Shown here piece by piece: positions 1 to 64,000 of a DNA stretch of 64,000 nucleotides. Below the pieces are notes generated by a model. The model had not been told where the DNA came from and did no database searches. It saw only the letters and a list, made by a program, of their open reading frames with translations. Each line of letters begins with the position of its first letter. Position 1 is the stretch's first letter. Both the position numbers and the translations under genes were made by a program. Source of the stretch: Nitrospirales bacterium (GTDB taxonomy: Bacteria > Nitrospirota > Nitrospiria > Nitrospirales > UBA8639); contig JALDRJ010000002.1 in the NCBI GenBank assembly GCA_031315865.1, positions 2,640,001-2,704,000 on the forward strand, in the 5' to 3' direction.

Positions 1-656
1 ATCCAATGGGCTTCGGCATACCCGATGACGTAACAATCCCAGGCTTCCTGAGCGAGGACCTGTTTGGCGATCTGGGTGCGGCGGCGCGTCCCTTCCAGAA
101 GTTTGTCAGAGAACGCTTTCCAGGCGGCGATATCTTTCGGCCGTTCCTGGTACCAGAATTCCAAAGGATGATGTCCGACACGGGAAAAAATATCCTTTAA
201 AAGTTTTTTTGGCCACGAATGTTGTTTGGCGTTCAGCCCCTCGGCTCCCCAACCGACCAACATGACTCCGTTGAGGTCTTCAGTCGCGTAGGTGTCGGGC
301 AAATCAAGGATCGCCACCCGTTTCCCATGACGGCTCAGCTGATTCCAGAACGGCTCGGTCGCTGTTTGTTCGGCGTATTTCTTCCTGATGGTGTACGTGC
401 CAGGCTGGAGCTGGCGATGATAAAACCCCATGCCGTGTTTGGCCGGGTTGGTGCCGGTAATGAGCGATGCCCACGTGGCTCCGCTTGAAATTTCCGTCGT
501 CGATCGTAACCGGCGCCAGATGCCCTTCTGCATCAGGCTTTGAAATGTCGGAAGCTTTCCTTCGTTGGCCCATTGCTCGACCAATGTCGGCTCTGCGGCC
601 TCGAGGCCGATAACGACGACTCGTTGATGTGGTGATCCTCCGTTTCCTTGACTCAT
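1..656 (-). CDS. Alkaline phosphatase superfamily protein (N-terminal part, runs off window)
   Basis: Only the first ~218 residues are inside the window; the frame is open to base 1. Residues ~13-22 read VVVIGLEAAE, the first metal-binding strand of type I phosphodiesterase/nucleotide pyrophosphatase proteins, followed by a TWASLITGTNPAKHG stretch that carries the usual nucleophile Thr and family signature. The first metal ligand, normally Asp (GLDG), is Glu here. The ATG at 656 overlaps the stop of the upstream glycosyltransferase (ATGA) and has an AGGAGA ribosome site, so the two are translationally coupled. In glycan clusters such proteins are thought to act on phospho-substrates; the actual substrate cannot be told from this fragment. 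Confidence 0.75.
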   Translation of the reverse strand, partial: MSQGNGGSPHQRVVVIGLEAAEPTLVEQWANEGKLPTFQSLMQKGIWRRLRSTTEISSGATWASLITGTNPAKHGMGFYHRQLQPGTYTIRKKYAEQTATEPFWNQLSRHGKRVAILDLPDTYATEDLNGVMLVGWGAEGLNAKQHSWPKKLLKDIFSRVGHHPLEFWYQERPKDIAAWKAFSDKLLEGTRRRTQIAKQVLAQEAWDCYVIGYAEAHW

Positions 657-1582
657 TTCGTCTCCTGGTTGTTTTTCGTCATAGGTTCCTTCGGCATAAA
701 AAAGGCGCACCAAAAGCCTCTGGCATGTGAGAGCAGAATCTTCTTATCGCCCTGTCGAACGAGCTTGATCATCAACGCCAGTGCACGAAATGGTAAACAC
801 AACCCAATACTCGCCAACTGCAGCCAACTGGCATGTTCTCTGATCAAGTACAAATAATTGCGGGCTTTGGTCTGTTCGTATAGAGGCAGAGGCTTTCGGC
901 CAAGTTTCGTTCCCTTATGATGAATGATGGCGGCCGGGACATACCGCGTGTTGTACCCCAATCGTCTGGCGCGCAAACACAGGTCCACGTCTTCCCACCC
1001 GTAGGGGTTGAACGCTTCATTGAATCCCCCTAATTGTTCGAACAGCGAAGCCTTGATGAAAAGACCAAAACATCCGCAGGCCGCCACATAACAAGGCTGA
1101 TCATACTGTCCGCGATCCTCTTCGCCAGCGCCGATGTCCTCGATGATGCCCGTATACAGATTGACACGGATTCCGATGGAATTGAGGATTGTCGATGGGT
1201 GACGAGTGTAGCCCTTTCCGCAGGCGATTCCGGTGGCTGAGTCCGCGAGCGTGGCGTCCACGAAGCGAGAAATCGCATTGGGAGCCAGGGTCGCGTCATC
1301 ATCGAGAAAGAGAATGTAGTCGGGCTGGAGTATTTCTTGGACAAATCGCCAGCCAGCGTTCCTTCCGCCTGGCGCCCCGATATTGCTGGGCATTCGAATT
1401 TTCGGAAGTTCCGGGTAGACGGCTTCAATAGACTCCCAAGATCCGTCCGTCGAGGCGTTGTCGACGACGAATACGTTCGTAAGTGGATAATCCGAGGCCT
1501 GTGCGCTGCCGATGGCTTCGAGGACATCGTGCCGTTTATTGAAGTTCAGGATGATAATGGCCACGGTGGGAGAGTGATTCAT
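653..1582 (-). CDS. Family 2 glycosyltransferase
   Basis: A 309-residue GT-A fold transferase. Visible motifs are the N-terminal IIILNFNK strand, DNAS at 41-44, a DDD metal/nucleotide site at 94-96 (LFLDDDATL) and a GWEDVDLCLR motif typical of rhamnosyltransferase-like GT2 enzymes. The C-terminus has a hydrophobic stretch that may sit on the membrane. It starts inside the stop of the flippase-like gene (ATGA, 1579-1582) and ends inside the start of the phosphatase-superfamily gene, so three genes form one tight minus-strand operon. The sugar and acceptor cannot be predicted. Confidence 0.88.
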   Translation of the reverse strand: MNHSPTVAIIILNFNKRHDVLEAIGSAQASDYPLTNVFVVDNASTDGSWESIEAVYPELPKIRMPSNIGAPGGRNAGWRFVQEILQPDYILFLDDDATLAPNAISRFVDATLADSATGIACGKGYTRHPSTILNSIGIRVNLYTGIIEDIGAGEEDRGQYDQPCYVAACGCFGLFIKASLFEQLGGFNEAFNPYGWEDVDLCLRARRLGYNTRYVPAAIIHHKGTKLGRKPLPLYEQTKARNYLYLIREHASWLQLASIGLCLPFRALALMIKLVRQGDKKILLSHARGFWCAFFMPKEPMTKNNQETK

Positions 1583-2559
1583 CGTCGTGATGTTCCTCGT
1601 GTAACGGGTAGGAACAGGGTCTTGGCTTCGAGAATCCCACCGGCCAGTCCCAATAGCAAGGTTCTGGCGAAGAGAAGGAATGAAAATGCGATCGTGAGAG
1701 CCGGAACAACTCCATAGTATCCCAGGAGGATGAGCAGGGCCCCTTCTCGTACGCCGAATCCGGATACGGAAATAGGAAAAAGAAGCAGGAACCCTAGAAT
1801 AGAACGAACCCAGCCAAAACTCTCAAGTCGAATATTCATGCCAAGCGATTGTCCGAGGAGATAAAAGAAGAGAATGCCGAGAATCTGCCAGCCGCAGGAG
1901 AGTAAAAAAATGTAACCGTGTTCGTGAATGGTCAATTGATGGTACTCGCGCGCGGCCTGAACGAGTTTGAGTATCCCGCGTCTGATGAGCGCCGGGATTG
2001 ATTGGAGTTTGGGATGAGACGAAATGACATGAAACGTACGCATCGCATAGTGACTGAACAAGAACGCATAGATCGTCAGAAGCCCCATGAAGAGGGCGAG
2101 AAAAGCGAGCCCGTAGGACTGCTGAGGAATATTGGCCCGGTCATACGTCCAACAGATCAGTCCCGATAGGGCGAGGGTGAGCATGTTCACCAAACGATTG
2201 AGGACGAGGGCGGAGAACGCCTCGGCGCGTTTCTGATTCCTGCTGGAGAGCCTGTGCCAGCGAATGGCCCCGCCGGCGAGGTAGCTAGGCAAAAAGAGAT
2301 TATAGAATTCGGTCGATAAATTTATCGCGAATATTCTTGGCAGCGAGACCTGCATGTGGTGGTTGTCCGTGAACACTTTCAATTGCCGCGCCGAAACCAC
2401 GAATGACAGGATGATGATCGGGACAAGCAGCAGCAGCGTGGACAATTCGACTCTTTTGCAGGATTCCCAGACGGAGGAGAGGGGGATATGAGTAAAAATA
2501 TAGGACAGGATTATGATGGTGACACTGAGTTTGACGAACCAGAGTATGCCCTGTTTCAT
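1579..2559 (-). CDS. Flippase-like membrane protein (LPG synthase TM / UPF0104 family)
   Basis: A 326-residue polytopic membrane protein with about eight hydrophobic helices. The segment LPSYLAGGAIRWHRLSS matches the conserved loop of the lysylphosphatidylglycerol synthase transmembrane family (PF03706), without the cytosolic aminoacyl transferase domain of MprF. Stand-alone members are common in glycan clusters and are annotated as flippase-like. Its end overlaps the GT2 start by 4 bases, so it is co-translated with it. Lipid or glycolipid translocation is family inference. Confidence 0.8.
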   Translation of the reverse strand: MKQGILWFVKLSVTIIILSYIFTHIPLSSVWESCKRVELSTLLLLVPIIILSFVVSARQLKVFTDNHHMQVSLPRIFAINLSTEFYNLFLPSYLAGGAIRWHRLSSRNQKRAEAFSALVLNRLVNMLTLALSGLICWTYDRANIPQQSYGLAFLALFMGLLTIYAFLFSHYAMRTFHVISSHPKLQSIPALIRRGILKLVQAAREYHQLTIHEHGYIFLLSCGWQILGILFFYLLGQSLGMNIRLESFGWVRSILGFLLLFPISVSGFGVREGALLILLGYYGVVPALTIAFSFLLFARTLLLGLAGGILEAKTLFLPVTRGTSRR

Positions 2560-2706
2560 GATCGTGTGGAATCCTCGAGGTCTTCAACCGGATATGGAGA
2601 GATTGGTAAGGCGTTTATTGTTGCTTGAAGAGGAAACTGGTGATCTCCAGAAGATCCGGAGCGAACACAAATACACATGGACGGCACGTGGACATGAGGG
2701 AGCATG

Positions 2707-3831
2707 CTACTGTCTGATGCCGGCAATTTGCTCGTACAGGTCCGAGTATTGCCGTGAGACGGTTCCCCATCCAAAATGCTCTTCGAGCCGTTGTCGCGCC
2801 CGGGATCCAAGCTTCGCGCAGAGATCGGGGTCAGCGATCAGACGCGTCAGGGCGTCTTTAAGACTTTGCGAATCACGCGGTTTCGCGAACAGGGCCGCAT
2901 CTCCCACGACCTCTGCGCAGCCTGTGCCTTCCGTCGTGATGATCGCCATGCCGGCAGCCATCGCCTCCAAGAGGACGATCGGGAAATTTTCCGCTTCTGA
3001 TGGAAACACAAAAATTCGCGATGTTTCATACAGAACCCGAATTTCTTGAGACTGGTTGTCCAGAAACCCCCAAAATTTGACATCCAGGTTTTTTTCGTTC
3101 ACCTGGCCTTTTAAGGTTTCTAAGTACGGGCCATCGCCGACGGCATGGACTTCATAGTCCGAGTCGAGATTTTCCAAGGCTTTTAACAGATATTGAACCC
3201 CTTTTCTTTCAAACATTCGTGTGACGATGAGGATTCGATTGACTTTCATGTGTCCGGGATTAAACTTATCGACGTTCATGCCGTTGGGAATGATCACGGT
3301 CCGGGGGCGTGGCGCGGCCTTGTGAACGAGCGATTCAATGGATTGACTCGGACAGACGATTCGTTCGGCCTTCTGAACGACACGTGTCCAAAGAGGAGCG
3401 AAAATTCTATGTTGGTAGTGAAACCGGTCCGGATTGTACCCTGGAACATCGGAGCCATGCGCGGTAATGATATATGGTAATGCCGTGAATTTGTGGATGA
3501 GATACGCCAAGATCCCGTCGGGAAAGATAAAATGCGTATGGTTGAGATCATAGTGGTGTTGTTTCATCAGCCGAGCTATCATGGGAATGGCCGCGAAGAT
3601 GTATGGCAGCATTTCTGGCGTATAGCACATCGACTGTCGAGTGCGAAGACCTGAAATTCGATGCACGTTGATTCCGTCTATGAGCTCATGCTTGGGGAGC
3701 CCCTGATACCCCATGGTAATCAAGTCAAGCGTATGCCCTCTTCGGACAAGCGCTTTCCCAAGACCGGCCACAACTTTCGCTCCGCCTCCTCCAAGAGGGG
3801 GAAACTCATAACACAATGTCAGGATTCTCAT
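2707..3831 (-). CDS. Family 4 glycosyltransferase
   Basis: A 374-residue GT-B transferase. The N-terminal Rossmann half begins MRILTLCYEFPPLGGGGAKV, with the glycine-rich nucleotide-sugar loop. The C-terminal half carries RILIVTRMFERKG and SEAENFPIVLLEAMAAG, the E-x7-E donor-binding motif (around residues 280-290). It is the first gene of the minus-strand glycan block, separated from the flippase-like gene by ~150 bases in which no gene was seen. Donor and acceptor are unknown. Confidence 0.9.
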   Translation of the reverse strand: MRILTLCYEFPPLGGGGAKVVAGLGKALVRRGHTLDLITMGYQGLPKHELIDGINVHRISGLRTRQSMCYTPEMLPYIFAAIPMIARLMKQHHYDLNHTHFIFPDGILAYLIHKFTALPYIITAHGSDVPGYNPDRFHYQHRIFAPLWTRVVQKAERIVCPSQSIESLVHKAAPRPRTVIIPNGMNVDKFNPGHMKVNRILIVTRMFERKGVQYLLKALENLDSDYEVHAVGDGPYLETLKGQVNEKNLDVKFWGFLDNQSQEIRVLYETSRIFVFPSEAENFPIVLLEAMAAGMAIITTEGTGCAEVVGDAALFAKPRDSQSLKDALTRLIADPDLCAKLGSRARQRLEEHFGWGTVSRQYSDLYEQIAGIRQ

Positions 3832-4049
3832 ATTGAAGAGCCGCTTGAATCAATCAGATTGAATGGCAAGTAAGCATTCTAGGCATGTGAAAAGCTCGTA
3901 TACAAGAGGCCCTTATCGGTCGCGTCCCTGATTTAGCTGAGAACTTGCGGGTTTCCAGCGAGAAGGAAGGGGGGCAAGCGGAGGCGGGCAGTCATGATCA
4001 TCATGCAGGCAGGAAAGGAAGATGTTCTTTGGAGAGGGGAGGAACGCCT

Positions 4050-5720
4050 ATGAAGATGCTTTGCGTCCATCGATATTGGATTTCGTTCGTCATCGGAATA
4101 CTGAGTGGACTGCCTCTGGCTGTCGTTGAGGGGGGCGAGGGAAAGACTTCTGTGCCTCTCCAGGAAAACCTCGGACCTCATACATACATAGTTACAACTT
4201 CTTTGCCCTTGGCGCAACGGTATTTTGATCAGGGATTGATTTTGGCTTACGGGTTCAACCATGCGGAAGCGGAGCGGTCGTTTCGTGCGGCCCACAGTCT
4301 CGATCCGAAATGCGCGATGTGCTATTGGGGAGAGGCGTTAGTGCTTGGTCCCAATATCAATGCGCCGATGGGGACATCCGTCATGCCGAGGGCCTATGAA
4401 GCTGTACAGAATGCCTTGGCGCTGACTGATCAGGAAAAGACGACAGAGAAAGAACGGGTCCTTATTCACGCTCTTGCGAAGCGATACAGTCAAGAATTCG
4501 CCAGTGAGCGCAGACACCTTGATGAGACCTATGCCGCCGCCATGCGAGGGGTCTTTCAGCAGTACCCTGATGATGCCGTGATCGGCGCGCTCTTCGCGGA
4601 ATCTTTGATGGATTTGCATCCATGGGACTTTTGGACCAAAGATGGAGAGGCCAAGCCATGGACGCCGGAGATTCGTCAGACTCTTGAGCACGTCTTGCAG
4701 AACGCTCCCGATCATCCCCTGGCCAATCATTTGTACATTCATACGATGGAAGCTTCGCCGTACCCTGAAGCCGCGCTTCCCAACGCCGAGCGTCTGGCGA
4801 CCCTGGTGCCGGGCTCCGGTCATCTGGTCCATATGCCGGGACATATATATATTCGAATCGGACAGTACCGTGATGCGGTCCTGGCCAATCAACAGGCCGT
4901 CAAAGTCGATCAACGGTATCTCCGTCATTCTCATGCCGAGAGTCTCTACACGGCGGCGTATGTTCCCCACAATTATCATTTTCTGTGGGCTGCGGCCATC
5001 AAAACCGGGCAGCGGGCGCTTTCCACGCAGGCTGCCAAGGATACGGCTGCACAGGTTCATCCCGAAGCCATGCGCGATCCGGCCGTCGCGGGCACGTTAC
5101 AGCATTTTTGGTTGATGCCGCTGTATACGAAAGCCATGTTTGGACAATGGGCAGACATTCGTCATGAACCCGCGCCAGCCGCCGATTTATTGTATCCCAC
5201 GGGAATTTGGCATTATGCGCGAGGCCTTGCGTTGTTGAGGCAGGGTGAGCTCGCGCAGGCGCGGGAAGAACTCGCGTTGTTGCAAGGATTGGCGCACCAT
5301 CCTGACGTGACCACGTTGACCATTTTTGATTTGAATGATGTCGAAGACATTTTATCGATCGCCGAACACATCTTGAGCGGCGAGGTTTCTGCGTCAGAAG
5401 GGAAGATCGATTCAGCGATCGATCACTTGCAACGTGCCGTTGAGCTGGAAGACGGATTAAACTATACCGAGCCGAAAGATTGGTATCTTCCTCCGAGGCA
5501 GGTGCTGGGCGCGATCTACTTGGAGGCTGGAAAGGCCGCCGACGCTGAATCGGTCTACCGGGAGGACTTGAAACATCATCCACAGAATGGATGGTCGTTG
5601 TACGGGCTCGTACAAAGTCTTCAGGCGCAGGGTAAAACAGAAGAAGCGCGGGAAACGCACAAGCAGTTCGCGAGAGCTTGGGCGGACGCTGATGTGGAAC
5701 TCCAGGGCTCGAGAAATTAG
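4050..5720 (+). CDS. Secreted TPR-repeat protein
   Basis: Start chosen at the ATG at 4050, which follows a GGAGAGGGGAGGA ribosome site and opens a signal peptide (MKMLCVHRYWISFVIGILSG...); an upstream in-frame start at 3945 would bury the signal. The 556-residue product has helical repeats of TPR type: AYGFNHAEAERSFRAAHSLD near the N-terminus with a CAMCYWGEALVLGPNIN motif, then repeats around 'YRDAVLANQQAVKVD' and the C-terminal 'AGKAADAESVYREDL'. I recognise the CxxCYWG-containing TPR family as common in bacteria, but no function is established. It probably mediates protein contacts in the periplasm. It diverges from the GT4 gene and is followed by a WD40 protein. Confidence 0.82.
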   Translation: MKMLCVHRYWISFVIGILSGLPLAVVEGGEGKTSVPLQENLGPHTYIVTTSLPLAQRYFDQGLILAYGFNHAEAERSFRAAHSLDPKCAMCYWGEALVLGPNINAPMGTSVMPRAYEAVQNALALTDQEKTTEKERVLIHALAKRYSQEFASERRHLDETYAAAMRGVFQQYPDDAVIGALFAESLMDLHPWDFWTKDGEAKPWTPEIRQTLEHVLQNAPDHPLANHLYIHTMEASPYPEAALPNAERLATLVPGSGHLVHMPGHIYIRIGQYRDAVLANQQAVKVDQRYLRHSHAESLYTAAYVPHNYHFLWAAAIKTGQRALSTQAAKDTAAQVHPEAMRDPAVAGTLQHFWLMPLYTKAMFGQWADIRHEPAPAADLLYPTGIWHYARGLALLRQGELAQAREELALLQGLAHHPDVTTLTIFDLNDVEDILSIAEHILSGEVSASEGKIDSAIDHLQRAVELEDGLNYTEPKDWYLPPRQVLGAIYLEAGKAADAESVYREDLKHHPQNGWSLYGLVQSLQAQGKTEEARETHKQFARAWADADVELQGSRN

Positions 5721-5801
5721 CGCCATGTCTAAGTTTTCGTCATTCATCAACCGAAAAGGAGGCCAGACACCGACTCATACCACAGCCTGATTACCTCATA
5801 C

Positions 5802-6860
5802 ATGAAACCTGCATACGTGCTCTCGGGATTATTGGCCGGTCTTGTCTGTTTCTTCCTTCTCTACGTCGTGATCCTTCCGTATGCCGCGGATTCTCTCCCC
5901 TTTCACTCACCGATCTCTCAACTTGGCACGCACAAAGAGTACTCGCGATACGAGGAACCACCAGACCGCCCGCTAAAACTTATCTTTGCTGACGAGCCCT
6001 CACGGTTGTACGTTTCTCGTGCCGATGGAGTCATCGAGGAGTGGGATACGCAACATCGAGCTCAGACCAAGGCCTTTGAGACGAATAGTATCTTTTCGTA
6101 CATTGCATCACGTCATAGTCTGATCACGAAAACTCTTGGCGATAACGTGGAGATCCTTGATCTCACATCCCAAAAAATCACTCCGTTAGCCAGAGATTTC
6201 TATATTCACAGCGTGGTGGACCCGACCGGAGCGTTCCTGCTTTTGTCCACCGGTGGGAAGTCCCTGGAGATGTGGTCGCTGGAAAAGAATCAGTTGTCGC
6301 AAAGGTGGGAGTCCTACGATGCCGTGAGGAATGGAGTGGCGATCGCATTCGGAGGAGAATATGTGGCCGCGGCTGAAGGCACCTACGATTCGCTCGCCAA
6401 TTTTCATCATACGACCATTCAGTTATGGGAACGGGGGAACGCGCTTCCCCGGTTTTTATTCAACGGCGAACATGAGCAGGAAGTGCATGGGGTCTGGAGC
6501 ATTCTCTTTTCTCCGGACTCTTCGCTGCTTGCCGTGGACTCCCAGGTTGACCGGCAAGCCGGTGTCACGGTATGGGAAACCTCGACTGGGAAGCTGGTGT
6601 TTACGATTAGGGACTTGAAGGCTTCCTGGGTGCGGGCCCTCGCGTTTTCACCCGATGGCGACCATTTGGCCCTGGGAGATGAGTTGGGGAATCTCATGAT
6701 TTGGAACCTGGATTTCCAGAAGAAAGTGTGGCAGACCCAAGTCCCAGGACAAGCCATCCATTCTATTGCATTCTCACCGGATGGCCAATCGTTGGCCGCA
6801 GGCGTTCAGGATTCGACGGTTCAAATTTGGGGAATCGAACTCCCTTCTATCGTTAGGTAG
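5802..6860 (+). CDS. Membrane-anchored WD40-repeat protein
   Basis: A 352-residue protein with an N-terminal hydrophobic helix (residues ~5-30, GLLAGLVCFFLLYVVILPYA) followed by beta-propeller repeats. Typical blade ends are visible: VIEEWD, LEMWSLE, IQLWERG, VTVWETSTGK, LMIWNLD, VQIWGIE, and the inter-blade phrase 'AFSPDGD/Q'. About six or seven blades fit one propeller outside the cytoplasm. It lies 81 bases downstream of the TPR gene on the same strand, so the two scaffold proteins may be cotranscribed. No enzymatic domain is seen. Confidence 0.82.
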   Translation: MKPAYVLSGLLAGLVCFFLLYVVILPYAADSLPFHSPISQLGTHKEYSRYEEPPDRPLKLIFADEPSRLYVSRADGVIEEWDTQHRAQTKAFETNSIFSYIASRHSLITKTLGDNVEILDLTSQKITPLARDFYIHSVVDPTGAFLLLSTGGKSLEMWSLEKNQLSQRWESYDAVRNGVAIAFGGEYVAAAEGTYDSLANFHHTTIQLWERGNALPRFLFNGEHEQEVHGVWSILFSPDSSLLAVDSQVDRQAGVTVWETSTGKLVFTIRDLKASWVRALAFSPDGDHLALGDELGNLMIWNLDFQKKVWQTQVPGQAIHSIAFSPDGQSLAAGVQDSTVQIWGIELPSIVR

Positions 6861-7573
6861 TCCAGCAAGCATCGAACGAACCGTGGATAAGCTCAGACAT
6901 TCGTTGAAAGAGAATACGCTCCTCCAGTGTTGTAAAACGCAGAATGTCAGTTTCTGAACGTGGGCATGTCGAGGTGCAACGCCAATGTTCCTACCCTCGG
7001 TAACAAGCAGGGGGCACTCTTCTGAGGACATGGCCGTAAAAGTGTCGCTTCTCATCGCGAGAGAAGCAGGTATGAATAAGCCTGGCCTCGCTTCAAACGA
7101 TATTCGTCGTAGTGATACAGATCATGCCTGGGCTTTATCAACTGCATATAGCAGCCTCGACAGTTTACATGGTCCATGGTTCATCGTTCTCCATTCGGTT
7201 GGGATGCTGTACAGATTCAATTGACATTCTTAAAGCCGACGGGCGCGCTCTTTTTTTAGTCGTTCGCTGACGAACTTTTTTGTTAAACCTTCTTTCACTA
7301 AGTGGTTCTCAGCATCTTTAAGGCAGAGAACTTTCATCATCTTTTCAGGCCGTATAGATTTCCATGGCCAACACACGGTCATATGCAAATGCTTCGCTTG
7401 CTGGGGCTTTCGTCCTCACATATCTCGCGTGGAAATTTTCTTGGATGTGATTTCCTCGTGTGATACAGTCATAACCCTTCCGAGAAGCTCCCCCAAACAG
7501 GTTTGGAAACTCAAGGATGAATCTAGGCATGCGGGTTCCTTCGTAACGATAGATGTTTGAAGGATAAGCGATC
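6861..7573 (+). other. Intergenic stretch without a supported gene
   Basis: About 700 bases between the WD40 gene and the ECF sigma gene. Short open frames exist on both strands (for example 6985-7224 plus) but they have no ribosome site or recognisable protein pattern. The only structure seen is a small hairpin with a T-run at 7262-7281. The right part should contain the sigma-operon promoter; no convincing consensus was identified. Confidence 0.5.
7262..7281 (+). terminator. Possible rho-independent terminator
   Basis: GTTCG-CTGA-CGAAC (5-bp stem, 4-base loop, 7262-7275) followed by six T. It is short and ~400 bases after the WD40 stop, so it may equally end an unrecognised transcript. Confidence 0.35.
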
Positions 7574-8182
7574 GTGGCGGATCAGGATGTGCAGGTTGCA
7601 ACGAATTTCAGCGCTCAGGCTGGGCAATTAGCGAGTCTGATCGCCAGCATCGCGGGCGGCGATGAACAGGCGCTCGGGATCTTGTATGATCGCACCTCAT
7701 CTTACGTCTATGGTCTGATATTCAGAGTGTTGAACGATCCAGGGGCAGCTGAGGAAGTCACGTTGGATGTGTATATGCAGGTATGGCGTCTGGCGAAGCA
7801 ATTTGATGAGGTTCGTGGAGGGCCGATTGCGTGGCTTGGGGTGTTGGCGAGGAGCCGAGCGATCGATCGCCTTCGTTCGGGGCAAAAAGAGCGGGAAAAA
7901 CGTCAGCCCCTTGAGATCGTCGATGAAGTCCCATCGACACTCGCGAGCCCGGAAGAATCGAGCGCGTATAACGAACAATGCCGTGTTGTCCAGTCGGCGT
8001 TAGCCTCGTTGGTCCCCGAACAACGGCATGTGATCGAATTGGCCTATTTCGGAGGCCTGACGCACAGTGAAATTGCTGCCGAGATCAGAGTTCCGTTGGG
8101 TACCGTTAAAACCCGGGCTCGGTTAGGGATGATGAAACTTCGGAAAATTCTGAGCCCATTAGAAGAAGGCCTTGCCCCATGA
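7574..8182 (+). CDS. ECF RNA polymerase sigma factor
   Basis: A 202-residue sigma-70 family factor with GTG start. Region 2 spans ~38-105 (LYDRTSSYVYGLIFRVLNDPGAAEEV, VYMQVWRLA, GVLARSRAIDRLRS) and region 4 spans ~140-192 (LVPEQRHVIELAYFGGLTHSEIA, VPLGTVKTRARLGMMKLR, a helix-turn-helix). Regions 1 and 3 are absent, as in ECF/SigK-type factors. Its stop overlaps the start of a ChrR-like anti-sigma gene (ATGA at 8179-8182), so the regulator pair is translationally coupled. The regulon is unknown; ChrR-paired sigma factors in other bacteria answer singlet oxygen or related oxidative stress. Confidence 0.9.
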   Translation: MADQDVQVATNFSAQAGQLASLIASIAGGDEQALGILYDRTSSYVYGLIFRVLNDPGAAEEVTLDVYMQVWRLAKQFDEVRGGPIAWLGVLARSRAIDRLRSGQKEREKRQPLEIVDEVPSTLASPEESSAYNEQCRVVQSALASLVPEQRHVIELAYFGGLTHSEIAAEIRVPLGTVKTRARLGMMKLRKILSPLEEGLAP

Positions 8183-8808
8183 GCAATCAAGAACCCAATG
8201 ATCAGATCCTCGAACAGGCGGCGCTCTATGCGTTAGGCGCTCTTGAAGGTCAAGAGAAGGAAGCGTTTGAAAGGCTCGTGGCGGAGGGATGTGCCGTGTG
8301 TAAGGCCGTCAAGGATTTTCAGAATGTGGCCGGGTTGCTTGGCACTTCGGTCGCGCCCCAGGCGCCTCCGGCGTCGCTTCGTGCCAAATTGATGGAGTGC
8401 GTTGCGGCAGAGCGACAGTCAGAGTCTGAACCCGGAGAAATGATCGCGGAATCCTCTGAACAATCTAAAGGGGCAGGGTTTACCTTCGTTCGGGCGGAGG
8501 ATAGTCACTGGCGTGTCATCGGTCCTGGTATTCGTGTGAAGGTGCTATCTTTTGACAGGGCCCAAGGGCGAATGACGGCTCTTGCCCGTATGGACCCTCA
8601 CAGCGCTTTTCGACCTCACGAGCATCCCGGTCCCGAAGAATTTTATGTCTTGGAGGGCACATGTTTCATCGGAGGACAATGGCTTCAAGTCGGAGATTAT
8701 CATCGCGCAGATCCGGGCACGTGCCATCATGAAACTTCTACAGAAGAAGGGTGCCTTATGCTGACGATGTTCACGCCCAGTCAGGAAATGCTGCAAACCT
8801 TAGCCTAG
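8179..8808 (+). CDS. Anti-sigma factor with C-terminal cupin domain (ChrR-like)
   Basis: A 209-residue protein. The N-terminal anti-sigma helix bundle (~9-75) contains AALYALGALEGQEKEAF and a C38-A-V-C41 pair. The His that precedes the Cys pair in the classical zinc motif (H-x3-C-x2-C) is missing. The C-terminal cupin (~100-200) has the metal triad pattern H147-E-H149-PGP-E153 plus a later His at 183/184, matching the ChrR cupin metal ligands. It should bind and hold the adjacent sigma factor and release it on a redox or metal signal. It overlaps the sigma gene by 4 bases. Confidence 0.85.
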   Translation: MSNQEPNDQILEQAALYALGALEGQEKEAFERLVAEGCAVCKAVKDFQNVAGLLGTSVAPQAPPASLRAKLMECVAAERQSESEPGEMIAESSEQSKGAGFTFVRAEDSHWRVIGPGIRVKVLSFDRAQGRMTALARMDPHSAFRPHEHPGPEEFYVLEGTCFIGGQWLQVGDYHRADPGTCHHETSTEEGCLMLTMFTPSQEMLQTLA

Positions 8809-8913
8809 GTAGACAGTTCTCTCCACCCATTGCTGATTGAACGTGTGAGGGATTCCCTTCACGTTTTTCTTTCATGCCATACTTTCGTCGTCTTTCAGAC
8901 TTTAGCGGGCAAC

Positions 8914-8954
8914 GCAAAAGGCCTCTCTGTGTATGGCGCAGAGAGGCCTTTTGC
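8914..8954. terminator. Strong bidirectional terminator
   Basis: Perfect 16-bp inverted repeat GCAAAAGGCCTCTCTG / CAGAGAGGCCTTTTGC (8914-8929 and 8939-8954) with a 9-base loop; the arms end in T4 on either strand. It sits between the converging anti-sigma gene (stop 8808) and the minus-strand protease-like gene (stop 8970) and should stop both. Confidence 0.85.
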
Positions 8955-8969
8955 TCGTGACTCTTCGAG

Positions 8970-11075
8970 TTATTTTGAAGGATACTTGGTTGGAGTTTGT
9001 AGCCCATCAATCGCGCTTGCTCGTTTCTTTGTCTCTTTGACGATGCAGTCCCATTGGGCTGTCAGAGTTCGCGTTTCATCGGACTTTGCTTTTACAAAGC
9101 AATGTGCGATCGCATCGATGAACGGGAATCGATAGGATTTTCCGTTCACGCGCCCATAGCTTTTCTCATCGGAAGAAGATGATGCATACACGTGAAGATT
9201 CGGGTGTGTTGCGACAGCTGTTCTGTTCGCTGTGAGATTTTGCGCTGTGGATTCAAAAACACCGCTATAGCACGAATGATTGATGAGCGCGACTGGAATG
9301 CAAGATTTATCCATCTTTTTAAAAGTCTCAGCAATCATTTGAGTCAAGAAACCTGAGGAAAAGTTATTGTTCATTCCCTGGCCAGGTTTGCCAGCCTTCT
9401 TCACTGTTTTGTCCCTAGGCTTAACTTCGATCGTTTCGCTTTCTTTTGGAATGGGGGTCCAGCTCTTCACGTCTTTGGCTTTCTTAAATTTCAACATGCC
9501 ATCCTTGTTGGCGTGAGAGTTCACGATGATCAAAACTTCAGCGCAACAATCATCGATGGTTTTCAACCATGCCTCGAGTTTCGAGCGGAACATGGCGAAG
9601 CTCTTGGTCCAGGTCTTGGGGTCGATTTCAAATGTCTTCTTATCTGTGAGAAAATCTTTTGGATCGAGTTCTGTGATGTTGGCAGCGTTGATTCCTAATT
9701 TTTTGAGCAGTTTCTTTTCCTCGTTCTTCAATTCGATAAATCGTTTGTCAGTGTCATCAAATGTCAGGATAATGGCATATGTTTTGATCCTCTCTGGCGG
9801 ACAGTCTTTCAACGTAGATGAAAGGCCAATAATCGCTGGCCCGATTGAATCAATGTCCTCCGTAGTGGAATCCCCTTCATCATTATTTTCTGGAATATCC
9901 CCATTTCCGGCATTTTTGTCTTGAAAAGACGTTCCTGCGTTGAACATTCCATAATAGACATGATCATGACTGGCATAATCCAATGGATAGGGTCTGCCAT
10001 CGGCAAGGACGACCTCAGGTGCAAATTCTCGATTCTCGATGATTTGCATTTCTTCGGAATCGCTATTCATAAGAATCCACCGGGCATCGGATTGACCAAA
10101 AAATGCTTGGGGATCATAGGCGAAAAACAGCCACACGTTCTTTTGAGTAACCGTGGCAATGACTTCGCCGGTGATTGAATCATTAATTTGTGCCCCTATT
10201 GGCAATGGCCGGAATGGTCCGACTAATGCATATGGGTAGGAATATTTGTCGTTCATGGCCGCTTGGATCAGTTGGACCAGTGCTCGCCGGCGATTAAGTG
10301 ACGTAGGATCCGATATTTGAATGAGTATCGAACGGGTCGAGTGTGAGGCGGCAGTGAGCCTCGCGCCGTAGAATCCCAAGGGCAGATCATGCGGAAGCGA
10401 AAAGTCGGCCACGTTTTGGTCACCCCAAATGCCAGCTCCGATATCTTCATCGTACGTTCCTGAGACTTGCACGGTCTCTCCACTGTCAGCAGAAGTCAAG
10501 CTCATCAATACTTCTGGATTTGATATTTCTTTGGTGCCTTTCACGATTATACTGAGAGGTTCACCAGCTTGAAATCCTTCCGGAGCCTTAGGAGCCTTAT
10601 CATTGAGAGAGAGAACGACAAGCCAATCATCGTCCGTGGCATGTTTTGACAGAGAATCTACAGAAGGGACATAAAATGTACCACTATTGTTTATCTGTTC
10701 TGTTTGATTCGCTGAGGTTTGATCTCTCAGTGTTGAATTGAGCAAAGAAAGGGATTGAACGTTTTGAAACTTCATGGTCTGTTGGAGAATCTGGGATTGT
10801 TCTGGCGTCTTAAACGTAAATTCAAATTTTGGTTCCTGGCCAGCGACAGAAGCCTTATTCGTCGAATCGTTGATCCCTGTTAAAACTTGATTGCCCGATG
10901 AATTCGTCGGAAGCAGTTTTGGAACCATGTAAATATCGGTAACGTTAGCCTTATTGTCGAGGTCTATGAGAGGGGCCTCAAGGTGGTTTGAGGCTTGTCC
11001 AGTTTGGAGACTTCCCAGCGTGAGAGCTGCAAAGAACAAAGCAGACCGAAGGAATACAATGTTTTCTCGCTTCAT
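8970..11075 (-). CDS. Secreted protein with DUF4331-like N-terminus and caspase-like (C13/C14-type) domain
   Basis: A 701-residue protein with a signal peptide (MKRENIVFLRSALFFAALTLGSLQTGQA). The mature N-terminus reads SNHLEAPLIDLDNKANVTDIYM, very like the SSHREAPL...NTDVY start of DUF4331 proteins. The middle (~170-270) looks like a beta-rich domain. The C-terminal ~250 residues have two blocks of clan CD cysteine peptidases: a hydrophobic strand with His (VLIIVNSHANKDG, H521) and a second strand with Cys (VALINHSCYSGVF, C602), the classic His/Cys dyad of caspase/legumain folds. A Lys/Asp-rich segment separates them. Peptidase activity and any self-processing are inference. It is monocistronic and ends at a strong terminator. 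Confidence 0.68.
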   Translation of the reverse strand: MKRENIVFLRSALFFAALTLGSLQTGQASNHLEAPLIDLDNKANVTDIYMVPKLLPTNSSGNQVLTGINDSTNKASVAGQEPKFEFTFKTPEQSQILQQTMKFQNVQSLSLLNSTLRDQTSANQTEQINNSGTFYVPSVDSLSKHATDDDWLVVLSLNDKAPKAPEGFQAGEPLSIIVKGTKEISNPEVLMSLTSADSGETVQVSGTYDEDIGAGIWGDQNVADFSLPHDLPLGFYGARLTAASHSTRSILIQISDPTSLNRRRALVQLIQAAMNDKYSYPYALVGPFRPLPIGAQINDSITGEVIATVTQKNVWLFFAYDPQAFFGQSDARWILMNSDSEEMQIIENREFAPEVVLADGRPYPLDYASHDHVYYGMFNAGTSFQDKNAGNGDIPENNDEGDSTTEDIDSIGPAIIGLSSTLKDCPPERIKTYAIILTFDDTDKRFIELKNEEKKLLKKLGINAANITELDPKDFLTDKKTFEIDPKTWTKSFAMFRSKLEAWLKTIDDCCAEVLIIVNSHANKDGMLKFKKAKDVKSWTPIPKESETIEVKPRDKTVKKAGKPGQGMNNNFSSGFLTQMIAETFKKMDKSCIPVALINHSCYSGVFESTAQNLTANRTAVATHPNLHVYASSSSDEKSYGRVNGKSYRFPFIDAIAHCFVKAKSDETRTLTAQWDCIVKETKKRASAIDGLQTPTKYPSK

Positions 11076-11473
11076 GATGACCTCCTTGTCAGAATCATTA
11101 CTAGAACATCTTCATTTCAATTGAGTGTCGCTTGCATTACGAGTCTCCTGGAAGTTTTGGATTTCTTTGAGCTGAGATCAGCAATTCCAAGCTCCCTAGG
11201 TCCAAAAAACTGACAGAGCATGTTGCTGAATCGTGACTGTAAAGACGATGGGAAGGGGCAAGGGAAGGGGGAGCAAAGAATCGTATTTATTGATAACGGC
11301 AAGAAGGCGTGGGCTCAGAAATATTCCACTTGTTCCTTGTCGGGGACGACTATGTAGATTCGTTATAAGGTTCTTTCCAGAAAAACCGATGGGAAGGGAG
11401 ACGTTTGAGTTGGCTTTTGTGGGAAAGTTGAAATCAAGACGGGTGCGGAAGCTGAGAGGATATTGTATGGGGA
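11076..11473. other. Intergenic stretch, no gene seen
   Basis: About 400 bases between the caspase-like gene (reading left) and the end of the ligase-like gene. It must hold the promoter of the caspase-like gene; the ribosome site AAGGAGGT lies just upstream of its ATG. Purine-rich runs around 11245-11280 stand out, but no hairpin, RNA gene or coding frame is supported. Confidence 0.45.
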
Positions 11474-12424
11474 TTAGATATGTTGTGTGCCAAAGTACTG
11501 CTTGGCAAAGTTGAGCCGATCCTCCAGGGTCGTGAGACGTTCAGCCTGCTCTTCAACCATGTGTAGCCGAGGCAAGAGTCCCGCACGATTGGCAATTTGA
11601 ATGTTTAACCCGGGGCGTGCGTTGAGTTCCAGGATTAACGGTCCCTGAACTTTGTCCAGGACCAGATCAACGCCTTGGTACCCTAGGCCCGTGAGTTCAT
11701 AGCATTGAGCGGCTTCCCGTAACAAAATGTCCCAATGCGGGATTTGTAAGCCTGTGATGGGTTGTTCGGTATCCGGATGTTCATGAACGATCTCATTCTT
11801 CCACACTCCACTCAATGTCTGGCCCGTACTTAAGTCAATGCCTGCCCCGATGGCACCCTGATGGAGGTTCGCCTTCCCATCCGACATTCGCGTCGGCAGA
11901 CGCACCATAGCCATGACCGGAACTCCTAAAAAGACGATGATGCGAACGTCCGGTATGCCCTGAAAACTAATGCTCTCGAAAATCGGATCAAACTTCACCC
12001 GGTATTCAATCAAAGCCTTGTCCTGATGCCCTCCGAGACTATACAGGCCGCTCAAGATGTTTGACACGTGATGATCAAGATCTTCCTGTGTCATGAATTG
12101 ACCACTGGCTTTCCGGTACCGGTTGCCGCGTCGCCCTGTGATGACGATGATGCCGTCGCCTCCACTGCCTTCCGCTGGTTTGATGACGAAATCCTGGTAC
12201 GGTTTCAGTAATTCCGACAGACCTCTGACCTGCCGTTCTATTTGGATCACGCCGTACAACTTTGGGACGGCGAGTCCGGCCTCTTCAGCCAAACGTTTAG
12301 TCGTGAGTTTGTCATCCACGAGCGGATACAAATGCCGAGGATTGTGCCAGAGGGTATACCCGGCGTTCCGGTGATTTAACCCTAAGACGCCTCGTTCTGT
12401 TAAAATTTTCGCCAGCCCAAACAT
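11474..12424 (-). CDS. Alpha-L-glutamate ligase-like ATP-grasp protein
   Basis: A 316-residue ATP-grasp protein of the RimK-related type found beside 7TM 'inactive transglutaminase' genes. Visible are the start MFGLAKILTERGVLGLNHRN, the ATP-binding strand FVIKPAEGSGGDGIIVI (~90-106) with glycine loop, and the metal/ATP site LILELNARPGLNIQIAN near the C-terminus. It should join an amino acid (glutamate in the family name) to a carboxylate of an unknown target in the cytoplasm. An AGGAGG site precedes the ATG by 10 bases. It is the last gene of the retropepsin-7TM-ligase operon, 19 bases after the 7TM gene. Confidence 0.85.
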   Translation of the reverse strand: MFGLAKILTERGVLGLNHRNAGYTLWHNPRHLYPLVDDKLTTKRLAEEAGLAVPKLYGVIQIERQVRGLSELLKPYQDFVIKPAEGSGGDGIIVITGRRGNRYRKASGQFMTQEDLDHHVSNILSGLYSLGGHQDKALIEYRVKFDPIFESISFQGIPDVRIIVFLGVPVMAMVRLPTRMSDGKANLHQGAIGAGIDLSTGQTLSGVWKNEIVHEHPDTEQPITGLQIPHWDILLREAAQCYELTGLGYQGVDLVLDKVQGPLILELNARPGLNIQIANRAGLLPRLHMVEEQAERLTTLEDRLNFAKQYFGTQHI

Positions 12425-12443
12425 GACGGTTTATCCTCCTGAC

Positions 12444-13964
12444 CTACTGGGCTAAGGCCTTGAAGCGACGTAATTCCAGCAGTCTGAACCCTGTGTATCG
12501 TCCCATGAGTAGGGTGCCGGCGAGGAAGAGCAAGAGCAATTCTGGAAACACAAACAACAAGTGTTCCATGTAGGGGATGGTCATGGCGATATACGTGAGC
12601 GAGGCAACGGCTAAACTGCCAAGCCCCTGTTGAATCGATTCGAGCGCACCCCGTTCTTCCCAGACGATGCACATGCGCTCGATGGTCATCGTCAGAATGA
12701 CCATCGGGAAGAGTGCGACGGATAGTCCACGTTCTAACCCGAGCTTGTGGCTGATCACGCTGAGTGCCGCCATGAGAAGGATGACGATGATCAACAGGGA
12801 AGCCAGGCGAGGGACCAGCAACAGTTTGAGATGTTCCAAATAAAAACGAACGGCCAATCCTAACGCGACCACCAGTGAAAACAAGACGATGCCCCATACC
12901 AATTGCGTTTCGCGAAAGGCAAGCGCCATCAGGATTGGCATGAAGGTTCCAAATGTTTTAATGCCTATCACATTTCGGAGAATGAGCAGTAACAGGGCAC
13001 CCATTGGAACCATCAACAAAATACGGTAGACGGCCTGTGCTTCAAGGGGTAGGCTGAATAAGGAAAATTCCAATAAATGAGGGGTCGCCAACTGCGTATG
13101 GTACATGGCGGCCCGAATGGCTTCTTCCTGGTTCGGAGCAATCGTGATTGTTATGGAAAAATGATCGCCGCCTTCGATTTGTGTCAACGGTTGTGTCCCG
13201 TGCCACCAGGTGAAGTAATGGCTGGGTATGTCGGGTCTGCCGGTTTCAGGATCGTGGAACTGCCATTCACCTTTATCGTAAATTTGTAGCCAGTGGATGA
13301 TGACGGCTTCTCGTTGAAACCCTTTCAGTTGAACCCCATGCACCACACGATTGGGGATGAGTGCGAACGACAGGATGTCGGAGGCCATCTGGAGCTTTTT
13401 TTCTTGGGAACGGTCATTTCCCAGCAGCAGTTGAAGATTTGGATCGCCATTGGGGTGTTTGAGTCGTGAGAAAAGTTCGGCGATGAAGGTGGACGTGTCG
13501 GCGGACTTTTCTTTGATATCTGCGACAAAGGCTTGAACTGCGGTGAGCTGCGCACCTTCGAAATACGGCGGAAGGACTTGAGGGGATTCATTGTCTGTGT
13601 GTGGACTATCCACATCCACGCGACGGACGGTGGCCCGATAATACAGGTGCTGTTTCCCGTTCGCGTTGCGGATTGACCAGGTTGCCCGTCGATTGTCTTC
13701 GTCCTTGACGGTCGTTAAGCCGTACCCTTGCGAGATGAAATTTTCATCGACGATGGCATATCGCCGGGTGTTACGTGGCAAGGCCAATGAGACTTTGACG
13801 GGTTTGTCTTTGGCGAAGAACGTCAGATGCGCTTCGACGATCCACAGTTCAACTTGCGTTTGAGGGGTTAATGGGAAGTGCAGGACGAAAACTTTGAAGA
13901 AAAACAGGCCGAGACCCACGGACACCAAACAGAGAACGAGGATATACAGATGACGCTTGTTCAA
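12444..13964 (-). CDS. Inactive transglutaminase domain fused to seven transmembrane helices
   Basis: A 506-residue inner-membrane protein with apparent TTG start. An N-terminal anchor (ILVLCLVSVGLGLFFFKVFVL) is followed by a ~250-residue extracytoplasmic transglutaminase-like domain (residues ~150-300, with VVHGVQLKGFQREAVIIHWLQIYDKGEWQFHDP-type strands but no clear Cys nucleophile). Seven C-terminal helices follow from ~310 to 495. This architecture is known from conserved operons containing a retropepsin and an ATP-grasp ligase, as here on both sides. It plausibly senses a periplasmic ligand and signals to the ligase or protease. The gaps to its neighbours are 19 and 6 bases. Confidence 0.85.
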   Translation of the reverse strand: MNKRHLYILVLCLVSVGLGLFFFKVFVLHFPLTPQTQVELWIVEAHLTFFAKDKPVKVSLALPRNTRRYAIVDENFISQGYGLTTVKDEDNRRATWSIRNANGKQHLYYRATVRRVDVDSPHTDNESPQVLPPYFEGAQLTAVQAFVADIKEKSADTSTFIAELFSRLKHPNGDPNLQLLLGNDRSQEKKLQMASDILSFALIPNRVVHGVQLKGFQREAVIIHWLQIYDKGEWQFHDPETGRPDIPSHYFTWWHGTQPLTQIEGGDHFSITITIAPNQEEAIRAAMYHTQLATPHLLEFSLFSLPLEAQAVYRILLMVPMGALLLLILRNVIGIKTFGTFMPILMALAFRETQLVWGIVLFSLVVALGLAVRFYLEHLKLLLVPRLASLLIIVILLMAALSVISHKLGLERGLSVALFPMVILTMTIERMCIVWEERGALESIQQGLGSLAVASLTYIAMTIPYMEHLLFVFPELLLLFLAGTLLMGRYTGFRLLELRRFKALAQ

Positions 13965-13970
13965 GGAAAT

Positions 13971-14504
13971 CTATTTATCCGAACAGTTGGGTTCGTGTTT
14001 ATAGGTTTGCGCGGAATCGACCACGGCCTGATGTTTTAAGAAACTACGACCGATCAACATGTTGTACGTAAAGTTTTTCCGGTCTGTCAGGTTCACGAGT
14101 GCTTTTCGTTGGAAGATGTTCCCTAAACACAGGTCGAATTCGACGACGGGACGACGTTGAGGCTTCGCGCCTTTTCGCTTGATCTTGACGTAACGATGAA
14201 TCGGTTTCTCAAGGGTCATGCTTTGTCCTTCTTTTGTCGTGACGGTGAACGTGACCCAACGTTCCGACTTTCGAACAATCTCCGAGACATCCGAGACATT
14301 GAGCGAGGATGTATCGGCCCCGGTGTCGATTTTCGCATGAAGCAAGATGTTTTCCGGGAGAATTTGGACTTTTTCCACCCAACCCACGACGAGTTTTGGA
14401 CTGTGATCGATGACTAATTCACCGTACGCATCGAGAGGGAGGCTCCAGACGGTCATCCACATCACAAATCCAACAACAAGGGAATAGGGTAAGGCGAATG
14501 TCAT
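13971..14504 (-). CDS. Retropepsin-like aspartic protease (often annotated ATP-dependent zinc protease)
   Basis: A 177-residue protein with an N-terminal signal or anchor (LVVGFVMWMTVWSLPLDAYG), so probably periplasmic. The active-site motif IDTGADTSSL (D60-T-G) and the C-terminal NMLIGRSFL strand are the two hallmarks of the retropepsin/COG4067 family; these enzymes work as dimers with one Asp per subunit. It is the first gene of the three-gene operon with the 7TM and ATP-grasp genes. Homologous operons in proteobacteria have been linked to osmotic tolerance, which fits the neighbourhood but is not shown here. Confidence 0.86.
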   Translation of the reverse strand: MTFALPYSLVVGFVMWMTVWSLPLDAYGELVIDHSPKLVVGWVEKVQILPENILLHAKIDTGADTSSLNVSDVSEIVRKSERWVTFTVTTKEGQSMTLEKPIHRYVKIKRKGAKPQRRPVVEFDLCLGNIFQRKALVNLTDRKNFTYNMLIGRSFLKHQAVVDSAQTYKHEPNCSDK

Positions 14505-14695
14505 GGATACGACGTGAGTGCTATTCCAGATTCAATGGCGTTTCTAGGTTGAAGATGGCGAGAAGGGTATTTCGACCGTTCTGGTAGAATAAAATCGGAT
14601 ATAAGCCTATATCGAAACGTTCCGACTTATCAAGTCTTCCAACCTTGTCACCGTGATTTCTGCATCCCGAGTCTTCGAAGTATGTCGGGCTTCCC

Positions 14696-15880
14696 TTATT
14701 TGGCGATGGTGATGCTCGGAACCCCAAGTCTCGGGACTTCGGAAACCGTCATCTGAAACAACTGATACAGAAGTCTGAAGGCTTCTCGATTCCAGTTATT
14801 CTGTTCGTCATCCCGGAAACCATAGTACTCGCCCTGATAATACACATATCGTTCCATGTCATCTAACACCCGGTCTGACTCGAGAATCTGTAGCGTTGTT
14901 GTCGGGTTTTTATTGACGGGCGGCGTTCGTGGATCTTTCGGAACATCGTACTCCGGCGCGTCATGGATGCCGCGTCCGAGAAAATTCAGAATAGCATGAA
15001 AACTGCGTAGTCGAAACTTTCCCTGGATGGGATATTCTCCGCCAGGATGGTCCGGTCGAACATCCACGAGAATATCGTTGGGTGGCCACCGGTCGGCCTT
15101 TTGGTGCAAGCGTATGCGTTCATCGTTGGGAAGATTATCGGGATCATAATTTGTGATAAGAATGCGGCCGGTGACTCGTTTCTCGAGGATATAGCGTTGA
15201 TGGCTTTCATCAGCGGTGATCCGATAATGTCGTTCCAGCTCTCGAAAATCATCACCGGATACGTTGGCGGACGGGATGGTCCAGGTATTGTGGTAGATCA
15301 TGGGTTCCACGTACAAAAGGTTGCGATCCTGCAATGTGGACAATTGCAAGACGACCTGTCGAAATACCATGTAGGACTGACGGTCCGCGGGTCTGTTGTA
15401 GTAGACGATTTCGCGGGGATTCCCCGGTATCCGTAGCTCGGCTGCCATGAGACGAAGAAGTAAGTCAATATCGACCCCTTGACGCAACAACAGGGTTAAG
15501 TTTCCCTCGTGTAATGGCGTGAGAAGCCGTTTCGTAAATGCCTTACCTTCAATGGGCACGATACTGATGGTTGGGTTTTCAGCGACGCTGGTGCCAAAAA
15601 CCGGCGATAGATGGAAGCCTCCGTCTAGCCCGCCGAGGGGAGGGGTCGCTCCGGCATGCAAGCGAAAATCAAACGTGGCGGCGATATTCGACACGCCCGT
15701 GAAGTGAATGGGGTGGTGGTGGTGAGCGCGAGCGATATTGAGGAGTAGTTGCTCGGTTAACGTGTTCGTGACGGCATGATCATACGCTGTGACGGCATGG
15801 TCGAGCGCAAACGGTGAGAGGCAGGCCGATGTGTTGAGCATAAGCACGCTGATTACACTCCAGAGTCGAAACGTTCCCAT
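14696..15880 (-). CDS. Putative envelope (lipo)protein of unknown function
   Basis: The preferred start is the ATG at 15880, after AAAAAGGATCAAGCCAC; the frame is open further upstream but without ribosome sites. The 394-residue product starts MGTFRLWSVISVLMLNTSAC, a signal sequence with an imperfect lipobox. Phrases such as LTEQLLLNIARAHHHHPIHFTGVSNIAATF and AENPTISIVPIEGKAFTKRLLTPL recall a widespread family of uncharacterised lipoproteins (LLNIVRxRYxxxPxFxxVSSI-type); I know no function for it. It ends ~190 bases before the retropepsin gene on the same strand and may be cotranscribed. An inverted repeat precedes the start. Confidence 0.65.
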   Translation of the reverse strand: MGTFRLWSVISVLMLNTSACLSPFALDHAVTAYDHAVTNTLTEQLLLNIARAHHHHPIHFTGVSNIAATFDFRLHAGATPPLGGLDGGFHLSPVFGTSVAENPTISIVPIEGKAFTKRLLTPLHEGNLTLLLRQGVDIDLLLRLMAAELRIPGNPREIVYYNRPADRQSYMVFRQVVLQLSTLQDRNLLYVEPMIYHNTWTIPSANVSGDDFRELERHYRITADESHQRYILEKRVTGRILITNYDPDNLPNDERIRLHQKADRWPPNDILVDVRPDHPGGEYPIQGKFRLRSFHAILNFLGRGIHDAPEYDVPKDPRTPPVNKNPTTTLQILESDRVLDDMERYVYYQGEYYGFRDDEQNNWNREAFRLLYQLFQMTVSEVPRLGVPSITIAK

Positions 15881-15911
15881 GTGGCTTGATCCTTTTTCTG
15901 GATGTTTCATG

Positions 15912-15934
15912 CTACTGGACAAGCCGTCCAGTAG
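15912..15934 (-). promoter_or_regulatory. Inverted repeat in the leader of the envelope protein gene
   Basis: Perfect 9-bp arms CTACTGGAC / GTCCAGTAG with a 5-base loop, 32 bases upstream of the chosen start at 15880. On the transcript the loop reads GGCUU and can pair with AAGCC lying between the ribosome site and the ATG. It could be a DNA operator or an RNA control hairpin. Confidence 0.4.
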
Positions 15935-16032
15935 ACATTTCCGTACCAATCCCCAACGACAGCAAGAAAACTCGTCGCGTATCGAAACGTTAGGAGCAAA
16001 ACGGCGGTTCGACAACTTCGTCATCGTGTTCG

Positions 16033-16071
16033 ACGAAAAGACCACGAGCATTGTGCTCGTGATCTTTTCGT
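16033..16071. terminator. Terminator after the RimK operon
   Basis: Near-perfect inverted repeat (about 18 bp, one C/A mismatch): GAAAAGACCACGAGCA at 16035-16050, loop TTG, complementary arm 16054-16069. The minus-strand arm ends in TTTT. It lies 37 bases downstream of the repeat-protein stop (16108) and separates this operon from the envelope-protein gene. Confidence 0.75.
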
Positions 16072-16107
16072 TCAGGAAAAATCGTGAGGTATCGTGAGTC
16101 GCACAAG

Positions 16108-17064
16108 CTACTTTTTAAATGGCTCTTTTAGCACGACCTTCACGCCATCAATCGTTCCTGTGACGGCGTTTCGCACTTTTTCGCCTGCGCTTGAGCTGAT
16201 TTCTTCTGCGGCTTTCAGTGCACTCGTAGCCGCTGCGGACGCCGCCTCGGCCGTGTCGACGCCGATAGTTTTCGCCCCCTCAATGGCGCCCTCCACACAA
16301 TGTCTGGCGGTCGTCGCCAAATCGCCTCCAACTTTCGCCGTCACCCTAATCATCGAGCCTGCAGTGGTTCCCACGGTATCCAGCGCTTGTTCTCCCATGT
16401 CTTTGCTCGCTTCAAGCGCTCCGCACATCGTGGCCTTGGCGGTGGAGGCCAGGTCGCCGCCGACCTCGACTGTGGCTTTGACGATGTTGCCCGCCACATG
16501 GCTGATGGTTTCTACCGTTTTTTCTCCAACCTCTTGAGTGGCCTGGGCCGCCCCCATAATTGCTTGTTTTGCAGTCTCGGCTAACTCACCACCCACGGCA
16601 CTCACTCCTTTAATCGCGGCTGTGGACGCCTGGCAGGCAGCCTCAGCGATACAGGATCCGACATCTTTAGCTGCCACGATAGCTCCCTCAACGGCCCCTT
16701 TTGTCGTTTTAGCCAAGTCACCGCCAACTTCTGCTGTGGTTTTGATCAATGTTGAGGTACTGACGCCTATGGTCTCCAGCGTGTCGGTCGTCACTTCTTT
16801 CGTACCCTTGACGATACCGACGATCACTCCCTTGGCCGCGGACCCCGCTTCCCCTCCGACTTCTGTGATGCCTTTGACCGAGCCGATAATCGTGTCTTTG
16901 AGCAGGTTGCCGACCTCGCCACCGACCACTTTTGTGCTTTTTAGGGCCGTCACTAATGTCCCACTGAGTTGCTCAAGCAGCGCGTTCGTGATATCACCGG
17001 TACCTTGGATCGCCTCAACGACGCCTTCCTTGGTTTTGACAATGAGAGATTTTTCGTCAGTCAT
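16108..17064 (-). CDS. 44-residue (4 x 11) repeat protein with synuclein-like hendecads
   Basis: The ATG at 17064 has a strong AGGAGGG site 5 bases away; the open frame starts 13 codons earlier. The 318-residue product is almost all Ala/Gly/Val/Thr/Lys/Glu. A VGG[DE]-[LV/A] motif occurs at residues 47, 69, 113, 157, 201 and 245: one 22-residue step and then four exact 44-residue steps, all multiples of 11. Repeats also share [AL]K-x3-x-G-x-x-[AK] blocks (AKQAIMGAAQA, AKATMCGALEA, TKGAVEGAIVA). Residues 10-20 read KTKEGVVEAIQ, the alpha-synuclein 11-mer pattern. There is no signal peptide or true transmembrane helix. Such 11-residue periodicity suggests an amphipathic helix that lies on membranes, or a LEA-like stress protein. 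It is the last gene of the RimK operon. Confidence 0.75.
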   Translation of the reverse strand: MTDEKSLIVKTKEGVVEAIQGTGDITNALLEQLSGTLVTALKSTKVVGGEVGNLLKDTIIGSVKGITEVGGEAGSAAKGVIVGIVKGTKEVTTDTLETIGVSTSTLIKTTAEVGGDLAKTTKGAVEGAIVAAKDVGSCIAEAACQASTAAIKGVSAVGGELAETAKQAIMGAAQATQEVGEKTVETISHVAGNIVKATVEVGGDLASTAKATMCGALEASKDMGEQALDTVGTTAGSMIRVTAKVGGDLATTARHCVEGAIEGAKTIGVDTAEAASAAATSALKAAEEISSSAGEKVRNAVTGTIDGVKVVLKEPFKK

Positions 17065-17105
17065 TGTGCCCTCCTTGTGTGAAGTATTGGATAATGAGAC
17101 CATGA

Positions 17106-18170
17106 CTAATGCAGGAGAGGTTCCTCTCCTACTTCTTCGTGAATATCTTGGACCACTTTTTGTGCCGTGTGTGCATCCTCCACCTGTGCGATATGGAATA
17201 GCGCATCGCCTTGATTAATCACTGGCAGGTTTGTTCGTCCGATGAGAATGCCTGATGCTTTGGCCTTCACGATTTTTTGAGTCTCGCCCATGGGGTCTGT
17301 GATGGTTCCGATGTTTTCGTTCCGTTTCACCTTTCCTCCCATCGGATGGAACGAACGAAAAATACCACCGGTTTGGGCTCTGACCCAGTATGAAGACATG
17401 GAGATGATACTCTTCGATCGAGTGAAAGAACGAGATGTTCTGATCATGCCAAGAGCCTGCATGACTCGAAGAACGCCCCGGACGCCTAACCGAATCGCGA
17501 GTTCGTCAAAGCGTAATGCTTCACCCGCTTCATAGAGCAGTGTCGGGATGTTTTGGTCCGTCGCCGCTTGCCGCAAAGAGCCGTCCCGAAGGTCGGAATG
17601 GAGAGTCAGGGGAGCAGAAAAAATGTCGGCGAGGCGTTGAATGGTGGGATCGGAAAGATTTCCTCGAATCTGTGGCAGGTTCGAGCGGTGGATGGCCGCG
17701 GTATGCAAGTCAATGCCGTGCGTGCACCGTAAGACGACCTCCTTCATGAATAAATACGCCAATTGCGAGGACAACGAACCTTTTTTACTACCCGGAAAAC
17801 TTCTGTTGAGATCCCGACGATCGGGCAGGTACCGGGAGTGAGATAAAAACCCAAAGACGTTGACGATCGGCACTGCGACCAGGGTTCCATGCAGGGCATT
17901 GAGAGAAGGCGCCTTTAAAATGCGACGAATGATTTCTAACCCGTTGAGTTCGTCTCCATGAATGGCGGCGCACATGAAGAGTCGCGGGCCATCTTTCTTC
18001 CCATGTATCACGTGAACAGGAATATCCATGGGCGTGTGAGTCGAAAGCAAACTGATCGAAAGATTGATAGACTGCCTTGATCCAGGCTGGACCGTCATGC
18101 CTCCGATCTCGAATGGTTCGCGATGCGTTTTACCCACGACCGCGTGTCTTTGTTTTGTGGGGTTTCGCAT
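17106..18170 (-). CDS. M14-type succinylglutamate desuccinylase/aspartoacylase family protein
   Basis: Start taken at the ATG at 18170, overlapping the rimK end by 41 bases; the ribosome site is poor and a GTG at 18137 is possible. The zinc carboxypeptidase-like core is complete: [10 protein letters not shown] (His and Glu ligands of HxxE), DLNRSFPG (Asn-Arg substrate site), GIDLHTA (third His) and LLYEAGE (catalytic Glu). The C-terminal ~100 residues form the beta-barrel lobe typical of aspartoacylases. The family cleaves acyl or aminoacyl amides of aspartate/glutamate. Beside RimK it may remove or trim glutamate tails or act on a small glutamate conjugate; this role is inference. Confidence 0.85.
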
Positions 18171-19035
18171 TCTTCTCGATGAACTGAATGATTGAACCCG
18201 CGACATCGATCCCAGTCGCTTTTTCAATTCCCTCAAGACCGGGGGATGAATTGATTTCCATCACGACTGGTCCATGTTTTGATCGCAATAAATCGACACC
18301 GCAGACATTCAAGCCCATGATATTCGCAGCCCGGGTGGCGGTCGATCGTTCTTCTGGAGTGATTTTGATCACTTCCGCCGAGCCGCCTCGATGAAGGTTC
18401 GAACGAAAGTCTCCCTTCGCCCCTTGACGCTTCATGGCCGCGATGACGCGATCCCCGATGACCAGACAACGAATGTCAGACCCTCCGGCTTCTTTGATGA
18501 ACTCCTGAACCATGATATTCACTTTGACTCCGCGGAATGCTTGAATGACTGACTTGGCAGAGTTGTGCGTTTCTCCCAACACGACGCCAATGCCTTGCGT
18601 GCCCTCCAAGAGTTTAATGACGACCGGTGCCCCGCCAGCTATCGTAATGACATCATCAGCGAAATCATCAGAGTGGGCAAAGGCCGTGACGGGTAACCCG
18701 ATGCCTTTCCGCGCCAGGAGTTGTAAGCTCCGAAGTTTATCACGTGAACGACCGATCGCGACGGATTCGTTCAGCGGCCAGACTCCCATCATCTCGAATT
18801 GTCTCAAAACCGCCAAGCCGTAAAAAGTGACTGAAGCCCCGATACGTGGGATGACCGCATCGTATCCTTCCAGTTTTTCCCCTTTGTACCGGAGTTCGGG
18901 GTTATGTGATGTGATATTGACGTACACTTTTGTGGTGTTGATGATATCGATATGATGCCCCGCAGCTTGGGCGGCTTCTACGAGCCGTTGATGGGAATAC
19001 AATTTGGGGTTTCGTGCCATCATCGCCAGTTTCAT
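18130..19035 (-). CDS. rimK: RimK-type glutamate ligase (ATP-grasp)
   Basis: At 301 residues it is the standard RimK length. Visible are the N-terminal preATP-grasp domain ([22 protein letters not shown]), [11 protein letters not shown], the ATP-binding strand [17 protein letters not shown], the carboxylate-contact motif [39 protein letters not shown], and the metal site [16 protein letters not shown]. RimK adds glutamates to the C-terminus of ribosomal protein S6 in Escherichia coli and can make poly-glutamate. An AAGGAGG site sits 7 bases before the ATG. It is flanked by a retropepsin gene upstream and an M14 enzyme gene downstream, the composition reported for RimK regulation in other bacteria. 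Confidence 0.93.
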
Positions 19036-19092
19036 GCAATCCTCCTTCTGAAAAGAATAAATGTGTCCGATGGTCAGGAATACAGTATGTCG

Positions 19093-19518
19093 TTATTGCT
19101 CCAGACAAAACGACTTTCCCGGGTGGACGAGATAATGTTGTCTGATCGCTGTGCGACCTAATAACATTCGAAAGCCCATTTGATCACGATTCGTCAGCGT
19201 GATTTCAATCGGCCAGGCCTTTCCGCCCAATGACAGGGTGGTTTTAATCACGATCCGTTCTTCTCGGCCTCCCCCGGAATTGGTCACAGTTCTGACATCA
19301 TGGACTGGACAGGCACAGGTTCGGCTATCGCGATCGTTTTTTTGGAGTGGATGCACGGCGAATCGAACCCACTCCTGTCCTTCTTTCTGAAAGAGATGAA
19401 TATCAAAGGCATGAAGCGCTGAAGTTCGCGCTCCGGTGTCAATCTTGGCCTTGATGCGATCCACGCCAAACCCGGGGAGTGCAACCCATTCCCTCCATCC
19501 AATGATAGGTTTCGTCAT
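19093..19518 (-). CDS. Retropepsin-like protease paired with RimK (RimB/COG4067 type)
   Basis: A compact 141-residue cytoplasmic protein (no signal peptide) with KIDTGARTSALHA, placing the catalytic Asp at residue 27, and the C-terminal FRMLLGRTAIR strand of the family. It is a clear paralog of the secreted retropepsin at 13971-14504 but lacks the anchor. A CxC pair occurs at SRTCACPVHD. It is the first gene of the operon, 57 bases ahead of rimK. In characterised systems such proteins modulate or process RimK; the 'ATP-dependent zinc protease' label is historical. Confidence 0.87.
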   Translation of the reverse strand: MTKPIIGWREWVALPGFGVDRIKAKIDTGARTSALHAFDIHLFQKEGQEWVRFAVHPLQKNDRDSRTCACPVHDVRTVTNSGGGREERIVIKTTLSLGGKAWPIEITLTNRDQMGFRMLLGRTAIRQHYLVHPGKSFCLEQ

Positions 19519-19580
19519 GTGCTCAATTCATCTCCTGTGAGATGGACGTGCTGGCATTACGAGACTGTTGGATTCAACAT

Positions 19581-20615
19581 TTAATGAAAATTGACTAATG
19601 GGCTCCGCTTCACGATCCCGCGTAAGAGACGCCCCAGAATGTCGGCACCCGTAATGATTCGTTTATGGGCTTCCGTCCACACGAGTATCAGATCCTGATC
19701 GATGACATCATCTTCGTCATGTTCAGGGTTGACTTTCAATCGAGTCAGGAGTTCTCCAAGCGGCACATTCGCTCGATCCAGAATGATTGGACGATGACAG
19801 TGCCAGGAAGGTCGGTAACGCTCCTCGACCAGTAATTCCCTGAGGAATCCATCGGCATCGAGGACGAGGCGGGGATAGGCCGATTCGTCAGTGATAATCA
19901 CCCATTTTTCTTTCGATCGATGAACACGTTCGACAAACAGACTCGAAACGGTCGGCGTGTCCGGGGGAAAGACGATTCGTTGACCATCAAAAGGAAGCTG
20001 AACGATGCTATGGGGATGCAACGGAGAACCTTCTTCGACGGAAGAAACATCATCAAGCTTCAAGAAGTTCGAGGCCCCATGGCCTTCGACGTCGCTGATG
20101 TCGGTCTCGGGAGCCTGAGCATGGATTTTCAAGAGCGTGTCGAGCTCATGCTCTTTGAACCAGGTAATTCCCTCCTTGCCTACGATCCAGTCAAGAAGCA
20201 AGGCCGAGGGTTTAGCCATGGGATAGAACACGATTTGTAATAGTTTGACGATCGGGGCAAATTTTGCTCCTAGTCGTAACGCGTTTCTTGAAAAATACGC
20301 TTGAGGCAAAATCTCACCAAATAGTGTAATGCCGAATAGCGAGAAGAAAAATGCCAGAATTCCAAGCATTTGTTCTTCAGAAAGTAACGTCAGTAACACG
20401 TTGACCGCAACGTTGCTCCACAGCAGGGTCGCCAAGAGAAAATTGGCATCTTGACGGATGTGTAATACGGTTTGGGCTTCGGCGTTTCCTTGCTGATCGA
20501 GCAACTCAAGATGTATACGGCTGAGGCTAAAGAATCCGAGCGTCAGGCCTGAACATACGGCGGATCCTGCTAGACAGCAGAGAATCCCTACCCACATCAA
20601 TACAGATTCCATCAT
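19581..20615 (-). CDS. CNNM/DUF21-domain membrane protein
   Basis: Start at ATG 20615 (a second ATG follows at 20612); the frame is open back to a TTG inside mgtE. The 344-residue product has an N-terminal DUF21 bundle: SAVCSGLTLGFFSLSRIHLELL, LLATLLWSNVAVNVLL, ITLFGEILPQAYFSRNALRL (EILP-Q motif), FYPMAKPSALLLDWIVG. A divergent CBS-like region (~200-330) ends in WTEAHKRIITGADILGRLLRG. CNNM/CorC-type proteins are implicated in Mg2+ or divalent cation efflux. It follows mgtE by 58 bases, in line with a shared ion function. Confidence 0.8.
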   Translation of the reverse strand: MMESVLMWVGILCCLAGSAVCSGLTLGFFSLSRIHLELLDQQGNAEAQTVLHIRQDANFLLATLLWSNVAVNVLLTLLSEEQMLGILAFFFSLFGITLFGEILPQAYFSRNALRLGAKFAPIVKLLQIVFYPMAKPSALLLDWIVGKEGITWFKEHELDTLLKIHAQAPETDISDVEGHGASNFLKLDDVSSVEEGSPLHPHSIVQLPFDGQRIVFPPDTPTVSSLFVERVHRSKEKWVIITDESAYPRLVLDADGFLRELLVEERYRPSWHCHRPIILDRANVPLGELLTRLKVNPEHDEDDVIDQDLILVWTEAHKRIITGADILGRLLRGIVKRSPLVNFH

Positions 20616-20673
20616 ATGAATTTCGCTTTTATTTTTTTGCAACCAATGGTAGTTGTGTTCTTTTCTTGTGTTG

Positions 20674-21975
20674 CTATTCGAGTAAACTGGCAAAAATAGT
20701 AGCGAGTCCTAAAAAGCTGAGGAACCCCGCGACATCGGTTACTGTTGTCAGTATGATGGATGACGATTGGGCCGGATCTTGATTGAGGGCTCGCAGGATG
20801 ATGGGAATCACAGCCCCGGAAAGCCCCGCCATGACCATCGACATGACCATGGAAATCGCGATCACCATCGTGAGTCCCCATGACCGACTCCAAATATAGA
20901 CGGCAGCCGATGTTGTTGCCGCAACGGCCACCCCATTCACGAATGCTACATAGGATTCTTTCGTTGCCACACGGACCCACTGAGTCGGTCGGATATCACG
21001 CAGAGCCAAGCCACGCATGACGACGGCGAGCGCTTGCGCCCCCGTATTACCGGATTGTCCTGCTACGACGGGAAGCAAGACGGCCAAGGCTGTAAATTGG
21101 GCGATAGTGTCTTCAAACAGACCGACGACGAACGCTGCGAGGAAGGCCGTGAGCAAGTTAATTTGCAGCCAAGGCAAACGCTTACGTACCGCGAACATTG
21201 GTGGAGAAAGCGCACGTTCGTCTTTGCTCGCTCCTACCATGGTTTGCATGCCGATCGTAGCCTCTTCCTTTTCGACCTCGATGATGTCCCGGTTTCGGAT
21301 CACTCCGAGTAAGCGGCCATTCAAATCAGTGACGGGGATCGTTAGCACCTTCCATTGATCGAACACTTCAACCACTTGTTCCTGGCTTTCAAGCGGATGA
21401 ATCGTCGGCAATTCTTGTTTCATCAGGGATTGGAGGCGTTCATATTGGGGGGCGAGAAACAGATCTCGGAGTGGCAGAATACCAGTTAGGGTCTGATCGC
21501 GATCGATGATGTAGATTTCGTGCAAATCTCGTGGGGCTCGGCTTCTGACTTGGTGAATGGCTTCGTCGATGTTCAAATCTTGAGGAAGCGCGAAAAATCG
21601 CGGATCCATAAGTAGGCCAACCGAATCTTCCGGGTAGTCGAGGAAGATCCTGATCTCCGACGAGAGGCTTTCGGGCACCGTGTCTAACACGAGTTGCTGC
21701 TGTTGTTCTGGCAGTCTTCGCAAGAGGGTCGCGACCACAGCGATATCCATCTCGGGAAGGGCCTTTTGTAGCATGTCCGCAGGCATGGCGGCCAACACCT
21801 CGGCGGCTATGGCCGGTGTCATGGCAGCAACAGTCTTGGCGATGTCACGCCCCGATACCTCGTGAAGTATCTCTAAGATTTCTTCGACTGGATACGACTC
21901 GAAGACTCGCGCGGCTTCTTCCGGGTATTGCGAAATAAAAGCTTCATGCATCGAAAGTGTCGGGGCCTGCGTCAT
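20674..21975 (-). CDS. mgtE: Magnesium transporter MgtE
   Basis: A 433-residue protein with the full MgtE order: N-terminal helical MgtE_N superhelix (~10-125, with repeated AAEVLAAMPADML-like helices), a CBS pair (~130-255: VGLLMDPRFFALPQDLNIDEAI, ITLTGILPLRDLFLAP-like and LKVTDLNGRLLGVIRNRDII-like strands), then the five-helix pore domain from ~280 with AVLLPVVAGQSGNTGAQALAVVMRG, the conserved selectivity helix. It mediates Mg2+ entry gated by cytosolic Mg2+. Its ATG overlaps the stop of the MgtE-N/CBS paralog (21972-21975) and has AGGAG 8 bases upstream. Confidence 0.93.
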   Translation of the reverse strand: MTQAPTLSMHEAFISQYPEEAARVFESYPVEEILEILHEVSGRDIAKTVAAMTPAIAAEVLAAMPADMLQKALPEMDIAVVATLLRRLPEQQQQLVLDTVPESLSSEIRIFLDYPEDSVGLLMDPRFFALPQDLNIDEAIHQVRSRAPRDLHEIYIIDRDQTLTGILPLRDLFLAPQYERLQSLMKQELPTIHPLESQEQVVEVFDQWKVLTIPVTDLNGRLLGVIRNRDIIEVEKEEATIGMQTMVGASKDERALSPPMFAVRKRLPWLQINLLTAFLAAFVVGLFEDTIAQFTALAVLLPVVAGQSGNTGAQALAVVMRGLALRDIRPTQWVRVATKESYVAFVNGVAVAATTSAAVYIWSRSWGLTMVIAISMVMSMVMAGLSGAVIPIILRALNQDPAQSSSIILTTVTDVAGFLSFLGLATIFASLLE

Positions 21976-22838
21976 CTGAGCGTCTCCTCTTGCCCACGTG
22001 TAGGCTTCTCATGTTGTGCCGCCTTGAGTATATCTCCCATGGTCGTCATTAATCCGATTCCCGAAAGAGCGTAGGCCTCCCAGAGTTGAAGGAGGGCATC
22101 AGAGAGAAAGTGAGGTTCTGGTTCATCGTGTCGACCTTCCAGGAATTTTTTTAAAGCTCGATGGCGTAACACTCCGATAAAAGACTTTTCTTGCTCAACG
22201 ACGGGAAGACTATCGTACAGTTGCCAAGCCGGGTGATTCAGCAGATCCTGGGCGTTTGCCGAAGCCGGGATCTTCTTGACATCTTCATTCATGACAAATT
22301 GTAGGGGCTTGTCGGCGTTGGCGGCGAGCAATTCTTTCATCAAGACCACTCCGTGTAATGTGGTGTCGTGATCCGTGATATATAAATAATAGATGGCTTG
22401 CTGGCATTCTTGGCCGATGCGTTTGAGCGCCTGCTCGACGGTAAGATCCGGTGGAAGCGTGAGGACACGAGGGTCGGCGAGGCTCCCAGCGGTAAAGTCC
22501 GGATGAGTTAACGTCCGTCGCAAATAGGAGGCAAGGGTCGAATCGATATGAGACAAAAGCGTGGACCGAACGGAGTCATCGAATTGTCTAAGCACAGCAC
22601 GGGCTGCGGTCGTCGAGAGACGACTGATGAGTCTCCCGCTTATCTCTGGTGAAAAATGCTTCAAGACTTCCGACATGTTTCCTGGCAGATAATGTTCAAG
22701 GACCGAGGAGATGGTTTCTATCTGTAATTCCTTCAAAAACCGAGACGAAATAGCAGGGGGATGGGACTCGAGAAAGCGAGCGGCCTCCATCGGATGTTTC
22801 TGAATGTACGCGTTCGTGAGGTCTTGTTGGAGGCCCAT
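21972..22838 (-). CDS. Soluble MgtE-N/CBS paralog lacking the pore domain
   Basis: A 288-residue protein that aligns with the cytosolic half of MgtE: helical repeats (AYIQKHPMEAARFLESHPPAIS, FSPEISGRLISRLSTTAAR), a 'TAGSLADPRVLTLPPDLTVEQALKRI' segment equal to the VGLLMDPRFFALPQDLNIDEAI segment of MgtE, and two CBS-like parts ending in FIGVLRHRALKKFL. No transmembrane helices follow; it ends in a short tail. It is translationally coupled to full-length mgtE and probably came from a duplication. A role as partner or Mg2+ sensor for MgtE is inference. Confidence 0.82.
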   Translation of the reverse strand: MGLQQDLTNAYIQKHPMEAARFLESHPPAISSRFLKELQIETISSVLEHYLPGNMSEVLKHFSPEISGRLISRLSTTAARAVLRQFDDSVRSTLLSHIDSTLASYLRRTLTHPDFTAGSLADPRVLTLPPDLTVEQALKRIGQECQQAIYYLYITDHDTTLHGVVLMKELLAANADKPLQFVMNEDVKKIPASANAQDLLNHPAWQLYDSLPVVEQEKSFIGVLRHRALKKFLEGRHDEPEPHFLSDALLQLWEAYALSGIGLMTTMGDILKAAQHEKPTRGQEETLR

Positions 22839-22839
22839 G

Positions 22840-23676
22840 TTACGATCCCGATCCTGGTGAGATTACGCTCGCGACCTCGGTGAACTGAGCCGCCGGCACG
22901 ACCACGCGGCCACGTTCCGTTTCCAGTACGACGACCATGGGAGTGACGGCGGTCACCGTCCCGAAATGAGGCCCAACCTGTATTTGTTCTCCTATTCGAA
23001 TAATGGGCTGGATATAGTGTGCGGCGATAAGGTTGCCGACGGCCGATCGAGATCCAAACCCGAATGACAATGCCGCGCCAGCGATCAGCCCGGCGGCGAT
23101 TAACACGATGATTTGATTGAGCAAAGAGGTATCGATCCCCAATTCGTTGATGGCTGTTACGAGCACCAGAAGCGTCGCTGCGACGTAGACGGTCTGAGCG
23201 ATGACCGTGCCTTGACGAATGCCTGCTGAGTCACAGGCCAGGGCTATCAACTCACGAACGAAGTTGGTCGCCAGCAACCCAAGGACGAGGATAAGAGTGG
23301 CCAGGCCGACCCTGGGAAGATAATAGGCGAGACCGGTCAACGCTTGCGAGAGGAGTGACAACTCGAGGGTCTCGGTGGCGGAAATGAGGAAAAGAAGAAA
23401 AATCACCCAAAATGCGACCGATCCGATAATTTGGGAGATGGTTTTCTGACTGCCGGTTTTTTGTAACACAGACAACATCCCTGTTCCGCGAAGTAGTCGA
23501 TCTGCTCCCAGCAGTTCCAGTAGACGACTGATTCCTGTTTTTACGAGTTTGCCCAAAGCGATCCCGATTCCGAGGAGGATGATGGCTCCGACGGTTTTGG
23601 GAAGAAAAGTCATAAAGAGCGTAAAACTGGCCTGTACGGAATCTTGTATTGCCGTCGTCCAATTTGTCATGTCCAC
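22840..23676 (-). CDS. MscS-like small mechanosensitive channel family protein
   Basis: Start chosen at GTG 23676, seven bases after AAGGAGG; an ATG lies six bases further in (23670). The ~279-residue protein has four or five transmembrane helices (FMTFLPKTVGAIILLGIGIALG, VAFWVIFLLFLISATETL, GLATLILVLGLLATNF, IIVLIAAGLIAGAALSFGFGSRSAVGNLIAAHYI) and a short beta domain RIGEQIQVGPHFGTVTAVTPMVVVLETERGRVVVPAAQF, the MscS-type soluble barrel. It opens the operon with MgtE-N, MgtE and CNNM proteins (1-base gap to the next gene). It is a paralog of the proteins at 24905 and 35057. Confidence 0.82.
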   Translation of the reverse strand: MDMTNWTTAIQDSVQASFTLFMTFLPKTVGAIILLGIGIALGKLVKTGISRLLELLGADRLLRGTGMLSVLQKTGSQKTISQIIGSVAFWVIFLLFLISATETLELSLLSQALTGLAYYLPRVGLATLILVLGLLATNFVRELIALACDSAGIRQGTVIAQTVYVAATLLVLVTAINELGIDTSLLNQIIVLIAAGLIAGAALSFGFGSRSAVGNLIAAHYIQPIIRIGEQIQVGPHFGTVTAVTPMVVVLETERGRVVVPAAQFTEVASVISPGSGS

Positions 23677-23835
23677 AATGACACCTCCTTGATGATTGAA
23701 TGCAGGCATGATAGGGAATGAGAACTTTCGATGAAGGTGTAGCAAGTCGCAAAGGCGACATTCACTCTCTGCCATAGGTCAAGAAAGTTCTGTATGACTC
23801 CTTCAGTCATGAGAGCTTCCGGCTATTCTTATTCA

Positions 23836-24462
23836 TTAGTCTTCCGTTAATTCCGACCACGTATCCTCGTTGGGCGCGCCAATGAGGTTTGTTCTCGCGT
23901 ATTCAATAAAGAACAGAATCGTATAGTGATTGTAATAGGTCGTTCCCTGATACCAGGAGGTAGACCGGACGAAGCGGTTGGTCTTATTTTCGTAAAATTC
24001 CAGAGAAAATCGTGTGTGGCCTGTCTGATAGTTCACCTTGTAGATCGCTAATTCTGGGAGGGCGAATGGCAGGATGCTGCCTTGGACTTCCGGCATTCCA
24101 AAAAAAGATTTGGCTTGTTCCGTCCCGAGCGTTTGGAGAATGATTTGAGCCCGGTAGGTTGCCAAGGTACAATTTTGTTGAATGACATAATCCTGCTTAC
24201 CCAACCACCCGCTGAGCACGCCTATCATGAACTGTTGATTGGACGCTAACCCGGTGGCTGCCAGACAGATGGATGCTCCTGGCGGGATCGGGATGGTGGT
24301 CGGAGGACTCTGGGGTTCCAAACTAGACTCGACGGCTTGTGCCATGAGCAATTGCTCGATCATCGTGGGCGAGCTCGGGGCGGGTAAAATGTTGGCGGTC
24401 GCACAGCCTGAGAGCAGTGCATAGCTGATGAATAGCAGTGATTGGCTAATGAATCGATTCAT
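23836..24462 (-). CDS. Outer-membrane-type lipoprotein, unknown function
   Basis: A 208-residue protein with a clear lipobox (LLFISYALLSGC, Cys at residue 19). A segment TMIEQLLMAQAVESSLEPQ is followed by a Pro/Thr-rich linker and a globular part with two Cys (GASICLAATGLASNQQF, NCTLATYRAQIIL) and many aromatic residues in beta strands (TSWYQGTTYYNHYTILFFIEY). I do not recognise a named domain. It stands between the MscS-like operon and a repeat element and seems monocistronic. Confidence 0.7.
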   Translation of the reverse strand: MNRFISQSLLFISYALLSGCATANILPAPSSPTMIEQLLMAQAVESSLEPQSPPTTIPIPPGASICLAATGLASNQQFMIGVLSGWLGKQDYVIQQNCTLATYRAQIILQTLGTEQAKSFFGMPEVQGSILPFALPELAIYKVNYQTGHTRFSLEFYENKTNRFVRSTSWYQGTTYYNHYTILFFIEYARTNLIGAPNEDTWSELTED

Positions 24463-24557
24463 TCTTCAGGGTTAGGAATATTCGTGAAGATACCTTAGAT
24501 CCATGTGTGCCAGGCGCTGTATTCGATGAGCATACCTTCGATTGCCAGAACAGACAA

Positions 24558-24845
24558 CCACTAATAGGCTAACCAATGACAGGTCTGTTCGTGATAGCCA
24601 TTTCCAATAATGTCCGTCTGGCTCAACGTTGTCCCGCGCGGGGTTTGTCGTCTGTAACGATTGGCCCCTGACTGGATTCGCTATAATTCACATGACCTCA
24701 GCCAGGTTCCAGCAGACACGATCATCACGAACATGATCAACTCACTGACACTGAAGGGAGCCGCTGCCGACCAACAGGCATAGATCGTCGAATGCGTGGC
24801 TGACCCAGGGTATGGTTGTCATCGAATGGTTCGGCGGATTAGTAG
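24558..24845 (+). repeat. MITE-like dispersed repeat, copy A
   Basis: About 288 bases. The right 88 bases (24758-24845) match 60283-60196 (reverse strand) with 13 mismatches (~85%). The left end shares ACAGGTCTGTTCGT with copies B and C. A 22-base block starting ACATGACCTCAGCCAGG (24691-24712) recurs exactly at 51345-51366. The right end CGGCGGATTAGTAG is an inverted copy of the left end of copy B (CTACTAATCCGCC). No transposase is present, so it is a non-autonomous or decayed element. Confidence 0.75.
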
Positions 24846-24904
24846 CCAGGATTTCGATGAATGTTCCGATCAGCGTGTGAATGTCTTGAGATTGTGGGGG
24901 GGTA

Positions 24905-26356
24905 TCAATCTCCTCGCAACGAACGAAACCAATGTTCCATCTGCCGACCGGCGGCTTCTCGTCCGCCCAGACCAAATGAGAGGGCCACGGCGACAGCGAT
25001 CGCCCCGAGCGTGAGACCGAAGGCCAAATTGACGATATCATCGGCCAGCCCCATAGCTCGCAATCCCATGGCCAATATGAGCCCCAGGATAGCAAACCGC
25101 GCGATATTGGCTGCCGAAGTGGATACTGCGCGAGCAATGGTCGAATGCGCGAGATTGGAGAGCCAGAAGCCGACAGTGATGATGATCCCGCCAAGTAGAA
25201 CCTGACTGCCGAACTGAATAAACATCGCCACCAGGTCAGACACTTGCTCGAACCCAAGGCGGTTGGACGCTTCCACGACAGCAAAAAGCATGATGAAAAA
25301 GCTCGCGATCTTTCCAGCGAGTTGAGACGGCGTGAGTTCGCTGGTACAGAGCTGTCCCACCCCGAGCTTCTCCGGCAGTGCATTGAATGCCATCCCTCCC
25401 AGAAGATTGCTGACCAGTGATGAAACCAGCGTGGACACGAAGTAGGCGATGACGAGAATAATGGCTGCAGCAAAGATGTGAGGGAGTGCCGTCATCATCA
25501 CGTCTAACATTTCGATGGCAGGTGTGGTGAGCGCATCGATATTCAGGGCTTCCAGGGCGGCAATCATGGCCGGAATCAGGATGAGGATATAGACGACGAG
25601 TGCCACCAGATGTGACAGACTCATCGTTCCCCGAAGGCCGGCATTCTCTCCCAGACGATCCGCTCCCGAAGCGGTTAAGAGATTGCTGACTAAATCTCGT
25701 AGTATTTTGGCCACAAACCAGCCGACTACGCCGATGATGCCGGCTGCGACGACGTTCGGTAGCATCGCCAGTATTTCATTCACCATATCCTGCACTGGGT
25801 CGAGCAGTCCTTTGAGTTCCAATGCGCCGAGTATGGCTGGCAGGAATAATAAGAAAATAAGCCAGTATAAGATATTTCCCAGGACATCGCTCATCGGACG
25901 CATGCCAGCGCTCGAGGAAAGTTTTTCATCTAATGTGGTGGCACTCAGCGTCTTCGTTACGAAGGTGCGAAGGATCGTCGCTAATACCCAAGCGACGAGG
26001 AGCAAGACCCCAGCGGCCACTAATTTTGGGACAAACTCGAAGACCTGACCGACGAGTCCATGAAGCGGCCCCGAAACGGTTTCGAGCTTGAGTGCGTTGA
26101 AGAACGCCATAAGAACCAAGAGCAAAAGGACGTAATACAACCCCGCGGCGATGCCGGATTCGAGATCGATCTGAGTGCCGGTATTGGTCTGTAATCGACT
26201 ATTCAGTTTGAGGAATCCGAGCGATTTTCGAATGCCACCTCGGATGGCCACAGCAATAATCCACCCCGCAACGAGAATCGCCAGAGCCCCAAGCACGGTT
26301 GGCAATGTCTCTCCGAGGGTTGCTTGTAATGATTCCGTGAGTCTACTTATGTCCAT
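24905..26356 (-). CDS. CmpX-like membrane protein with repeated TM-helix motifs (MscS-related)
   Basis: Start at ATG 26356 behind GGGGAGG (5-base spacing). The 483-residue protein repeats a unit of two helices: 'TLPTVLGALAILVAGWIIAVAIRGGIRKSL', 'FVPKLVAAGVLLLVAWVLATILRTFV', 'MLPNVVAAGIIGVVGWFVAKILRDLVSNLL', 'ALPHIFAAAIILVIAYFVSTLVSSLVSNLL', each [LV]P-x2-x-A-x2-[IL] followed by a basic turn (PF05552-type). It ends with FGLTLGAIAVAVALSFGLGGREAAGRQ, the MscS pore-like helix, and almost no soluble barrel. CmpX proteins act on membrane tension and envelope stress. There is an unusually high internal repetition of four or more units. Confidence 0.82.
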   Translation of the reverse strand: MDISRLTESLQATLGETLPTVLGALAILVAGWIIAVAIRGGIRKSLGFLKLNSRLQTNTGTQIDLESGIAAGLYYVLLLLVLMAFFNALKLETVSGPLHGLVGQVFEFVPKLVAAGVLLLVAWVLATILRTFVTKTLSATTLDEKLSSSAGMRPMSDVLGNILYWLIFLLFLPAILGALELKGLLDPVQDMVNEILAMLPNVVAAGIIGVVGWFVAKILRDLVSNLLTASGADRLGENAGLRGTMSLSHLVALVVYILILIPAMIAALEALNIDALTTPAIEMLDVMMTALPHIFAAAIILVIAYFVSTLVSSLVSNLLGGMAFNALPEKLGVGQLCTSELTPSQLAGKIASFFIMLFAVVEASNRLGFEQVSDLVAMFIQFGSQVLLGGIIITVGFWLSNLAHSTIARAVSTSAANIARFAILGLILAMGLRAMGLADDIVNLAFGLTLGAIAVAVALSFGLGGREAAGRQMEHWFRSLRGD

Positions 26357-26704
26357 GATTGCCTCCCCTGAGATGTTAACCAATTCTTTTACCCTTGCTG
26401 TTCAAGGCATACAACGGCCTTCTTTGTTCCTTTCATTTCAATCCGTTGTGAAGACTTAGACAATCGAAGCGATCATTAGGTCACATTACTTTTTGTTACA
26501 GAATAGCCAGGAGCATATTTCTAGACAAAAATCTCCCGGCGATTCCTGATCCGAACAAGACAAAAAGTCTACTGCAACGTAGTGCGAAAGAACGGATGTT
26601 TGGAGCTTGAAAAAGCCTTGAACTTGCCGCATACTGTTGTGAAGAAAGCTCTAAGTGTTCCTTTAAGAAGTGTCTAAATTTTCTATTTTGGAGGGCAGGG
26701 GATT
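26357..26704. other. Intergenic region between divergent genes
   Basis: About 350 bases upstream of both the CmpX-like gene and the second glycan cluster. It is AT-richer than its surroundings and should hold two divergent promoters; I could not fix -35/-10 boxes with confidence. A GGAGGG site lies just before the glycosyltransferase ATG. Confidence 0.45.
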
Positions 26705-27661
26705 ATGAACGATCTTCAACAACAAACACCCCTATTGGCGAGTGTCGTGACAGTGGCCGATTACAAAGCTGGTGAACAGGAATCGTGGGATGAGTTGCGG
26801 TTGACCTTGGAAGGGCTGGCCTCTCAGGATTTCGAAGGGGCAGTCGAGCATATACTCGTAGAAGCTGAAGATTCGACTCTGGATATCCCTGAAGCGTTAC
26901 GGCAAATACTCCCCAGCTTGAGGGTTGTCCGAGCCAAAGGTCGGACATCATACGATTTGAAAAATGCGGGTGCTGCCGCTGCCAAGAGTGACTTTGTGAT
27001 TATGCTCGATGCCGATTGTGCACCCCATCAACAATGGCTGAGTTCGGTCATGCGCCATCGTGCGACACATCCGAAGGCCGCCGCGATCAGCGGACGAACA
27101 CTATATAAAACCAAAGGGCTCCTGCCGAACATTTTTGCCTTGCTCGATCGTGGGTATGTCGACCCCGGACATGCCGGAACGACCAAGGCCATCTCCAATA
27201 ATAACGGCGCGTTTGCGCGTGATATCATCTTGAAGTATCCCTTGCGGAACGACGTTGGCCCATTTGGGTCCAAGCCCCATGCCGAAAGATTGCTGGCCGA
27301 GGGAAGAGAGTTGCGTTTTGAGCCGGGTATGGTCGCATACCATGGGTACGGTGGATGGGAAATGGCGAAAGAAATTCGGAAACATACCGGCTATTCGATG
27401 GCCCGGTATCGACAGATTAATCCAAACGCCCGGTGGGCCTGGCTTTACCGGACGGGCGCATTTGGCATTCCGGTCATCACGTGTATGTCAATCGCGAAGA
27501 GCTGCATGAAATGCGTTCAATTGGGCTCGTACTATAATATTAAATGGTATCAAATGCCCGTGGCGTGGTGGGTTGCGGTCAGGACGCATTTCTTGGAAAT
27601 TCCCGGCTTGGCCCTGGCGATGAATGGTGGGACCATGGACGCGGAAAACGCGTATCGATAA
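26705..27661 (+). CDS. Family 2 glycosyltransferase
   Basis: A 318-residue GT2 protein with ASVVTVADYKAGEQESWDELRLTLEGLASQ at the start, an LDAD metal site (D102, D104 in VIMLDADCAPHQQW), NNNGAFARD and a late HAERLLAEGRELRFEP segment. The C-terminal third has hydrophobic stretches. It leads a plus-strand set of four genes (two glycosyltransferases and two methyltransferases), spaced 2-10 bases apart. Donor and acceptor are unknown. Confidence 0.85.
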   Translation: MNDLQQQTPLLASVVTVADYKAGEQESWDELRLTLEGLASQDFEGAVEHILVEAEDSTLDIPEALRQILPSLRVVRAKGRTSYDLKNAGAAAAKSDFVIMLDADCAPHQQWLSSVMRHRATHPKAAAISGRTLYKTKGLLPNIFALLDRGYVDPGHAGTTKAISNNNGAFARDIILKYPLRNDVGPFGSKPHAERLLAEGRELRFEPGMVAYHGYGGWEMAKEIRKHTGYSMARYRQINPNARWAWLYRTGAFGIPVITCMSIAKSCMKCVQLGSYYNIKWYQMPVAWWVAVRTHFLEIPGLALAMNGGTMDAENAYR

Positions 27662-27670
27662 CCTCTGTCC

Positions 27671-28765
27671 ATGTCGTCGGTCGCATCCACCAGCCCGCAT
27701 GTCCTGGCATGGCCAGCGTTCAGGAAAGAACGCGCCAATCCGCATGCCGCCTTGCTTGCTCGCGCCTTGCGAGAGAAGGGGGTGGTGATCGATGACTGGA
27801 CTCCAGTGCGTGCATTCATGCGCAAGGTTGATATCTGGCATTTACACCATCCCGATACGGTCGTCTATCCTCGTCATACTTTCGTCAGTTTCTGCGGCGT
27901 GGTGACATTCGCCGGGCTTTTGTGTCTTGCCCGGTTCCGTCGGACTCGAATCATTTGGACGATCCATGACTTCACGAACAACGATGGACTTCATCCTTGG
28001 TTGGAATCGTGGTTTTGGCAGTTTTTCCTGCCGCGCCTCGATGCCTGTATCTGTCTTACCGAAGGGGGGATCGTTCGAGCGCGTGAACGGTTTCCGCAAT
28101 TGCGGGAACTTCCAGTCTATGCCGTGCCCCATGGACATTTTCTCGATGCGTATCCAAATACGATCTCGCGCGAGCAGGCCCGCGATACGTTGAATATTCC
28201 TCAGGACGCGACCGTTCTGCTGCATTTCGGACTCATGAGGCCATATAAAAACGTCCCGCATCTTATCGATACTTTCAACGCCTGCGATCAGCGGAACTCA
28301 CTGCTGCTGATTGTTGGGAAGCCGTACGACCACCATGTCGAGAGAGAAATTAACCAGTGTGTGGGGACAGGATCACGGATACGATTGCGGTTGGGTTGGA
28401 TCCCTCCCGAGGAAGTCCAGCTCTACTTCGTCGCTTGCGATCTGGTCGTGTTGCCGTATAAGCATATCGTCAATTCCGGGGCATTGATGCTGGCGTTGTC
28501 GTTTTCCCGGCCGGTATTGGTTCCCAACCTGGGAAATATGCGTGAACAACAACAAGCATTCGGCGAACGTTGGATTCGTGTGTATGAGGGGGCATTGACG
28601 CCCGTGACGCTTGCCGAGGCCTGCGATTGGGCTGTCTCGACCGAACGGCCGACTCAGAATTTGACCGGATTTGGTTGGGAGACCATAGCGGAGAGGACGC
28701 TAGAGGTTTATCGTCGAGTGTTGGGGCACCCTGATCCTCCCCATCCCGTTCTCGTGCAGCAATAA
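27671..28765 (+). CDS. Family 4-type glycosyltransferase
   Basis: A 364-residue GT-B protein. The N-terminal half has IWHLHHPDTVVY and TRIIWTIHDFTNND; the C-terminal half has TVLLHFGLMRPYKNVPHLIDTF, SLLLIVGKPYD, and a CDLVVLPYKHIVNSGALMLALSFSRPVLVP donor site. The usual E-x7-E pattern is replaced here by a Ser/Gly-rich loop, as in GT4 subfamilies that build exopolysaccharide. It lies 10 bases after the GT2 gene. Confidence 0.82.
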   Translation: MSSVASTSPHVLAWPAFRKERANPHAALLARALREKGVVIDDWTPVRAFMRKVDIWHLHHPDTVVYPRHTFVSFCGVVTFAGLLCLARFRRTRIIWTIHDFTNNDGLHPWLESWFWQFFLPRLDACICLTEGGIVRARERFPQLRELPVYAVPHGHFLDAYPNTISREQARDTLNIPQDATVLLHFGLMRPYKNVPHLIDTFNACDQRNSLLLIVGKPYDHHVEREINQCVGTGSRIRLRLGWIPPEEVQLYFVACDLVVLPYKHIVNSGALMLALSFSRPVLVPNLGNMREQQQAFGERWIRVYEGALTPVTLAEACDWAVSTERPTQNLTGFGWETIAERTLEVYRRVLGHPDPPHPVLVQQ

Positions 28766-28767
28766 TA

Positions 28768-29451
28768 GTGTTTTACGATGAGCTATCGAACCGTCAGGGG
28801 GCAAGGAGTCCGTTGAAAATCCGGGAAATACATCCATCTTATTTGTGGCGATTCGGCGTCCAGCGGATCTTTCATCGTACCTACCCGGAAACGCCGTTGC
28901 TCACGTCGAGTGCCGTGATTCTCCTGGACAATTGGCTCAAACCCACGGATCTCGGCCTTGAATACGGATCAGGTCGGAGTACGATATGGATCGCGCGGCG
29001 CATCGCCAAACTGACGACCGTGGAGCACGAGGCGGTATGGTTCAATCGCGTTCAACAGAAGATCGCCCATTCTGGGCTGTCAGGGAAAATTGATTACCGT
29101 CTTATTCCGACCAATGGCGGGCAGATGGATGAACCCTATGATCATCCCTACGCATTGGTCGCCGATGAGATGGAGGATACCTCGTTAGACTTCGTGCTTA
29201 TCGATGGACAAATGCGCTTGCGGTGTTTGGAGCGCGCCTTGCCGAAGCTTAAGTCCGGTGGTTTACTGGTGCTCGATGGAGCGAACCGCTATGTGCCCAA
29301 TTCGTTCGAGTCCAAACATACCACGATTCAACTCTTTCGGGATGAACCGTTGGACGGGGAGTGGCGAGAGATTCTGAGCCTCTTGCGTCCGTGGCGTTGG
29401 ATCAACACAACCGATGGTCTATGGGATACCCGACTATGGGTGAAACCCTAA
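28768..29451 (+). CDS. Class I SAM-dependent methyltransferase-like protein
   Basis: A 227-residue protein. The AdoMet-binding motif is GLEYGSGRSTIWIARRI (~63-79), followed by LTTVEHEAVWFNRV (motif II acid) and FVLIDGQMRLRCLERALPKLKSGGLLVLDG. The start is uncertain: GTG at 28768 directly follows the upstream stop but has no ribosome site, while a TTG at 28813 has AAGGAG four bases upstream. It probably methylates a sugar or glycan end in the cluster, which is inference. Confidence 0.78.
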   Translation: MFYDELSNRQGARSPLKIREIHPSYLWRFGVQRIFHRTYPETPLLTSSAVILLDNWLKPTDLGLEYGSGRSTIWIARRIAKLTTVEHEAVWFNRVQQKIAHSGLSGKIDYRLIPTNGGQMDEPYDHPYALVADEMEDTSLDFVLIDGQMRLRCLERALPKLKSGGLLVLDGANRYVPNSFESKHTTIQLFRDEPLDGEWREILSLLRPWRWINTTDGLWDTRLWVKP

Positions 29452-29461
29452 TAAGGAGCCT

Positions 29462-30214
29462 ATGACGACATTCTTGCGCAAAAAAGTGGAAAAAATACGG
29501 GCGCAATTCAGTGATCAATTCCTGGAGTTTAAGCCGTACATTGGCAACATTGTCATGGACGGACATTCTCTTCGATTTTTTTATGGGACTCCGCAGGCTG
29601 TCGATTGGTACGATCCGCTGCAGCGGCATACCAGGATCGAGTTCGAGTGGATGGCCCGTCGACTGCAAGGCACGACGCAGAAAATCATCGATGCTGGAGC
29701 GTATCATGGGCTCTATACGCTCGTGCTGGCCGCGTCGGCGGAACCGGGTTCAGAAGTCGTGGCGGTCGATCCTATACGTTCCAACTGCGCACTGATTGAG
29801 GTGAACCTTTTACTCAATGGACTCAAGGCCAGGATTGAACCCTGTGCGGTCAGTCGCCGAAAATCCATGGTCCGGCTTTCCAGCGGGAGTTGTGGGCATA
29901 TTGTTAATCAGGGAGGTATTGAATGCCCGGCTTTGCCTCTGACGGATATCCTCCCCGATGCGACAGTCGCCAAGGTTGATATCGAGGGCGAGGAGTTTGA
30001 AATTTTCCCTGAGCAAATCGATGCGATGTCCGGGGTCCATACCTGGAACGTGGAAATACACCCGGGGACGGGTCGTCATCCTCAGAAGATCCTCGAGGCG
30101 TTTGCCTCGCGCGGATTCCAGCTTCTGTGGGTCAACCGTGACTCCTGTGAAGTGGAACCCTATCCACTCGCGCAGCCTTGGACCACACGAACGTCTATCA
30201 TCGCCATACGGTAA
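29462..30214 (+). CDS. FkbM-family methyltransferase
   Basis: A 250-residue protein with the FkbM pattern: KIIDAGAYHGLYTLVLAASA (AdoMet motif I), SEVVAVDPIRSNCALIEVNLLLNGL, LPLTDILPDATVAKVDIEGEEFEIF (the conserved KxDIEG-E block) and VEIHPG. An AAGGAG site lies 3 bases before the ATG. FkbM enzymes O-methylate sugars or polyketides; the glycan context favours a sugar. It is the last plus-strand gene before the converging minus-strand set. Confidence 0.88.
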   Translation: MTTFLRKKVEKIRAQFSDQFLEFKPYIGNIVMDGHSLRFFYGTPQAVDWYDPLQRHTRIEFEWMARRLQGTTQKIIDAGAYHGLYTLVLAASAEPGSEVVAVDPIRSNCALIEVNLLLNGLKARIEPCAVSRRKSMVRLSSGSCGHIVNQGGIECPALPLTDILPDATVAKVDIEGEEFEIFPEQIDAMSGVHTWNVEIHPGTGRHPQKILEAFASRGFQLLWVNRDSCEVEPYPLAQPWTTRTSIIAIR

Positions 30215-30242
30215 ACATTTATCGCTCCCAGTCGCCTCTCTC

Positions 30243-31424
30243 CTAGGTTGAGGAGGTGACGGTTGCGTACACATTCTCCACCATCGTAGCCGTCTGCTCC
30301 CAGTTCATCTGATTCTCTACGACATGTCTTGCCGCCGTTCCTAATCGTTGAGCCAGCTCTGGATCATCGATGAGGCGTTCAAGTGCGCTGGCCAAGGCTT
30401 CAGGTTCACGACGATAGACCAGTAAAGCTGTTTTCTCGTTAATGAGGTGTTCTCCGGACCCCGCGTAGGAAACGATCGGAAGGCCTGCGGCCATGTAGTT
30501 CATGGTTTTTTGAGGTAATCCTGGCGCTTCGAACCGTGGATTGATAGCGATATCCGATGCCGCAAGCCAGGCTGGGATGGCGTGGAACCCGTCCTGGATC
30601 AGCTCGATAGCATGGCGAATATTGAGTTCCTGTGCCAATCGCTCATATGGCAGAAATGATGTGTGTGTGACGATACGGAGACGTACGTTTTTTCGTCGGT
30701 GATGGAGCAACGCAAATGCCTGAAGTAACGGCTCAATGCCTTGATAGGATGCGAGATTCCCTGTGAAAATTACCGTACAGTCGTCTTGGCGGTCCCGGCA
30801 TCGTAGACGAGAATCTTGAAATAGGTCCATTTCGACACCATTGGGAATCGTCAGACTTGTTTGGGGCGTTGTAACGTTTAGTTCCAGCAGACGTGTTCGG
30901 ATGATCTCGGTTACCGTAATCGTGAAATCGGCTTGTCTTGAAACGGTCTGATCGATCCAGTACCCGATTTTCTGCAGCATTGACCGGATCGGTCCGATGC
31001 CATAAAACGGGAGTTCGGATTCGAGAAGCGTGTGGACGTCGAACACAATCGGGGTCTCCGGTTGGACGGACCGTGCTGACAGGGCTGTTAGGAGGCCTTC
31101 GACATGGTGGGCATGGATGACATCGAAGGGTTGCTCTCGCAACAATTGACGGAGCCGGCGTATGAGTAAGGTGTCCAGGATCAATAGCTTTTGAGGTGTA
31201 GGTCCCGGGTCCATCTTCCGGTACGTAGGGATGTTTTTGATCCGGTGAATATGCAGGTTTTCAGGCGCTGAAGTGAGCTTGCCAAGATGGTATGTCACGA
31301 CGTGGACTTGATGCCCTCGTTTGGCAAGAGCCTCCGCCATTCGATAGATCCGAACCGGCGTGCCTCGTTCGCAGGGGAATGGACAGGCTGCAATCATGGC
31401 AATGCGGTATCCCCTTTTCGTCAC
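30243..31424 (-). CDS. Family 4 glycosyltransferase
   Basis: A 393-residue GT-B protein with GTG start preceded by AGGAGA. N-terminal IAMIAACPFPCERGTPVRIYRMAEALAKRGH is the nucleotide-sugar loop; PIVFDVHTLLE, TLTIPNGVEMDLF and TVIFTGNLASYQGIEPLLQAF mark the linker. The donor site is AINPRFEAPGLPQKTMNYMAAGLPIVSY, where the last acidic residue of E-x7-E is not obvious. It ends the minus-strand glycan set that begins at 34955. Confidence 0.87.
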   Translation of the reverse strand: MTKRGYRIAMIAACPFPCERGTPVRIYRMAEALAKRGHQVHVVTYHLGKLTSAPENLHIHRIKNIPTYRKMDPGPTPQKLLILDTLLIRRLRQLLREQPFDVIHAHHVEGLLTALSARSVQPETPIVFDVHTLLESELPFYGIGPIRSMLQKIGYWIDQTVSRQADFTITVTEIIRTRLLELNVTTPQTSLTIPNGVEMDLFQDSRLRCRDRQDDCTVIFTGNLASYQGIEPLLQAFALLHHRRKNVRLRIVTHTSFLPYERLAQELNIRHAIELIQDGFHAIPAWLAASDIAINPRFEAPGLPQKTMNYMAAGLPIVSYAGSGEHLINEKTALLVYRREPEALASALERLIDDPELAQRLGTAARHVVENQMNWEQTATMVENVYATVTSST

Positions 31425-31433
31425 GCGACTCTC

Positions 31434-32717
31434 CTACTGACCAACCGTCGTTCGTGAATTACTGGCTCTCGTCGAAAATGTGCGAACCCACGTGAGGCTT
31501 AAGATCGTCAAGATGAAAGCTTCGGTGGCCAGCGTGGTCCATGCGGCGCCGACAGCGCCCCAGATGGGAATGGCCCAGAAATTTAGCGTTAGATTCAGCA
31601 CCGTGGCCATAGCCATGATCAACATGAGAGTTCGCTCGAGGTGAACGGCATTGGCAAGGCTTGCCCAGACGACTCCTGCTAATAGTAGAGGGGCGGTGAG
31701 AAACAGCACGCGTAAAATCGGTCCGGATTGACGGTACGCGTCCCCCCAGATGATCCCCATGATGAGATCCGGTCTTGGAGTGACCACTAGGGCGAACAAA
31801 CCCCCAAGGGCCGCAGCGAGCAGGACTGTTCGCCAGAGAAGTTGGTTGACGTCTCCCCATCGCTGTTGCGTCGCGTACGTGACGCACAGGGGAAACGCGA
31901 CGACAGCGAGTGGACGTACGGCTAGCCGTGTCACTTCGAGCAAACGGTACGCAGTCTCATACTCGGCCACTGCGGTGGCCGAGAGCATCGAAAAAATCAT
32001 CAGGGTGTCAATCTTGAATTGTACGATCTGCAATGTTTCGATCATGAGAAGCGGCCAGCACAGGTATGAGATTCGGCGAAGGACCTGCCAATGTAAGGAT
32101 ATGGGAATCAGTCCAAATTTCATACGTACGATGATGTAACTCATGGTAAGCATGATGACGCTGGCGAGGACGTAACATAGCAATGTATAGATAAAATTGG
32201 CGTTGAACAGAACGGTGAGCGCGACGCTACCCATTAAAAATACAGGACCGGTGAGCGAAAGAAATAGCCTTAGCCGAAACCGTTGCATGCCGATAAGAAA
32301 AGCGCCAAAGCTATGGGATAGATCGCCGAGCAGAAAATGTAAGGAAGTCATCGTCATCATCATCAGTAACTCTGGAGCCACGACCCAGATGCTGCCGTTT
32401 AACAGGAAGAAGGCGATTACCGCTGATGAAAGGCGTAGGCCGAGCACTTCTCCCAGCTGCTCAAGTCCTTGATGGGGTTGAGCGGCGACGGCACGGACGA
32501 GATGGAGATTGGTGCCGAAAGACGCGATCATCGAAACAAAAAACGAGAGGGCTGTCGCAAAAAAAAAGTCTCCCATCACTTCGGTCGCATAGACGCGTGT
32601 GAGGATCGTCGCCGTCATCAGCGCAGGGGCTTTGTTGGCCATTTGGGTCAGTAAGGAAAAAAGGAGGTTGGGATCCAGGAGCCGTTTGGAGAGTCTCAAG
32701 GAGGGGCTAGCCGTCAT
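31434..32717 (-). CDS. Wzx-like oligosaccharide flippase (MOP/MATE superfamily)
   Basis: Start at ATG 32717, slightly overlapping the GT2 gene end; two ATGs further upstream are possible. About 427 residues form 12 hydrophobic helices, beginning LLFSLLTQMANKAPALMTATILTRVY and including the typical MGDFFFATALSFFVSMIASFGTNLHLVRAV, YETAYRLLEVTRLAVRPLAVVAFPL (helix 7/8 motif) and a C-terminal WAIPIWGAVGAAWTTLATEAF. It should flip a lipid-linked glycan repeat to the periplasm. No Wzy polymerase was recognised in the window. Confidence 0.85.
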   Translation of the reverse strand: MTASPSLRLSKRLLDPNLLFSLLTQMANKAPALMTATILTRVYATEVMGDFFFATALSFFVSMIASFGTNLHLVRAVAAQPHQGLEQLGEVLGLRLSSAVIAFFLLNGSIWVVAPELLMMMTMTSLHFLLGDLSHSFGAFLIGMQRFRLRLFLSLTGPVFLMGSVALTVLFNANFIYTLLCYVLASVIMLTMSYIIVRMKFGLIPISLHWQVLRRISYLCWPLLMIETLQIVQFKIDTLMIFSMLSATAVAEYETAYRLLEVTRLAVRPLAVVAFPLCVTYATQQRWGDVNQLLWRTVLLAAALGGLFALVVTPRPDLIMGIIWGDAYRQSGPILRVLFLTAPLLLAGVVWASLANAVHLERTLMLIMAMATVLNLTLNFWAIPIWGAVGAAWTTLATEAFILTILSLTWVRTFSTRASNSRTTVGQ

Positions 32718-33825
32718 TGGAGGAAACCTCATGCGCGCTTTTGTCATCTGATGTTGGGCTGTGTTGACTCAAGAGTGGTCTGCATAGGCACCAGTATGTA
32801 TCCATCGCCCATGACAATCCCGCTACGAGTCTTATCTGAAATTGGGACTGTAGGACTCCTGGAGCTAACGGAAGCGGACCTCCCATGAGCAGGTCTTTGT
32901 CCTCAATGCGTCGTCGATGCTGAATCCACTGCCGTCTCTGTGCAATCTCTGGAATTTGTTTGATTTGCCACCACCAGGCCTGGAGCCATGCTGTGAACCA
33001 GCCTTTCCCGGCAGCAAATATGGCTGAACACACTTCATAGGCAACGAATACCGGTAAGAGCAAGGCCAATGTTCGAAGCCGGTAATGAAGGAGTATCGTT
33101 CGTAAGCGGTTTCGCATCGTAAGATAGCCCCTTCGTCTCGGATAGAGGCCATGGTCTCTAAACGACAGCCCAGGCGTCCCTCTTCCGCGATCATGGTACC
33201 CAACCGCACGTGGCTCGCACACCAATCGATGGCCTAAGGATCGCAATCTGAGGCCGAGCTCCATATCTTCCTGATAGATGAAGAAGCTTCCATCGAAACC
33301 GCCGGCTTCGATGATACGTCTACGATCTGCGAGGATACATGAGGAGGAAAAGGTCCCGATGGTCATCGGTGTTGCGGGTGCATCGACTAGCTGATCGCGG
33401 CTATGGCGTAAGATCATGGTGCCTGTAAAATGGATGTCCGCACCGTCTGCTTGAATGACATTTTCCGGTACTAACACGAGCCGCGGTACAACTACCGTGG
33501 CCTGTTCGTGTCGTAAACATTCGCGTAAGAGTTCTAAGGATATTGAAGAAAGGTAGACGTCGTCATCGATGAGCAAGGCAAGGGGAGACTTCGCCCGTTC
33601 AAGGCCGACATTCCGGGCTTGAGCTGGCCCGACGTTTTCCCCGAGTTCAATCACATGAACGTTGGGAAACTGACGCTGAATCGCCGTTGCGCTGCCGTCG
33701 CTCGACCCATTGTCGATGACGAGCAGTTCTTCGAACGCGTGTTCTCGTTCATGCAGTTCTTGCAGGCAACGAATGATATCTTGACCTCCATTGTAATTCA
33801 CGACGATAGCGGTGACACCATCCAT
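32707..33825 (-). CDS. Family 2 glycosyltransferase with C-terminal membrane region
   Basis: A 372-residue GT2 protein: VTAIVVNYNGGQDIIRCL, VIDNGSSDGSA, ENVGPAQARNVGL, a metal site LLIDDDVYL (~85-93), and the acidic motif FFIYQEDMELGLRLRSLGH. The C-terminal ~120 residues contain a hydrophobic segment (LRTLALLLPVFVAYEVCSAIFAA). The closest type by eye is rhamnosyltransferase-like GT2. It starts 2 bases after the GT4 stop. Confidence 0.87.
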   Translation of the reverse strand: MDGVTAIVVNYNGGQDIIRCLQELHEREHAFEELLVIDNGSSDGSATAIQRQFPNVHVIELGENVGPAQARNVGLERAKSPLALLIDDDVYLSSISLELLRECLRHEQATVVVPRLVLVPENVIQADGADIHFTGTMILRHSRDQLVDAPATPMTIGTFSSSCILADRRRIIEAGGFDGSFFIYQEDMELGLRLRSLGHRLVCEPRAVGYHDRGRGTPGLSFRDHGLYPRRRGYLTMRNRLRTILLHYRLRTLALLLPVFVAYEVCSAIFAAGKGWFTAWLQAWWWQIKQIPEIAQRRQWIQHRRRIEDKDLLMGGPLPLAPGVLQSQFQIRLVAGLSWAMDTYWCLCRPLLSQHSPTSDDKSAHEVSSNDG

Positions 33826-33827
33826 CG

Positions 33828-34955
33828 TTAGCTTAAAGACAAGATTTCTCGGTAGACACGAAGCAGGTGGTGAAGATGGGCCTCGATGGTAAACCGCGCC
33901 GCATACTTTGGGCCTTGATCGGCGAGACGTCGAGATAAATCACCGTCTTCGAGGATTTGTATGAGTGCATCCCGTAAACGGTCGGGCTCGTTTTGGGGGA
34001 CAATGATTCCCGTCGTATCATGGAGAACTGCCTCGGGAATACCTCCGCGCTCAAAAGCAACAACCGGTCGTCCAACTGCGGCGGCTTCTATAGCAACATG
34101 TGGAAAGTTCTCCTCCCAAACCGAGGGTATGACTACGACATCTGTGGCTGCCAACATCTGCGGGATATCGTCTCGATACCCCGTAAAACGCACAGCATTG
34201 GTGATATTGAGCTGTTGGGCCAGGTGACGACAATAGTCGAGATCGGGCCCTTCTCCAACGATGAGCAACAGGGATCCGGGGAATCGTCTACGCATATCCG
34301 ACATGAGGCGAATCATGATGTCTTGTCCCTTTTGGGCGATCTGTACGCGGCCGATGAGTCCAATCACGGCCGCGTCATCATCAATATCGAGTTTACGTCT
34401 CACGCGGGATTTTTCTTGAAGCGTTATGTCTGTGAAGCGGGTGAGATCTTGGCCATCATGAATCACGCGGATAATCGCGGGATCAATCCCGTACTCGCTG
34501 ATGGCCCAGTTCCGTGCGGCATATGAAGGGGCGATGGCTGCCGCTGTCCATCGAGCTAAGTGCCGCTGCACCGTGGCCATGAGCAGGGGGTCGGGATGTA
34601 AGCTGTGGAAATGTGTGATCGTCGGAATGCGTTGATAGCGACCGACCATACGTCCATACAGACAACTTTTTGGCCCCAGTAAATGAAGTAGATCGACAGG
34701 ATGATTCCTGACAATCCGATTGACGTCCGTTATCCGTCTGGGATCGCGTTTCGCTCGATTTATAAAGGTGACGGGTATCCCCTGGTGTTGTAATTCTTCG
34801 GTACCTGGAGTGTCTGGCTGAAGTACACAGAGAGAAGCTCGGACTACGGCAGGGTCGAAATGGCTAATCGTCTCCAACATGTAGGATGTGCCGCCAGTGC
34901 GTACAAGATGATCCCGCAAAAAGAGGACGTTGATCGGTCGATGAAGGGTACTCAC
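33828..34955 (-). CDS. Family 4 glycosyltransferase
   Basis: A 375-residue GT-B protein with GTG start and GGGAG site. INVLFLRDHLVRTGGTSYMLETISHFDP opens the acceptor half; IRVIHDGQDLTRF links the halves. VIGLIGRVQIAQKGQDIMIRLM and ATDVVVIPSVWEENFPHVAIEAAAVGRPVVAF carry the donor E-x7-E motif. It is the first gene of the four-gene minus-strand glycan set (GT4, GT2, flippase, GT4). Confidence 0.9.
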   Translation of the reverse strand: MSTLHRPINVLFLRDHLVRTGGTSYMLETISHFDPAVVRASLCVLQPDTPGTEELQHQGIPVTFINRAKRDPRRITDVNRIVRNHPVDLLHLLGPKSCLYGRMVGRYQRIPTITHFHSLHPDPLLMATVQRHLARWTAAAIAPSYAARNWAISEYGIDPAIIRVIHDGQDLTRFTDITLQEKSRVRRKLDIDDDAAVIGLIGRVQIAQKGQDIMIRLMSDMRRRFPGSLLLIVGEGPDLDYCRHLAQQLNITNAVRFTGYRDDIPQMLAATDVVVIPSVWEENFPHVAIEAAAVGRPVVAFERGGIPEAVLHDTTGIIVPQNEPDRLRDALIQILEDGDLSRRLADQGPKYAARFTIEAHLHHLLRVYREILSLS

Positions 34956-35056
34956 TATTCTCCCAAAGCGAATTGGCTATGCGTCAGATTGTTCGCTATA
35001 CCTCAAAATGAATGATGGGGGTTGAGGGAATTATACTCAAAAAGGTGTTGCATCAA

Positions 35057-35923
35057 CTATTTCAGTGGATGTTGTGTTCCAGACGGCCTGACGGCCGAAC
35101 CTTCCTGGATGATTTGTTCGTTAGGGATATGGAGTGGTCCTTGTTCTGGGGTTTGGAGAACAACGGACACGGGAGTAATTTTGACGATCCTGCCCCGGCA
35201 CCCAACCAGCACAACCTCGTCTCCCTCATGATACAGCTGTGAAATGTAATAGCGGGCAAGAACGTTGGACATGATTGATCGGCTTCCCAAGCCTATCGAG
35301 ATGGCCATCGCCAAGACCGCGCCCGCGATGATGATGGTGATGTTGGCGGTAAAGATGGTCATGTCCATGCCCAGCTCTGTCAGAGCCATGACGATGCCAA
35401 ACCCCACGATCAGGACCTCCAAAGACGAACCCAGTAACCACGCATAGGCAAGGTTCAAGCTCGATGACGCCGATTGCACGCCATCTTTGATGACCCTGGC
35501 GATGTACAATGCGACGATGAGGATAAGAAATGCTCCGAGCACATGTGGAAGGTAAGCAATAAGCCTGTTCAAGGTATCGAGAACGACTTTGAATCCGAGT
35601 ATTTCTGAGGCCGACACAAAAAATACTAACAGCACAATGTAATAGACGAGAGAGCTAAAAATTTGGTCGAGTGCTAACGAGACCCCGACTTTTTTCAATG
35701 TCTCATTGAATTTGACCTTCTCCCCCAATGCGGTTATTCCGCAGGCGCGGAGTAGTTTGCCGGTCAGCTTGCTCAGCGTCCTGGCTGCAATCCATCCGGT
35801 GAGTGTGATGAGGAAAGCCCCAATGACGTTCGGGAGGTAGGCCCCGACCGTCTCGACCAAGCTCTGGAAAAAGGTCCAGATGACCATGCCCCATTCTTTG
35901 ACTTCATGTTGTGTGTCAAACAT
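35057..35923 (-). CDS. MscS-like channel family protein in the ECF sigma operon
   Basis: Start at ATG 35923, five bases after GAGGAG. The 288-residue protein has an N-terminal helix pair (YLPNVIGAFLITLTGWIAARTL), IFSSLVYYIVLLVFFVSASEILG, YLPHVLGAFLILIVALYIARVI, LLGSSLEVLIVGFGIVMALTELG, then the pore-like helix ITIIIAGAVLAMAISIGLGSRSIMSNVLARYYI and a small barrel YHEGDEVVLVGCRGRIVKITPVSVVLQTPEQGPLHIPNEQI. It is a paralog of 22840-23676. It lies 11 bases after the 59-residue ORF and its ribosome site overlaps that gene's end, so it is cotranscribed with the sigma factor. Confidence 0.84.
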   Translation of the reverse strand: MFDTQHEVKEWGMVIWTFFQSLVETVGAYLPNVIGAFLITLTGWIAARTLSKLTGKLLRACGITALGEKVKFNETLKKVGVSLALDQIFSSLVYYIVLLVFFVSASEILGFKVVLDTLNRLIAYLPHVLGAFLILIVALYIARVIKDGVQSASSSLNLAYAWLLGSSLEVLIVGFGIVMALTELGMDMTIFTANITIIIAGAVLAMAISIGLGSRSIMSNVLARYYISQLYHEGDEVVLVGCRGRIVKITPVSVVLQTPEQGPLHIPNEQIIQEGSAVRPSGTQHPLK

Positions 35924-35934
35924 GCGTGCTCCTC

Positions 35935-36114
35935 TCACTCGAAAATTGTATCAGACAGTAGCGTCAACGGAATCGACAAATAAAATGCCCCGACTTCCTT
36001 GGCGACGAGAAGAAGGAAGACCGCTTTCATCACGCGTTCTTTCGTCATGCGATCAGGCTCAGGAAGCTCTAATGCATCTAAGACCTTCTCAAACACCAGC
36101 TCTTCGTCATTCAT
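35935..36114 (-). CDS. 59-residue protein coupled to an ECF sigma factor
   Basis: A short ORF (start MNDEELVFEKVLDALELPEP, then RMTKERVMKAVFLLLVAKEVGAFYLSIPLTLLSDTIFE). Its ATG overlaps the sigma stop (ATGA, 36111-36114) and it ends 11 bases before the MscS-like start. The first half is acidic and helical; the second half is hydrophobic with Lys/Glu breaks, at most one weak membrane segment. No zinc motif or known anti-sigma domain is visible. The position between a sigma factor and its likely target suggests a tiny anti-sigma or membrane adaptor; this is inference. Confidence 0.65.
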   Translation of the reverse strand: MNDEELVFEKVLDALELPEPDRMTKERVMKAVFLLLVAKEVGAFYLSIPLTLLSDTIFE

Positions 36115-36638
36115 GGTTTTACCTCTTTGCGAAGCTTGGTCATCAATCGTGACACTCGCATCTTCACAGCACTGATACTGAGACCATGAGTCTCTGCAAT
36201 TTCTTCGTAGGTATAGTCTCCCATGTATTTCATCGCCAGGAGTGTCCGGTCTTCGACGGACAATCGAGCAAGAATCGTGTTGACTTCAGCTGAATGCGTC
36301 GGGTCACTCGTACAGACATCTGTTGCTTCTTCGACTCTTTCCAACACACTGGCCGTCCGGGCTCTACGTTTGAGGTGATTGAGGCAGTGATTGGTGGTCA
36401 ATCGATACAGCCATGTGGAGAAGGCTGCCTGTTTGTTGAACCCGTAAAGACGCAAGAACACTTTTAACCAAATTTCTTGCATCAATTCATGAGCATCCGC
36501 AGTATTGAGGCAAATAAAGTAACAGTGTTTCAGGACCTTGGAGGCATAGCGATCGTACAAGGTTTCAAACGCCTTGAGATCGCCCTGAACGATACGATCA
36601 ATTAATGTGTTGTCCTCGTCAATATCGGCGATACTCAT
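36111..36638 (-). CDS. ECF RNA polymerase sigma factor (RpoE-like)
   Basis: A 175-residue sigma-70 factor. Region 2: LIDRIVQGDLKAFETLYDRYASKVLKHCYFICLNTADAHELMQEIWLKVFLRLYGF and FSTWLYRLTTNHCLNHLKRRAR. Region 4: ILARLSVEDRTLLAMKYMGDYTYEEIAETHGLSISAVKMRVSRLMTKLRK. It heads an operon with a 59-residue ORF and an MscS-like gene. No conventional anti-sigma gene lies beside it, unlike the sigma at 7574. The 297 bases upstream (36639-36935) contain no gene and must hold its promoter. Confidence 0.9.
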   Translation of the reverse strand: MSIADIDEDNTLIDRIVQGDLKAFETLYDRYASKVLKHCYFICLNTADAHELMQEIWLKVFLRLYGFNKQAAFSTWLYRLTTNHCLNHLKRRARTASVLERVEEATDVCTSDPTHSAEVNTILARLSVEDRTLLAMKYMGDYTYEEIAETHGLSISAVKMRVSRLMTKLRKEVKP

Positions 36639-36935
36639 CTATGGAAACATGCGGATGAACGGAACCGTACGAGTGTACTCAAGGTGATGGTATGATTGGC
36701 TGTGACGGGATGAATACCTTGGTTATACTCGGGATCGCACCGCTGTCTTCCTATCCTTGGGTGTTGAGACGGTTTTGAGTATGACAAGATGGATGGCTTC
36801 GATCGCTTAAAAGTACACAATCTGTGAAGTGCGAGTAGACCGATGTCTTGGAGTTAGACCACTAGAAGAGAAAATTCGTCACTTTTCTTGAGGGGGGCAT
36901 CGCTTCAATGAATCATGACTTCCGATCGTTCGAGA

Positions 36936-38888
36936 TCACGCACGAATGACGAACACGGCTGCGGGCTCCGAATTGGGATCAAGGCGAATGATATATTCAT
37001 CTCCGATGACTTCGTGACGATAATCCTGGATGAGCTCATGCATGACATACGTCTCCTGTTCGCCGATTCCCAGATCTTTTAACGGAATCGTCAGTCGCGC
37101 CTCGTGCGCGTGATAGGGGTCCATGTTCACGACCATGAGTAATCTGTCCGCGCGGTCGGCCGTCATTTTTCCATAAAAGAGGACATGTTCATTGTCACAT
37201 GAATAAAAGCTCAAATTCGTGAAATCGTGCAGCGCCGGGTGTTCGCGCCTGATGTGATTGATCTTCGTTACATACTCGCGGATATTCCCCGGTCGATCCC
37301 AATCCCAATGCCGGATTTCGTATTTTTCCGAGTCAAGATATTCTTCTGTCCCCGGGATTGCGCGGTTTTCACACAATTCATAGCTGTTGTAGATGCCGTA
37401 GCTTGGAGACAGCGTCGCCGCGAGCGCGAGACGCAGCTTGAAGGCGGGCTTTCCCCCTTTTTGGAGCACTTCGTGAAGGATATCCGGGGTGTTGGTGAAA
37501 AAGTTTGGCCGGAAATAGTCTTTCATCGGTGATTGGGTCAGTTCGGTAAGATAGTCTGTCATGTCTTGCTTCTCGTTGCGCCATGTAAAGTACGTATATG
37601 ATTGCGTAAAACCGGCTTTGGCCAAGACTCGCATCATCTTTGGACGAGTAAACGCTTCGGAGAGGAAGATGACGTCGGGGTGGTCCGATTGAATTTCTCG
37701 AATCAGCCATTCCCAGAAGACCACGGGTTTGGTATGGGGATTGTCTACACGAAAGATCTTCACGCCATGTCCGACCCAGAAGAGCAACACGCGTTTCATC
37801 TCTTCCCAAATTTCAGGCCAGGCCTTGGAGTAAAAGTCTAAAGCATAAATATCCTCATATTTCTTTGGCGGGTTTTCAGCGTATTTGATGGAGCCATCCG
37901 GCCGTTGTTTAAACCAGTCGGGATGGCTTTTCACGTACGGATGATCGGGGGTCGCATTAATGGCAAAGTCCAGGGCAATCTCCATTCCATGTTGTCGGAC
38001 GGCTTCTTGAAAGCGGTCAAAGTCCTCAAGCGTGCCGAGCGCGGGTTCGACGGCATCGTGACCGCCATGCCGGCTTCCGATCGCCCAGGGGCTGCCGGGG
38101 TCGCCTGGCTGGCAAGTCAGGCTATTGTTGGGACCCTTGCGATTCGTCTCACCGATCGGGTGAATCGGGGTTAGGTACAACACGTCGAAGCCCATGTCAC
38201 GAATCTGAGGCAGACGTTGCTCGCAGTCGAGAAATGTCCCCCCTTTCCCTTCTCCCGTGCCTTCGGATCGAGGAAATATTTCGTACCAGGCTCCATACCT
38301 GGCACGTTGACGATCGACGGTCACGTGCAGGATGTGCGCGTAAGTCGTCCAGGCGACTCGGGCCTCATACGTCTCCATTAACGCCGACAAAGCGGGGTCC
38401 AGGATGAGTCGGATCTGGTTTTCCTGATCGGGGGTGGCGTCCAATTCACTAAGCCAGTTTTTGATCTCGGTTTTATCGGTGCCCTTCGTCCGGGCGAGCG
38501 CTGCCTTGATTTGCGCTTTGCCCTCCAACAGTTCACTGGCAAGGTCTTGAAGCACGCCATGTTTTTTCTCAAGTTCGAGTCTCCATGTCTCAAAACTTTT
38601 GACGTAGGCCCCGACCGTATAGACATATTGCGTGTTTTCAGAGAGCAAAAATGACCCTTCCCAACGATCGTTGTCTATGTGACGCATCGGTGTCTCTTGC
38701 CAGTCTTTGTGCCCGAGAATTTTGTACCGCAGTAGGGCGGCGAGGGTATCGTGACCTTCTTTGAAAATATCAGCGGTGACCGGTAAGGTTTCTCCCACGA
38801 TTCGCTTAATCGGGTACCGTCCACCGTCGAGTGCTGGCTCGACATATTCGATGACGATGGTCTGAAGCGTTTTCGACAACTTGTGCAT
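36936..38888 (-). CDS. glgE: Alpha-1,4-glucan:maltose-1-phosphate maltosyltransferase GlgE
   Basis: A 650-residue GH13_3 enzyme that extends alpha-glucan with maltosyl units from maltose-1-phosphate. Domain order: N-terminal beta domain (~10-110) and insert, then the barrel with MGFDVLYLTPIHPIGETNRKGPNN, EIALDFAINATPDHPY, KIFRVDNPHTKP (nucleophile D382), VIFLSEAFTRP (acid E411) and NTPDIL. The 29-residue spacing of the two catalytic residues equals that of characterised GlgE. An AAGGAG site lies 6 bases before the ATG. It sits 55 bases downstream of the TreS-maltokinase gene, which supplies the donor. Confidence 0.95.
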   Translation of the reverse strand: MHKLSKTLQTIVIEYVEPALDGGRYPIKRIVGETLPVTADIFKEGHDTLAALLRYKILGHKDWQETPMRHIDNDRWEGSFLLSENTQYVYTVGAYVKSFETWRLELEKKHGVLQDLASELLEGKAQIKAALARTKGTDKTEIKNWLSELDATPDQENQIRLILDPALSALMETYEARVAWTTYAHILHVTVDRQRARYGAWYEIFPRSEGTGEGKGGTFLDCEQRLPQIRDMGFDVLYLTPIHPIGETNRKGPNNSLTCQPGDPGSPWAIGSRHGGHDAVEPALGTLEDFDRFQEAVRQHGMEIALDFAINATPDHPYVKSHPDWFKQRPDGSIKYAENPPKKYEDIYALDFYSKAWPEIWEEMKRVLLFWVGHGVKIFRVDNPHTKPVVFWEWLIREIQSDHPDVIFLSEAFTRPKMMRVLAKAGFTQSYTYFTWRNEKQDMTDYLTELTQSPMKDYFRPNFFTNTPDILHEVLQKGGKPAFKLRLALAATLSPSYGIYNSYELCENRAIPGTEEYLDSEKYEIRHWDWDRPGNIREYVTKINHIRREHPALHDFTNLSFYSCDNEHVLFYGKMTADRADRLLMVVNMDPYHAHEARLTIPLKDLGIGEQETYVMHELIQDYRHEVIGDEYIIRLDPNSEPAAVFVIRA

Positions 38889-38943
38889 GATGGACTCCTT
38901 ACGTGTCTGTAGGCCCTCTAGAGGACAACCGGACTCTCGTAGC

Positions 38944-41900
38944 TTATCTGGCTTTTAGGATTTGTCGTATGCCATCTAACGGAATACCCACCCAATCAGG
39001 ACGATTGTTCAGCTCATACCCCAATTCATAGATGGCTTTTTGAAGGATATAGGCATCTAACAGGACAAAGAGGTCATCTTGAGGTTGGGGAAGGATTTGC
39101 GCGTCTCGGGTCACGGACAGATACGCGTTCAGGAATATGGCACTTACCCAGAGCTGCCAAAATCTCGCCCAGGGTTCAAGGACAGGAAAGTCTTCCGGCC
39201 GTACGCCGGCGATTTGTCCCACGAGACAGGAGTAAGACGCATAGTGAAAAGAGCGGAGCATACCTGCGACATCCCGTAAGGGTGATTCTTTCAGGCGTCG
39301 GATACTCAAGGGACGTGCCGGTTCTCCTTCAAAGTCAATAATGAGAAAGTCTTTTCCCGTGTAGAGCACTTGCCCTAAATGGTAGTCGCCGTGACAACGA
39401 ATGCGCATGGCATGAATTTTCTTGTCGCGAACCGGAAGAAAACATTTTCGTAGACGACTTTCCATGTCCAGAAAAGATTTGGCCGAGCCTTGCACGGAAT
39501 CGGGTAACGTGTTGAGGCGCTGCCGAAGGAGAGGGAGGTTTTGATTCGTCAGGCCGACCATGCTTTGATAGAGTCCTCTGCGATAAAAATCGGTGAAAGG
39601 TTCCGGGGAAAAGTTGGGATCGTCCTTGTCGGAAGCGAGCGCGACGTGGAGCTCGCCGGTTCGCATGCCCAGGCGTCTTGCCTCTTCGAGGTATGGTCCG
39701 ATGAATTCTTGAGCTGATGAAGGGACTTCTTCATTCAGGAGAGCCGGAAGAGACATGTCAGGAATCATGTCGGCTGTGAGCATGGTCGGGTGGGTTGAGG
39801 CGTTTTCATAATATCGGCTGAGTTCGTCAAGTGTGTACCGCCAAGCATCGCCCTCATTCTCGACATAACGCTGAAGAATGCCGATCGTGATGCTCTCACC
39901 ATTATCTTTCTGGTACTCCAACAATCCGGCGACGGGAGCCATGTGTTGAAACCCGTGTTCCGTCAAAAATTGGCCGATTTCCCAATCAGGATTGATCCCC
40001 GACTCCGCCCGTCTGAACAATTTCAAGATAAATTCATTGCCGAAGAGCACCGACGAATTGCTCTGTTCGCCTCGATAGAGGGAGGGTGAGAGGTGCGATC
40101 GCCGAGTCTGCAATTCCCTGCGAAATTCTCGTCTGGCCGTCGCGACAAAATCTCCGTTCGGGCCGTTATAACGGCGATGCCGGGTCATGCCGTCGAGTAA
40201 CTGTTGGAGAAAGGGTGTCGTCCACATCGCATCGCAGAGCATGCCGTCTTGCACGTGTCCTTTGCGCGTGATCTTGAGACTGGAGATCAACGCAGGAGTC
40301 TCCGCGAGCTGCTCCGCCTCTTCCAGTGTGATAAAACGCAGGGGAAGCAGGTAGGTTTCTGGCTCCCCTTCGGTATATTCAACTTTGAGGAACGACAGGA
40401 TAAACAACGGATCATCATTGGGAACGGCGATAGTGTCGGCAATTTCAACGTTTTGCAGGATTCTGGCTTTTCCTCCAAACCACCGGCATCGCTGCAAGTA
40501 GTCGGGAAGAATGGCTTCCAAACGCTTCCGGTCCCGTCCCGTTAGAAGGTATTCCCAATCTCTCGTGATCGTGAGCTGTGGCATGACGCCAGAATCACCC
40601 GAACGAATTTGCGTCTCATCAGACGCCGACGGCTGGAGCTGGAACCAGTAGAATGTGTGACCGCTCAAGGTGAGAAAATAGGGCAGGTCACCGATAGGCG
40701 GAAACTTCGTCTTGCCGAACACGGAAATGGGTACCCGGCCCTTATACTTGGAGAGATCCAGTTCCACGCACTGCGCGTAACGCGACAGATTGGCCGCGAT
40801 CAGGACCAGCTCTTCTCCGTATTGCCGCAGATACACGATGACTTTCCGATTGGCTGGATGAAGGAAGTGAATGCTGCCTCGACCGAAGACCTTGAATTGT
40901 TTTCGAATGGACAGCATTCGCTTCATCCACCAGAGCAGTGATTGCGCGTTATTTTGCTGGAGTTCGACGTTGACCGCTTCGTAATGATATTCCGGGTCGA
41001 TAATGATCGGAAGATAGAGCTTGTGAGGGTTAGCGCGTGAGAAACCAGCGTTGCGATCGGCATTCCATTGCATGGGGGTTCGCACGCCATTCCGGTCTCC
41101 GAGATAATAATTGTCTCCCATGCCGATCTCTTCTCCGTAGTAAATCACGGGAGTGCCCGGCATGGAGAACAGCAAGCTGTACATCAGTTCGATTTTCTTC
41201 CGGTCGTTTCCTAACAGCGGCGACAGGCGTCGCCGAATGCCCAGGTTAATCCGGGCTTTACTGTCATGGGCGAACATGCGGTACATGTAATCCCGTTCTT
41301 CATCGGTGACCATTTCTAGCGTGAGCTCGTCGTGATTGCGTAGAAACAGCGCCCACTGACAATTCTCGGGAATGTCCGGAGTCTGATCCAGGATGTCGAT
41401 GATGGGGTAGCGATCTTCCATTTGCATGGCCATGAACAAGCGCGGCATGAGGGGAAAGTGAAAATTCATATGGCATTCATCGCCGTCTCCAAAATATGCT
41501 GCCGCATCTTCCGGCCATTGATTGGCTTCCGCTAGGAACATCCGATCCTGATATTTCTTGTCAACATGATTGCGTAGCTTTTTGAGGTACGCATGCGTCT
41601 CATCGAGGTTTTCACAGTTGGTGCCTTCCCGCTCGTAGAGGTACGGAACGGCATCGAGCCGCAGTCCATCAACGCCCATGTCCAGCCAAAAGTCCAGGAC
41701 TTCGAAGATGGCCCGTTGGACATCGGGATTGTCGTAATTGAGGTCGGGTTGGTGCGAAAAAAACCGATGCCAGAAATACGCCTTGGCTACGGGGTCCCAT
41801 GTCCAATTGGACTGTTCGGTATCTTTGAAAATAATTCTGGTATCTTGATATTCCTCCCCACGTTCGCTCCAAACGTAAAAATTCCGCCATTTGCTGCCAG

Positions 41901-42300
41901 AAGGCGCAACGCGCGCTCGTTGGAACCACGGGTGCTGGTCGGAAGTGTGATTGACCACTAACTCGGTGATGACTCGCAGTCCTCGACGATGGGCTTCACG
42001 GACAAAAGCCCGAAAGTCACGACGGATGCCGTAGGAGGGATGGATGTTCGTAAAGTCCGCGATGTCATACCCGTCATCGCGTAAGGGAGAAGGGCAAAAT
42101 GGGAGGAGCCAGATTGCCGTAACCCCTAAGTCCTGCAAATAGTCCAGTTTGTCCGTCAGGCCGCGAAAGTCGCCGACGCCATCGGCATTGCTGTCATGAA
42201 AGGCTCGGACATGGAGTTCATAGATGATGGCATCCTTGAACCAGAGCGGGTCGTCGTCGAGCAAGGGACTCGTTTGTTCGTTGTGAGGCATGGTGCTCAT
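38944..42300 (-). CDS. treS: Trehalose synthase fused to maltokinase (TreS-Pep2)
   Basis: A 1118-residue two-domain protein. Residues ~10-560 are GH13 trehalose synthase (WFKDAIIYELHVRAFHDSNADGVGDFRG, GVTAIWLLPFCPSPLRDDGYD, GLRLDAVPYLYEREGTNCENL, FLAEANQWPEDAAAYFGDGDECHMNFHFPLMPRLFMAM, LRNHDELTLEMV). Residues ~575-1118 are maltokinase with the kinase loop RCHGDYHLGQVLY and LIIDFEGEPARP. It interconverts trehalose and maltose and phosphorylates maltose to maltose-1-phosphate for GlgE. The fused form is common in proteobacteria and related phyla. A candidate promoter lies at 42461-42488. Confidence 0.95.
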   Translation of the reverse strand: MSTMPHNEQTSPLLDDDPLWFKDAIIYELHVRAFHDSNADGVGDFRGLTDKLDYLQDLGVTAIWLLPFCPSPLRDDGYDIADFTNIHPSYGIRRDFRAFVREAHRRGLRVITELVVNHTSDQHPWFQRARVAPSGSKWRNFYVWSERGEEYQDTRIIFKDTEQSNWTWDPVAKAYFWHRFFSHQPDLNYDNPDVQRAIFEVLDFWLDMGVDGLRLDAVPYLYEREGTNCENLDETHAYLKKLRNHVDKKYQDRMFLAEANQWPEDAAAYFGDGDECHMNFHFPLMPRLFMAMQMEDRYPIIDILDQTPDIPENCQWALFLRNHDELTLEMVTDEERDYMYRMFAHDSKARINLGIRRRLSPLLGNDRKKIELMYSLLFSMPGTPVIYYGEEIGMGDNYYLGDRNGVRTPMQWNADRNAGFSRANPHKLYLPIIIDPEYHYEAVNVELQQNNAQSLLWWMKRMLSIRKQFKVFGRGSIHFLHPANRKVIVYLRQYGEELVLIAANLSRYAQCVELDLSKYKGRVPISVFGKTKFPPIGDLPYFLTLSGHTFYWFQLQPSASDETQIRSGDSGVMPQLTITRDWEYLLTGRDRKRLEAILPDYLQRCRWFGGKARILQNVEIADTIAVPNDDPLFILSFLKVEYTEGEPETYLLPLRFITLEEAEQLAETPALISSLKITRKGHVQDGMLCDAMWTTPFLQQLLDGMTRHRRYNGPNGDFVATARREFRRELQTRRSHLSPSLYRGEQSNSSVLFGNEFILKLFRRAESGINPDWEIGQFLTEHGFQHMAPVAGLLEYQKDNGESITIGILQRYVENEGDAWRYTLDELSRYYENASTHPTMLTADMIPDMSLPALLNEEVPSSAQEFIGPYLEEARRLGMRTGELHVALASDKDDPNFSPEPFTDFYRRGLYQSMVGLTNQNLPLLRQRLNTLPDSVQGSAKSFLDMESRLRKCFLPVRDKKIHAMRIRCHGDYHLGQVLYTGKDFLIIDFEGEPARPLSIRRLKESPLRDVAGMLRSFHYASYSCLVGQIAGVRPEDFPVLEPWARFWQLWVSAIFLNAYLSVTRDAQILPQPQDDLFVLLDAYILQKAIYELGYELNNRPDWVGIPLDGIRQILKAR

Positions 42301-42460
42301 GAAGATTCGCTAGCGTGAAACGTTGTTAGGGATGCTTGCCTTCAAGCCTTGCAGTTCCAATAGTAATACATGTCCTTGGGTTTGTCATGGGTCCTTTAGT
42401 GCCATCAAGTTTCAAGGGACATCGGTGTTGAAATGGCGCTCCTTATGGCCATCGTCCGTT

Positions 42461-42488
42461 ATGTTACGATCCATGCGGCGATTGGCAA
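42461..42488 (-). promoter_or_regulatory. Candidate sigma-70 promoter for treS-glgE
   Basis: Reading leftward: TTGCCA (42488-42483), a 16-base spacer, then TAACAT (42466-42461), ~160 bases before the treS ATG. The matches are 5/6 and 4/6 to consensus. It lies just outside the MscS stop (42501). Confidence 0.35.
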
Positions 42489-42500
42489 GTCATGTCTGGC

Positions 42501-43379
42501 CTATGCCTGGAAGACTGCCGGGAGGGAAGCGGGCAAGTCACGGACATGAATATCCCGTTGTGGGAATGGGATTTCAACATGGTATTCGCGAAATTTTTCG
42601 ACGATCGCGCAATTGACGTCCGAAATAACTTGAGCGCGATCCTTCGGCGAATCAAGCCACACGAGGAGCCGCATATTCCAGGCGCTATCGCCAAAGCTCA
42701 TGAGCCAGGCTTTGGGCTTGGGATCCTGTAACACGTGGGGATGCTCTGTCCCTGCCTCTAAAAGAGCTTGCAAGACAACCCGTAGGTCTGAACTATAAGA
42801 TACTCCGACATCAATTTCCACTCGTGTCCGTGGGTCACCATGCGACCAATTCGTGACCGTCCCGGAAATGAACTCAGAATTGGGCACGATGATCGACATA
42901 TGATTCAGGGATCGAATCGTGGTCGATCGAATATTGATCTCGATCACATCCCCTTCTATGCCTCCGACAGTGACCCGGTCACCGACGACGATCGGGCGTT
43001 CAAACAGGAGCATAAGCCCGGCGATAAAATTTGACGTAAGATTTTGTAGCCCGAATCCAATACCGACCGACAGAAAACCAAACAGTACGGCGATGCTGCT
43101 GAGGTCGATTCCGATAAACTGAAACGCGATGACGCCGGCCAGCACCCAGAGCAGGTACTGAGCGATGCGGATAAGGGTGTAGTGGGTTCCAGCACTCAAT
43201 TCCATACGAGACAAGACGCGGCGTTCGAGGAACGCACGAACAAGTTTACTCACGACGACCCCGAGTCCGATCACCGCACAGAATATGAAAAGTGAAGAGA
43301 TCGTGATCGGGGTCTGATTCACGGTAAATAATGGAAAGCTCAATAATCGTTGAACCATGTCCCAACTCAATTCAGGCAT
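42501..43379 (-). CDS. mscS: Small-conductance mechanosensitive channel, MscS family
   Basis: A 292-residue canonical MscS protein: three membrane helices (ITISSLFIFCAVIGLGVVVSKL, YTLIRIAQYLLWVLAGVIAFQFIG, the pore helix SSIAVLFGFLSVGIGFGLQNLTSNFIAGLMLLFE), a beta domain VGDRVTVGGIEGDVIEINIRSTTIRSLNHMSIIVPNSEFISGTVTNWS, and an alpha/beta C-terminus ending PFPQRDIHVRDLP. The GFGLQN...NFIAG and PNS signatures are intact. It releases solutes when turgor rises. It lies upstream of treS-glgE on the same strand but with a 200-base gap, so it may have its own transcript. Confidence 0.92.
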   Translation of the reverse strand: MPELSWDMVQRLLSFPLFTVNQTPITISSLFIFCAVIGLGVVVSKLVRAFLERRVLSRMELSAGTHYTLIRIAQYLLWVLAGVIAFQFIGIDLSSIAVLFGFLSVGIGFGLQNLTSNFIAGLMLLFERPIVVGDRVTVGGIEGDVIEINIRSTTIRSLNHMSIIVPNSEFISGTVTNWSHGDPRTRVEIDVGVSYSSDLRVVLQALLEAGTEHPHVLQDPKPKAWLMSFGDSAWNMRLLVWLDSPKDRAQVISDVNCAIVEKFREYHVEIPFPQRDIHVRDLPASLPAVFQA

Positions 43380-43557
43380 GGATGTCTCCTTTCTTCACTG
43401 TTTGTGGGGCCATACCGTATTCTGGCGAATCATACCTTGATGATTTCAGGTCGCATAGCCTCGGACATTCTTCGGTATGGGCATGCCGTCGGTTTTCCAC
43501 TAAAATAACAGATTGAAGGGAAATATCGCCGATTGATGGCCATAAGAAAGGACGGTT

Positions 43558-44532
43558 ATGAAGGACGAACAAGGATTAGTATTCGCCGGCCTCTTGAATG
43601 GAACTGGAGGAATGACGTCGCTCACGTGGGATGGGATCCAGAAGTGGTGTGCTTCTCACGGATGCTTGTGGGTTCATCTTGACCGGTTGGGCGCGGATAG
43701 CCAACGGTGGGTGAGAGAAGAGAGCGGCCTCGACCCGATCGTCGCCGAGGCGCTGCTCGAGGAAGAGACGCGTCCGCGCATCATGGTCTTAGACGATAGT
43801 GTGTTTATGACGCTTCGTGGGGTGAATCTGAATGCGGGCGCAGATCCGGAAGATATGATTTCCATCCGTCTTTGGATCGACGCCAATCGAGTGGTGACCG
43901 TACGGCATCGTCTACTCATGACCATACAGGATATTCACGCCAGTTTGCTGGCCAATAGCGGTCCGAAAGGCCCTGGAGACTTTCTGACGGTGTTGGCCGA
44001 TCGTCTGATGGAACGCATGGCGCCCGTGATCGGCCACTTGGACGACGAGATCGACGAAATCGAAGAGCACATCATCGAGGAAGTGAGTCATCAGCTTCGC
44101 AGCCAGCTCGGTTCCATTCGGCGTCAGACCATCGCCCTGCGCCGGTATATCGCTCCACAGCGCGAAGTCATCTCCCACCTTTCTCATACGCAGCTGACCT
44201 GGTTGACTTCCGTACATCGTGCGAGAATTCGGGAGGTCGCCGATCACCTCATTCGATATGTTGAAGATCTCGATGCCGCGAGAGACCGCATGGGCGTGAT
44301 GCAGGAAGAGTTGACAGGAAAATTATCCGAGCAGATGAATAAAACGATGTATATCTTGACGGTGTTAGCCGGAATTTTCCTGCCTATTACGTTCGTGACC
44401 GGGCTGTTGGGAATCAATGTCGGCGGGATTCCTGGCTCCGATGATCCTGGAGCGTTTGTGATCGTGTGTTCGCTCTTAACGTCGTCGGCGGTATTCGTGG
44501 TCGGCCTTTTTCGTTGGTTGAAGTGGTTGTGA
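43558..44532 (+). CDS. CorA-family divalent cation transporter (ZntB-like)
   Basis: A 324-residue protein. The large N-terminal cytosolic domain (LWVHLDRLGADSQRW, RPRIMVLDDSVFMTLRGVNL) is followed by a long helix (DEIDEIEEHIIEEVSHQLRSQLGSIRRQTIALRRYIAPQRE) and two C-terminal helices. The loop after helix 1 reads GLLGINVGGIPG, i.e. GIN rather than the GMN of true CorA, which is the ZntB-type signature. It therefore likely moves Zn2+ or another divalent cation. It stands alone on the plus strand between the mscS and GH15 genes. Confidence 0.9.
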   Translation: MKDEQGLVFAGLLNGTGGMTSLTWDGIQKWCASHGCLWVHLDRLGADSQRWVREESGLDPIVAEALLEEETRPRIMVLDDSVFMTLRGVNLNAGADPEDMISIRLWIDANRVVTVRHRLLMTIQDIHASLLANSGPKGPGDFLTVLADRLMERMAPVIGHLDDEIDEIEEHIIEEVSHQLRSQLGSIRRQTIALRRYIAPQREVISHLSHTQLTWLTSVHRARIREVADHLIRYVEDLDAARDRMGVMQEELTGKLSEQMNKTMYILTVLAGIFLPITFVTGLLGINVGGIPGSDDPGAFVIVCSLLTSSAVFVVGLFRWLKWL

Positions 44533-44609
44533 CAGGCGTGCTTACTTGTGAGTGCCCATGGGCGGCGGTCTATCTGAGGCTATCGGTCGAATAACCGGAT
44601 TTTGAAACA

Positions 44610-46436
44610 TTATTTTCCGAGCGCGCGATCGAGATTGAAGGCGGCACTGATTAACGCAAGATGTGTGAAGGCCTGAGGGAAGTTACCGAGCGCTTCACCA
44701 TGATGGCCAGTTTCTTCAGCAAAAAGGCCGAGGTGGTTGGCGTAGCCCAGCATTTGTTCAAAGAGCAGGCGTGCGTCGTCAAGTCGCGTCCGATCGACTT
44801 TCCCCGCGCGCGTCATCGCTTCGACCAGCCAGAATGTGCAAATATTGAACGTCCCTTCTTCTCCATCCAAGCCATCCTGGGTTTCCGCGATATTGTATCG
44901 ATAGACCAACCCATTGGATACCAGCCCTCCTTTATCCGGTGATTGCTTGATAGCATCAAGCGTCTTGAGCATGCGAGGATCCGTGGGTGAGACAAAAAAG
45001 ACCAGCGGCAGCATTAAATTGGCCGCATCGAGTGACGTATTGCCATAGCGTTGAACGAACGCCTGACGTGTTGAATCCCATCCTTTACTCATGATTTCTT
45101 CGTAGATCTGATCGCGTACTTGGAGCCATCGTTCTCGGTCTGCGGGAAAAGAGCGTTTGTCTGCGAGTCGAATCCCCCGATCCAACGCGACCCAGCACAT
45201 GAGCTTGGAGTAGACGAAATGCTGCGGTCCGCCTCGAACTTCCCATATTCCCTCATCCTGGCGTTGCCAGTTATCGCATACCCAATTGATGAGGCGACGA
45301 AGGTGCTTCCACAGATCGTAAGAAATCGGTGTCCCATATTTGTTGTAGAGATAGACGGAATCCATCAGTTCGCCGTAAATATCAAGCTGAAGTTGCGCGT
45401 AGGCGCCGTTGCCGACCCTGACGGGCTTAGACCCTTTATAGCCATCGAGATGATCCAGAATTTCCTCGGTGAGCGTGTGGCGTCCGTCAATCCCGTACAT
45501 GATTTGAAGTGCCCCTTCTGGACTCAATTCCATACATCGGGCTTCCAACCAGTTCATGAATTGAGCCGCTTCCTCCGTGAAGCCAATGCGGAGGAGTCCG
45601 TAGAGGGTGAAGGCCGCGTCCCGAATCCAGGTATAGCGATAATCCCAGTTCCGTTGACCGCCAATGCCTTCGGGCAGGCTGCATGTCGGAGCCGCCACGA
45701 TGGCCCCCGTGGGCTCAAACGTTAAGAGCTTCAAGGCTAAGGCCGAGCGGTGAACCATTTCCCGCCAGCGTCCGGTGTAGGTGCATTTGGCTAGCCATTT
45801 CCGCCAATAGTGGACCGTTTGCCTGAACAAATCTTCAGGGTCGGCTTCACAAAGCAGAGATCTCTGATTATCCTCATGGAATTCTTGCAAGGAAAAATCC
45901 ACCGCCTCCCCTTCTTTGAGCGTGAATTCCGCAACGACCCCATTACCCTCTTGTTGGAATGGTCTGCCGGCCTCCAAATGGAGAGAGAGCGTAGGGGATT
46001 GAAAAATCGCCCCTTCGGGGGTCACCTGGGTTGTATGCGAGTCTCGTCCATAGTTAAACGCTGGTTGACACACCGCGCGAAATGTCATAGTGCCGCGAAT
46101 GGTATGAGCCCGACGAATCAGCCCATGACAAGGTGAATCGTGTACCTGCGTCCCGACCGGCATAAAATCAATCACCCGCCCGACTCCGTGGGGAGACAGG
46201 AACCGTGTGACCAGGACATTGGTGTCGGGCCAGTAATATTGCTTGTAAGTGACGTTTTCAGAAAGCGGAGCGATGGAAAACTTTCCGCCTTTGTGTTCAT
46301 CGAGGATGGAGGCAAACACGCTAGGTGAATCGAAGTGTGGGAAGCATAGCCAGTCGATAGACCCATTCATGCCGACTAATGCCGTGGTTCGCATATTCCC
46401 AATGAGTCCATAGTTTTCTATTGGTTGATATGGCAT
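44610..46436 (-). CDS. Glycoside hydrolase family 15 (glucoamylase/trehalase-like)
   Basis: A 608-residue cytoplasmic GH15 protein. The N-terminal beta-sandwich starts [37 protein letters not shown]; the (alpha/alpha)6 barrel has [28 protein letters not shown] (substrate site, general acid region) and [19 protein letters not shown] with the second catalytic Glu. Bacterial and archaeal homologs of this subfamily include trehalases and glucoamylases. Next to treS and glgE it likely turns over trehalose or linear alpha-glucan. It converges with the CorA gene. Confidence 0.9.
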
Positions 46437-46580
46437 GAAGCATTCCTCACGTTAATGTCAATGATCCCTGTAATCTCATGCGGTGGCTGCGATTGGTTAC
46501 AGCCCGGTGATCTGGCGTGCTTAGATGGGGGGCAATTGTGCCCTGTTTGTGCGTAGAGGTCAATGAGCGACAGGAGATGT

Positions 46581-47210
46581 TTATTTGAGATGAGGGTCTA
46601 ACAAGACCAAATATCCCCGTCGATTGAGGGCATGACAGCTCTCGTGATCCTCGAAGCAGACGGGATGGGCGTCTCCGAATGACACCGTCATGAGGCGGTC
46701 TTGGGAAACGCCAAGGTCGAGTAGATAATCTCGAATGGCCAGCGCGCGTTTATCGCCGAGCACCAAGTTATATTCTTCGGACCCACGATCATCACAGTGA
46801 CCTTCGATGAGGAGGGAGGCCTTGGGATTGTCTCGCAATTGAGCGGCGGTGAGCTCCAGGACATGTTTGCCTTTGTCAGTCAATCTCCAACTGTCAAAAG
46901 CAAAAAAAAGGCTCGGGACATACTCAGGGAGTTTCTTGGGAGGGTCCGGTGAATGGTAATAGGACGCTGGCGTAAGCATCGGTAAATTCTCGGGTGAGCC
47001 AAGGGGGCGAATCGGCTCTTCCTGTAATACTTCTGATCGTGTTTGGGCAATGTCAGGGATTGGCTGAAGGTCGGGAGCGGCAAACGGTGTGGCTGGCGAG
47101 AATGCCGACTTTTCCTCGCCATATTCATGGGTGACCATGGACTGACAGCCGAAAAGTCCATTCAACAAGAAAAGTCCGATCAACGCCCCTAATTTCCTAT
47201 GCCAAGTCAT
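46581..47210 (-). CDS. Pal-like OmpA-domain lipoprotein
   Basis: Start at ATG 47210 with GGAG 5 bases upstream; a longer frame lacks a ribosome site. The 209-residue protein has lipobox LLNGLFGC, a Pro-rich linker and an OmpA peptidoglycan-binding domain (~100-209): LFFAFDSWRLTDKGKHVLELTAAQLRDNP, LIEGHCDDRGSEEYNLVLGDKRALAIRDYLLDLGV, FGDAHPVCFEDHESCHALNRRGYLVL. The D...R pair contacting diaminopimelate is conserved. Two extra Cys (C-FEDHES-C) may form a disulfide. No Tol genes are nearby, so it is a stand-alone Pal-type anchor. Confidence 0.88.
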   Translation of the reverse strand: MTWHRKLGALIGLFLLNGLFGCQSMVTHEYGEEKSAFSPATPFAAPDLQPIPDIAQTRSEVLQEEPIRPLGSPENLPMLTPASYYHSPDPPKKLPEYVPSLFFAFDSWRLTDKGKHVLELTAAQLRDNPKASLLIEGHCDDRGSEEYNLVLGDKRALAIRDYLLDLGVSQDRLMTVSFGDAHPVCFEDHESCHALNRRGYLVLLDPHLK

Positions 47211-47575
47211 GGGTTCTCCATCAGTTAATGACAGCTCGTGATTGTGCCGTGATTCTGTATGAATGTTTCGGGGAGAATTCATCGGTTCTTGAATTGTGGG
47301 CCAGAGAATTTCAAGGCATCTCCTGTCCTATCCTTTTTTCAGCCATCAACAGACCTTCTTGTTTCTCCTTGTATGACCTTGTTGCTGGTTTCTTGAGTCT
47401 TGATCGGCTATGCGTTGGCATGATGTTGACGCGATACCGTACGAGATCTTTTTCTGGCTGTTGCTCTCAGGCGCCTTGCCAGGCCAGCGTCTCGTCAGAA
47501 CCTCTGTCAGAATCTCTCTTCGAAAGAGTAGCCAGAAATTACGAGACGTAGGATAATAAAGAGAGGAGGAAAATC
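47211..47575. other. Intergenic region between divergent Pal and lysine-dehydrogenase genes
   Basis: About 365 bases that should carry divergent promoters. A plus-strand open frame at 47228-47551 looks like chance (no ribosome site, Cys/Ser-rich composition). GAGAGGAGG sits immediately before the ATG at 47576. Confidence 0.45.
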
Positions 47576-48664
47576 ATGCGGAAAATCCTTATCTTGGGTG
47601 GCGGGAAAATCGGGTCTTTAATCGCGGTTTTGCTCGCGGAGACTGGCGAATATGAAGTGCATCTTGGCGATGTTGAGAAAGGCGCGACAGAACGGCTGGC
47701 TCAAGATATGGCAAGGGCCAACTTTTATGCGCATGAAATCGATGTCATGGCCGAAAAGGCTCTGGATACGTTTCTCGAGACAACACGAGTCGATGGTATC
47801 GTGTCGAGCCTTCCCTATTATTGTAATCCTCTCGTGGGGGAAATTGCCCGCGCGCATCGGCTTCATTATTTCGACCTCACTGAAGATGTTTCAGTGACCG
47901 GAAAAATCCTGGAAGTCAGTCGAGGCGCCCAGCAGGCGTTTATCCCTCAGTGCGGACTGGCCCCCGGATTCATTAGCATCGTTGCTCATGATCTGATGAC
48001 GCATTTTGACGTTGTCGAGAGCGTGAAGATGCGGGTGGGGGCGTTGCCTGTCAATCCCAGCAATGTCCTGAAATATTCGTTGACTTGGTCGACGGACGGA
48101 CTCATTAATGAGTACGGCAACACCTGTTATGGTATTGAAAATGGAAAGGACGTGCCGTTGCAACCTCTCGAAGGATACGAGACCATCGAAATTGATGGGT
48201 TGCTCTACGAGGCGTTCAATACCTCCGGAGGTCTCGGAACGCTCGCCGATACCTATGCGGGCAAGGTCCGCACCATGAACTACAAGACGTTACGCTATCC
48301 CGGCCATTGTGAAAAGATTCACTTGCTCATGAACGACCTCAAGTTGAACGATGACCGTGAAACCCTTAAACGAATCCTTGAAAATGCCGTGCCGAAAACG
48401 TTGCAGGATGTGGTCTTGATCTATGCCTCGGTGACAGGCACCCGGTACGGAGAGCTCTTCGAGGAAAACTACGTGAAGAAAATCTACCCGCAAACCATAG
48501 CAGGAAAGCTCTGGTCGGCTATTCAAGTGACGACCGCATCCGGTATTTGCAGCATCGTGGATTTGGTTTTTGCCAACCCTTCGGCTTATCACGGTTTTGT
48601 GACGCAGGAAACATTTCATTTGCACGATATTCTTGCGAATCGCTTTGGCCGGTATTTTTCGTGA
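47576..48664 (+). CDS. Saccharopine dehydrogenase family protein (lysine 6-dehydrogenase-like)
   Basis: A 362-residue NAD(P)-dependent enzyme. The N-terminal Rossmann fold has [19 protein letters not shown] with the GxGxxG-type loop, then [26 protein letters not shown] and [16 protein letters not shown], both typical of this family. The C-terminal part has [25 protein letters not shown]. The single short catalytic module resembles lysine 6-dehydrogenase or saccharopine reductases. Followed 8 bases later by an aldehyde dehydrogenase of the aminoadipate-semialdehyde type, it likely starts lysine (or related diamine acid) oxidation. GAGAGGAGG precedes the start. Confidence 0.85.
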
Positions 48665-48672
48665 GGGAAATC

Positions 48673-50196
48673 ATGGATATTCTCAAAGAGCTTGATCTTC
48701 AATCTTCCAATCCCGGTGGATGTATGGGGCCAGGGCAGTGGACCACCACGACTGAATCGGGTGTATTGAGTTCAATCAATCCCGCCACAGGTGAACCCAT
48801 TGCCGCAGTGAATCTCTGTTCGGCGAAAGATTATGAAGCGATAGTTCGTGAATCGGAGCGCGCTTTTCTTGAATGGCGAAAGGTTCCGGCTCCCAAACGA
48901 GGGGAGGTCATTCGACATATCGGGCAAGCGTTGCGTGACAAAAAGGATGCCTTGGGCAGTTTAGTCTCGATGGAAGTGGGAAAAATTAAGGCCGAAGGGG
49001 ACGGTGAAGTGCAGGAGATGATCGATATGGCCGATTTTGCCGTCGGGCAATCCCGAATGCTATACGGGAAGACCATGCATTCCGAACGGCCGAATCATCG
49101 CATGTATGAGCAATGGCATCCCTTGGGGATCGTCGGAGTCGTCACGGCGTTTAACTTTCCGGTGGCCGTGTGGGCCTGGAATGCCTGCATCGCGGCCATT
49201 GCCGGGAATACCGTCATGTGGAAGCCTTCCCCCAAAGCTCCGCTCACGGCTCTAGCGGTTCAGCATATCTGTAACCATGTCATGCGGGAACAGGGATGTC
49301 CTGGGATTTTTTCATTGTTGATCACAGATCAGAACGACCTGGCGGAAAAGATGGTCGCCGACCATCGTCTTCCGCTTGTTTCGTTTACCGGTTCGGTGCC
49401 GGTGGGGCGGCATGTGGCGAGTCTCGTCGGAAGCCGCCTGGGTCGTACGTTATTGGAGTTGAGCGGCAATAATGCCGTCATCGTGGATGAAACGGCTGAT
49501 TTAGACCTCGCGATTCCCGCTATCGTATTTGGCGCGGTCGGTACGGCCGGGCAACGATGTACGACGACCAGGCGTCTGATAGTCCATGAATCCCGGTATC
49601 AGGAGATCGTGACTCGTTTGATCAAGGCGTATAAGCAGGTTCGTATCGGCAATCCGTTAGATTCCGATGTTCTGATGGGTCCGTTGATCGACCGCCAAGC
49701 GGTTCAGACCTATCAAACCGCTCTTCAGGAAATTACCAAGATGGGAGGCGACATTCTCTTTGGGGGGCGTCCGCTCGAACAAGCAGGGTATTTTGTCGAA
49801 CCCACGCTCGTGCGAGCCGAAAATCACTGGGATATCGTGCAGCGCGAGACCTTCGCGCCGATTCTGTACATTGTGACCTATAAGGATGTGGATGAAGCCC
49901 TCATGTTGCAAAATGCCGTGCCTCAGGGTTTGTCGTCTTCTCTCTTTACGTTGAACATGCGTCATGCTGAACGGTTTTTGGCGGCCACGGGGAGTGATTG
50001 TGGTATCGCCAACGTCAATATCGGTACGTCGGGAGCTGAGATCGGCGGGGCGTTTGGAGGAGAGAAGGAAACGGGCGGAGGGCGAGAGGCGGGCTCCGAC
50101 GCGTGGAAGGCTTATATGCGGCGGCAAACAAGCACTATCAATTGGGGAACGGATTTGCCGTTGGCGCAAGGGATCACCTTTTCTCTGGATTCATAG
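48673..50196 (+). CDS. Aldehyde dehydrogenase, ALDH7/aminoadipate-semialdehyde type
   Basis: Start at ATG 48673; a longer frame overlapping the upstream gene is not supported. The 507-residue product has the ALDH core: [29 protein letters not shown] (NAD site), [13 protein letters not shown], general base E262 in LLELSGNN and nucleophile C296 in GTAGQRCTT. The C-terminal [28 protein letters not shown] is the diagnostic tail of ALDH7/antiquitin-like enzymes, which oxidise alpha-aminoadipate semialdehyde (piperideine-6-carboxylate). With the upstream dehydrogenase this gives lysine to 2-aminoadipate. Confidence 0.9.
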
Positions 50197-50250
50197 ACCC
50201 GATACGGTTCTGCCGGGAGCGACGAGCAACGAGAATGAGGAGGACTGATG

Positions 50251-50844
50251 ATGACAACGACCCCTGAACTTGAGTCGACCGTCCTTGGTTTGGTCAACGA
50301 ATATCTGTCGCGTAATCAAGCGGCTCGTACCTTTGCAAAGGGATTGAGTGAGATTGGCGTTGGGGTATTCCCGGTCCTGGATCATATTACCGTTCGTACC
50401 CTTGATATTGATCGACGGGCCGAAGAGTTTCTGCAGCTTGGCTATGTCTATACGGAAACGCTCAATTACGACGATTGGTACGCCAAAGTCTACCGCGTGG
50501 AGGGATATCCCGCGCTCTTCATCGATCAAGCGTATGACGATGAACGCGGGAAAACCAGCATTATTCCGGCATGGGTCGAGAAGTTCGGTGATCGCACGTT
50601 GCACCATATCGCGATTCTTGTTCATGACATCGAACAGGCCATGCGCGAGTCTCAGAAGCGGGGAATGGTTTTCGCCGGCCAGGTGATCGGCGAGCCGGGA
50701 GGCGATCTGAGGCAGATATTCACGGTTCCAGAAAAAGTCAACGGCCAGCCGTTTTCCGTCCTGGAACTGACCGAACGGCATAATGGGTACCGTGGGTTTT
50801 CACCGCCACAAGCCAATCGTTTGATGCAGTCGACGGTTCAATAA
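50251..50844 (+). CDS. VOC-superfamily dioxygenase-like protein
   Basis: ATG at 50251 (or 50248) follows GAGGAGG. The 197-residue protein has two beta-alpha-beta modules with three candidate metal ligands: H45 in VLDHITVRT, H118/H119 in TLHHIAILVHD and E172 in SVLELTERHNG. The ending ELTERHNGYRGFSPPQANRLM resembles the 4-hydroxyphenylpyruvate dioxygenase C-terminal strand (E...R...GFG...N...L). It lies in the lysine operon, where 2-oxoadipate dioxygenase/decarboxylase-type enzymes act; the substrate is inference. Confidence 0.75.
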   Translation: MTTTPELESTVLGLVNEYLSRNQAARTFAKGLSEIGVGVFPVLDHITVRTLDIDRRAEEFLQLGYVYTETLNYDDWYAKVYRVEGYPALFIDQAYDDERGKTSIIPAWVEKFGDRTLHHIAILVHDIEQAMRESQKRGMVFAGQVIGEPGGDLRQIFTVPEKVNGQPFSVLELTERHNGYRGFSPPQANRLMQSTVQ

Positions 50845-51002
50845 CTGTCGCTATCTACGCTTCCAGGGAGAGAATCGGTAAATCGTTTTTATGTCGTCTG
50901 AGCACGTCAACGCCGAACCCGGGCTCTGGCTGCCCTGGCTGTTCGCGGAGCACCGGTCGTACTGCAGAATATATGATGGTCTTTGCTTCTTGAGGGGATG
51001 TC

Positions 51003-51350
51003 ATGTCACAACTCACACGTGGACAGAAACGTCGGTTGATGTACATCGAATTGAAGTCGGGATTTGGTGATAGCGGTCCTGCAAGGATCGGGTGGGAGAG
51101 GTTTTCTAAAAGCGGACAATCGGTTTATTATAATAGTAAACGCTTTATAAAGTGTGCAGGAGTGAGTGGAAACTTTTATGATGTTGAAACTGGTGAGGAA
51201 TATTGGATTTCTGGTGTTAAAAAAAGAGGAACGAATCGACATTGGGCTGGTAAGGGCCCAGTCGAGGTCGATGCTGATGCTGTCGAGGAATACGAAAGTT
51301 ATACCACTAATCCGCTGCCCAATAACAGGTCTGTTCGTTCACGTACATGA
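51003..51350 (+). CDS. Small conserved protein with C-terminus altered by a repeat element
   Basis: A 115-residue basic protein (MSQLTRGQKRRLMYIELKSG...). The core LMYIELKSGFGDSGPARIGWERFSKSGQSVYYNSKRF, NFYDVETGEEYWISGVKKRGTNRHWAG and VEVDADAVEEY is a small widespread family that some databases mislabel as deoxyxylulose-phosphate synthase; its function is unknown. Beta-rich, probably a stand-alone SH3-like or YxxxETGEEYWISG fold. The last ~16 codons (TTNPLPNNRSVRSRT) are read from repeat copy C, so the native end has been replaced. The true ATG could also be the internal MYIELKSG Met. Confidence 0.75.
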   Translation: MSQLTRGQKRRLMYIELKSGFGDSGPARIGWERFSKSGQSVYYNSKRFIKCAGVSGNFYDVETGEEYWISGVKKRGTNRHWAGKGPVEVDADAVEEYESYTTNPLPNNRSVRSRT

Positions 51351-51366
51351 CCTCAGCCAGGTTCCA
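51304..51366 (+). repeat. MITE-like dispersed repeat, copy C (truncated)
   Basis: The left end CACTAATCCGCTGCCCAATA plus ACAGGTCTGTTCGT matches the left ends of copies A and B; the 22-base block at 51345-51366 is identical to 24691-24712. About 90 internal bases present in copy A are missing and no right end with GGATTAGTAG was found downstream, so this copy is deleted. Confidence 0.7.
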
Positions 51367-51778
51367 ACACAATAGGGCGTCATTGCTTGACGTGACATCG
51401 TTTCTGAGCCTGGGCTTGGCGACGCGTGAGCAGCCCCTCTTCGATCTTCCGTTGTATCGGCGAGATGCGGGAAGAAGAAACCTCAAAGACCTCCGATCCC
51501 GTACACGAGTGGGGCGCGTCTGAGCCCGAGGGACACGCCGATTGAAGCCTTGCGTATACCACCCAATGACCCCATAAACTGGTGTGTTTGTTGCGTTGGC
51601 TATCTTCTTTCGGATCTATGAGACTCCAAAGGAGATTTCTGTTAATCAAAGCCTTCGTCGAATTCTGCCTTCTGTGTTTCATTCTCATTAGTTGCCTAGA
51701 GTTCAAGAATTCCTATTACAACAGTATTCATAATCAGTTATGAACTTGGGAGCATTGGCCTGGAGAGGTTTCTCATGC
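51367..51778. other. Intergenic stretch, no supported gene
   Basis: About 400 bases between the small conserved gene and the copper operon promoter. A minus-strand frame (51380-51706) has no ribosome site or recognised domain; five residues (WVVYA) recall IS91-type transposases but this is too little to call. It may be decayed mobile DNA next to repeat copy C. Confidence 0.4.
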
Positions 51779-51809
51779 TTGACCTACCCCACCTGGGGTG
51801 GGGTAGGAT
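51779..51809 (+). promoter_or_regulatory. CsoR-type operator overlapping the copper operon promoter
   Basis: Perfect 11-bp inverted repeat CCTACCCCACC-TGG-GGTGGGGTAGG (51783-51807), the G-tract/TACCCC...GGGGTA pattern of CsoR-family operators. It is framed by a plausible -35 (TTGACC, 51779-51784) and -10 (TAGGAT, 51804-51809; 19-base spacer). The first codon of csoR is only 7 bases beyond the -10, so the transcript may be leaderless or start further upstream. Confidence 0.75.
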
Positions 51810-51815
51810 GGGGAT

Positions 51816-52103
51816 ATGAAAGAAGAACACAAAAGGACGGCGATGAATCGGTTGAAAACCGTTCGAGGTCATATTGAGGCCGTCATCAATATGGTTGAAG
51901 AGGAACGATACTGTCCGGAGGTGATGAAACAGGTTTCGGCGCTTCAAGGTTCGCTGGAAAAAGTCAACCGAATCCTGCTCCAGAATCATATCGAAACCTG
52001 TGTTATGCATGCGGTGGCAGAAGGCCGCTCAGAAGAAATCGTCGACGAATTATTGGAAACGTTGAGGTATACCAATAAGGTTACCGGTCCCAACCCCAAA
52101 TAA
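51816..52103 (+). CDS. csoR: Copper-sensing repressor CsoR
   Basis: A 95-residue all-helical protein of the CsoR/RcnR family: AMNRLKTVRGHIEAVINMVEEERYCPEVMKQVSALQGSL and RILLQNHIETCVMHAV. The Cu(I) ligands C33, H58 and C62 have the same spacing as in characterised CsoR (x-C-H-C). It should repress its own operon through the palindrome at 51783-51807 and release on Cu(I). Followed by copZ (11-base gap) and copA. Confidence 0.92.
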   Translation: MKEEHKRTAMNRLKTVRGHIEAVINMVEEERYCPEVMKQVSALQGSLEKVNRILLQNHIETCVMHAVAEGRSEEIVDELLETLRYTNKVTGPNPK

Positions 52104-52114
52104 AGGAGGAGCCC

Positions 52115-52324
52115 ATGGCTGCTGTGACACTCTCAGTCCCGGATATTTCTTGCGACCACTGCAAACAATCGATTGAAGGCGCTCTAAAAACCATCGACGG
52201 CGTCCATGCCGCCGAAGTGCATGTCGCCAGCAAGACTGTCGATGTGAATTTTGATGAGACGAAAATCCAGCAGAGCGCGATCGGCAAGGCCATTGAGGAT
52301 CAGGGATTCACGGTCGCAGAATGA
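52115..52324 (+). CDS. copZ: Copper chaperone CopZ (HMA domain)
   Basis: A 69-residue heavy-metal-associated domain with C13-D-H-C16 in VPDISCDHCKQSIEGAL, the beta-alpha-beta-beta-alpha-beta pattern and DQGFTVAE end. It binds Cu(I) and hands it to CopA. AAGGAGG lies just before the ATG. It lies between csoR and copA on the same strand. Confidence 0.93.
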   Translation: MAAVTLSVPDISCDHCKQSIEGALKTIDGVHAAEVHVASKTVDVNFDETKIQQSAIGKAIEDQGFTVAE

Positions 52325-52436
52325 GTGTTCGTCCCTCGTGGGGTGTTTCCCGTCCTTCGTGAAGCGAGACGATGTGTAGTTGACGAATCATGATTCATCC
52401 GGCTCATTCGATGAGTAAAGATTTGAACTGGAACTG

Positions 52437-54605
52437 ATGACGCAACCAGAACTCAAGACGATCAGTTTCGATGTGGAAGGCATGACCTGTGCGTCTTGTG
52501 CCGCACGGGTCGAGCGCGTTCTCTCGAAACAACAGGGCGTGCATGAGGCGACGGTCAATTACGCCGGCCAAGAGGCGCGGGCGGTTCTTGATCCTGACGT
52601 CAACGTTGAATCGATTCAACAGGCCATAAAAAAAATCGGATATTCCCTTCATCCCGTGGTTGCAAATACCAAGCGGGATACGGTCGTTCAACGATATTCC
52701 CGGGAGGCGCTGCATCAACGGCGCCTGTTGTTTTTTTCCGCCATCTTGACGGTGCCGCTCATGGTCCTGGCCATGGGTCTGCCTGAAACGTCCGCGACCC
52801 GTATTGCGCAATGCCTTCTCGCGACTCCTGTGGTTTTCCTGTTCGGCTGGCAATTTCACCGGACATTTTTAAAACAATTACTCGTGTTTCAGGCCTCGAT
52901 GGATACGTTGATTTCTGTCGGTACGCTGACGGCATGGGGATATTCCGTGTGGGCATTGTTTGCCGGTCATCCCATCTTTTTCGAAACGTCCGCCATGATT
53001 ATCACGCTGATTCTCTTGGGGCGCTATTTTGAAGCGCGAGCCAAGGGACAGGCCTCTCAAGCAATCGCTCGACTCATCGAACTTGGCGCGAAAGACGCGC
53101 GAGTGCTGCGGGAAGGGAAGGAAGTTTTGGTGCCCGTCTCGGAGCTGAGGCGCGGAGAGGTCGTGATCGTGTTTCCTGGAGAGAAGATACCAGCCGATGG
53201 GAAGATTCTTTCCGGCGAATCGGCGATTGATGAAAGCATGCTGACCGGAGAGTCGATGCCGGTCGACCGGCAGGCAGGCGAGCAGGTATTTGGAGCGACG
53301 ATTAACCAGCAAGGCCGCCTGGAAATTCAAGTGACGCAAGTAGGGGAAGGCACGGCATTAGCCAAAATCATTCGTCTTGTCGAGGATGCACAAGCCAGTA
53401 AGGCCCCAGTTCAAAAACTTGTTGACTACGTCTCAGGTATATTCGTTCCCGTCGTCATCCTGATCGCCGTGGTTGTGTCGATTGGATGGTGGCTGGGAAC
53501 TGATGATGTGACCACTGCCATCCGAAACGGCGTGGCTGTCCTGATCATTGCCTGTCCCTGCGCTCTAGGGTTAGCGACCCCTACCGCCATCATGGTCGGG
53601 AGTGGGAGGGGGGCTGAGCTGGGCGTGCTCTTTAAAAATGCTGACGTGTTCGAACGCGCGCGTGCGATCGATACGGTGGTGTTTGATAAGACTGGCACAT
53701 TGACGATGGGGGCCATGACGTTAACGAATGTCGAGACAGATTCGGATGAATCACGGTTTCTGTATCTGGTGGGAACGGTCGAGGCGGCGAGCGGCCATCC
53801 GATCGGTCAAGGGGTCGCGCTTGGAGTCGAACAACGGGGGATCGAGTTGGGGGTTCCTCGAACGTTGGAAAGTCTGACCGGCGAAGGAATCGTCGGAGTC
53901 GTCGATGACCTTGAGGTGATCGTCGGAAAACTCAAGCTCCTGCAGGCCCGCGGGTTAGAAATGACCGAACGATTGGCCGCAGCGATGACGAAATGGGAAG
54001 GGGAGGGGAAAACCACATTTCTGGCAGGTTGGGAAGGCAAGGTACGTGGGGTGTTGGCCGTTGCCGATACGTTACGCCCTCGGGCGGCCGAGACGGTGGG
54101 TGCCTTACGGGATTTTGGCGTGGAACCTATGATGCTCACGGGCGATAACCATCAGACGGCTGAGGCTATCGCGCGGCAGGTGGGGATAAGGGAAGTCATG
54201 GCCGGGGTCCTGCCGGATGGCAAGGCCGATCGGGTAACGCAATTACGCGAGCGAGGCAAATCGGTGGCGTTTGTCGGCGATGGAATCAATGACGCCCCGG
54301 CATTGACGGCGGCAGACCTGGGTGTGGCGGTCGGCACAGGAACGGATGTCGCGATCGAAGCCGGTGATATCGTCTTGATGTCGGGAGATCCTTCGCTCGT
54401 GATGACGGCCCTACAATTGGCGAGAGCGACGTTTGCGACGATTCGCCAAAACCTCTTCTGGGCGTTCTTGTACAATGTGGCTGCGATTCCATTGGCCGCT
54501 GCCGGATGGCTCAATCCGATGGTTGCCGCGGGGGCAATGGCCTTTTCCAGCGTATCGGTTGTCACGAACTCGCTTCGACTCCGGAAGTTTCCGTTATCTC
54601 AATGA
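52437..54605 (+). CDS. copA: Copper-exporting P-type ATPase CopA
   Basis: A 722-residue P1B-1 ATPase with one N-terminal HMA domain (GMTCASC, residues 15-21) and eight membrane helices. Motifs: TGES in the actuator ([10 protein letters not shown]), intramembrane C373-P-C375 ([13 protein letters not shown]), phosphorylation D417 in DKTGTLT, HP in SGHPIGQG, and [10 protein letters not shown]. It pumps Cu(I) out of the cytoplasm. Regulated with csoR and copZ from the upstream operator; the gap to copZ is 112 bases. Confidence 0.95.
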
Positions 54606-54944
54606 ATGATTCTGCCCCATATTTTTGTGTCCCTATCACTCCTCTTTTCGCGAATCAACATTCCTTGTAGCCCGCTTCGTCGAGTCTCCGCCATTTTTCA
54701 AACAGAAACGTTTTTCCCTTTTCTCCGTTCATCGTGATTGTCCTGTTCGGGATGTGCTGGCAGCATTTGGATGAGATGCCGGCCAGCTGTTTTTGCAGTC
54801 TTGATAGGTTTGGAGAAGTTGGGAAATGCAACGTTATTTTTTTTGAATTTCTCATGTTTTTCAGGTTTTTTCTTGATCGCCGTCAAGACCTGGATCTCTT
54901 GGGCCGATTTAGGTGGGGGCCACAATCTTGTCCAGGAGTTCGCT
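54606..54944. other. Intergenic stretch, low-confidence small minus ORF
   Basis: About 340 bases, AT-richer than neighbours. A minus-strand frame at 54655-54855 (66 residues, basic, with KCCQHIPN and ending EKWRRLDEAGYKEC) is the only candidate; no ribosome site or family is recognised. The plus frame running into the next gene from 54738 is unlikely to be translated. Confidence 0.35.
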
Positions 54945-55889
54945 ATGGGAATGACCGCGGTCGAATTCGTACAGCTCGAAAAACTATGGAGTCGTATTGC
55001 GATTCGCCCTCCATATTTTGCGTTTGCTCAGCTCATGCTGGATCCCAGCGGCGTGTTATCAGCCCGGGTGCCGGTTCAGCATAGATTTTCCCTGGAAGCT
55101 GGCGCTATTTCAGCGGCAGAGATTGGTCGACATTTGGCGATTTTGGGCCTTTGTTCTGTCGCACTGCAACAGGGAACAGATCAAAAGCATTATTACCTGG
55201 CACAGCAGGCGCATTTGATCCGGCGTGGACCAATCCAGACATTTCTGACCTCCGAGCATTTTTTCGGGAAGGCTTGGCCGCTCGCAATCGATCATCGTAC
55301 CGCGCTCGCGAGGACTCAATTGTGGGACGAGCATCAAGAAACGGTGTTATACGACCTGACTGTTCGGTATGCGACGGTTGGTGAACGTTTGTTCGAACGA
55401 CTTTTTCAGGGATACCGACAGCAAGAGAGTGGCGAACCTTCTCGGGTTTTCAACCCCTATACACAGTCTCTCCCCCTGAAGAATGTCCAGATAGCAGGGA
55501 GGCGATTAACAGCTGTGCTGGGAATTGAATCGCCTCAACAATGCGCCGGGCATTTTCCCTTCTACCCTGCGATTCCGGTCGCCATTCTCATGCAAGCGTT
55601 AGCTGAGGCAGCCGGCCGCCTGACGCAAGCGCAACTTGGGCTGCCTGTGTTTTCCTATGTGGTGAGCGATGCGGAAGTCTGTGCTAAGAATTTGGCGTTT
55701 GCGGATGAAGGCATCGACCTCATCGCGGAGTACCTTCATCGAATGGATCATGCGCATGTCTTACATTGTCGGGCCAACACGCAGTCAGGCAAAGATGTCG
55801 GTCAACTAGAAGTCACGCTCGAGCATTGTCTTCCCTTTGAGATGGCGCAACAGCCGGCTTTGACGAACATCGGAGTCGGCCAGTCTTGA
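54945..55889 (+). CDS. Double hotdog-fold protein (thioester dehydratase-like)
   Basis: Start at ATG 54945 with AGGAG 6 bases upstream. The 314-residue protein appears to hold two hotdog modules. The second has QCAGHFPFYPAIPVAILMQALAEAAGRL, close to the GHFPG-x-P-x-x-P-x-x-x-x-x-E-A motif of FabZ/FabA-like dehydratases but with Gly replaced by Phe. The first has PVQHRFSLEAGAISAAEIGRHLAILG. There is no carrier-protein or synthase domain. It probably acts on an acyl or polyketide-like thioester; the pathway is not indicated by its neighbours. Confidence 0.65.
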   Translation: MGMTAVEFVQLEKLWSRIAIRPPYFAFAQLMLDPSGVLSARVPVQHRFSLEAGAISAAEIGRHLAILGLCSVALQQGTDQKHYYLAQQAHLIRRGPIQTFLTSEHFFGKAWPLAIDHRTALARTQLWDEHQETVLYDLTVRYATVGERLFERLFQGYRQQESGEPSRVFNPYTQSLPLKNVQIAGRRLTAVLGIESPQQCAGHFPFYPAIPVAILMQALAEAAGRLTQAQLGLPVFSYVVSDAEVCAKNLAFADEGIDLIAEYLHRMDHAHVLHCRANTQSGKDVGQLEVTLEHCLPFEMAQQPALTNIGVGQS

Positions 55890-56095
55890 TAACGACCGTC
55901 TTCGGTGGCGTATTCTTTCTATCTCATTGATTGCCCCAACCCTGTTTCCTCCATAGTTGGTATGATCCATGACTGACCGATCTGATTGTCGTCACAGCAA
56001 TCAGGGTTCCATGCAGATTGTGTTGTGCCAGGGACTACGATATGCTGTCGTCCTTTCGGGGACGATTTGCCATCTGAGTCGTGGGGGAGATCAGT

Positions 56096-56629
56096 GTGGG
56101 GCTTTTAAAGATTGCTCGATTAGGGCATCCGGCAATCCGTGCTGGCGGAGAGATCGTGAATGCCGGAACCTGTGCGACCCAAGAGTTTCAAGACTTGCTC
56201 GACGATCTGATCGAAACGATGCGTGATGCGGATGGCGTGGGCATTGCCGCTCCGCAAGTGCATCGCCCGCATCGGGCTATCGTCATTGAGGTTGAGCCGA
56301 CGAATCCCCGCTATCCTGGGTATCAGCCTGTGCCACTCACTATTCTCGTGAACCCGAAAATGACCCGGCATTCGTCAGAGACAATAGAGGATTGGGAAGG
56401 GTGTTTAAGCCTGCCTGACTTGCGAGGCCGAGTCCCTCGTTGGAGGTCAGTAACCGTCGAAGCGATAGATCGCCAGGGAGGAACGATTGAGTTGCAGGCC
56501 GAAGGGTTTTTTGCCCGTGTCCTGCAACATGAGATCGATCATCTTGATGGAAAAGTCTTTGTAGATCGAATGTCCGATCTCTCAACGTTGACCCATCTAC
56601 ACGAATACCGACGCTATTGGGCGTGTTGA
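56096..56629 (+). CDS. def: Peptide deformylase
   Basis: A 177-residue enzyme with all three motifs: GVGIAAPQ (motif 1), EGCLSLP (motif 2, metal ligand C103) and HEIDHLDG (motif 3, H145/E146/H149). It removes the formyl group from nascent chains. The GTG at 56096 is preceded by GGGGGAG at suitable distance; another GTG five codons earlier (56081) is possible. It may be a secondary copy, because fmt and other translation genes are not adjacent. Confidence 0.93.
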   Translation: MGLLKIARLGHPAIRAGGEIVNAGTCATQEFQDLLDDLIETMRDADGVGIAAPQVHRPHRAIVIEVEPTNPRYPGYQPVPLTILVNPKMTRHSSETIEDWEGCLSLPDLRGRVPRWRSVTVEAIDRQGGTIELQAEGFFARVLQHEIDHLDGKVFVDRMSDLSTLTHLHEYRRYWAC

Positions 56630-56732
56630 ATAATGAAATTGTCAAAGGCCATATTTCGTCAGAACGACGTTGTGACTCTGCTGAAATCCTGCTCGCTCGC
56701 CAGTGGGGTTCAGGCGGCCTGAGGCCGAGTAC

Positions 56733-56751
56733 GCCGCTGGCGGCTTTTTTT
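56733..56751 (+). terminator. Possible terminator before the 2OG oxygenase
   Basis: GC-rich hairpin GCCG-CTGG-CGGC followed by seven T; a preceding GGCC-TGA-GGCC hairpin may extend the structure. It is ~110 bases after the def stop. Confidence 0.4.
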
Positions 56752-56778
56752 CGGCAACCCCATGTTGGAAGTGATGTG

Positions 56779-57480
56779 ATGATTGCTCGCATCCAAGATG
56801 TGAATGTGAAGGAAGCTGAACATGCGCTCTATGAACGGGGCGTCGCGACGATTGCCAATGTGGTCGATCCTGCAACCTGTGAAGAACTCATCGCGCGCTA
56901 TGATGACACGAAATCGTTTCGCAAGCGTGTCAACATGGAGCAGCATAATTTTGGCGTAGGAGACTATGCGTATTTTGCCGAGCCACTTCCTCGCTTGGTC
57001 GCGGGATTGCGCACGCAGGCCTATCGGCAGTTAGTCCCCGTTGCCAATAGGATGATGCGGGACATGGGATTAGATCTTCATTACCCTGCCACACTCAAAC
57101 AGTTTCGTGCGTATTGTCGTGAGCACGGTCAGACCCACCCAACCCCATTGCTACTTCATTATCAGGCTGGAGGTATGAATCGATTGCATCGAGATGTCTA
57201 TGGTCCGACCCTGTTTCCTCTCCAGATGATGATCATGCTGAATCAAAAGGGACGAGATTATGAGGGCGGTGAATTCGTGCTGGTGGAAAATCGTCCTCGG
57301 CAACAATCTCAAGCGACCGTCCTGACGCCTGCTCAGGGCGATCTGGTTATCTTCCCGGTGTCTGAGCGGCCGATTTCCGGTAGGCGAGGCATGCTGCGTG
57401 CCTCTGTTCGGCATGGAGTGAGTCGAATTCATTCCGGTGAGCGATGGGCGCTTGGGATTATTTTTCATGATGCCCGTTAG
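56779..57480 (+). CDS. 2-oxoglutarate/Fe(II)-dependent oxygenase
   Basis: Start at ATG 56779 (upstream frame lacks support). The 233-residue protein has the double-stranded beta-helix iron site H137-x-D139 in NRLHRDVYGP and H212 in VRHGVSRI, with R222 region (GERWALGIIFH) for 2-oxoglutarate. A QMMIMLNQKGRDYEGGEFVLVE strand is typical of prolyl-4-hydroxylase-type or AlkB-like 2OG proteins. The substrate is not indicated; a protein or nucleotide modification is possible. Confidence 0.85.
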   Translation: MIARIQDVNVKEAEHALYERGVATIANVVDPATCEELIARYDDTKSFRKRVNMEQHNFGVGDYAYFAEPLPRLVAGLRTQAYRQLVPVANRMMRDMGLDLHYPATLKQFRAYCREHGQTHPTPLLLHYQAGGMNRLHRDVYGPTLFPLQMMIMLNQKGRDYEGGEFVLVENRPRQQSQATVLTPAQGDLVIFPVSERPISGRRGMLRASVRHGVSRIHSGERWALGIIFHDAR

Positions 57481-57571
57481 TTTTTTCTCATTTCGAGCGG
57501 CTATCTTCGTTGGCGTGTCACATTGTCGAGAAGCTCTGTGACTGTATACTTGATGAGAGAGCTTTCTGCCA

Positions 57572-57922
57572 ATGCCGATTGTACTGAAGCGAGTCTATAA
57601 AGCACCTGCGAAGGAAGATGGGTTGCGTGTTTTGGTCGAACGTTTATGGCCACGCGGGATTTCCAAGGAAAAGGCTCAGATTGATCTTTGGTTAAAGGAG
57701 GCGGCTCCATCCAAAGAGTTACGAACCTGGTTTGGGCATGATCCGGATAAATGGAAGGCCTTCAAAAATCGGTATTTCCAGGAACTCAAACACCATTCGA
57801 GCATTCTTGAAGACATGCGGCAAAAGGTCAAGACCCAACGCGTGACCTTTGTGTTTGCTTCCAAGGAAGAGCGTTACAACAATGCCGTTGCCTTAAAGGA
57901 ATATTTGGAACATGATAGATAG
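57572..57922 (+). CDS. DUF488 family protein (YeaO-like)
   Basis: A 116-residue protein with the family pattern [55 protein letters not shown] and [21 protein letters not shown]. No signal peptide. DUF488 proteins are small cytoplasmic proteins of unknown role, often linked to metal or stress genes. It stands alone between the 2OG oxygenase and the small lipoprotein genes. Confidence 0.9.
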
Positions 57923-58015
57923 GGAGGCTTGGCGGTTGTATCGTTGAATGCGGATACGTCGTATGGGGTAAGCCTGCCGCTCGCGTTCGTTTTATTCTCA
58001 GCGTTGGGAGGGAGT

Positions 58016-58387
58016 ATGCGACCGTTCAATTTTCAGGGTTCAACGGCAATGGTGTTTTTTCTGGCATGCGTGTTTCTTCTTCAGGGATGCCTGCAAACTT
58101 CCCGCATCAATACTGATCCTCCTGGAGCGCAAATCATGTTGAACGGCGCGCCGCTGGGCAAAACGCCGATCTATTACAATACGCGAGCGGGAATTCCTAA
58201 AACCTATTTTTTAGAGATCGAGAAATCTGGGTGCAAAAAGGTCGAGACTAAATTGGAATCGAATTACCGCGCTGACCTGTCTCTTGCCTTGTTGATTCCA
58301 GGCATTGTCCCGTACTTTTTCAGTGCCCGATTGGAGGATGATTACAAGTTTATACTGTTGCCGTCAGATTCAAAGTCCACGTGTTGA
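58016..58387 (+). CDS. PEGA-domain lipoprotein
   Basis: Start at ATG 58016 with GGGAGGGAG just upstream. The 123-residue protein has lipobox VFLLQGC followed by a PEGA module: INTDPPGAQIMLNGAPLGKTPIYYNT and YFLEIEKSGCKKVETKLE. The C-terminal region is hydrophobic (LALLIPGIVPYFFSARLEDDYKFILLP). It is probably an outer-membrane or periplasmic surface lipoprotein with no enzyme motif. It opens a run of five small envelope genes on the plus strand. Confidence 0.82.
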   Translation: MRPFNFQGSTAMVFFLACVFLLQGCLQTSRINTDPPGAQIMLNGAPLGKTPIYYNTRAGIPKTYFLEIEKSGCKKVETKLESNYRADLSLALLIPGIVPYFFSARLEDDYKFILLPSDSKSTC

Positions 58388-58450
58388 CCGTTCGCGCGCA
58401 ATCTGGACGAGATCGGGTAGTTTGCAATATGATTGTCTTAGATTATTCGC

Positions 58451-58885
58451 ATGCCGTCTTTTTCCAAAAGTGTTTCTGCCAAGCCATGGTTCGGTTGGCT
58501 TGTGTTTCTCATCCTCCTAGGCATGATTCTGCTGGGATGGATTTTTCTGCAATTGACAGAAACCTACCTCGGAGAGCTCAAGGGTTTATCGCCAGATGTT
58601 CCTCAGCCATCCTTTGATACATCAGCCTATCTGCTCATTTTGATTTCGATGGCGGCTGGGTTTCCGGCCGTAGGAATCGGAACCTACTTTCTGTATCGGG
58701 GGCATCGCATGCGGGTGACGCAACAACGGTCTGTGTCCAAAAATCTGGCCATCGAGCATGCTCCGGTCATTGGAAGCACACGAGCTATCACGCGAGGACT
58801 CGTCTTGATGATCAGCGGAGGATTGATTATCATTAGCGGCCTTGCTATGCCCCTTATCGTATGGCGCCTCGCCGAAACCTTCTAG
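58451..58885 (+). CDS. Small membrane protein with three transmembrane helices
   Basis: A 144-residue protein with helices GWLVFLILLGMILLGWIFLQLTE, YLLILISMAAGFPAVGIGTYFLYRG and ITRGLVLMISGGLIIISGLAMPLIVW, and a basic loop after the second. No family is recognised. It lies 63 bases after the PEGA lipoprotein and 21 bases before the next lipoprotein, so it is likely cotranscribed. Confidence 0.72.
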   Translation: MPSFSKSVSAKPWFGWLVFLILLGMILLGWIFLQLTETYLGELKGLSPDVPQPSFDTSAYLLILISMAAGFPAVGIGTYFLYRGHRMRVTQQRSVSKNLAIEHAPVIGSTRAITRGLVLMISGGLIIISGLAMPLIVWRLAETF

Positions 58886-58906
58886 ACAGCAATGTAAGGA
58901 ATGGTT

Positions 58907-59131
58907 ATGAAGAAATTGACCAGCCGTCCTCATGTCACTCATGTTTTGTTAGCGTTTGGTATGACTGCGATCATGTTGGTGGGCTGTGAGGTGAAGAATG
59001 CCGGCCATGAGACCTTGCAGGATGCGCAGGAACAAGAATGTTTTGAGACTCAATCACCAAATTCGCCAGATTGTCTTGATCCTGAATCGTTTGATGAATA
59101 CGAACGTCGGATGCAGAGTTATCCCTTCTAA
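58907..59131 (+). CDS. Small lipoprotein
   Basis: 74 residues from ATG 58907, which has AAGGA six bases upstream (a second ATG lies at 58901). Signal sequence LLAFGMTAIMLVGC with lipobox, then a short acidic mature part with Cys pairs (ECFETQSPNSPDC). No domain is recognised. Cys-containing acidic tails of this type often bind metals or form one disulfide; that is inference. Confidence 0.7.
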   Translation: MKKLTSRPHVTHVLLAFGMTAIMLVGCEVKNAGHETLQDAQEQECFETQSPNSPDCLDPESFDEYERRMQSYPF

Positions 59132-59325
59132 TGTCAATAGATGATCCATATCCAACATCCATTGGGAACGTTCTCTTTCTTTGAGCAGGCATTCAAATTC
59201 GATGCTTCTGATGGCTCGTTGCCTGTACGCTCTTTGGTAATATGATCCTCTCAAGTCCGGCGTTTCAATGGAGATGTCCGTAACGGTTCAGGCTTTTTTT
59301 ATCTATCTTGAAAGAGAGGGTGACC

Positions 59326-59613
59326 ATGAAAGGGTATTATTGTGCATTCTGTCTCTGCGTACTCAATATCTCCTTGCCGGCGAGTAGCCTTGCTGGCGAT
59401 GCCAGTCTTGGTATGGCCGCTCATGGCAATATTCGGGTTCCTCAATCTGGTATGGTGGCCGATATGTTCGGAGCTCCTCGCATGCCGAATTTGGGTACAC
59501 TCAAAAAACCCTATAAGACTCCCATGACGCGGGAGCGCCGACGTCAGGATATTTCCACGACTTCAAAAACCCCGCAACCAGCCAGGAGCCAGTCGCATCA
59601 GAGCAAACCGTAA
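59326..59613 (+). CDS. Small secreted protein
   Basis: Start at ATG 59326 after GAGAGGGTGACC; the open frame from 59308 begins with TTG. The 95-residue product has a signal peptide (YYCAFCLCVLNISLPASSLAG) and a Gly/Met/Pro-rich mature part ending in a Thr/Ser/Gln-rich disordered tail. No family recognised. Confidence 0.6.
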   Translation: MKGYYCAFCLCVLNISLPASSLAGDASLGMAAHGNIRVPQSGMVADMFGAPRMPNLGTLKKPYKTPMTRERRRQDISTTSKTPQPARSQSHQSKP

Positions 59614-59672
59614 CGGACCGTTCTATGATCTCCCTAAGGCTTGCCGTCCTCTCTTAGACAGCTCAAGGAACC

Positions 59673-60158
59673 ATGATGAGAATAATCAAGGCGGGTCTAT
59701 GCTCTCTAGTGATCATGACGTGTCTGGGAGAGGTGAGATGGGCTCATAGCGAGAGTCCCCATGAGTTCAGCCAGAATTGTCCGAAAAATTTATCGGAGCT
59801 GGAAGAAAAAATGGAAAATCTCTTGACGCGCATCATCAATGATCGATTTAAAAAGACCATGCGGTCATCCATCCATGCTTCAATCCCTCAAGCTATCCAG
59901 CAGGCTGATGGAATCATCCAGCAAATGGCGTCTCTACGGAAGCAAATTCGTGAGCAACACCGCTCGCAAGCGCGTGCGGAATACGTGGCTCGAAAAGCTG
60001 TAGGAAATCTGGATCGTGATCTTATTGCCTGTAAGCCTGGAGAAGAAGGAAGGTACTGTGATGCGGTTGAACAATTTTATATCGGTAAAGCCTCTATCCT
60101 CGCGAATCAAAGTTTTCTGAATGCCTTAGCCTGTTATCAAGCCCAAGGGGTTCGTTAA
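59673..60158 (+). CDS. Secreted helical protein
   Basis: A 161-residue protein with signal peptide (IIKAGLCSLVIMTCLGEVRWAHS). The mature part is mostly helix, with Gln/Arg-rich stretches (PQAIQQADGIIQQMASLRKQIREQHRSQARAEYVARK) and four or more Cys. It may be a small periplasmic chaperone- or adaptor-like helix bundle, but no family is recognised. It ends 38 bases before repeat copy B. Confidence 0.65.
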   Translation: MMRIIKAGLCSLVIMTCLGEVRWAHSESPHEFSQNCPKNLSELEEKMENLLTRIINDRFKKTMRSSIHASIPQAIQQADGIIQQMASLRKQIREQHRSQARAEYVARKAVGNLDRDLIACKPGEEGRYCDAVEQFYIGKASILANQSFLNALACYQAQGVR

Positions 60159-60195
60159 CAGCGCGTCCTCCGGTTTCGCGTATCGTTCGTGTCTG

Positions 60196-60475
60196 CTACT
60201 AATCCTCCGAACTATGAGTTGACCACCATACCCTGGATCAGCCAGGCCTTCGACGATCCGTGTCTGTTGGTCGGCGGCGGCTCTCTTTAGAGGACACATC
60301 CCGCGCGGTACGACGTAGAACCAGACGAAAGGTGATACCCGCTTGGCTGTCCTGACACACATGGATGTTTCCTTCACGTCTTGAAGAGCCAAGGCGTACA
60401 AGAGCGCGCTGGGCGTTTCGGTATCACTGAAACGGCTATAACGAACAGCCATGTCATTGGTTGGCGGATTAGTAG
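60196..60475 (-). repeat. MITE-like dispersed repeat, copy B (best preserved)
   Basis: A 280-base element with terminal inverted repeats: CTACTAATCCTCCGAAC at 60196-60212 and, on the opposite strand, CTACTAATCCGCCAACC at 60475-60459 (14 of 17 match). Read from the minus strand it aligns with copy A at the left end (~45 bases) and over the last 88 bases (85% identity), while the middle differs. An open frame of 117 codons (60126-60479) covers it but reflects the repeat, not a recognised protein. No transposase or target duplication was seen. Confidence 0.75.
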
Positions 60476-60885
60476 GCAATCTCTCGACTGATTTTTGTCA
60501 TCGCGTGCACGAACTCTGGCAGGGGTACTTGTTGAGGCCTGAAGACCTGTTCCTGGCGTTGTTGTGCGTGGTGTTGGAATTTCGGCATTTGCTCGTTGGA
60601 TACCATCAACAACGTACCCAATGACGTCAGGTATTCTCCACTGCCTTTGGCGATGTCTTGTCGTAGGTTCTCATGGTTGGTTGCCATAAACGCGTTGAGC
60701 CGTTGGTCGGGATGGAGAAGTCCATCTACGGTAAACCATGCTCCAGGTGTCGTGGAGGATAGGAAATTACTCGTGGCATCTGCGACTGACTCAGTCGACG
60801 CCTTGAGGGTACAACCCGTTTCCAATGCCATGAAACTGATGAGGGTGAGGATGAAGAATCGTCTTCGAGGTACGTGATAGTTCAT
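60469..60885 (-). CDS. DUF3015-like small lipoprotein
   Basis: Start at ATG 60885 with AAGGA six bases upstream. The 138-residue protein has a signal sequence ending ALETGC (imperfect lipobox), then ATSNFLSSTTPGAWFTVDGLLHPDQRLNAF and ENLRQDIAKGSGEYLTSLGTLLMVSNEQ, the pattern of DUF3015-type proteins frequent in Nitrospira. The function is unknown. Its last codons and stop (TACTAA) lie inside the terminal inverted repeat of copy B, so the native end may have been changed. Confidence 0.72.
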   Translation of the reverse strand: MNYHVPRRRFFILTLISFMALETGCTLKASTESVADATSNFLSSTTPGAWFTVDGLLHPDQRLNAFMATNHENLRQDIAKGSGEYLTSLGTLLMVSNEQMPKFQHHAQQRQEQVFRPQQVPLPEFVHAMTKISREIAY

Positions 60886-61124
60886 GTTCGTTCCTTCCCG
60901 TTGATCAAAATTTCGTTCTATACTGATGAGAATTGACTCTGGAGTCAAGTTAGAAGACATGACATTCATCTTCAGAGGATTATCTATCGTTTCCATGCGC
61001 TTTGAAAGACGCATGAAGGAGCCGCGTTTAAGCCTGTTCTTCAAAATTCCGATGAGAAAATGGAGCGCGACGAGTTCGCGAACGACCGATTTATGACATA
61101 AGACCAAGATTGGGCAAGCCGTAC

Positions 61125-62519
61125 ATGCCAAGGACCGCCTTTCCTTCTTTCAGCGCTAGCGCCTCTCATGCATTCAGCTGTTCATTACGTGCGTTGATCA
61201 TGAACGCGTCGGACGCTGAGCAGAAGAAGTTGTGGCAGATCTTTGGACAGCATGATGTGTCGGCCGTAGTCTGTCGGGACGGGCCAGAAGCTCTACAGTA
61301 TATTCAAGAAGAATATTTTGATTTCATTTGTGTATCCGTTCCATTGGCGCAGACGTCGGAAAAACATCTTTGGAGTACGTTGAAAACGTCAGAATGGAAC
61401 CAACGCACCCCATTGTTCATGTTGACATCGGCTAGCTCCCCTCCTGAGGCATCCTCCAATCATGATGGATTGGTGAGGATGTATCCAACCCACGAGTTTG
61501 CTGAATGCTGTCAAGATATGACCGCACTCATTATCTTGATTCAAGAACATCGTTTTTTTAAAGGACATATTCTGTACGTCGATGGTCATACATCCGCTGC
61601 GATGTCGATGAGGGAATCGCTCCAGCGAATGGGGTTGACTGTCACGCAGTGTGCGTCTGCGCAACAAGCATTTCAGATGTTTGAGCAAGAAGAATATGAT
61701 CTTGTCGTCATTGCGATCGGTGATAAGGGTGCATCCCGGGATTGTGATTTGATCCAAACGATCCGTTCGATCAAGGGGCCAAAGTCACAACGACCAATTT
61801 TGGCGATTTGTCGGACGAAGAAACACGAGATGGTTCCCGAGGTATTGAACAAGGGGGCCAATGATTATATCGGCAAATTGGTGGTCGAAGAAGAATTGCA
61901 ATGTCGTGTCAGAAATCTCCTCCTCATCAAAAACCTTCGTGATAAGGTCGATGCGCAGGAGAGAGAACTCCGTCAACTCGTCATGACGGATGAGCTGACC
62001 TCTCTCTACAGCAAGCCCTACTTGCTCAATGCCGGCAGTCAGCGGACCAATGAAGCCCATCGTCATGGATACCCGTTGAGTCTGGTGGTGCTCAGCGTGG
62101 ATCATTTCGAACGCTTGATTGATCAGTTCGGGCAGATTCTCGGGGATTTGGTCTTACAAGAAATGGCCACGATTTTGAAGGCTTTCTCGCGGGAAGAAGA
62201 TATCGTTGCCAGAACGAACGATGATGAGTTCGCGATCGCGTTTCCGCACTGTAGCGAACTGGATGCGCTCGCCAAGGTCGATCGTCTTCGACAACGTGTC
62301 GAGTCGGCGAATCCGGGCGGTGTTCCGGTGACTGCCAGCTTTGGTGTCGCCAGCCTTCCCCTGACCTTTCCCTGTGATTTTGAGGACCTGTTCTCAGCCG
62401 CTGATCGTGCGATGACGCAGGCCAAATCAGATGGTCACAACCGTGTCGTAAGTAGCGAACTCGTCCCCTCCGATTCCGGCCTCCTCAAAGTTGTGCTGAC
62501 TCAACGCATGGCTTCGTAA
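61125..62519 (+). CDS. Degenerate receiver-receiver-GGDEF protein
   Basis: Start at ATG 61125 (TTG at 61110 possible). The 464-residue protein has two receiver-like domains, then a diguanylate-cyclase-like domain from ~300 (MTDELTSLYSKPYLLNAG). Key residues are lost: receiver 1 has LIMNASDAEQ in place of the acidic pair and VSVP where Asp is phosphorylated; receiver 2 has VVIAIGD with Ala at the acceptor position; the GGDEF motif reads NDDEF (62216-62230). The protein resembles PleD in order but is predicted inactive, probably a protein-binding or GTP-sensing regulator. Confidence 0.8.
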   Translation: MPRTAFPSFSASASHAFSCSLRALIMNASDAEQKKLWQIFGQHDVSAVVCRDGPEALQYIQEEYFDFICVSVPLAQTSEKHLWSTLKTSEWNQRTPLFMLTSASSPPEASSNHDGLVRMYPTHEFAECCQDMTALIILIQEHRFFKGHILYVDGHTSAAMSMRESLQRMGLTVTQCASAQQAFQMFEQEEYDLVVIAIGDKGASRDCDLIQTIRSIKGPKSQRPILAICRTKKHEMVPEVLNKGANDYIGKLVVEEELQCRVRNLLLIKNLRDKVDAQERELRQLVMTDELTSLYSKPYLLNAGSQRTNEAHRHGYPLSLVVLSVDHFERLIDQFGQILGDLVLQEMATILKAFSREEDIVARTNDDEFAIAFPHCSELDALAKVDRLRQRVESANPGGVPVTASFGVASLPLTFPCDFEDLFSAADRAMTQAKSDGHNRVVSSELVPSDSGLLKVVLTQRMAS

Positions 62520-62585
62520 CTGTCTGCCCTCTCTTTGCCCGTTACGTCCCCAGGCGCTCCGCCATCGTTTGACTCTTCTCGATAT

Positions 62586-62978
62586 TTAACGCCCGAATTC
62601 AAAGAGCTTAATCAAAGGCTTTTCTTCCCGCGTAATCGGGTCAAAGTCATCGGTACGTCCCGGGCGATATCGAGGGAAGAGTTTGAGCCCGCCAATCGAT
62701 CTGCTCGAAGAAGATTTTGGAGGCGGAGAAGTTCGCCAGTCTAATTCGGGTTTGGCCGAGGCTCTCCACGGTAATTCCGGGACGGGCGGTTTGCGCCATT
62801 CAGTGGAATCGAGAATAGAGTCCGAGAAATTTGAACGATACGAGCCTTCGTCAGGAAGGATGACAGACTTTTCCGGTTGCGTAAGACCTCCTGCTGCGAT
62901 CAGCAGGGGAACGGCTAGTAGCAGGCCCCAGGCGTCACTTAGGTTCAACCATGTCTCTTCGCGATAGCGAGGGATCAT
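62586..62978 (-). CDS. Membrane-anchored W-R-x-P repeat protein
   Basis: Start at ATG 62978, overlapping the solute-binding protein stop (ATGA). The 130-residue protein has an N-terminal helix (AWGLLLAVPLLIAAGGL), then a short acidic part and a Trp-Arg-Pro motif repeated three times (STEWRKPPVPE, LPWRASAKPE, LDWRTSPPP), ending in a basic Arg-rich segment. No family recognised by name. Translational coupling to a periplasmic binding protein suggests a shared envelope role. Confidence 0.65.
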   Translation of the reverse strand: MIPRYREETWLNLSDAWGLLLAVPLLIAAGGLTQPEKSVILPDEGSYRSNFSDSILDSTEWRKPPVPELPWRASAKPELDWRTSPPPKSSSSRSIGGLKLFPRYRPGRTDDFDPITREEKPLIKLFEFGR

Positions 62979-63829
62979 TCTTTCACACCGAGTTCTGTTC
63001 TCCACTCGAGGGATTGAAACCAGTACTTATGAGCGGAGGCTAACCAGGTATCGGCTTCACGTGCCGTAATCCACGCATTCAAAAAATTAATGAAATCAGC
63101 ATCGCCTTTATTGATGGCAAAGCCCGCTTTCGTGGTCAGGAGGGGTTTGGATAACGGTTGATCGACTTTCCCTGGATAATCTATGGTGAGGAAGGTTGGG
63201 AGTGGCTCATGTTCGATATATCCATGGACCGTTCCCTTGGTCACCGCGTTTTTCGCCTGTTCGCTCGTCGTAAATGTCTGAACGTTCGCTTTCGGGAAGA
63301 TCCGACGGGCTAACTCATCAGCCACTGTCCCCGTGACCGCGGCGAGGGTGACCTGTGAGCGGTTCAGGTCTTTGATATGAGAAAATGACCTGGTTAATTC
63401 AATATTCGTGGCCAGTCCGATTCCCGATTCGACGTAGGGTTGACTGAAATTCACTTTGAGCGCTCTTGCGGGGGTAATGACCATTCCGGCGATAATGATG
63501 TCTATTTTCCTGTGCAGGAGGGCCGGTAGAATGTCTTCCCAATCAAGGACGTGAAATTTTGGCTGAACGCCTAAGTCCTTGGCCAATTGTTTGGCGACGT
63601 CAATATCGAAGCCAACGAGCTCTCCTTTCGCGTCTCGTAACGTCCAGGGCGTGAATAACGAGACGCCAATTTCCAATGTGCCCTGTTTGAGCACATTTTT
63701 TAGGATACTGTTCGGCTCCTGTGCGTGATTCTCCGCATACGTCATCGGCGGGGTACGAACCACGACACAACATATGGCCAAAAGAAGCAATACGAGAGCG
63801 GTTTTCCAGGCTATTCGAAGAATGTTCAT
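62975..63829 (-). CDS. Periplasmic amino-acid-type solute-binding protein
   Basis: Start at ATG 63829, four bases after AAGGA; the open frame extends to 63991 from a TTG without support. The 284-residue protein has a signal peptide (TALVLLLLAICCVVV) and the SBP family 3 fold: VLKQGTLEIGVSLFTPWTLRDAKGELVGFDIDVAKQLAKDLGV, WEDILPALLHRKIDIIIAGMVITPARALKVNFSQPYVESGIGLA, and LAAVTGTVADELARRIFP. It should bind a polar amino acid or similar ligand. No ABC permease or ATPase gene is in the window, so it may serve a sensor or an unlinked transporter. Confidence 0.87.
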   Translation of the reverse strand: MNILRIAWKTALVLLLLAICCVVVRTPPMTYAENHAQEPNSILKNVLKQGTLEIGVSLFTPWTLRDAKGELVGFDIDVAKQLAKDLGVQPKFHVLDWEDILPALLHRKIDIIIAGMVITPARALKVNFSQPYVESGIGLATNIELTRSFSHIKDLNRSQVTLAAVTGTVADELARRIFPKANVQTFTTSEQAKNAVTKGTVHGYIEHEPLPTFLTIDYPGKVDQPLSKPLLTTKAGFAINKGDADFINFLNAWITAREADTWLASAHKYWFQSLEWRTELGVKE

Positions 63830-64000
63830 GATGTCCTTCATTTCATGATAAGAAGATGGGTAATGGTTGAATGTATACCATAATCGATCGCGGTGCGGCA
63901 GCGAGAGATAACGACGCCCCTGATTGAAACGTGAACGTGATGGTCCATCCTGGAGCAAACGATTGTCAATGAATGAACAGCAAAATACCAAAATCCGGGC

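Follow-up and report, generated by a model that had tools for sequence, protein, structure and literature searches.

The window analyzed here is a 64,000-nt stretch of a Nitrospirales genome in which the genes for an ECF sigma factor and a ChrR-type anti-sigma factor face a gene for a protein with a caspase-like C-terminal domain (Table 1). The window genome is labelled G000, related genomes carry labels such as G001 and G042, and loci fetched from relatives are given as L followed by a number. The caspase-like gene was open over 701 codons without interruption, which confirms as real an ORF that an earlier note on this DNA had reported without naming the minus strand on which it lies. In the translation, SNHLEAP occupies residues 29-35, NSHANKDG residues 519-526 and INHSCYSG residues 598-605, and H521 and C602 fall where the earlier note had placed them.

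Table 1. Features of the caspase-like gene and the adjoining sigma/ChrR operon (positions are those of the window).
Feature	Position	Strand	Basis or description
Sigma-70-like promoter TTGGAT-N17-TACAGT before the sigma/ChrR operon	7441..7469	+	Pattern reading
ECF sigma factor	7574..8182	+	Pfam Sigma70_r2 and r4; NCBIfam SigK-like, below cut-off
ChrR-type anti-sigma factor, C-terminal cupin	8179..8808	+	Pfam Cupin_7 'ChrR Cupin-like domain', E 3.5e-23
Caspase-like gene, 701-aa ORF (P0001)	8970..11075	-	Exported-type protein with C-terminal caspase-like domain
Caspase-like (clan CD) domain, residues 413-701	8973..9839	-	AF2, VIA-align, Foldseek, hhalign
C602, candidate catalytic Cys, end of predicted strand 4	9270..9272	-	Alignment, AF2, hhalign
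H521, candidate catalytic His, end of predicted strand 3	9513..9515	-	Alignment, AF2, hhalign
Conserved middle region, residues 169-412	9840..10571	-	Ortholog alignment; strands, one helix, strands
DUF4331-like mature N-terminus (SNHLEAPLIDLDNKANVTDIYM...), residues 29-54	10914..10991	-	hhalign
Signal peptide, residues 1-28	10992..11075	-	Site between GQA and S judged by eye; AF2 helix 5-18
ATCCAA-N15-CGTAA, RpoE-ChrR-type element 5' of the caspase-like gene	11137..11162	-	Pattern and conservation

Orthologs of the caspase-like protein were identified at approximately 52% identity, and a Shine-Dalgarno-like AAGGAGGT directly 5' of the start was conserved in them. Comparison of the G042 and G028 copies gave a dN/dS of approximately 0.17 for the C-terminal domain (dN 0.080, dS 0.475) and 0.25 for the middle region (dN 0.117, dS 0.474); the N-terminal part diverged faster (dN 0.247, dS 0.621). 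The orthologs, the low dN/dS and the conserved AAGGAGGT thus indicate a real gene, which is under purifying selection where it is intact. Its GC content (0.452) was below that of the window (0.517) and of its neighbours, which would fit a gene acquired recently or weakly constrained. By eye, the protein begins with a Sec signal peptide-like stretch followed by ASNHLEAP, and the export signal proposed in the earlier note therefore holds up as a prediction.

To assign the protein to a family, Pfam, NCBIfam, PHROG and PADLOC were searched, and none yielded a family above cut-off; the sole Pfam row was DUF7863 (E 0.15), under its cut-off. Peptidase_C14 (PF00656) gave no Pfam match at E <= 1 for the window protein and none at E <= 10 for four ortholog sequences or pieces (P0002-P0005) that span the domain wholly or in part. 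Peptidase_C13 (PF01650) matched neither the window protein nor anything else in the window genome, which has five Peptidase_C14 matches. A PDB sequence search had no significant match, whether run with the whole protein, with the C-domain profile or with the middle-region profile. Reading the gene as a defence gene was rejected with PADLOC unmatched, and reading it as a mobile gene was rejected with no plasmid, phage or viral-contig relative.

Structure prediction of the full-length protein with AF2 gave a model that was poor overall (mean pLDDT 45.7), with mostly low pLDDT in the middle region. Its C-terminal third was built as strand-helix-strand-helix-strand(His)-helix-strand(Cys)-helix-strand-helix. 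The domain folded alone, from only 5 sequences, reached a moderate confidence (pLDDT 66.9, pTM 0.76), with the His at domain residue 109 in strand 100-110 and the Cys at residue 190, the end of strand 183-190. When this model was compared with known structures using VIA-align, 50 of 50 among the matches listed were clan CD by title (Z 15.2 to 13.8). The full model gave the same count among the matches listed (Z 13.6-11.6), which included caspases, GPI transamidase, legumains and SAVED-CHAT. Foldseek returned four matches for the domain at E <= 0.001, all caspase or legumain (best E 1.1e-4), and no match at this threshold for the full model. By fold, the domain model scored Z 14.0 against C13 and 15.2 against C14 in VIA-align, a difference that does not separate the two families.

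As a check independent of AF2, the domain profile was aligned by hhalign with 29 Peptidase_C14 domains from related genomes. This analysis revealed a score of 43.7 (probability 84.7) with His placed on His and Cys on Cys, compared with 19.4 for the best of 60 column shuffles, 18.3 for the reversed profile and 16.3 for the same profile against DUF4331. In the ortholog alignment, the His and the Cys were each conserved in 4/4 covering rows. The dyad His is followed by Ala in the window protein and by Gly in the orthologs, and two residues before the Cys there is a His in place of the Asp usual in the local C14 set. Taken together, the predicted fold, the alignment to C14 and the conserved His and Cys support assignment of the C-terminal domain to clan CD (caspase/legumain). 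The earlier note's caspase-like domain was borne out by the caspase order of the predicted structure and its clan CD matches (AF2, VIA-align, Foldseek). That note would have given the domain up had the dyad residues lain away from neighbouring strands or varied among homologs; both lie at strand ends in the model and both are conserved. Because the domain fails the C14 cut-off, we leave it outside Pfam C14 and regard it as an unassigned family of clan CD.

The N-terminus was examined with a profile of four orthologous N-termini, aligned by hhalign with ten DUF4331 proteins of relatives. The local score was 46.8 (E 6.4e-7 as a single comparison) over 24 columns, and the best of 100 column shuffles reached 18.9. 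The mature N-terminal motif shared with DUF4331 was (S)(N)HxEAP...D..A..TD.YA. Pfam DUF4331 (PF14224) gave no match at E <= 1 for the window protein and none at E <= 10 for the orthologs scanned. As the likeness stops at about 24 columns and Pfam DUF4331 is unmatched, the caspase-like domain is not joined to a DUF4331 domain here, and fusion with a complete DUF4331 domain was rejected. Of the description "DUF4331-like protein" in the earlier note, the first ~24 mature residues stand and the rest of the domain does not.

We also examined the arrangement of the locus in related genomes. The caspase-like gene had been described as downstream of an ECF/ChrR pair; as an operon this was rejected, since the sigma/ChrR genes lie on the plus strand and converge with the caspase-like gene on the minus strand. 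The same convergent arrangement was identified in G042 and G011, and beside a 3' fragment in G028. In relatives, G011 included, a DUF4331-TPR-HupE-like operon (TPR and HupE-like named by eye) runs divergently from this sigma/ChrR pair. This operon was absent at this locus in the window genome, with flanks matching those of its siblings by eye (ATP-grasp, transglutaminase-like and Zn_protease at one end, WD40 at the opposite end). The only DUF4331 relative in the window genome, a diverged one, lies elsewhere (G000:C2:1761522-1762478). Seven relatives (G001-G004, G026, G055 and G061) had the sigma/ChrR/DUF4331 locus and no full-length caspase-like gene.

Further features of the neighbourhood were recorded. 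Genes of the ATP-grasp, inactive transglutaminase/7TM and ATP-dependent Zn protease-like types cluster at window positions 11474-14504; the cluster is conserved, and similar genes lie beside the siblings' sigma/ChrR locus. In G011, an exported M14-type carboxypeptidase gene (Pfam M14) directly precedes the caspase-like gene, and a similar gene was found in G042 (L018:6109-7437; L015:467-1795); the window has no such gene at this place. ChrR-type anti-sigma factors carry a zinc motif, H-x3-C-x2-C. This motif was without its His in 11/11 copies (the window and 10 relatives), with the cupin His/Glu motif kept, and was without the Cys pair as well in G001, G055 and G061.

A shared promoter element was first noticed by eye in the upstream regions and then tested by pattern and conservation, using a strict pattern (ATCCRA-N15-CGTAA) and a looser layout (ATCC-N17-CGTA); an exact bipartite word search of the upstream regions found no shared word. 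The strict pattern matched once within the window, at the caspase-like gene, and 0 times in 100 shuffles. The looser layout was present 83-99 nt before the start in 4/4 caspase-like genes, which amount to about three independent observations because G042 and G028 are close relatives. When the four upstream regions were aligned, both boxes and the Shine-Dalgarno region were among the best conserved stretches. An ATCC-CGTA element with N16 or N17 was identified in 7/8 DUF4331-side operon regions, a count for which the G003 region was scanned to 5860 and a G003 site stands at 5865. The sigma/ChrR operon had a sigma-70-like promoter and no RpoE-type one in the window and three relatives (4/4 ortholog loci, by eye). 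Separately, an ATCC-CGTA element was present on the sigma side in G001, G026, G002 and G004.

Genome-wide, the strict pattern was not enriched over a reversed control (4 vs 3 in G000), and 3/4 strict sites in G000 lay inside long ORFs. The loose pattern had 45 matches on both strands of 274 kb of fetched loci, a count that includes the sites themselves, and is expected now and then by chance. Given the lack of genome-wide enrichment, the promoter argument draws on position and conservation, not on number. The RpoE-ChrR consensus in the literature is TGATCC-N16-CGTA (PMC5507510; PMC4336711). From its sequence, the element before the caspase-like gene appears to be of this type, which favours the "stress-induced" label of the earlier note; the operon layout assumed there does not hold.

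Distribution of the gene was narrow. Matches were found in 5/97 related genomes, namely the window genome itself, G042, G028, G011 and, weakly, G004. In a 395-genome draw of the phylum the C-domain profile found two, the window genome and G011, and the middle-region profile found the same two. A search of genome contigs with the single protein as query gave no match; a profile search gave four contigs, from Nitrospira sp. HKST-UBA08, Nitrospirales bacterium RBC_NOB5 and, twice, Nitrospiria bacterium Co_bin.365, taken as the same genomes as G042, G011 and G028. The G011 copy has two frame breaks in the deposited sequence and Arg for the Gly of CYSG. G004, of the same genus, retains a 73-residue C-terminal remnant on two near-identical contigs (L019:255-470; L020:5520-5747). 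The frameshifted G011 copy and the G004 remnant indicate that the gene is dispensable, and the distribution is best read as a gene restricted to few Nitrospirales and apparently decaying in some.

The ORF, its conservation, the predicted fold and dyad, the promoter element and the synteny were all computed here. From these we infer, with a probability of about two in three, a Sec-exported clan CD cysteine peptidase that is switched on by the neighbouring RpoE-like sigma factor under a ChrR-released stress response and cleaves an envelope or extracellular protein. ChrR would release the RpoE-like ECF sigma factor under oxidative or singlet-oxygen-type stress, and the released factor would drive transcription of the caspase-like gene. 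We propose that the peptidase would thus be a stress product, cutting its envelope or extracellular target. H521 would polarise C602 for its attack on the peptide bond, the two residues lying where strands 3 and 4, respectively, end. The ~390 mature residues before the domain (the DUF4331-like start, a fast-changing linker and the conserved middle region) may act as a prodomain or targeting part.

The Ala after the His and the His for Asp near the Cys would suit a catalytically dead caspase fold, that is, an exported binding or structural protein keeping fold and residues, and an earlier survey lists many Nitrospirae caspase homologs without the dyad (57% intact; PMC3501461). However, the His and Cys were kept in every covering ortholog although about half of the other residues differ from the window protein, and pseudo-forms described in the literature replace the dyad (Tyr/Ser; PMC6426788), which makes a dead fold unlikely. 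The conserved sigma/ChrR neighbourhood, and caspase and ECF sigma genes reported as neighbours elsewhere (PMC8195603), would also be expected if a regulatory protease cleaved ChrR or another factor to free sigma, upstream of the regulon, like the caspase-sigma couplings in defence systems. This we consider very improbable: the signal peptide-like start would carry the protein out of the cytoplasm, to a place where one would not expect ChrR; its promoter element marks the gene as a target; and the seven relatives named above have the sigma/ChrR/DUF4331 locus with no full-length caspase-like gene.

The origin of the N-terminus was weighed in the same way. The DUF4331-like start might have no relation to DUF4331 and reflect convergence or an N-terminus of a kind general among exported proteins, as the 24-column span and the unmatched Pfam DUF4331 would allow. 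This reading is made somewhat unlikely by the hhalign score (46.8, with 18.9 for the best of 100 shuffles) and by G011, where a full DUF4331 gene flanks the sigma factor opposite the caspase-like gene. A scenario of about the same probability starts from the neighbouring DUF4331 gene, whose 5' part, comprising the promoter element, the signal peptide and ~24 mature residues, would have been taken over by the caspase-like domain. The domain would thereby have joined the RpoE-ChrR stress regulon and, in the window genome, supplanted the DUF4331 operon as what that sigma factor mainly, or perhaps solely, produces. If true, the protein would be an exported caspase homolog released by stress.

Bacterial caspase homologs are common, and to our knowledge most have no known trigger. 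For the peptidase proposed here, induction, export and cleavage are directly testable, because a candidate regulator and a promoter element have been defined and the genomes concerned, natural losses among them, form a bounded set. DUF4331, which was not found in the literature searched, nor in any paper there joining it to a sigma factor, gains a regulatory context. A search for ChrR, sigma factor and Nitrospira found nothing related in that literature, judged by title.

Compared with known systems, the protein most resembles bacterial orthocaspases and metacaspase-like proteins (MEROPS C14B; PF00656) in its fold, in a His-Cys dyad at strand ends and in a profile match with the dyad aligned, and by analogy may work like an orthocaspase. 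It differs from them in falling below Pfam detection, in having HSC and not DxC, in an insert rich in Lys that separates strand 3 from the following helix, and in two further parts, the DUF4331-like start and the middle region without a match. Legumain/asparaginyl endopeptidase (C13) was matched alike by Foldseek and VIA-align (6azt, Z 14.0), with Pfam C13 unmatched. Secreted caspase homologs as such are already known, an N-terminal signal or TM helix preceding the caspase domain in 46 sequences of the earlier survey (PMC3501461). With DUF4331 (PF14224) the protein shares the mature N-terminus, predicted secretion and, in relatives, the locus and promoter type, but beyond the first ~24 residues the domain is absent or unrecognisable. 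The RpoE-ChrR regulon of Rhodobacter, Shewanella and Pseudomonas has the same pairing of an ECF sigma factor with a ChrR cupin anti-sigma factor and the same ATCC/CGTA layout of promoter boxes; here, in contrast, the spacer after ATCC is N17, one longer than the published N16, the sigma operon has a sigma-70-like promoter, and the anti-sigma zinc motif is without its His.

Follow-up and report, generated by a model that had tools for sequence, protein, structure and literature searches.

In Pseudomonas, two systems that combine a retropepsin with an ATP-grasp protein, RimABK and RloABC, are separate loci (PMC12239564), and Rlo has a function in hypo-osmotic tolerance (PMC11957791, PMC12239564). 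Among lipid-binding proteins, the 3-11 helix of alpha-synuclein has a moment of 0.30 and that of perilipin-4 (Plin4) one of 0.257 (PMC5889406). The gene described here encodes a repeat protein and lies beside homologs of RimB, RimK, RloA, RloB and RloC (compare PMC11957791 and PMC12239564), in a 64,000-nucleotide stretch of a Nitrospirales genome (the window; GenBank assembly GCA_031315865.1, contig JALDRJ010000002.1, positions 2,640,001 to 2,704,000). On the minus strand of the window the genes follow one another as MscS-like, lipoprotein, MscS, two MgtE-like, CNNM-like, RimB, RimK, M14, repeat protein, a hypothetical protein (ORF451), RloA, RloB and RloC (Table 1). The RloABC genes (11474–14504) and the RimB-RimK-M14 genes (17106–19518) share a strand and lie within about 8 kb. 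The downstream hypothetical protein (14696–16051) has no Pfam match and would carry a probable lipobox, LNTSAC, if its start is near 15880; a 70% identical copy occupies the same place in one genus mate (G003 in our numbering of genomes, G, and loci, L).

Table 1. Features of the locus, in window coordinates
Feature	Position	Strand	Basis or remark
Gene of the 318-residue protein of 22/44-residue helical repeats	16108..17064	-	ATG at 17064, stop at 16108; orthologs dN/dS 0.04-0.09
Ribosome-binding sequence AAGGAGGG	17069..17076	-	A few bases 5' of the repeat-protein ATG
Six-VGG region, residues 47-247, steps 22 and 44	16324..16926	-	Sequence positions and AF2 turns
Conserved C-terminal tail TGTIxGVKVVLKEPFKK, residues 302-318	16111..16161	-	Partly modelled as a beta hairpin
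Palindrome with T-rich tail directly 3' of the repeat-protein gene, likely terminator	16043..16061		Scored on the plus strand only
M14-type hydrolase (AstE/AspA catalytic domain), precedes the repeat gene	17106..18236	-	PF24827 E 6e-38
RimK, S6-type glutamate ligase	18130..19035	-	NF007764 438.6 bits, cut-off 331
RimB-type retropepsin	19093..19518	-	PF05618 E 1e-41; NF052261 131.7 bits, below cut-off 200
CNNM/CorC-like membrane protein	19581..20693	-	By inspection; beside RimB also in G002, G016, G062, G067
Two MgtE-like genes	20674..22838	-	By inspection; synteny
MscS-family protein	22840..23775	-	PF05552, PF00924
MscS-related membrane protein, four conserved TM repeats, first gene downstream of the ECF-type motif	24905..26383	-	PF05552 E 5e-52; motif some 74 bases 5' of the ORF
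ECF-type promoter motif TGTGAC-N17-TGTCTA, exact	26457..26485	-	One of two in the genome, only exact one in the window
ECF sigma factor gene, candidate regulator	36111..36638	-	TIGR02937 86.8 bits; Sigma70_r2, r4_2
RloA-type retropepsin	13971..14504	-	PF05618 E 1e-34; NF052264 119.1 bits, below cut-off 210
RloB-type inactive transglutaminase/7TM protein	12444..13964	-	PF14402, PF14400
RloC-type ATP-grasp protein	11474..12424	-	PF14397, TIGR02291

The repeat protein is real, conserved and previously unnamed; no Pfam or NCBIfam family scores above its own cut-off for it. An earlier note on this DNA had correctly given the coordinates and length of the ORF and the starts of its VGG motifs (residues 47, 69, 113, 157, 201 and 245); the strand, which it did not give, is minus. 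The gene is also, as that note had it, the last of the RimB-RimK-M14 run; the palindrome comes after it. The product has a net charge of -8, a GRAVY of +0.19 and residue fractions of 0.41 hydrophobic, 0.003 aromatic and 0.22 charged, and is best explained as cytosolic. Of 49 genomes in the taxonomic family, 10 carry an ortholog of 317–318 residues, with identical turn positions and a repeat register kept without indels, and strong purifying selection acts on these orthologs (dN/dS 0.04–0.09 between pairs); one genus mate is the Nitrospirales MAG NPIRA02. More distant homologs were found in MAGs named Deltaproteobacteria, Omnitrophota and Eisenbacteria and in G328, which belongs to another family of the same order. 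Their lengths vary by whole 44-residue units, save for one 29-residue unit in L009 and L010, and L011, L012 and L014 are three 44-residue units shorter. The tail reads TGTIxGVKVV(L/I)KEPFK in nearly all homologs and KVIVKEPFK in G328.

Spacing by exact multiples of 11, as proposed earlier, holds for the VGG steps but not for the repeat unit. Self-identity is 0.233 at a step of 22 and 0.27 at a step of 44, and is at chance level at 11 (0.107) and 33 (0.116; shuffled mean of maxima 0.113). Because identity recurs at 22/44 and not at 11/33, 11 is merely a divisor, and the correct unit is a 44-residue pair of 22-mers with VGG at one end. The hydrophobicity of the protein has a single dominant period of 3.667 residues, whose power, 409, compares with a mean maximum of 47 and a 99th percentile of 81 in shuffled sequences. 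Over the whole length the 3-11 moment is 0.31 (2000 shuffles reach at most 0.147), equal to the mean of local 33-mers, and the amphipathic phase therefore does not slip: the polar and apolar faces that a helical wheel at 11/3 had been proposed to look for are present and in phase end to end. Amphipathicity is not a product of repetition alone, since just 7 of 2000 permutations of the 22 positions, applied consistently across all units, reach the observed moment. Of the 29 invariant glycines, 21 fall on hendecad positions 2, 4 and 8. Two of these positions, 4 and 8, are outside the main hydrophobic face, a pattern that suggests packing between helices.

The AF2 model of the protein, built with 13 sequences (pLDDT 87.8, pTM 0.86), predicts short helices broken at VGG. 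These include residues 73–88, 95–112, 117–135, 139–156, 161–179, 183–200 and 205–219, with inter-helix turns at 45–48, 69–72, 113–116, 157–160, 201–204 and 245–248. Designed helical repeats match the fold best (8cws, Z 26.9 over 312 residues; DHR4, Z 16.5), and the best natural chains reach a Z of at most 7.8 in a comparison within Foldseek's own list. AF2 can give confident false solenoids for repeat sequences, mainly beta (PMC11795689), and the hairpin fold is therefore treated as a prediction. Even with a method that can mislead on repeats, the modelled turns at VGG argue against a single continuous synuclein-like helix. From composition the earlier note had suggested a membrane-lying amphipathic helix or an LEA-like protein; features of the former are present, one continuous helix is unsupported because the AF2 model has breaks at VGG, and LEA or hydrophilin identity was rejected on the positive GRAVY and the lack of any LEA profile match. 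Published 3-11 lipid-binding helices fit the biophysical numbers of the protein equally well, and a protein packed in solution that opens on lipid would reconcile the AF2 fold with these 3-11 properties.

The reported synuclein 11-mer is present at residues 10–20 (KTKEGVVEAIQ), and shuffled sequences seldom contain its KTKEGV (4 of 20,000), but it occurs in a single copy and is no conserved motif, because orthologs read KAKEGV, KAKESV, KTKESV, KTKDCI, SVKDGV or SVKEEI at this hexamer. Membership in the synuclein family was rejected, with no Pfam match to E 0.1 and no PDB-chain match to E 10 besides the one unconserved copy; the 11/3 amphipathic periodicity of synucleins is there. The phasin profile PF09361 does not match the repeat protein of the window (P0001) and gives 28.1 bits in L009 (cut-off 24.9), with no single stretch passing; PHA synthase (PhaC_N) was found in none of the 49 genomes, so there would be no PHA granules to coat. 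A PDB search with the alignment returned only weak-E tape-measure and designed helical proteins, which we took as composition. PHROGs gave weak matches only, one of them a tape-measure protein; no match covering the repeat protein came from the viral fold library, and none from the plasmid search.

Gene order around the repeat gene differs among its carriers. It is RimB-RimK-M14-repeat protein in the genus mates G002, G003 and G004, CNNM-repeat protein-RimB-RimK-M14 in G015, and MscS-like-repeat protein-RloA-RloB-RloC in G007. The repeat gene of G016 is divergent from a sigma-factor gene like that of the window and lies about 11 kb from RimB, with the same divergent pair in G071; in G063 and G068, no such partner was found near it. 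Altogether the gene adjoins RimB-RimK-M14 in five of 10 family genomes (two orders) and RloABC in one, and RimB-RimK-M14 stands at the syntenic place with no repeat gene behind it in G062 and G016. Of the 10 carriers, 7 have a retropepsin (PF05618), as do 9 of the 39 non-carriers (Fisher p 0.008, uncorrected for kinship); it was found in none of 7 distant carriers, some of whose assemblies are incomplete. Since all seven distant carriers are without a retropepsin and some family loci lie apart, the link of the repeat gene to Rim/Rlo is real but confined to one bacterial family.

A promoter motif of the ECF type was derived by inspection of the upstream regions of G016 and G071, where it lies about 45–65 bases before the repeat gene itself, and was then tested on other genomes; it is also found upstream of the repeat-gene clusters of three further lineages (G007, G015 and the window), so that most loci of the family have it. 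Exact sites number 1–4 per genome in 12 genomes searched whole, against 0–1 per strand for the reversed pattern, although the sites are not independent because these genomes are related. They precede MscS-like genes (G007, G067 and the window), the CNNM-repeat protein-RimBK-M14 genes (G015) and the repeat gene (G016, G071); further sites stand before Asp23 genes, BON/OsmY-like lipoproteins and glgB, and several lead into genes with no evident stress role. The exact site of the window is 9.4 kb upstream of the repeat gene with a 443-bp gap between, and read-through is therefore assumed; no ECF-type site was found at the repeat gene in G063 and G068. Upstream of the ECF sigma gene there is a two-mismatch site (36855–36883), of a kind expected by chance. 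Its position, and targets that point to the envelope and to osmotic stress, make the sigma factor of the window the putative reader of the motif. The repeat protein belongs to an osmotic/envelope stress gene set with RimK-type enzymes. A sigma-70 scan around the locus gave fewer sites than shuffles, and Rfam found nothing over 8–40 kb of the window. In the window, genes resembling those for glycosyltransferases, methyltransferases and polysaccharide export form a block (26705–34955) that cuts off the ECF sigma gene, together with one MscS-type gene, from the remaining stress cluster; G016 and G067 have no such block between their counterpart genes.

The profile also found proteins of about 230 residues with the same VGGD-type 22-mers, which adjoin a P-type ATPase in 30 of 32 loci. 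That ATPase is related to one with an N-terminal HMA_2, and separate HMA_2 and DUF5132 genes are usual. A conserved operon of DUF5132, an HMA_2 protein, the ~230-residue repeat protein and an HMA_2-bearing P-type ATPase (L027–L041 and L071–L087; for example, L030:1–3130) occurs in the phylum of the window and in that of G424; no paper in the literature listing mentions DUF5132. The profile of the first family scores the second at 76–86 bits, where shuffles keeping the composition of the 22 positions reach at most 75 and whole-22-mer shuffles 99.5. As these scores fall within the whole-22-mer shuffles, the families share the unit and not the order of units, and by this comparison their homology is not proven. 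For the P-ATPase-linked family AF2 gave long helices at a pLDDT of 52 and no confident model.

We give a probability of about one half to the reading that this is a cytosolic protein of 44-residue hairpins, expressed through the ECF sigma factor under osmotic or envelope stress and bracing or scaffolding at the inner membrane. Such stress would act through the ECF-sigma promoter to produce the repeat protein together with mechanosensitive channels and RimB-RimK-M14 and/or RloABC. Each hairpin would pair two helices, both some 18 residues long, through VG/VGG turns, with the conserved beta-hairpin tail at the end of the array. The most likely job would be that of a coat or brace of the inner membrane, or of a scaffold for membrane proteins there: in the manner of exchangeable apolipoproteins, short helices packed in the cytosol may open and lay a weak amphipathic face on lipid, and close again. 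A membrane-side structural function is likely. Against this reading count the net charge of -8, unfavourable for an anionic membrane, the lack of an anchor, the AF2 caveat for repeats, the low-confidence model of the P-ATPase-linked family, the distance of the exact site in the window and the absence of a site at the gene in G063 and G068. A bolder version, which we regard as decidedly improbable, sees in the protein nature's own equivalent of the designed helical repeats: osmotic shock would make the cytosolic solenoid unroll onto the inner membrane, and the protein would be the structural arm of an ECF regulon whose polyglutamate systems, RimBK and RloABC, serve the same response.

A possible but doubtful alternative is a protein like synuclein or perilipin-4, unfolded in solution and forming a single continuous 3-11 helix only on membrane or lipid. 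Its moment, low charge and near-absent aromatics match both of those proteins, the amphipathic phase is kept over the full length, and the low-confidence long helices of the P-ATPase-linked family would suit it; set against this are the confident hairpin model with VGG at the turns, a repeat of 22/44 rather than 11, the invariant glycines off the main hydrophobic face, the negative net charge, the unconserved KTKEGV and the missing PhaC. We think it unlikely that the protein is a purely soluble alpha-solenoid that makes no lipid contact and serves as a scaffold for protein partners, be they channels, transporters or RimK/Rlo enzymes. The resemblance of the model to designed helical repeats, growth by whole hairpins, a conserved small-residue face and the related family beside P-type ATPases would all fit, but a stable soluble solenoid is not usually so poor in charge and so rich in Gly/Thr/Val, the AF2 caveat for repeats applies here too, and no partner is known.

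The earlier note had further proposed a substrate or partner of glutamylation rather than a bystander. More than a bystander it is, because the ECF-type motif is common to it and the Rim/Rlo operons; this sharing suggests co-regulation and is no evidence of glutamylation. In the substrate version, RimK or RloC would extend the tail of this non-ribosomal protein with glutamates and the retropepsin would trim them. The gene adjoins RimB-RimK or RloABC in six genomes and three arrangements, the retropepsin is enriched among carriers as given above, and ribosomal protein S6 of this genome (L022, G000:C2 about 663,600) ends in GRVQ rather than Glu despite a full RimK, so RimK may have another target; according to one account, RimK may have other roles where S6 is without a terminal Glu (PMC11957791). 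This leaves room for another target, which the tail of the repeat protein does not resemble: in place of a C-terminal glutamate it ends in the basic KEPFKK (KEPFK in several orthologs), and it stays the same even in distant genomes that yielded no retropepsin, so nothing marks the protein as a RimK substrate. With RimK operons also existing without the repeat gene, direct glutamylation by RimK is unsupported, and the substrate version is very improbable.

The unnamed repeat protein and the related repeat family span several phyla. One ECF-type motif ties RimBK and RloABC, whose targets are poorly known, to mechanosensitive channels in a testable stress regulon, and the P-type-ATPase-linked family suggests that such repeats may be a wider accessory of bacterial membrane transport. 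Like the PacL scaffolds (PMC9374683), the second family consists of repeat-bearing partners whose genes accompany one for a P-type ATPase. PacL differs in having a TM domain, a metal motif and DUF1490, none of which was seen in the repeat proteins, and their small neighbour is DUF5132. The designed proteins DHR4 and 8cws share the predicted fold and no kinship, the protein described here being natural and its fold only a model. With exchangeable apolipoproteins it shares amphipathic 22-residue helical units, but its turns use Gly instead of Pro, and the apolipoprotein A1/A4/E family (PF01442) was rejected at 13.6 bits against a cut-off of 90. Alpha-synuclein and perilipin-4 resemble it in 11/3 periodicity, moment (0.31 here, against 0.30 and 0.257), low charge, near-zero aromatics and richness in Thr, Gly and Val (PMC5889406); it differs from them in its 22/44 unit, net charge, modelled VGG turns, lack of detected homology and place in a bacterial stress regulon. 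Compared with RimABK and RloABC of Pseudomonas, for which the available parts of the accounts mention no repeat protein (PMC11957791, PMC12239564), the window adds an M14-type hydrolase, MscS-type genes and the ECF-type motif.
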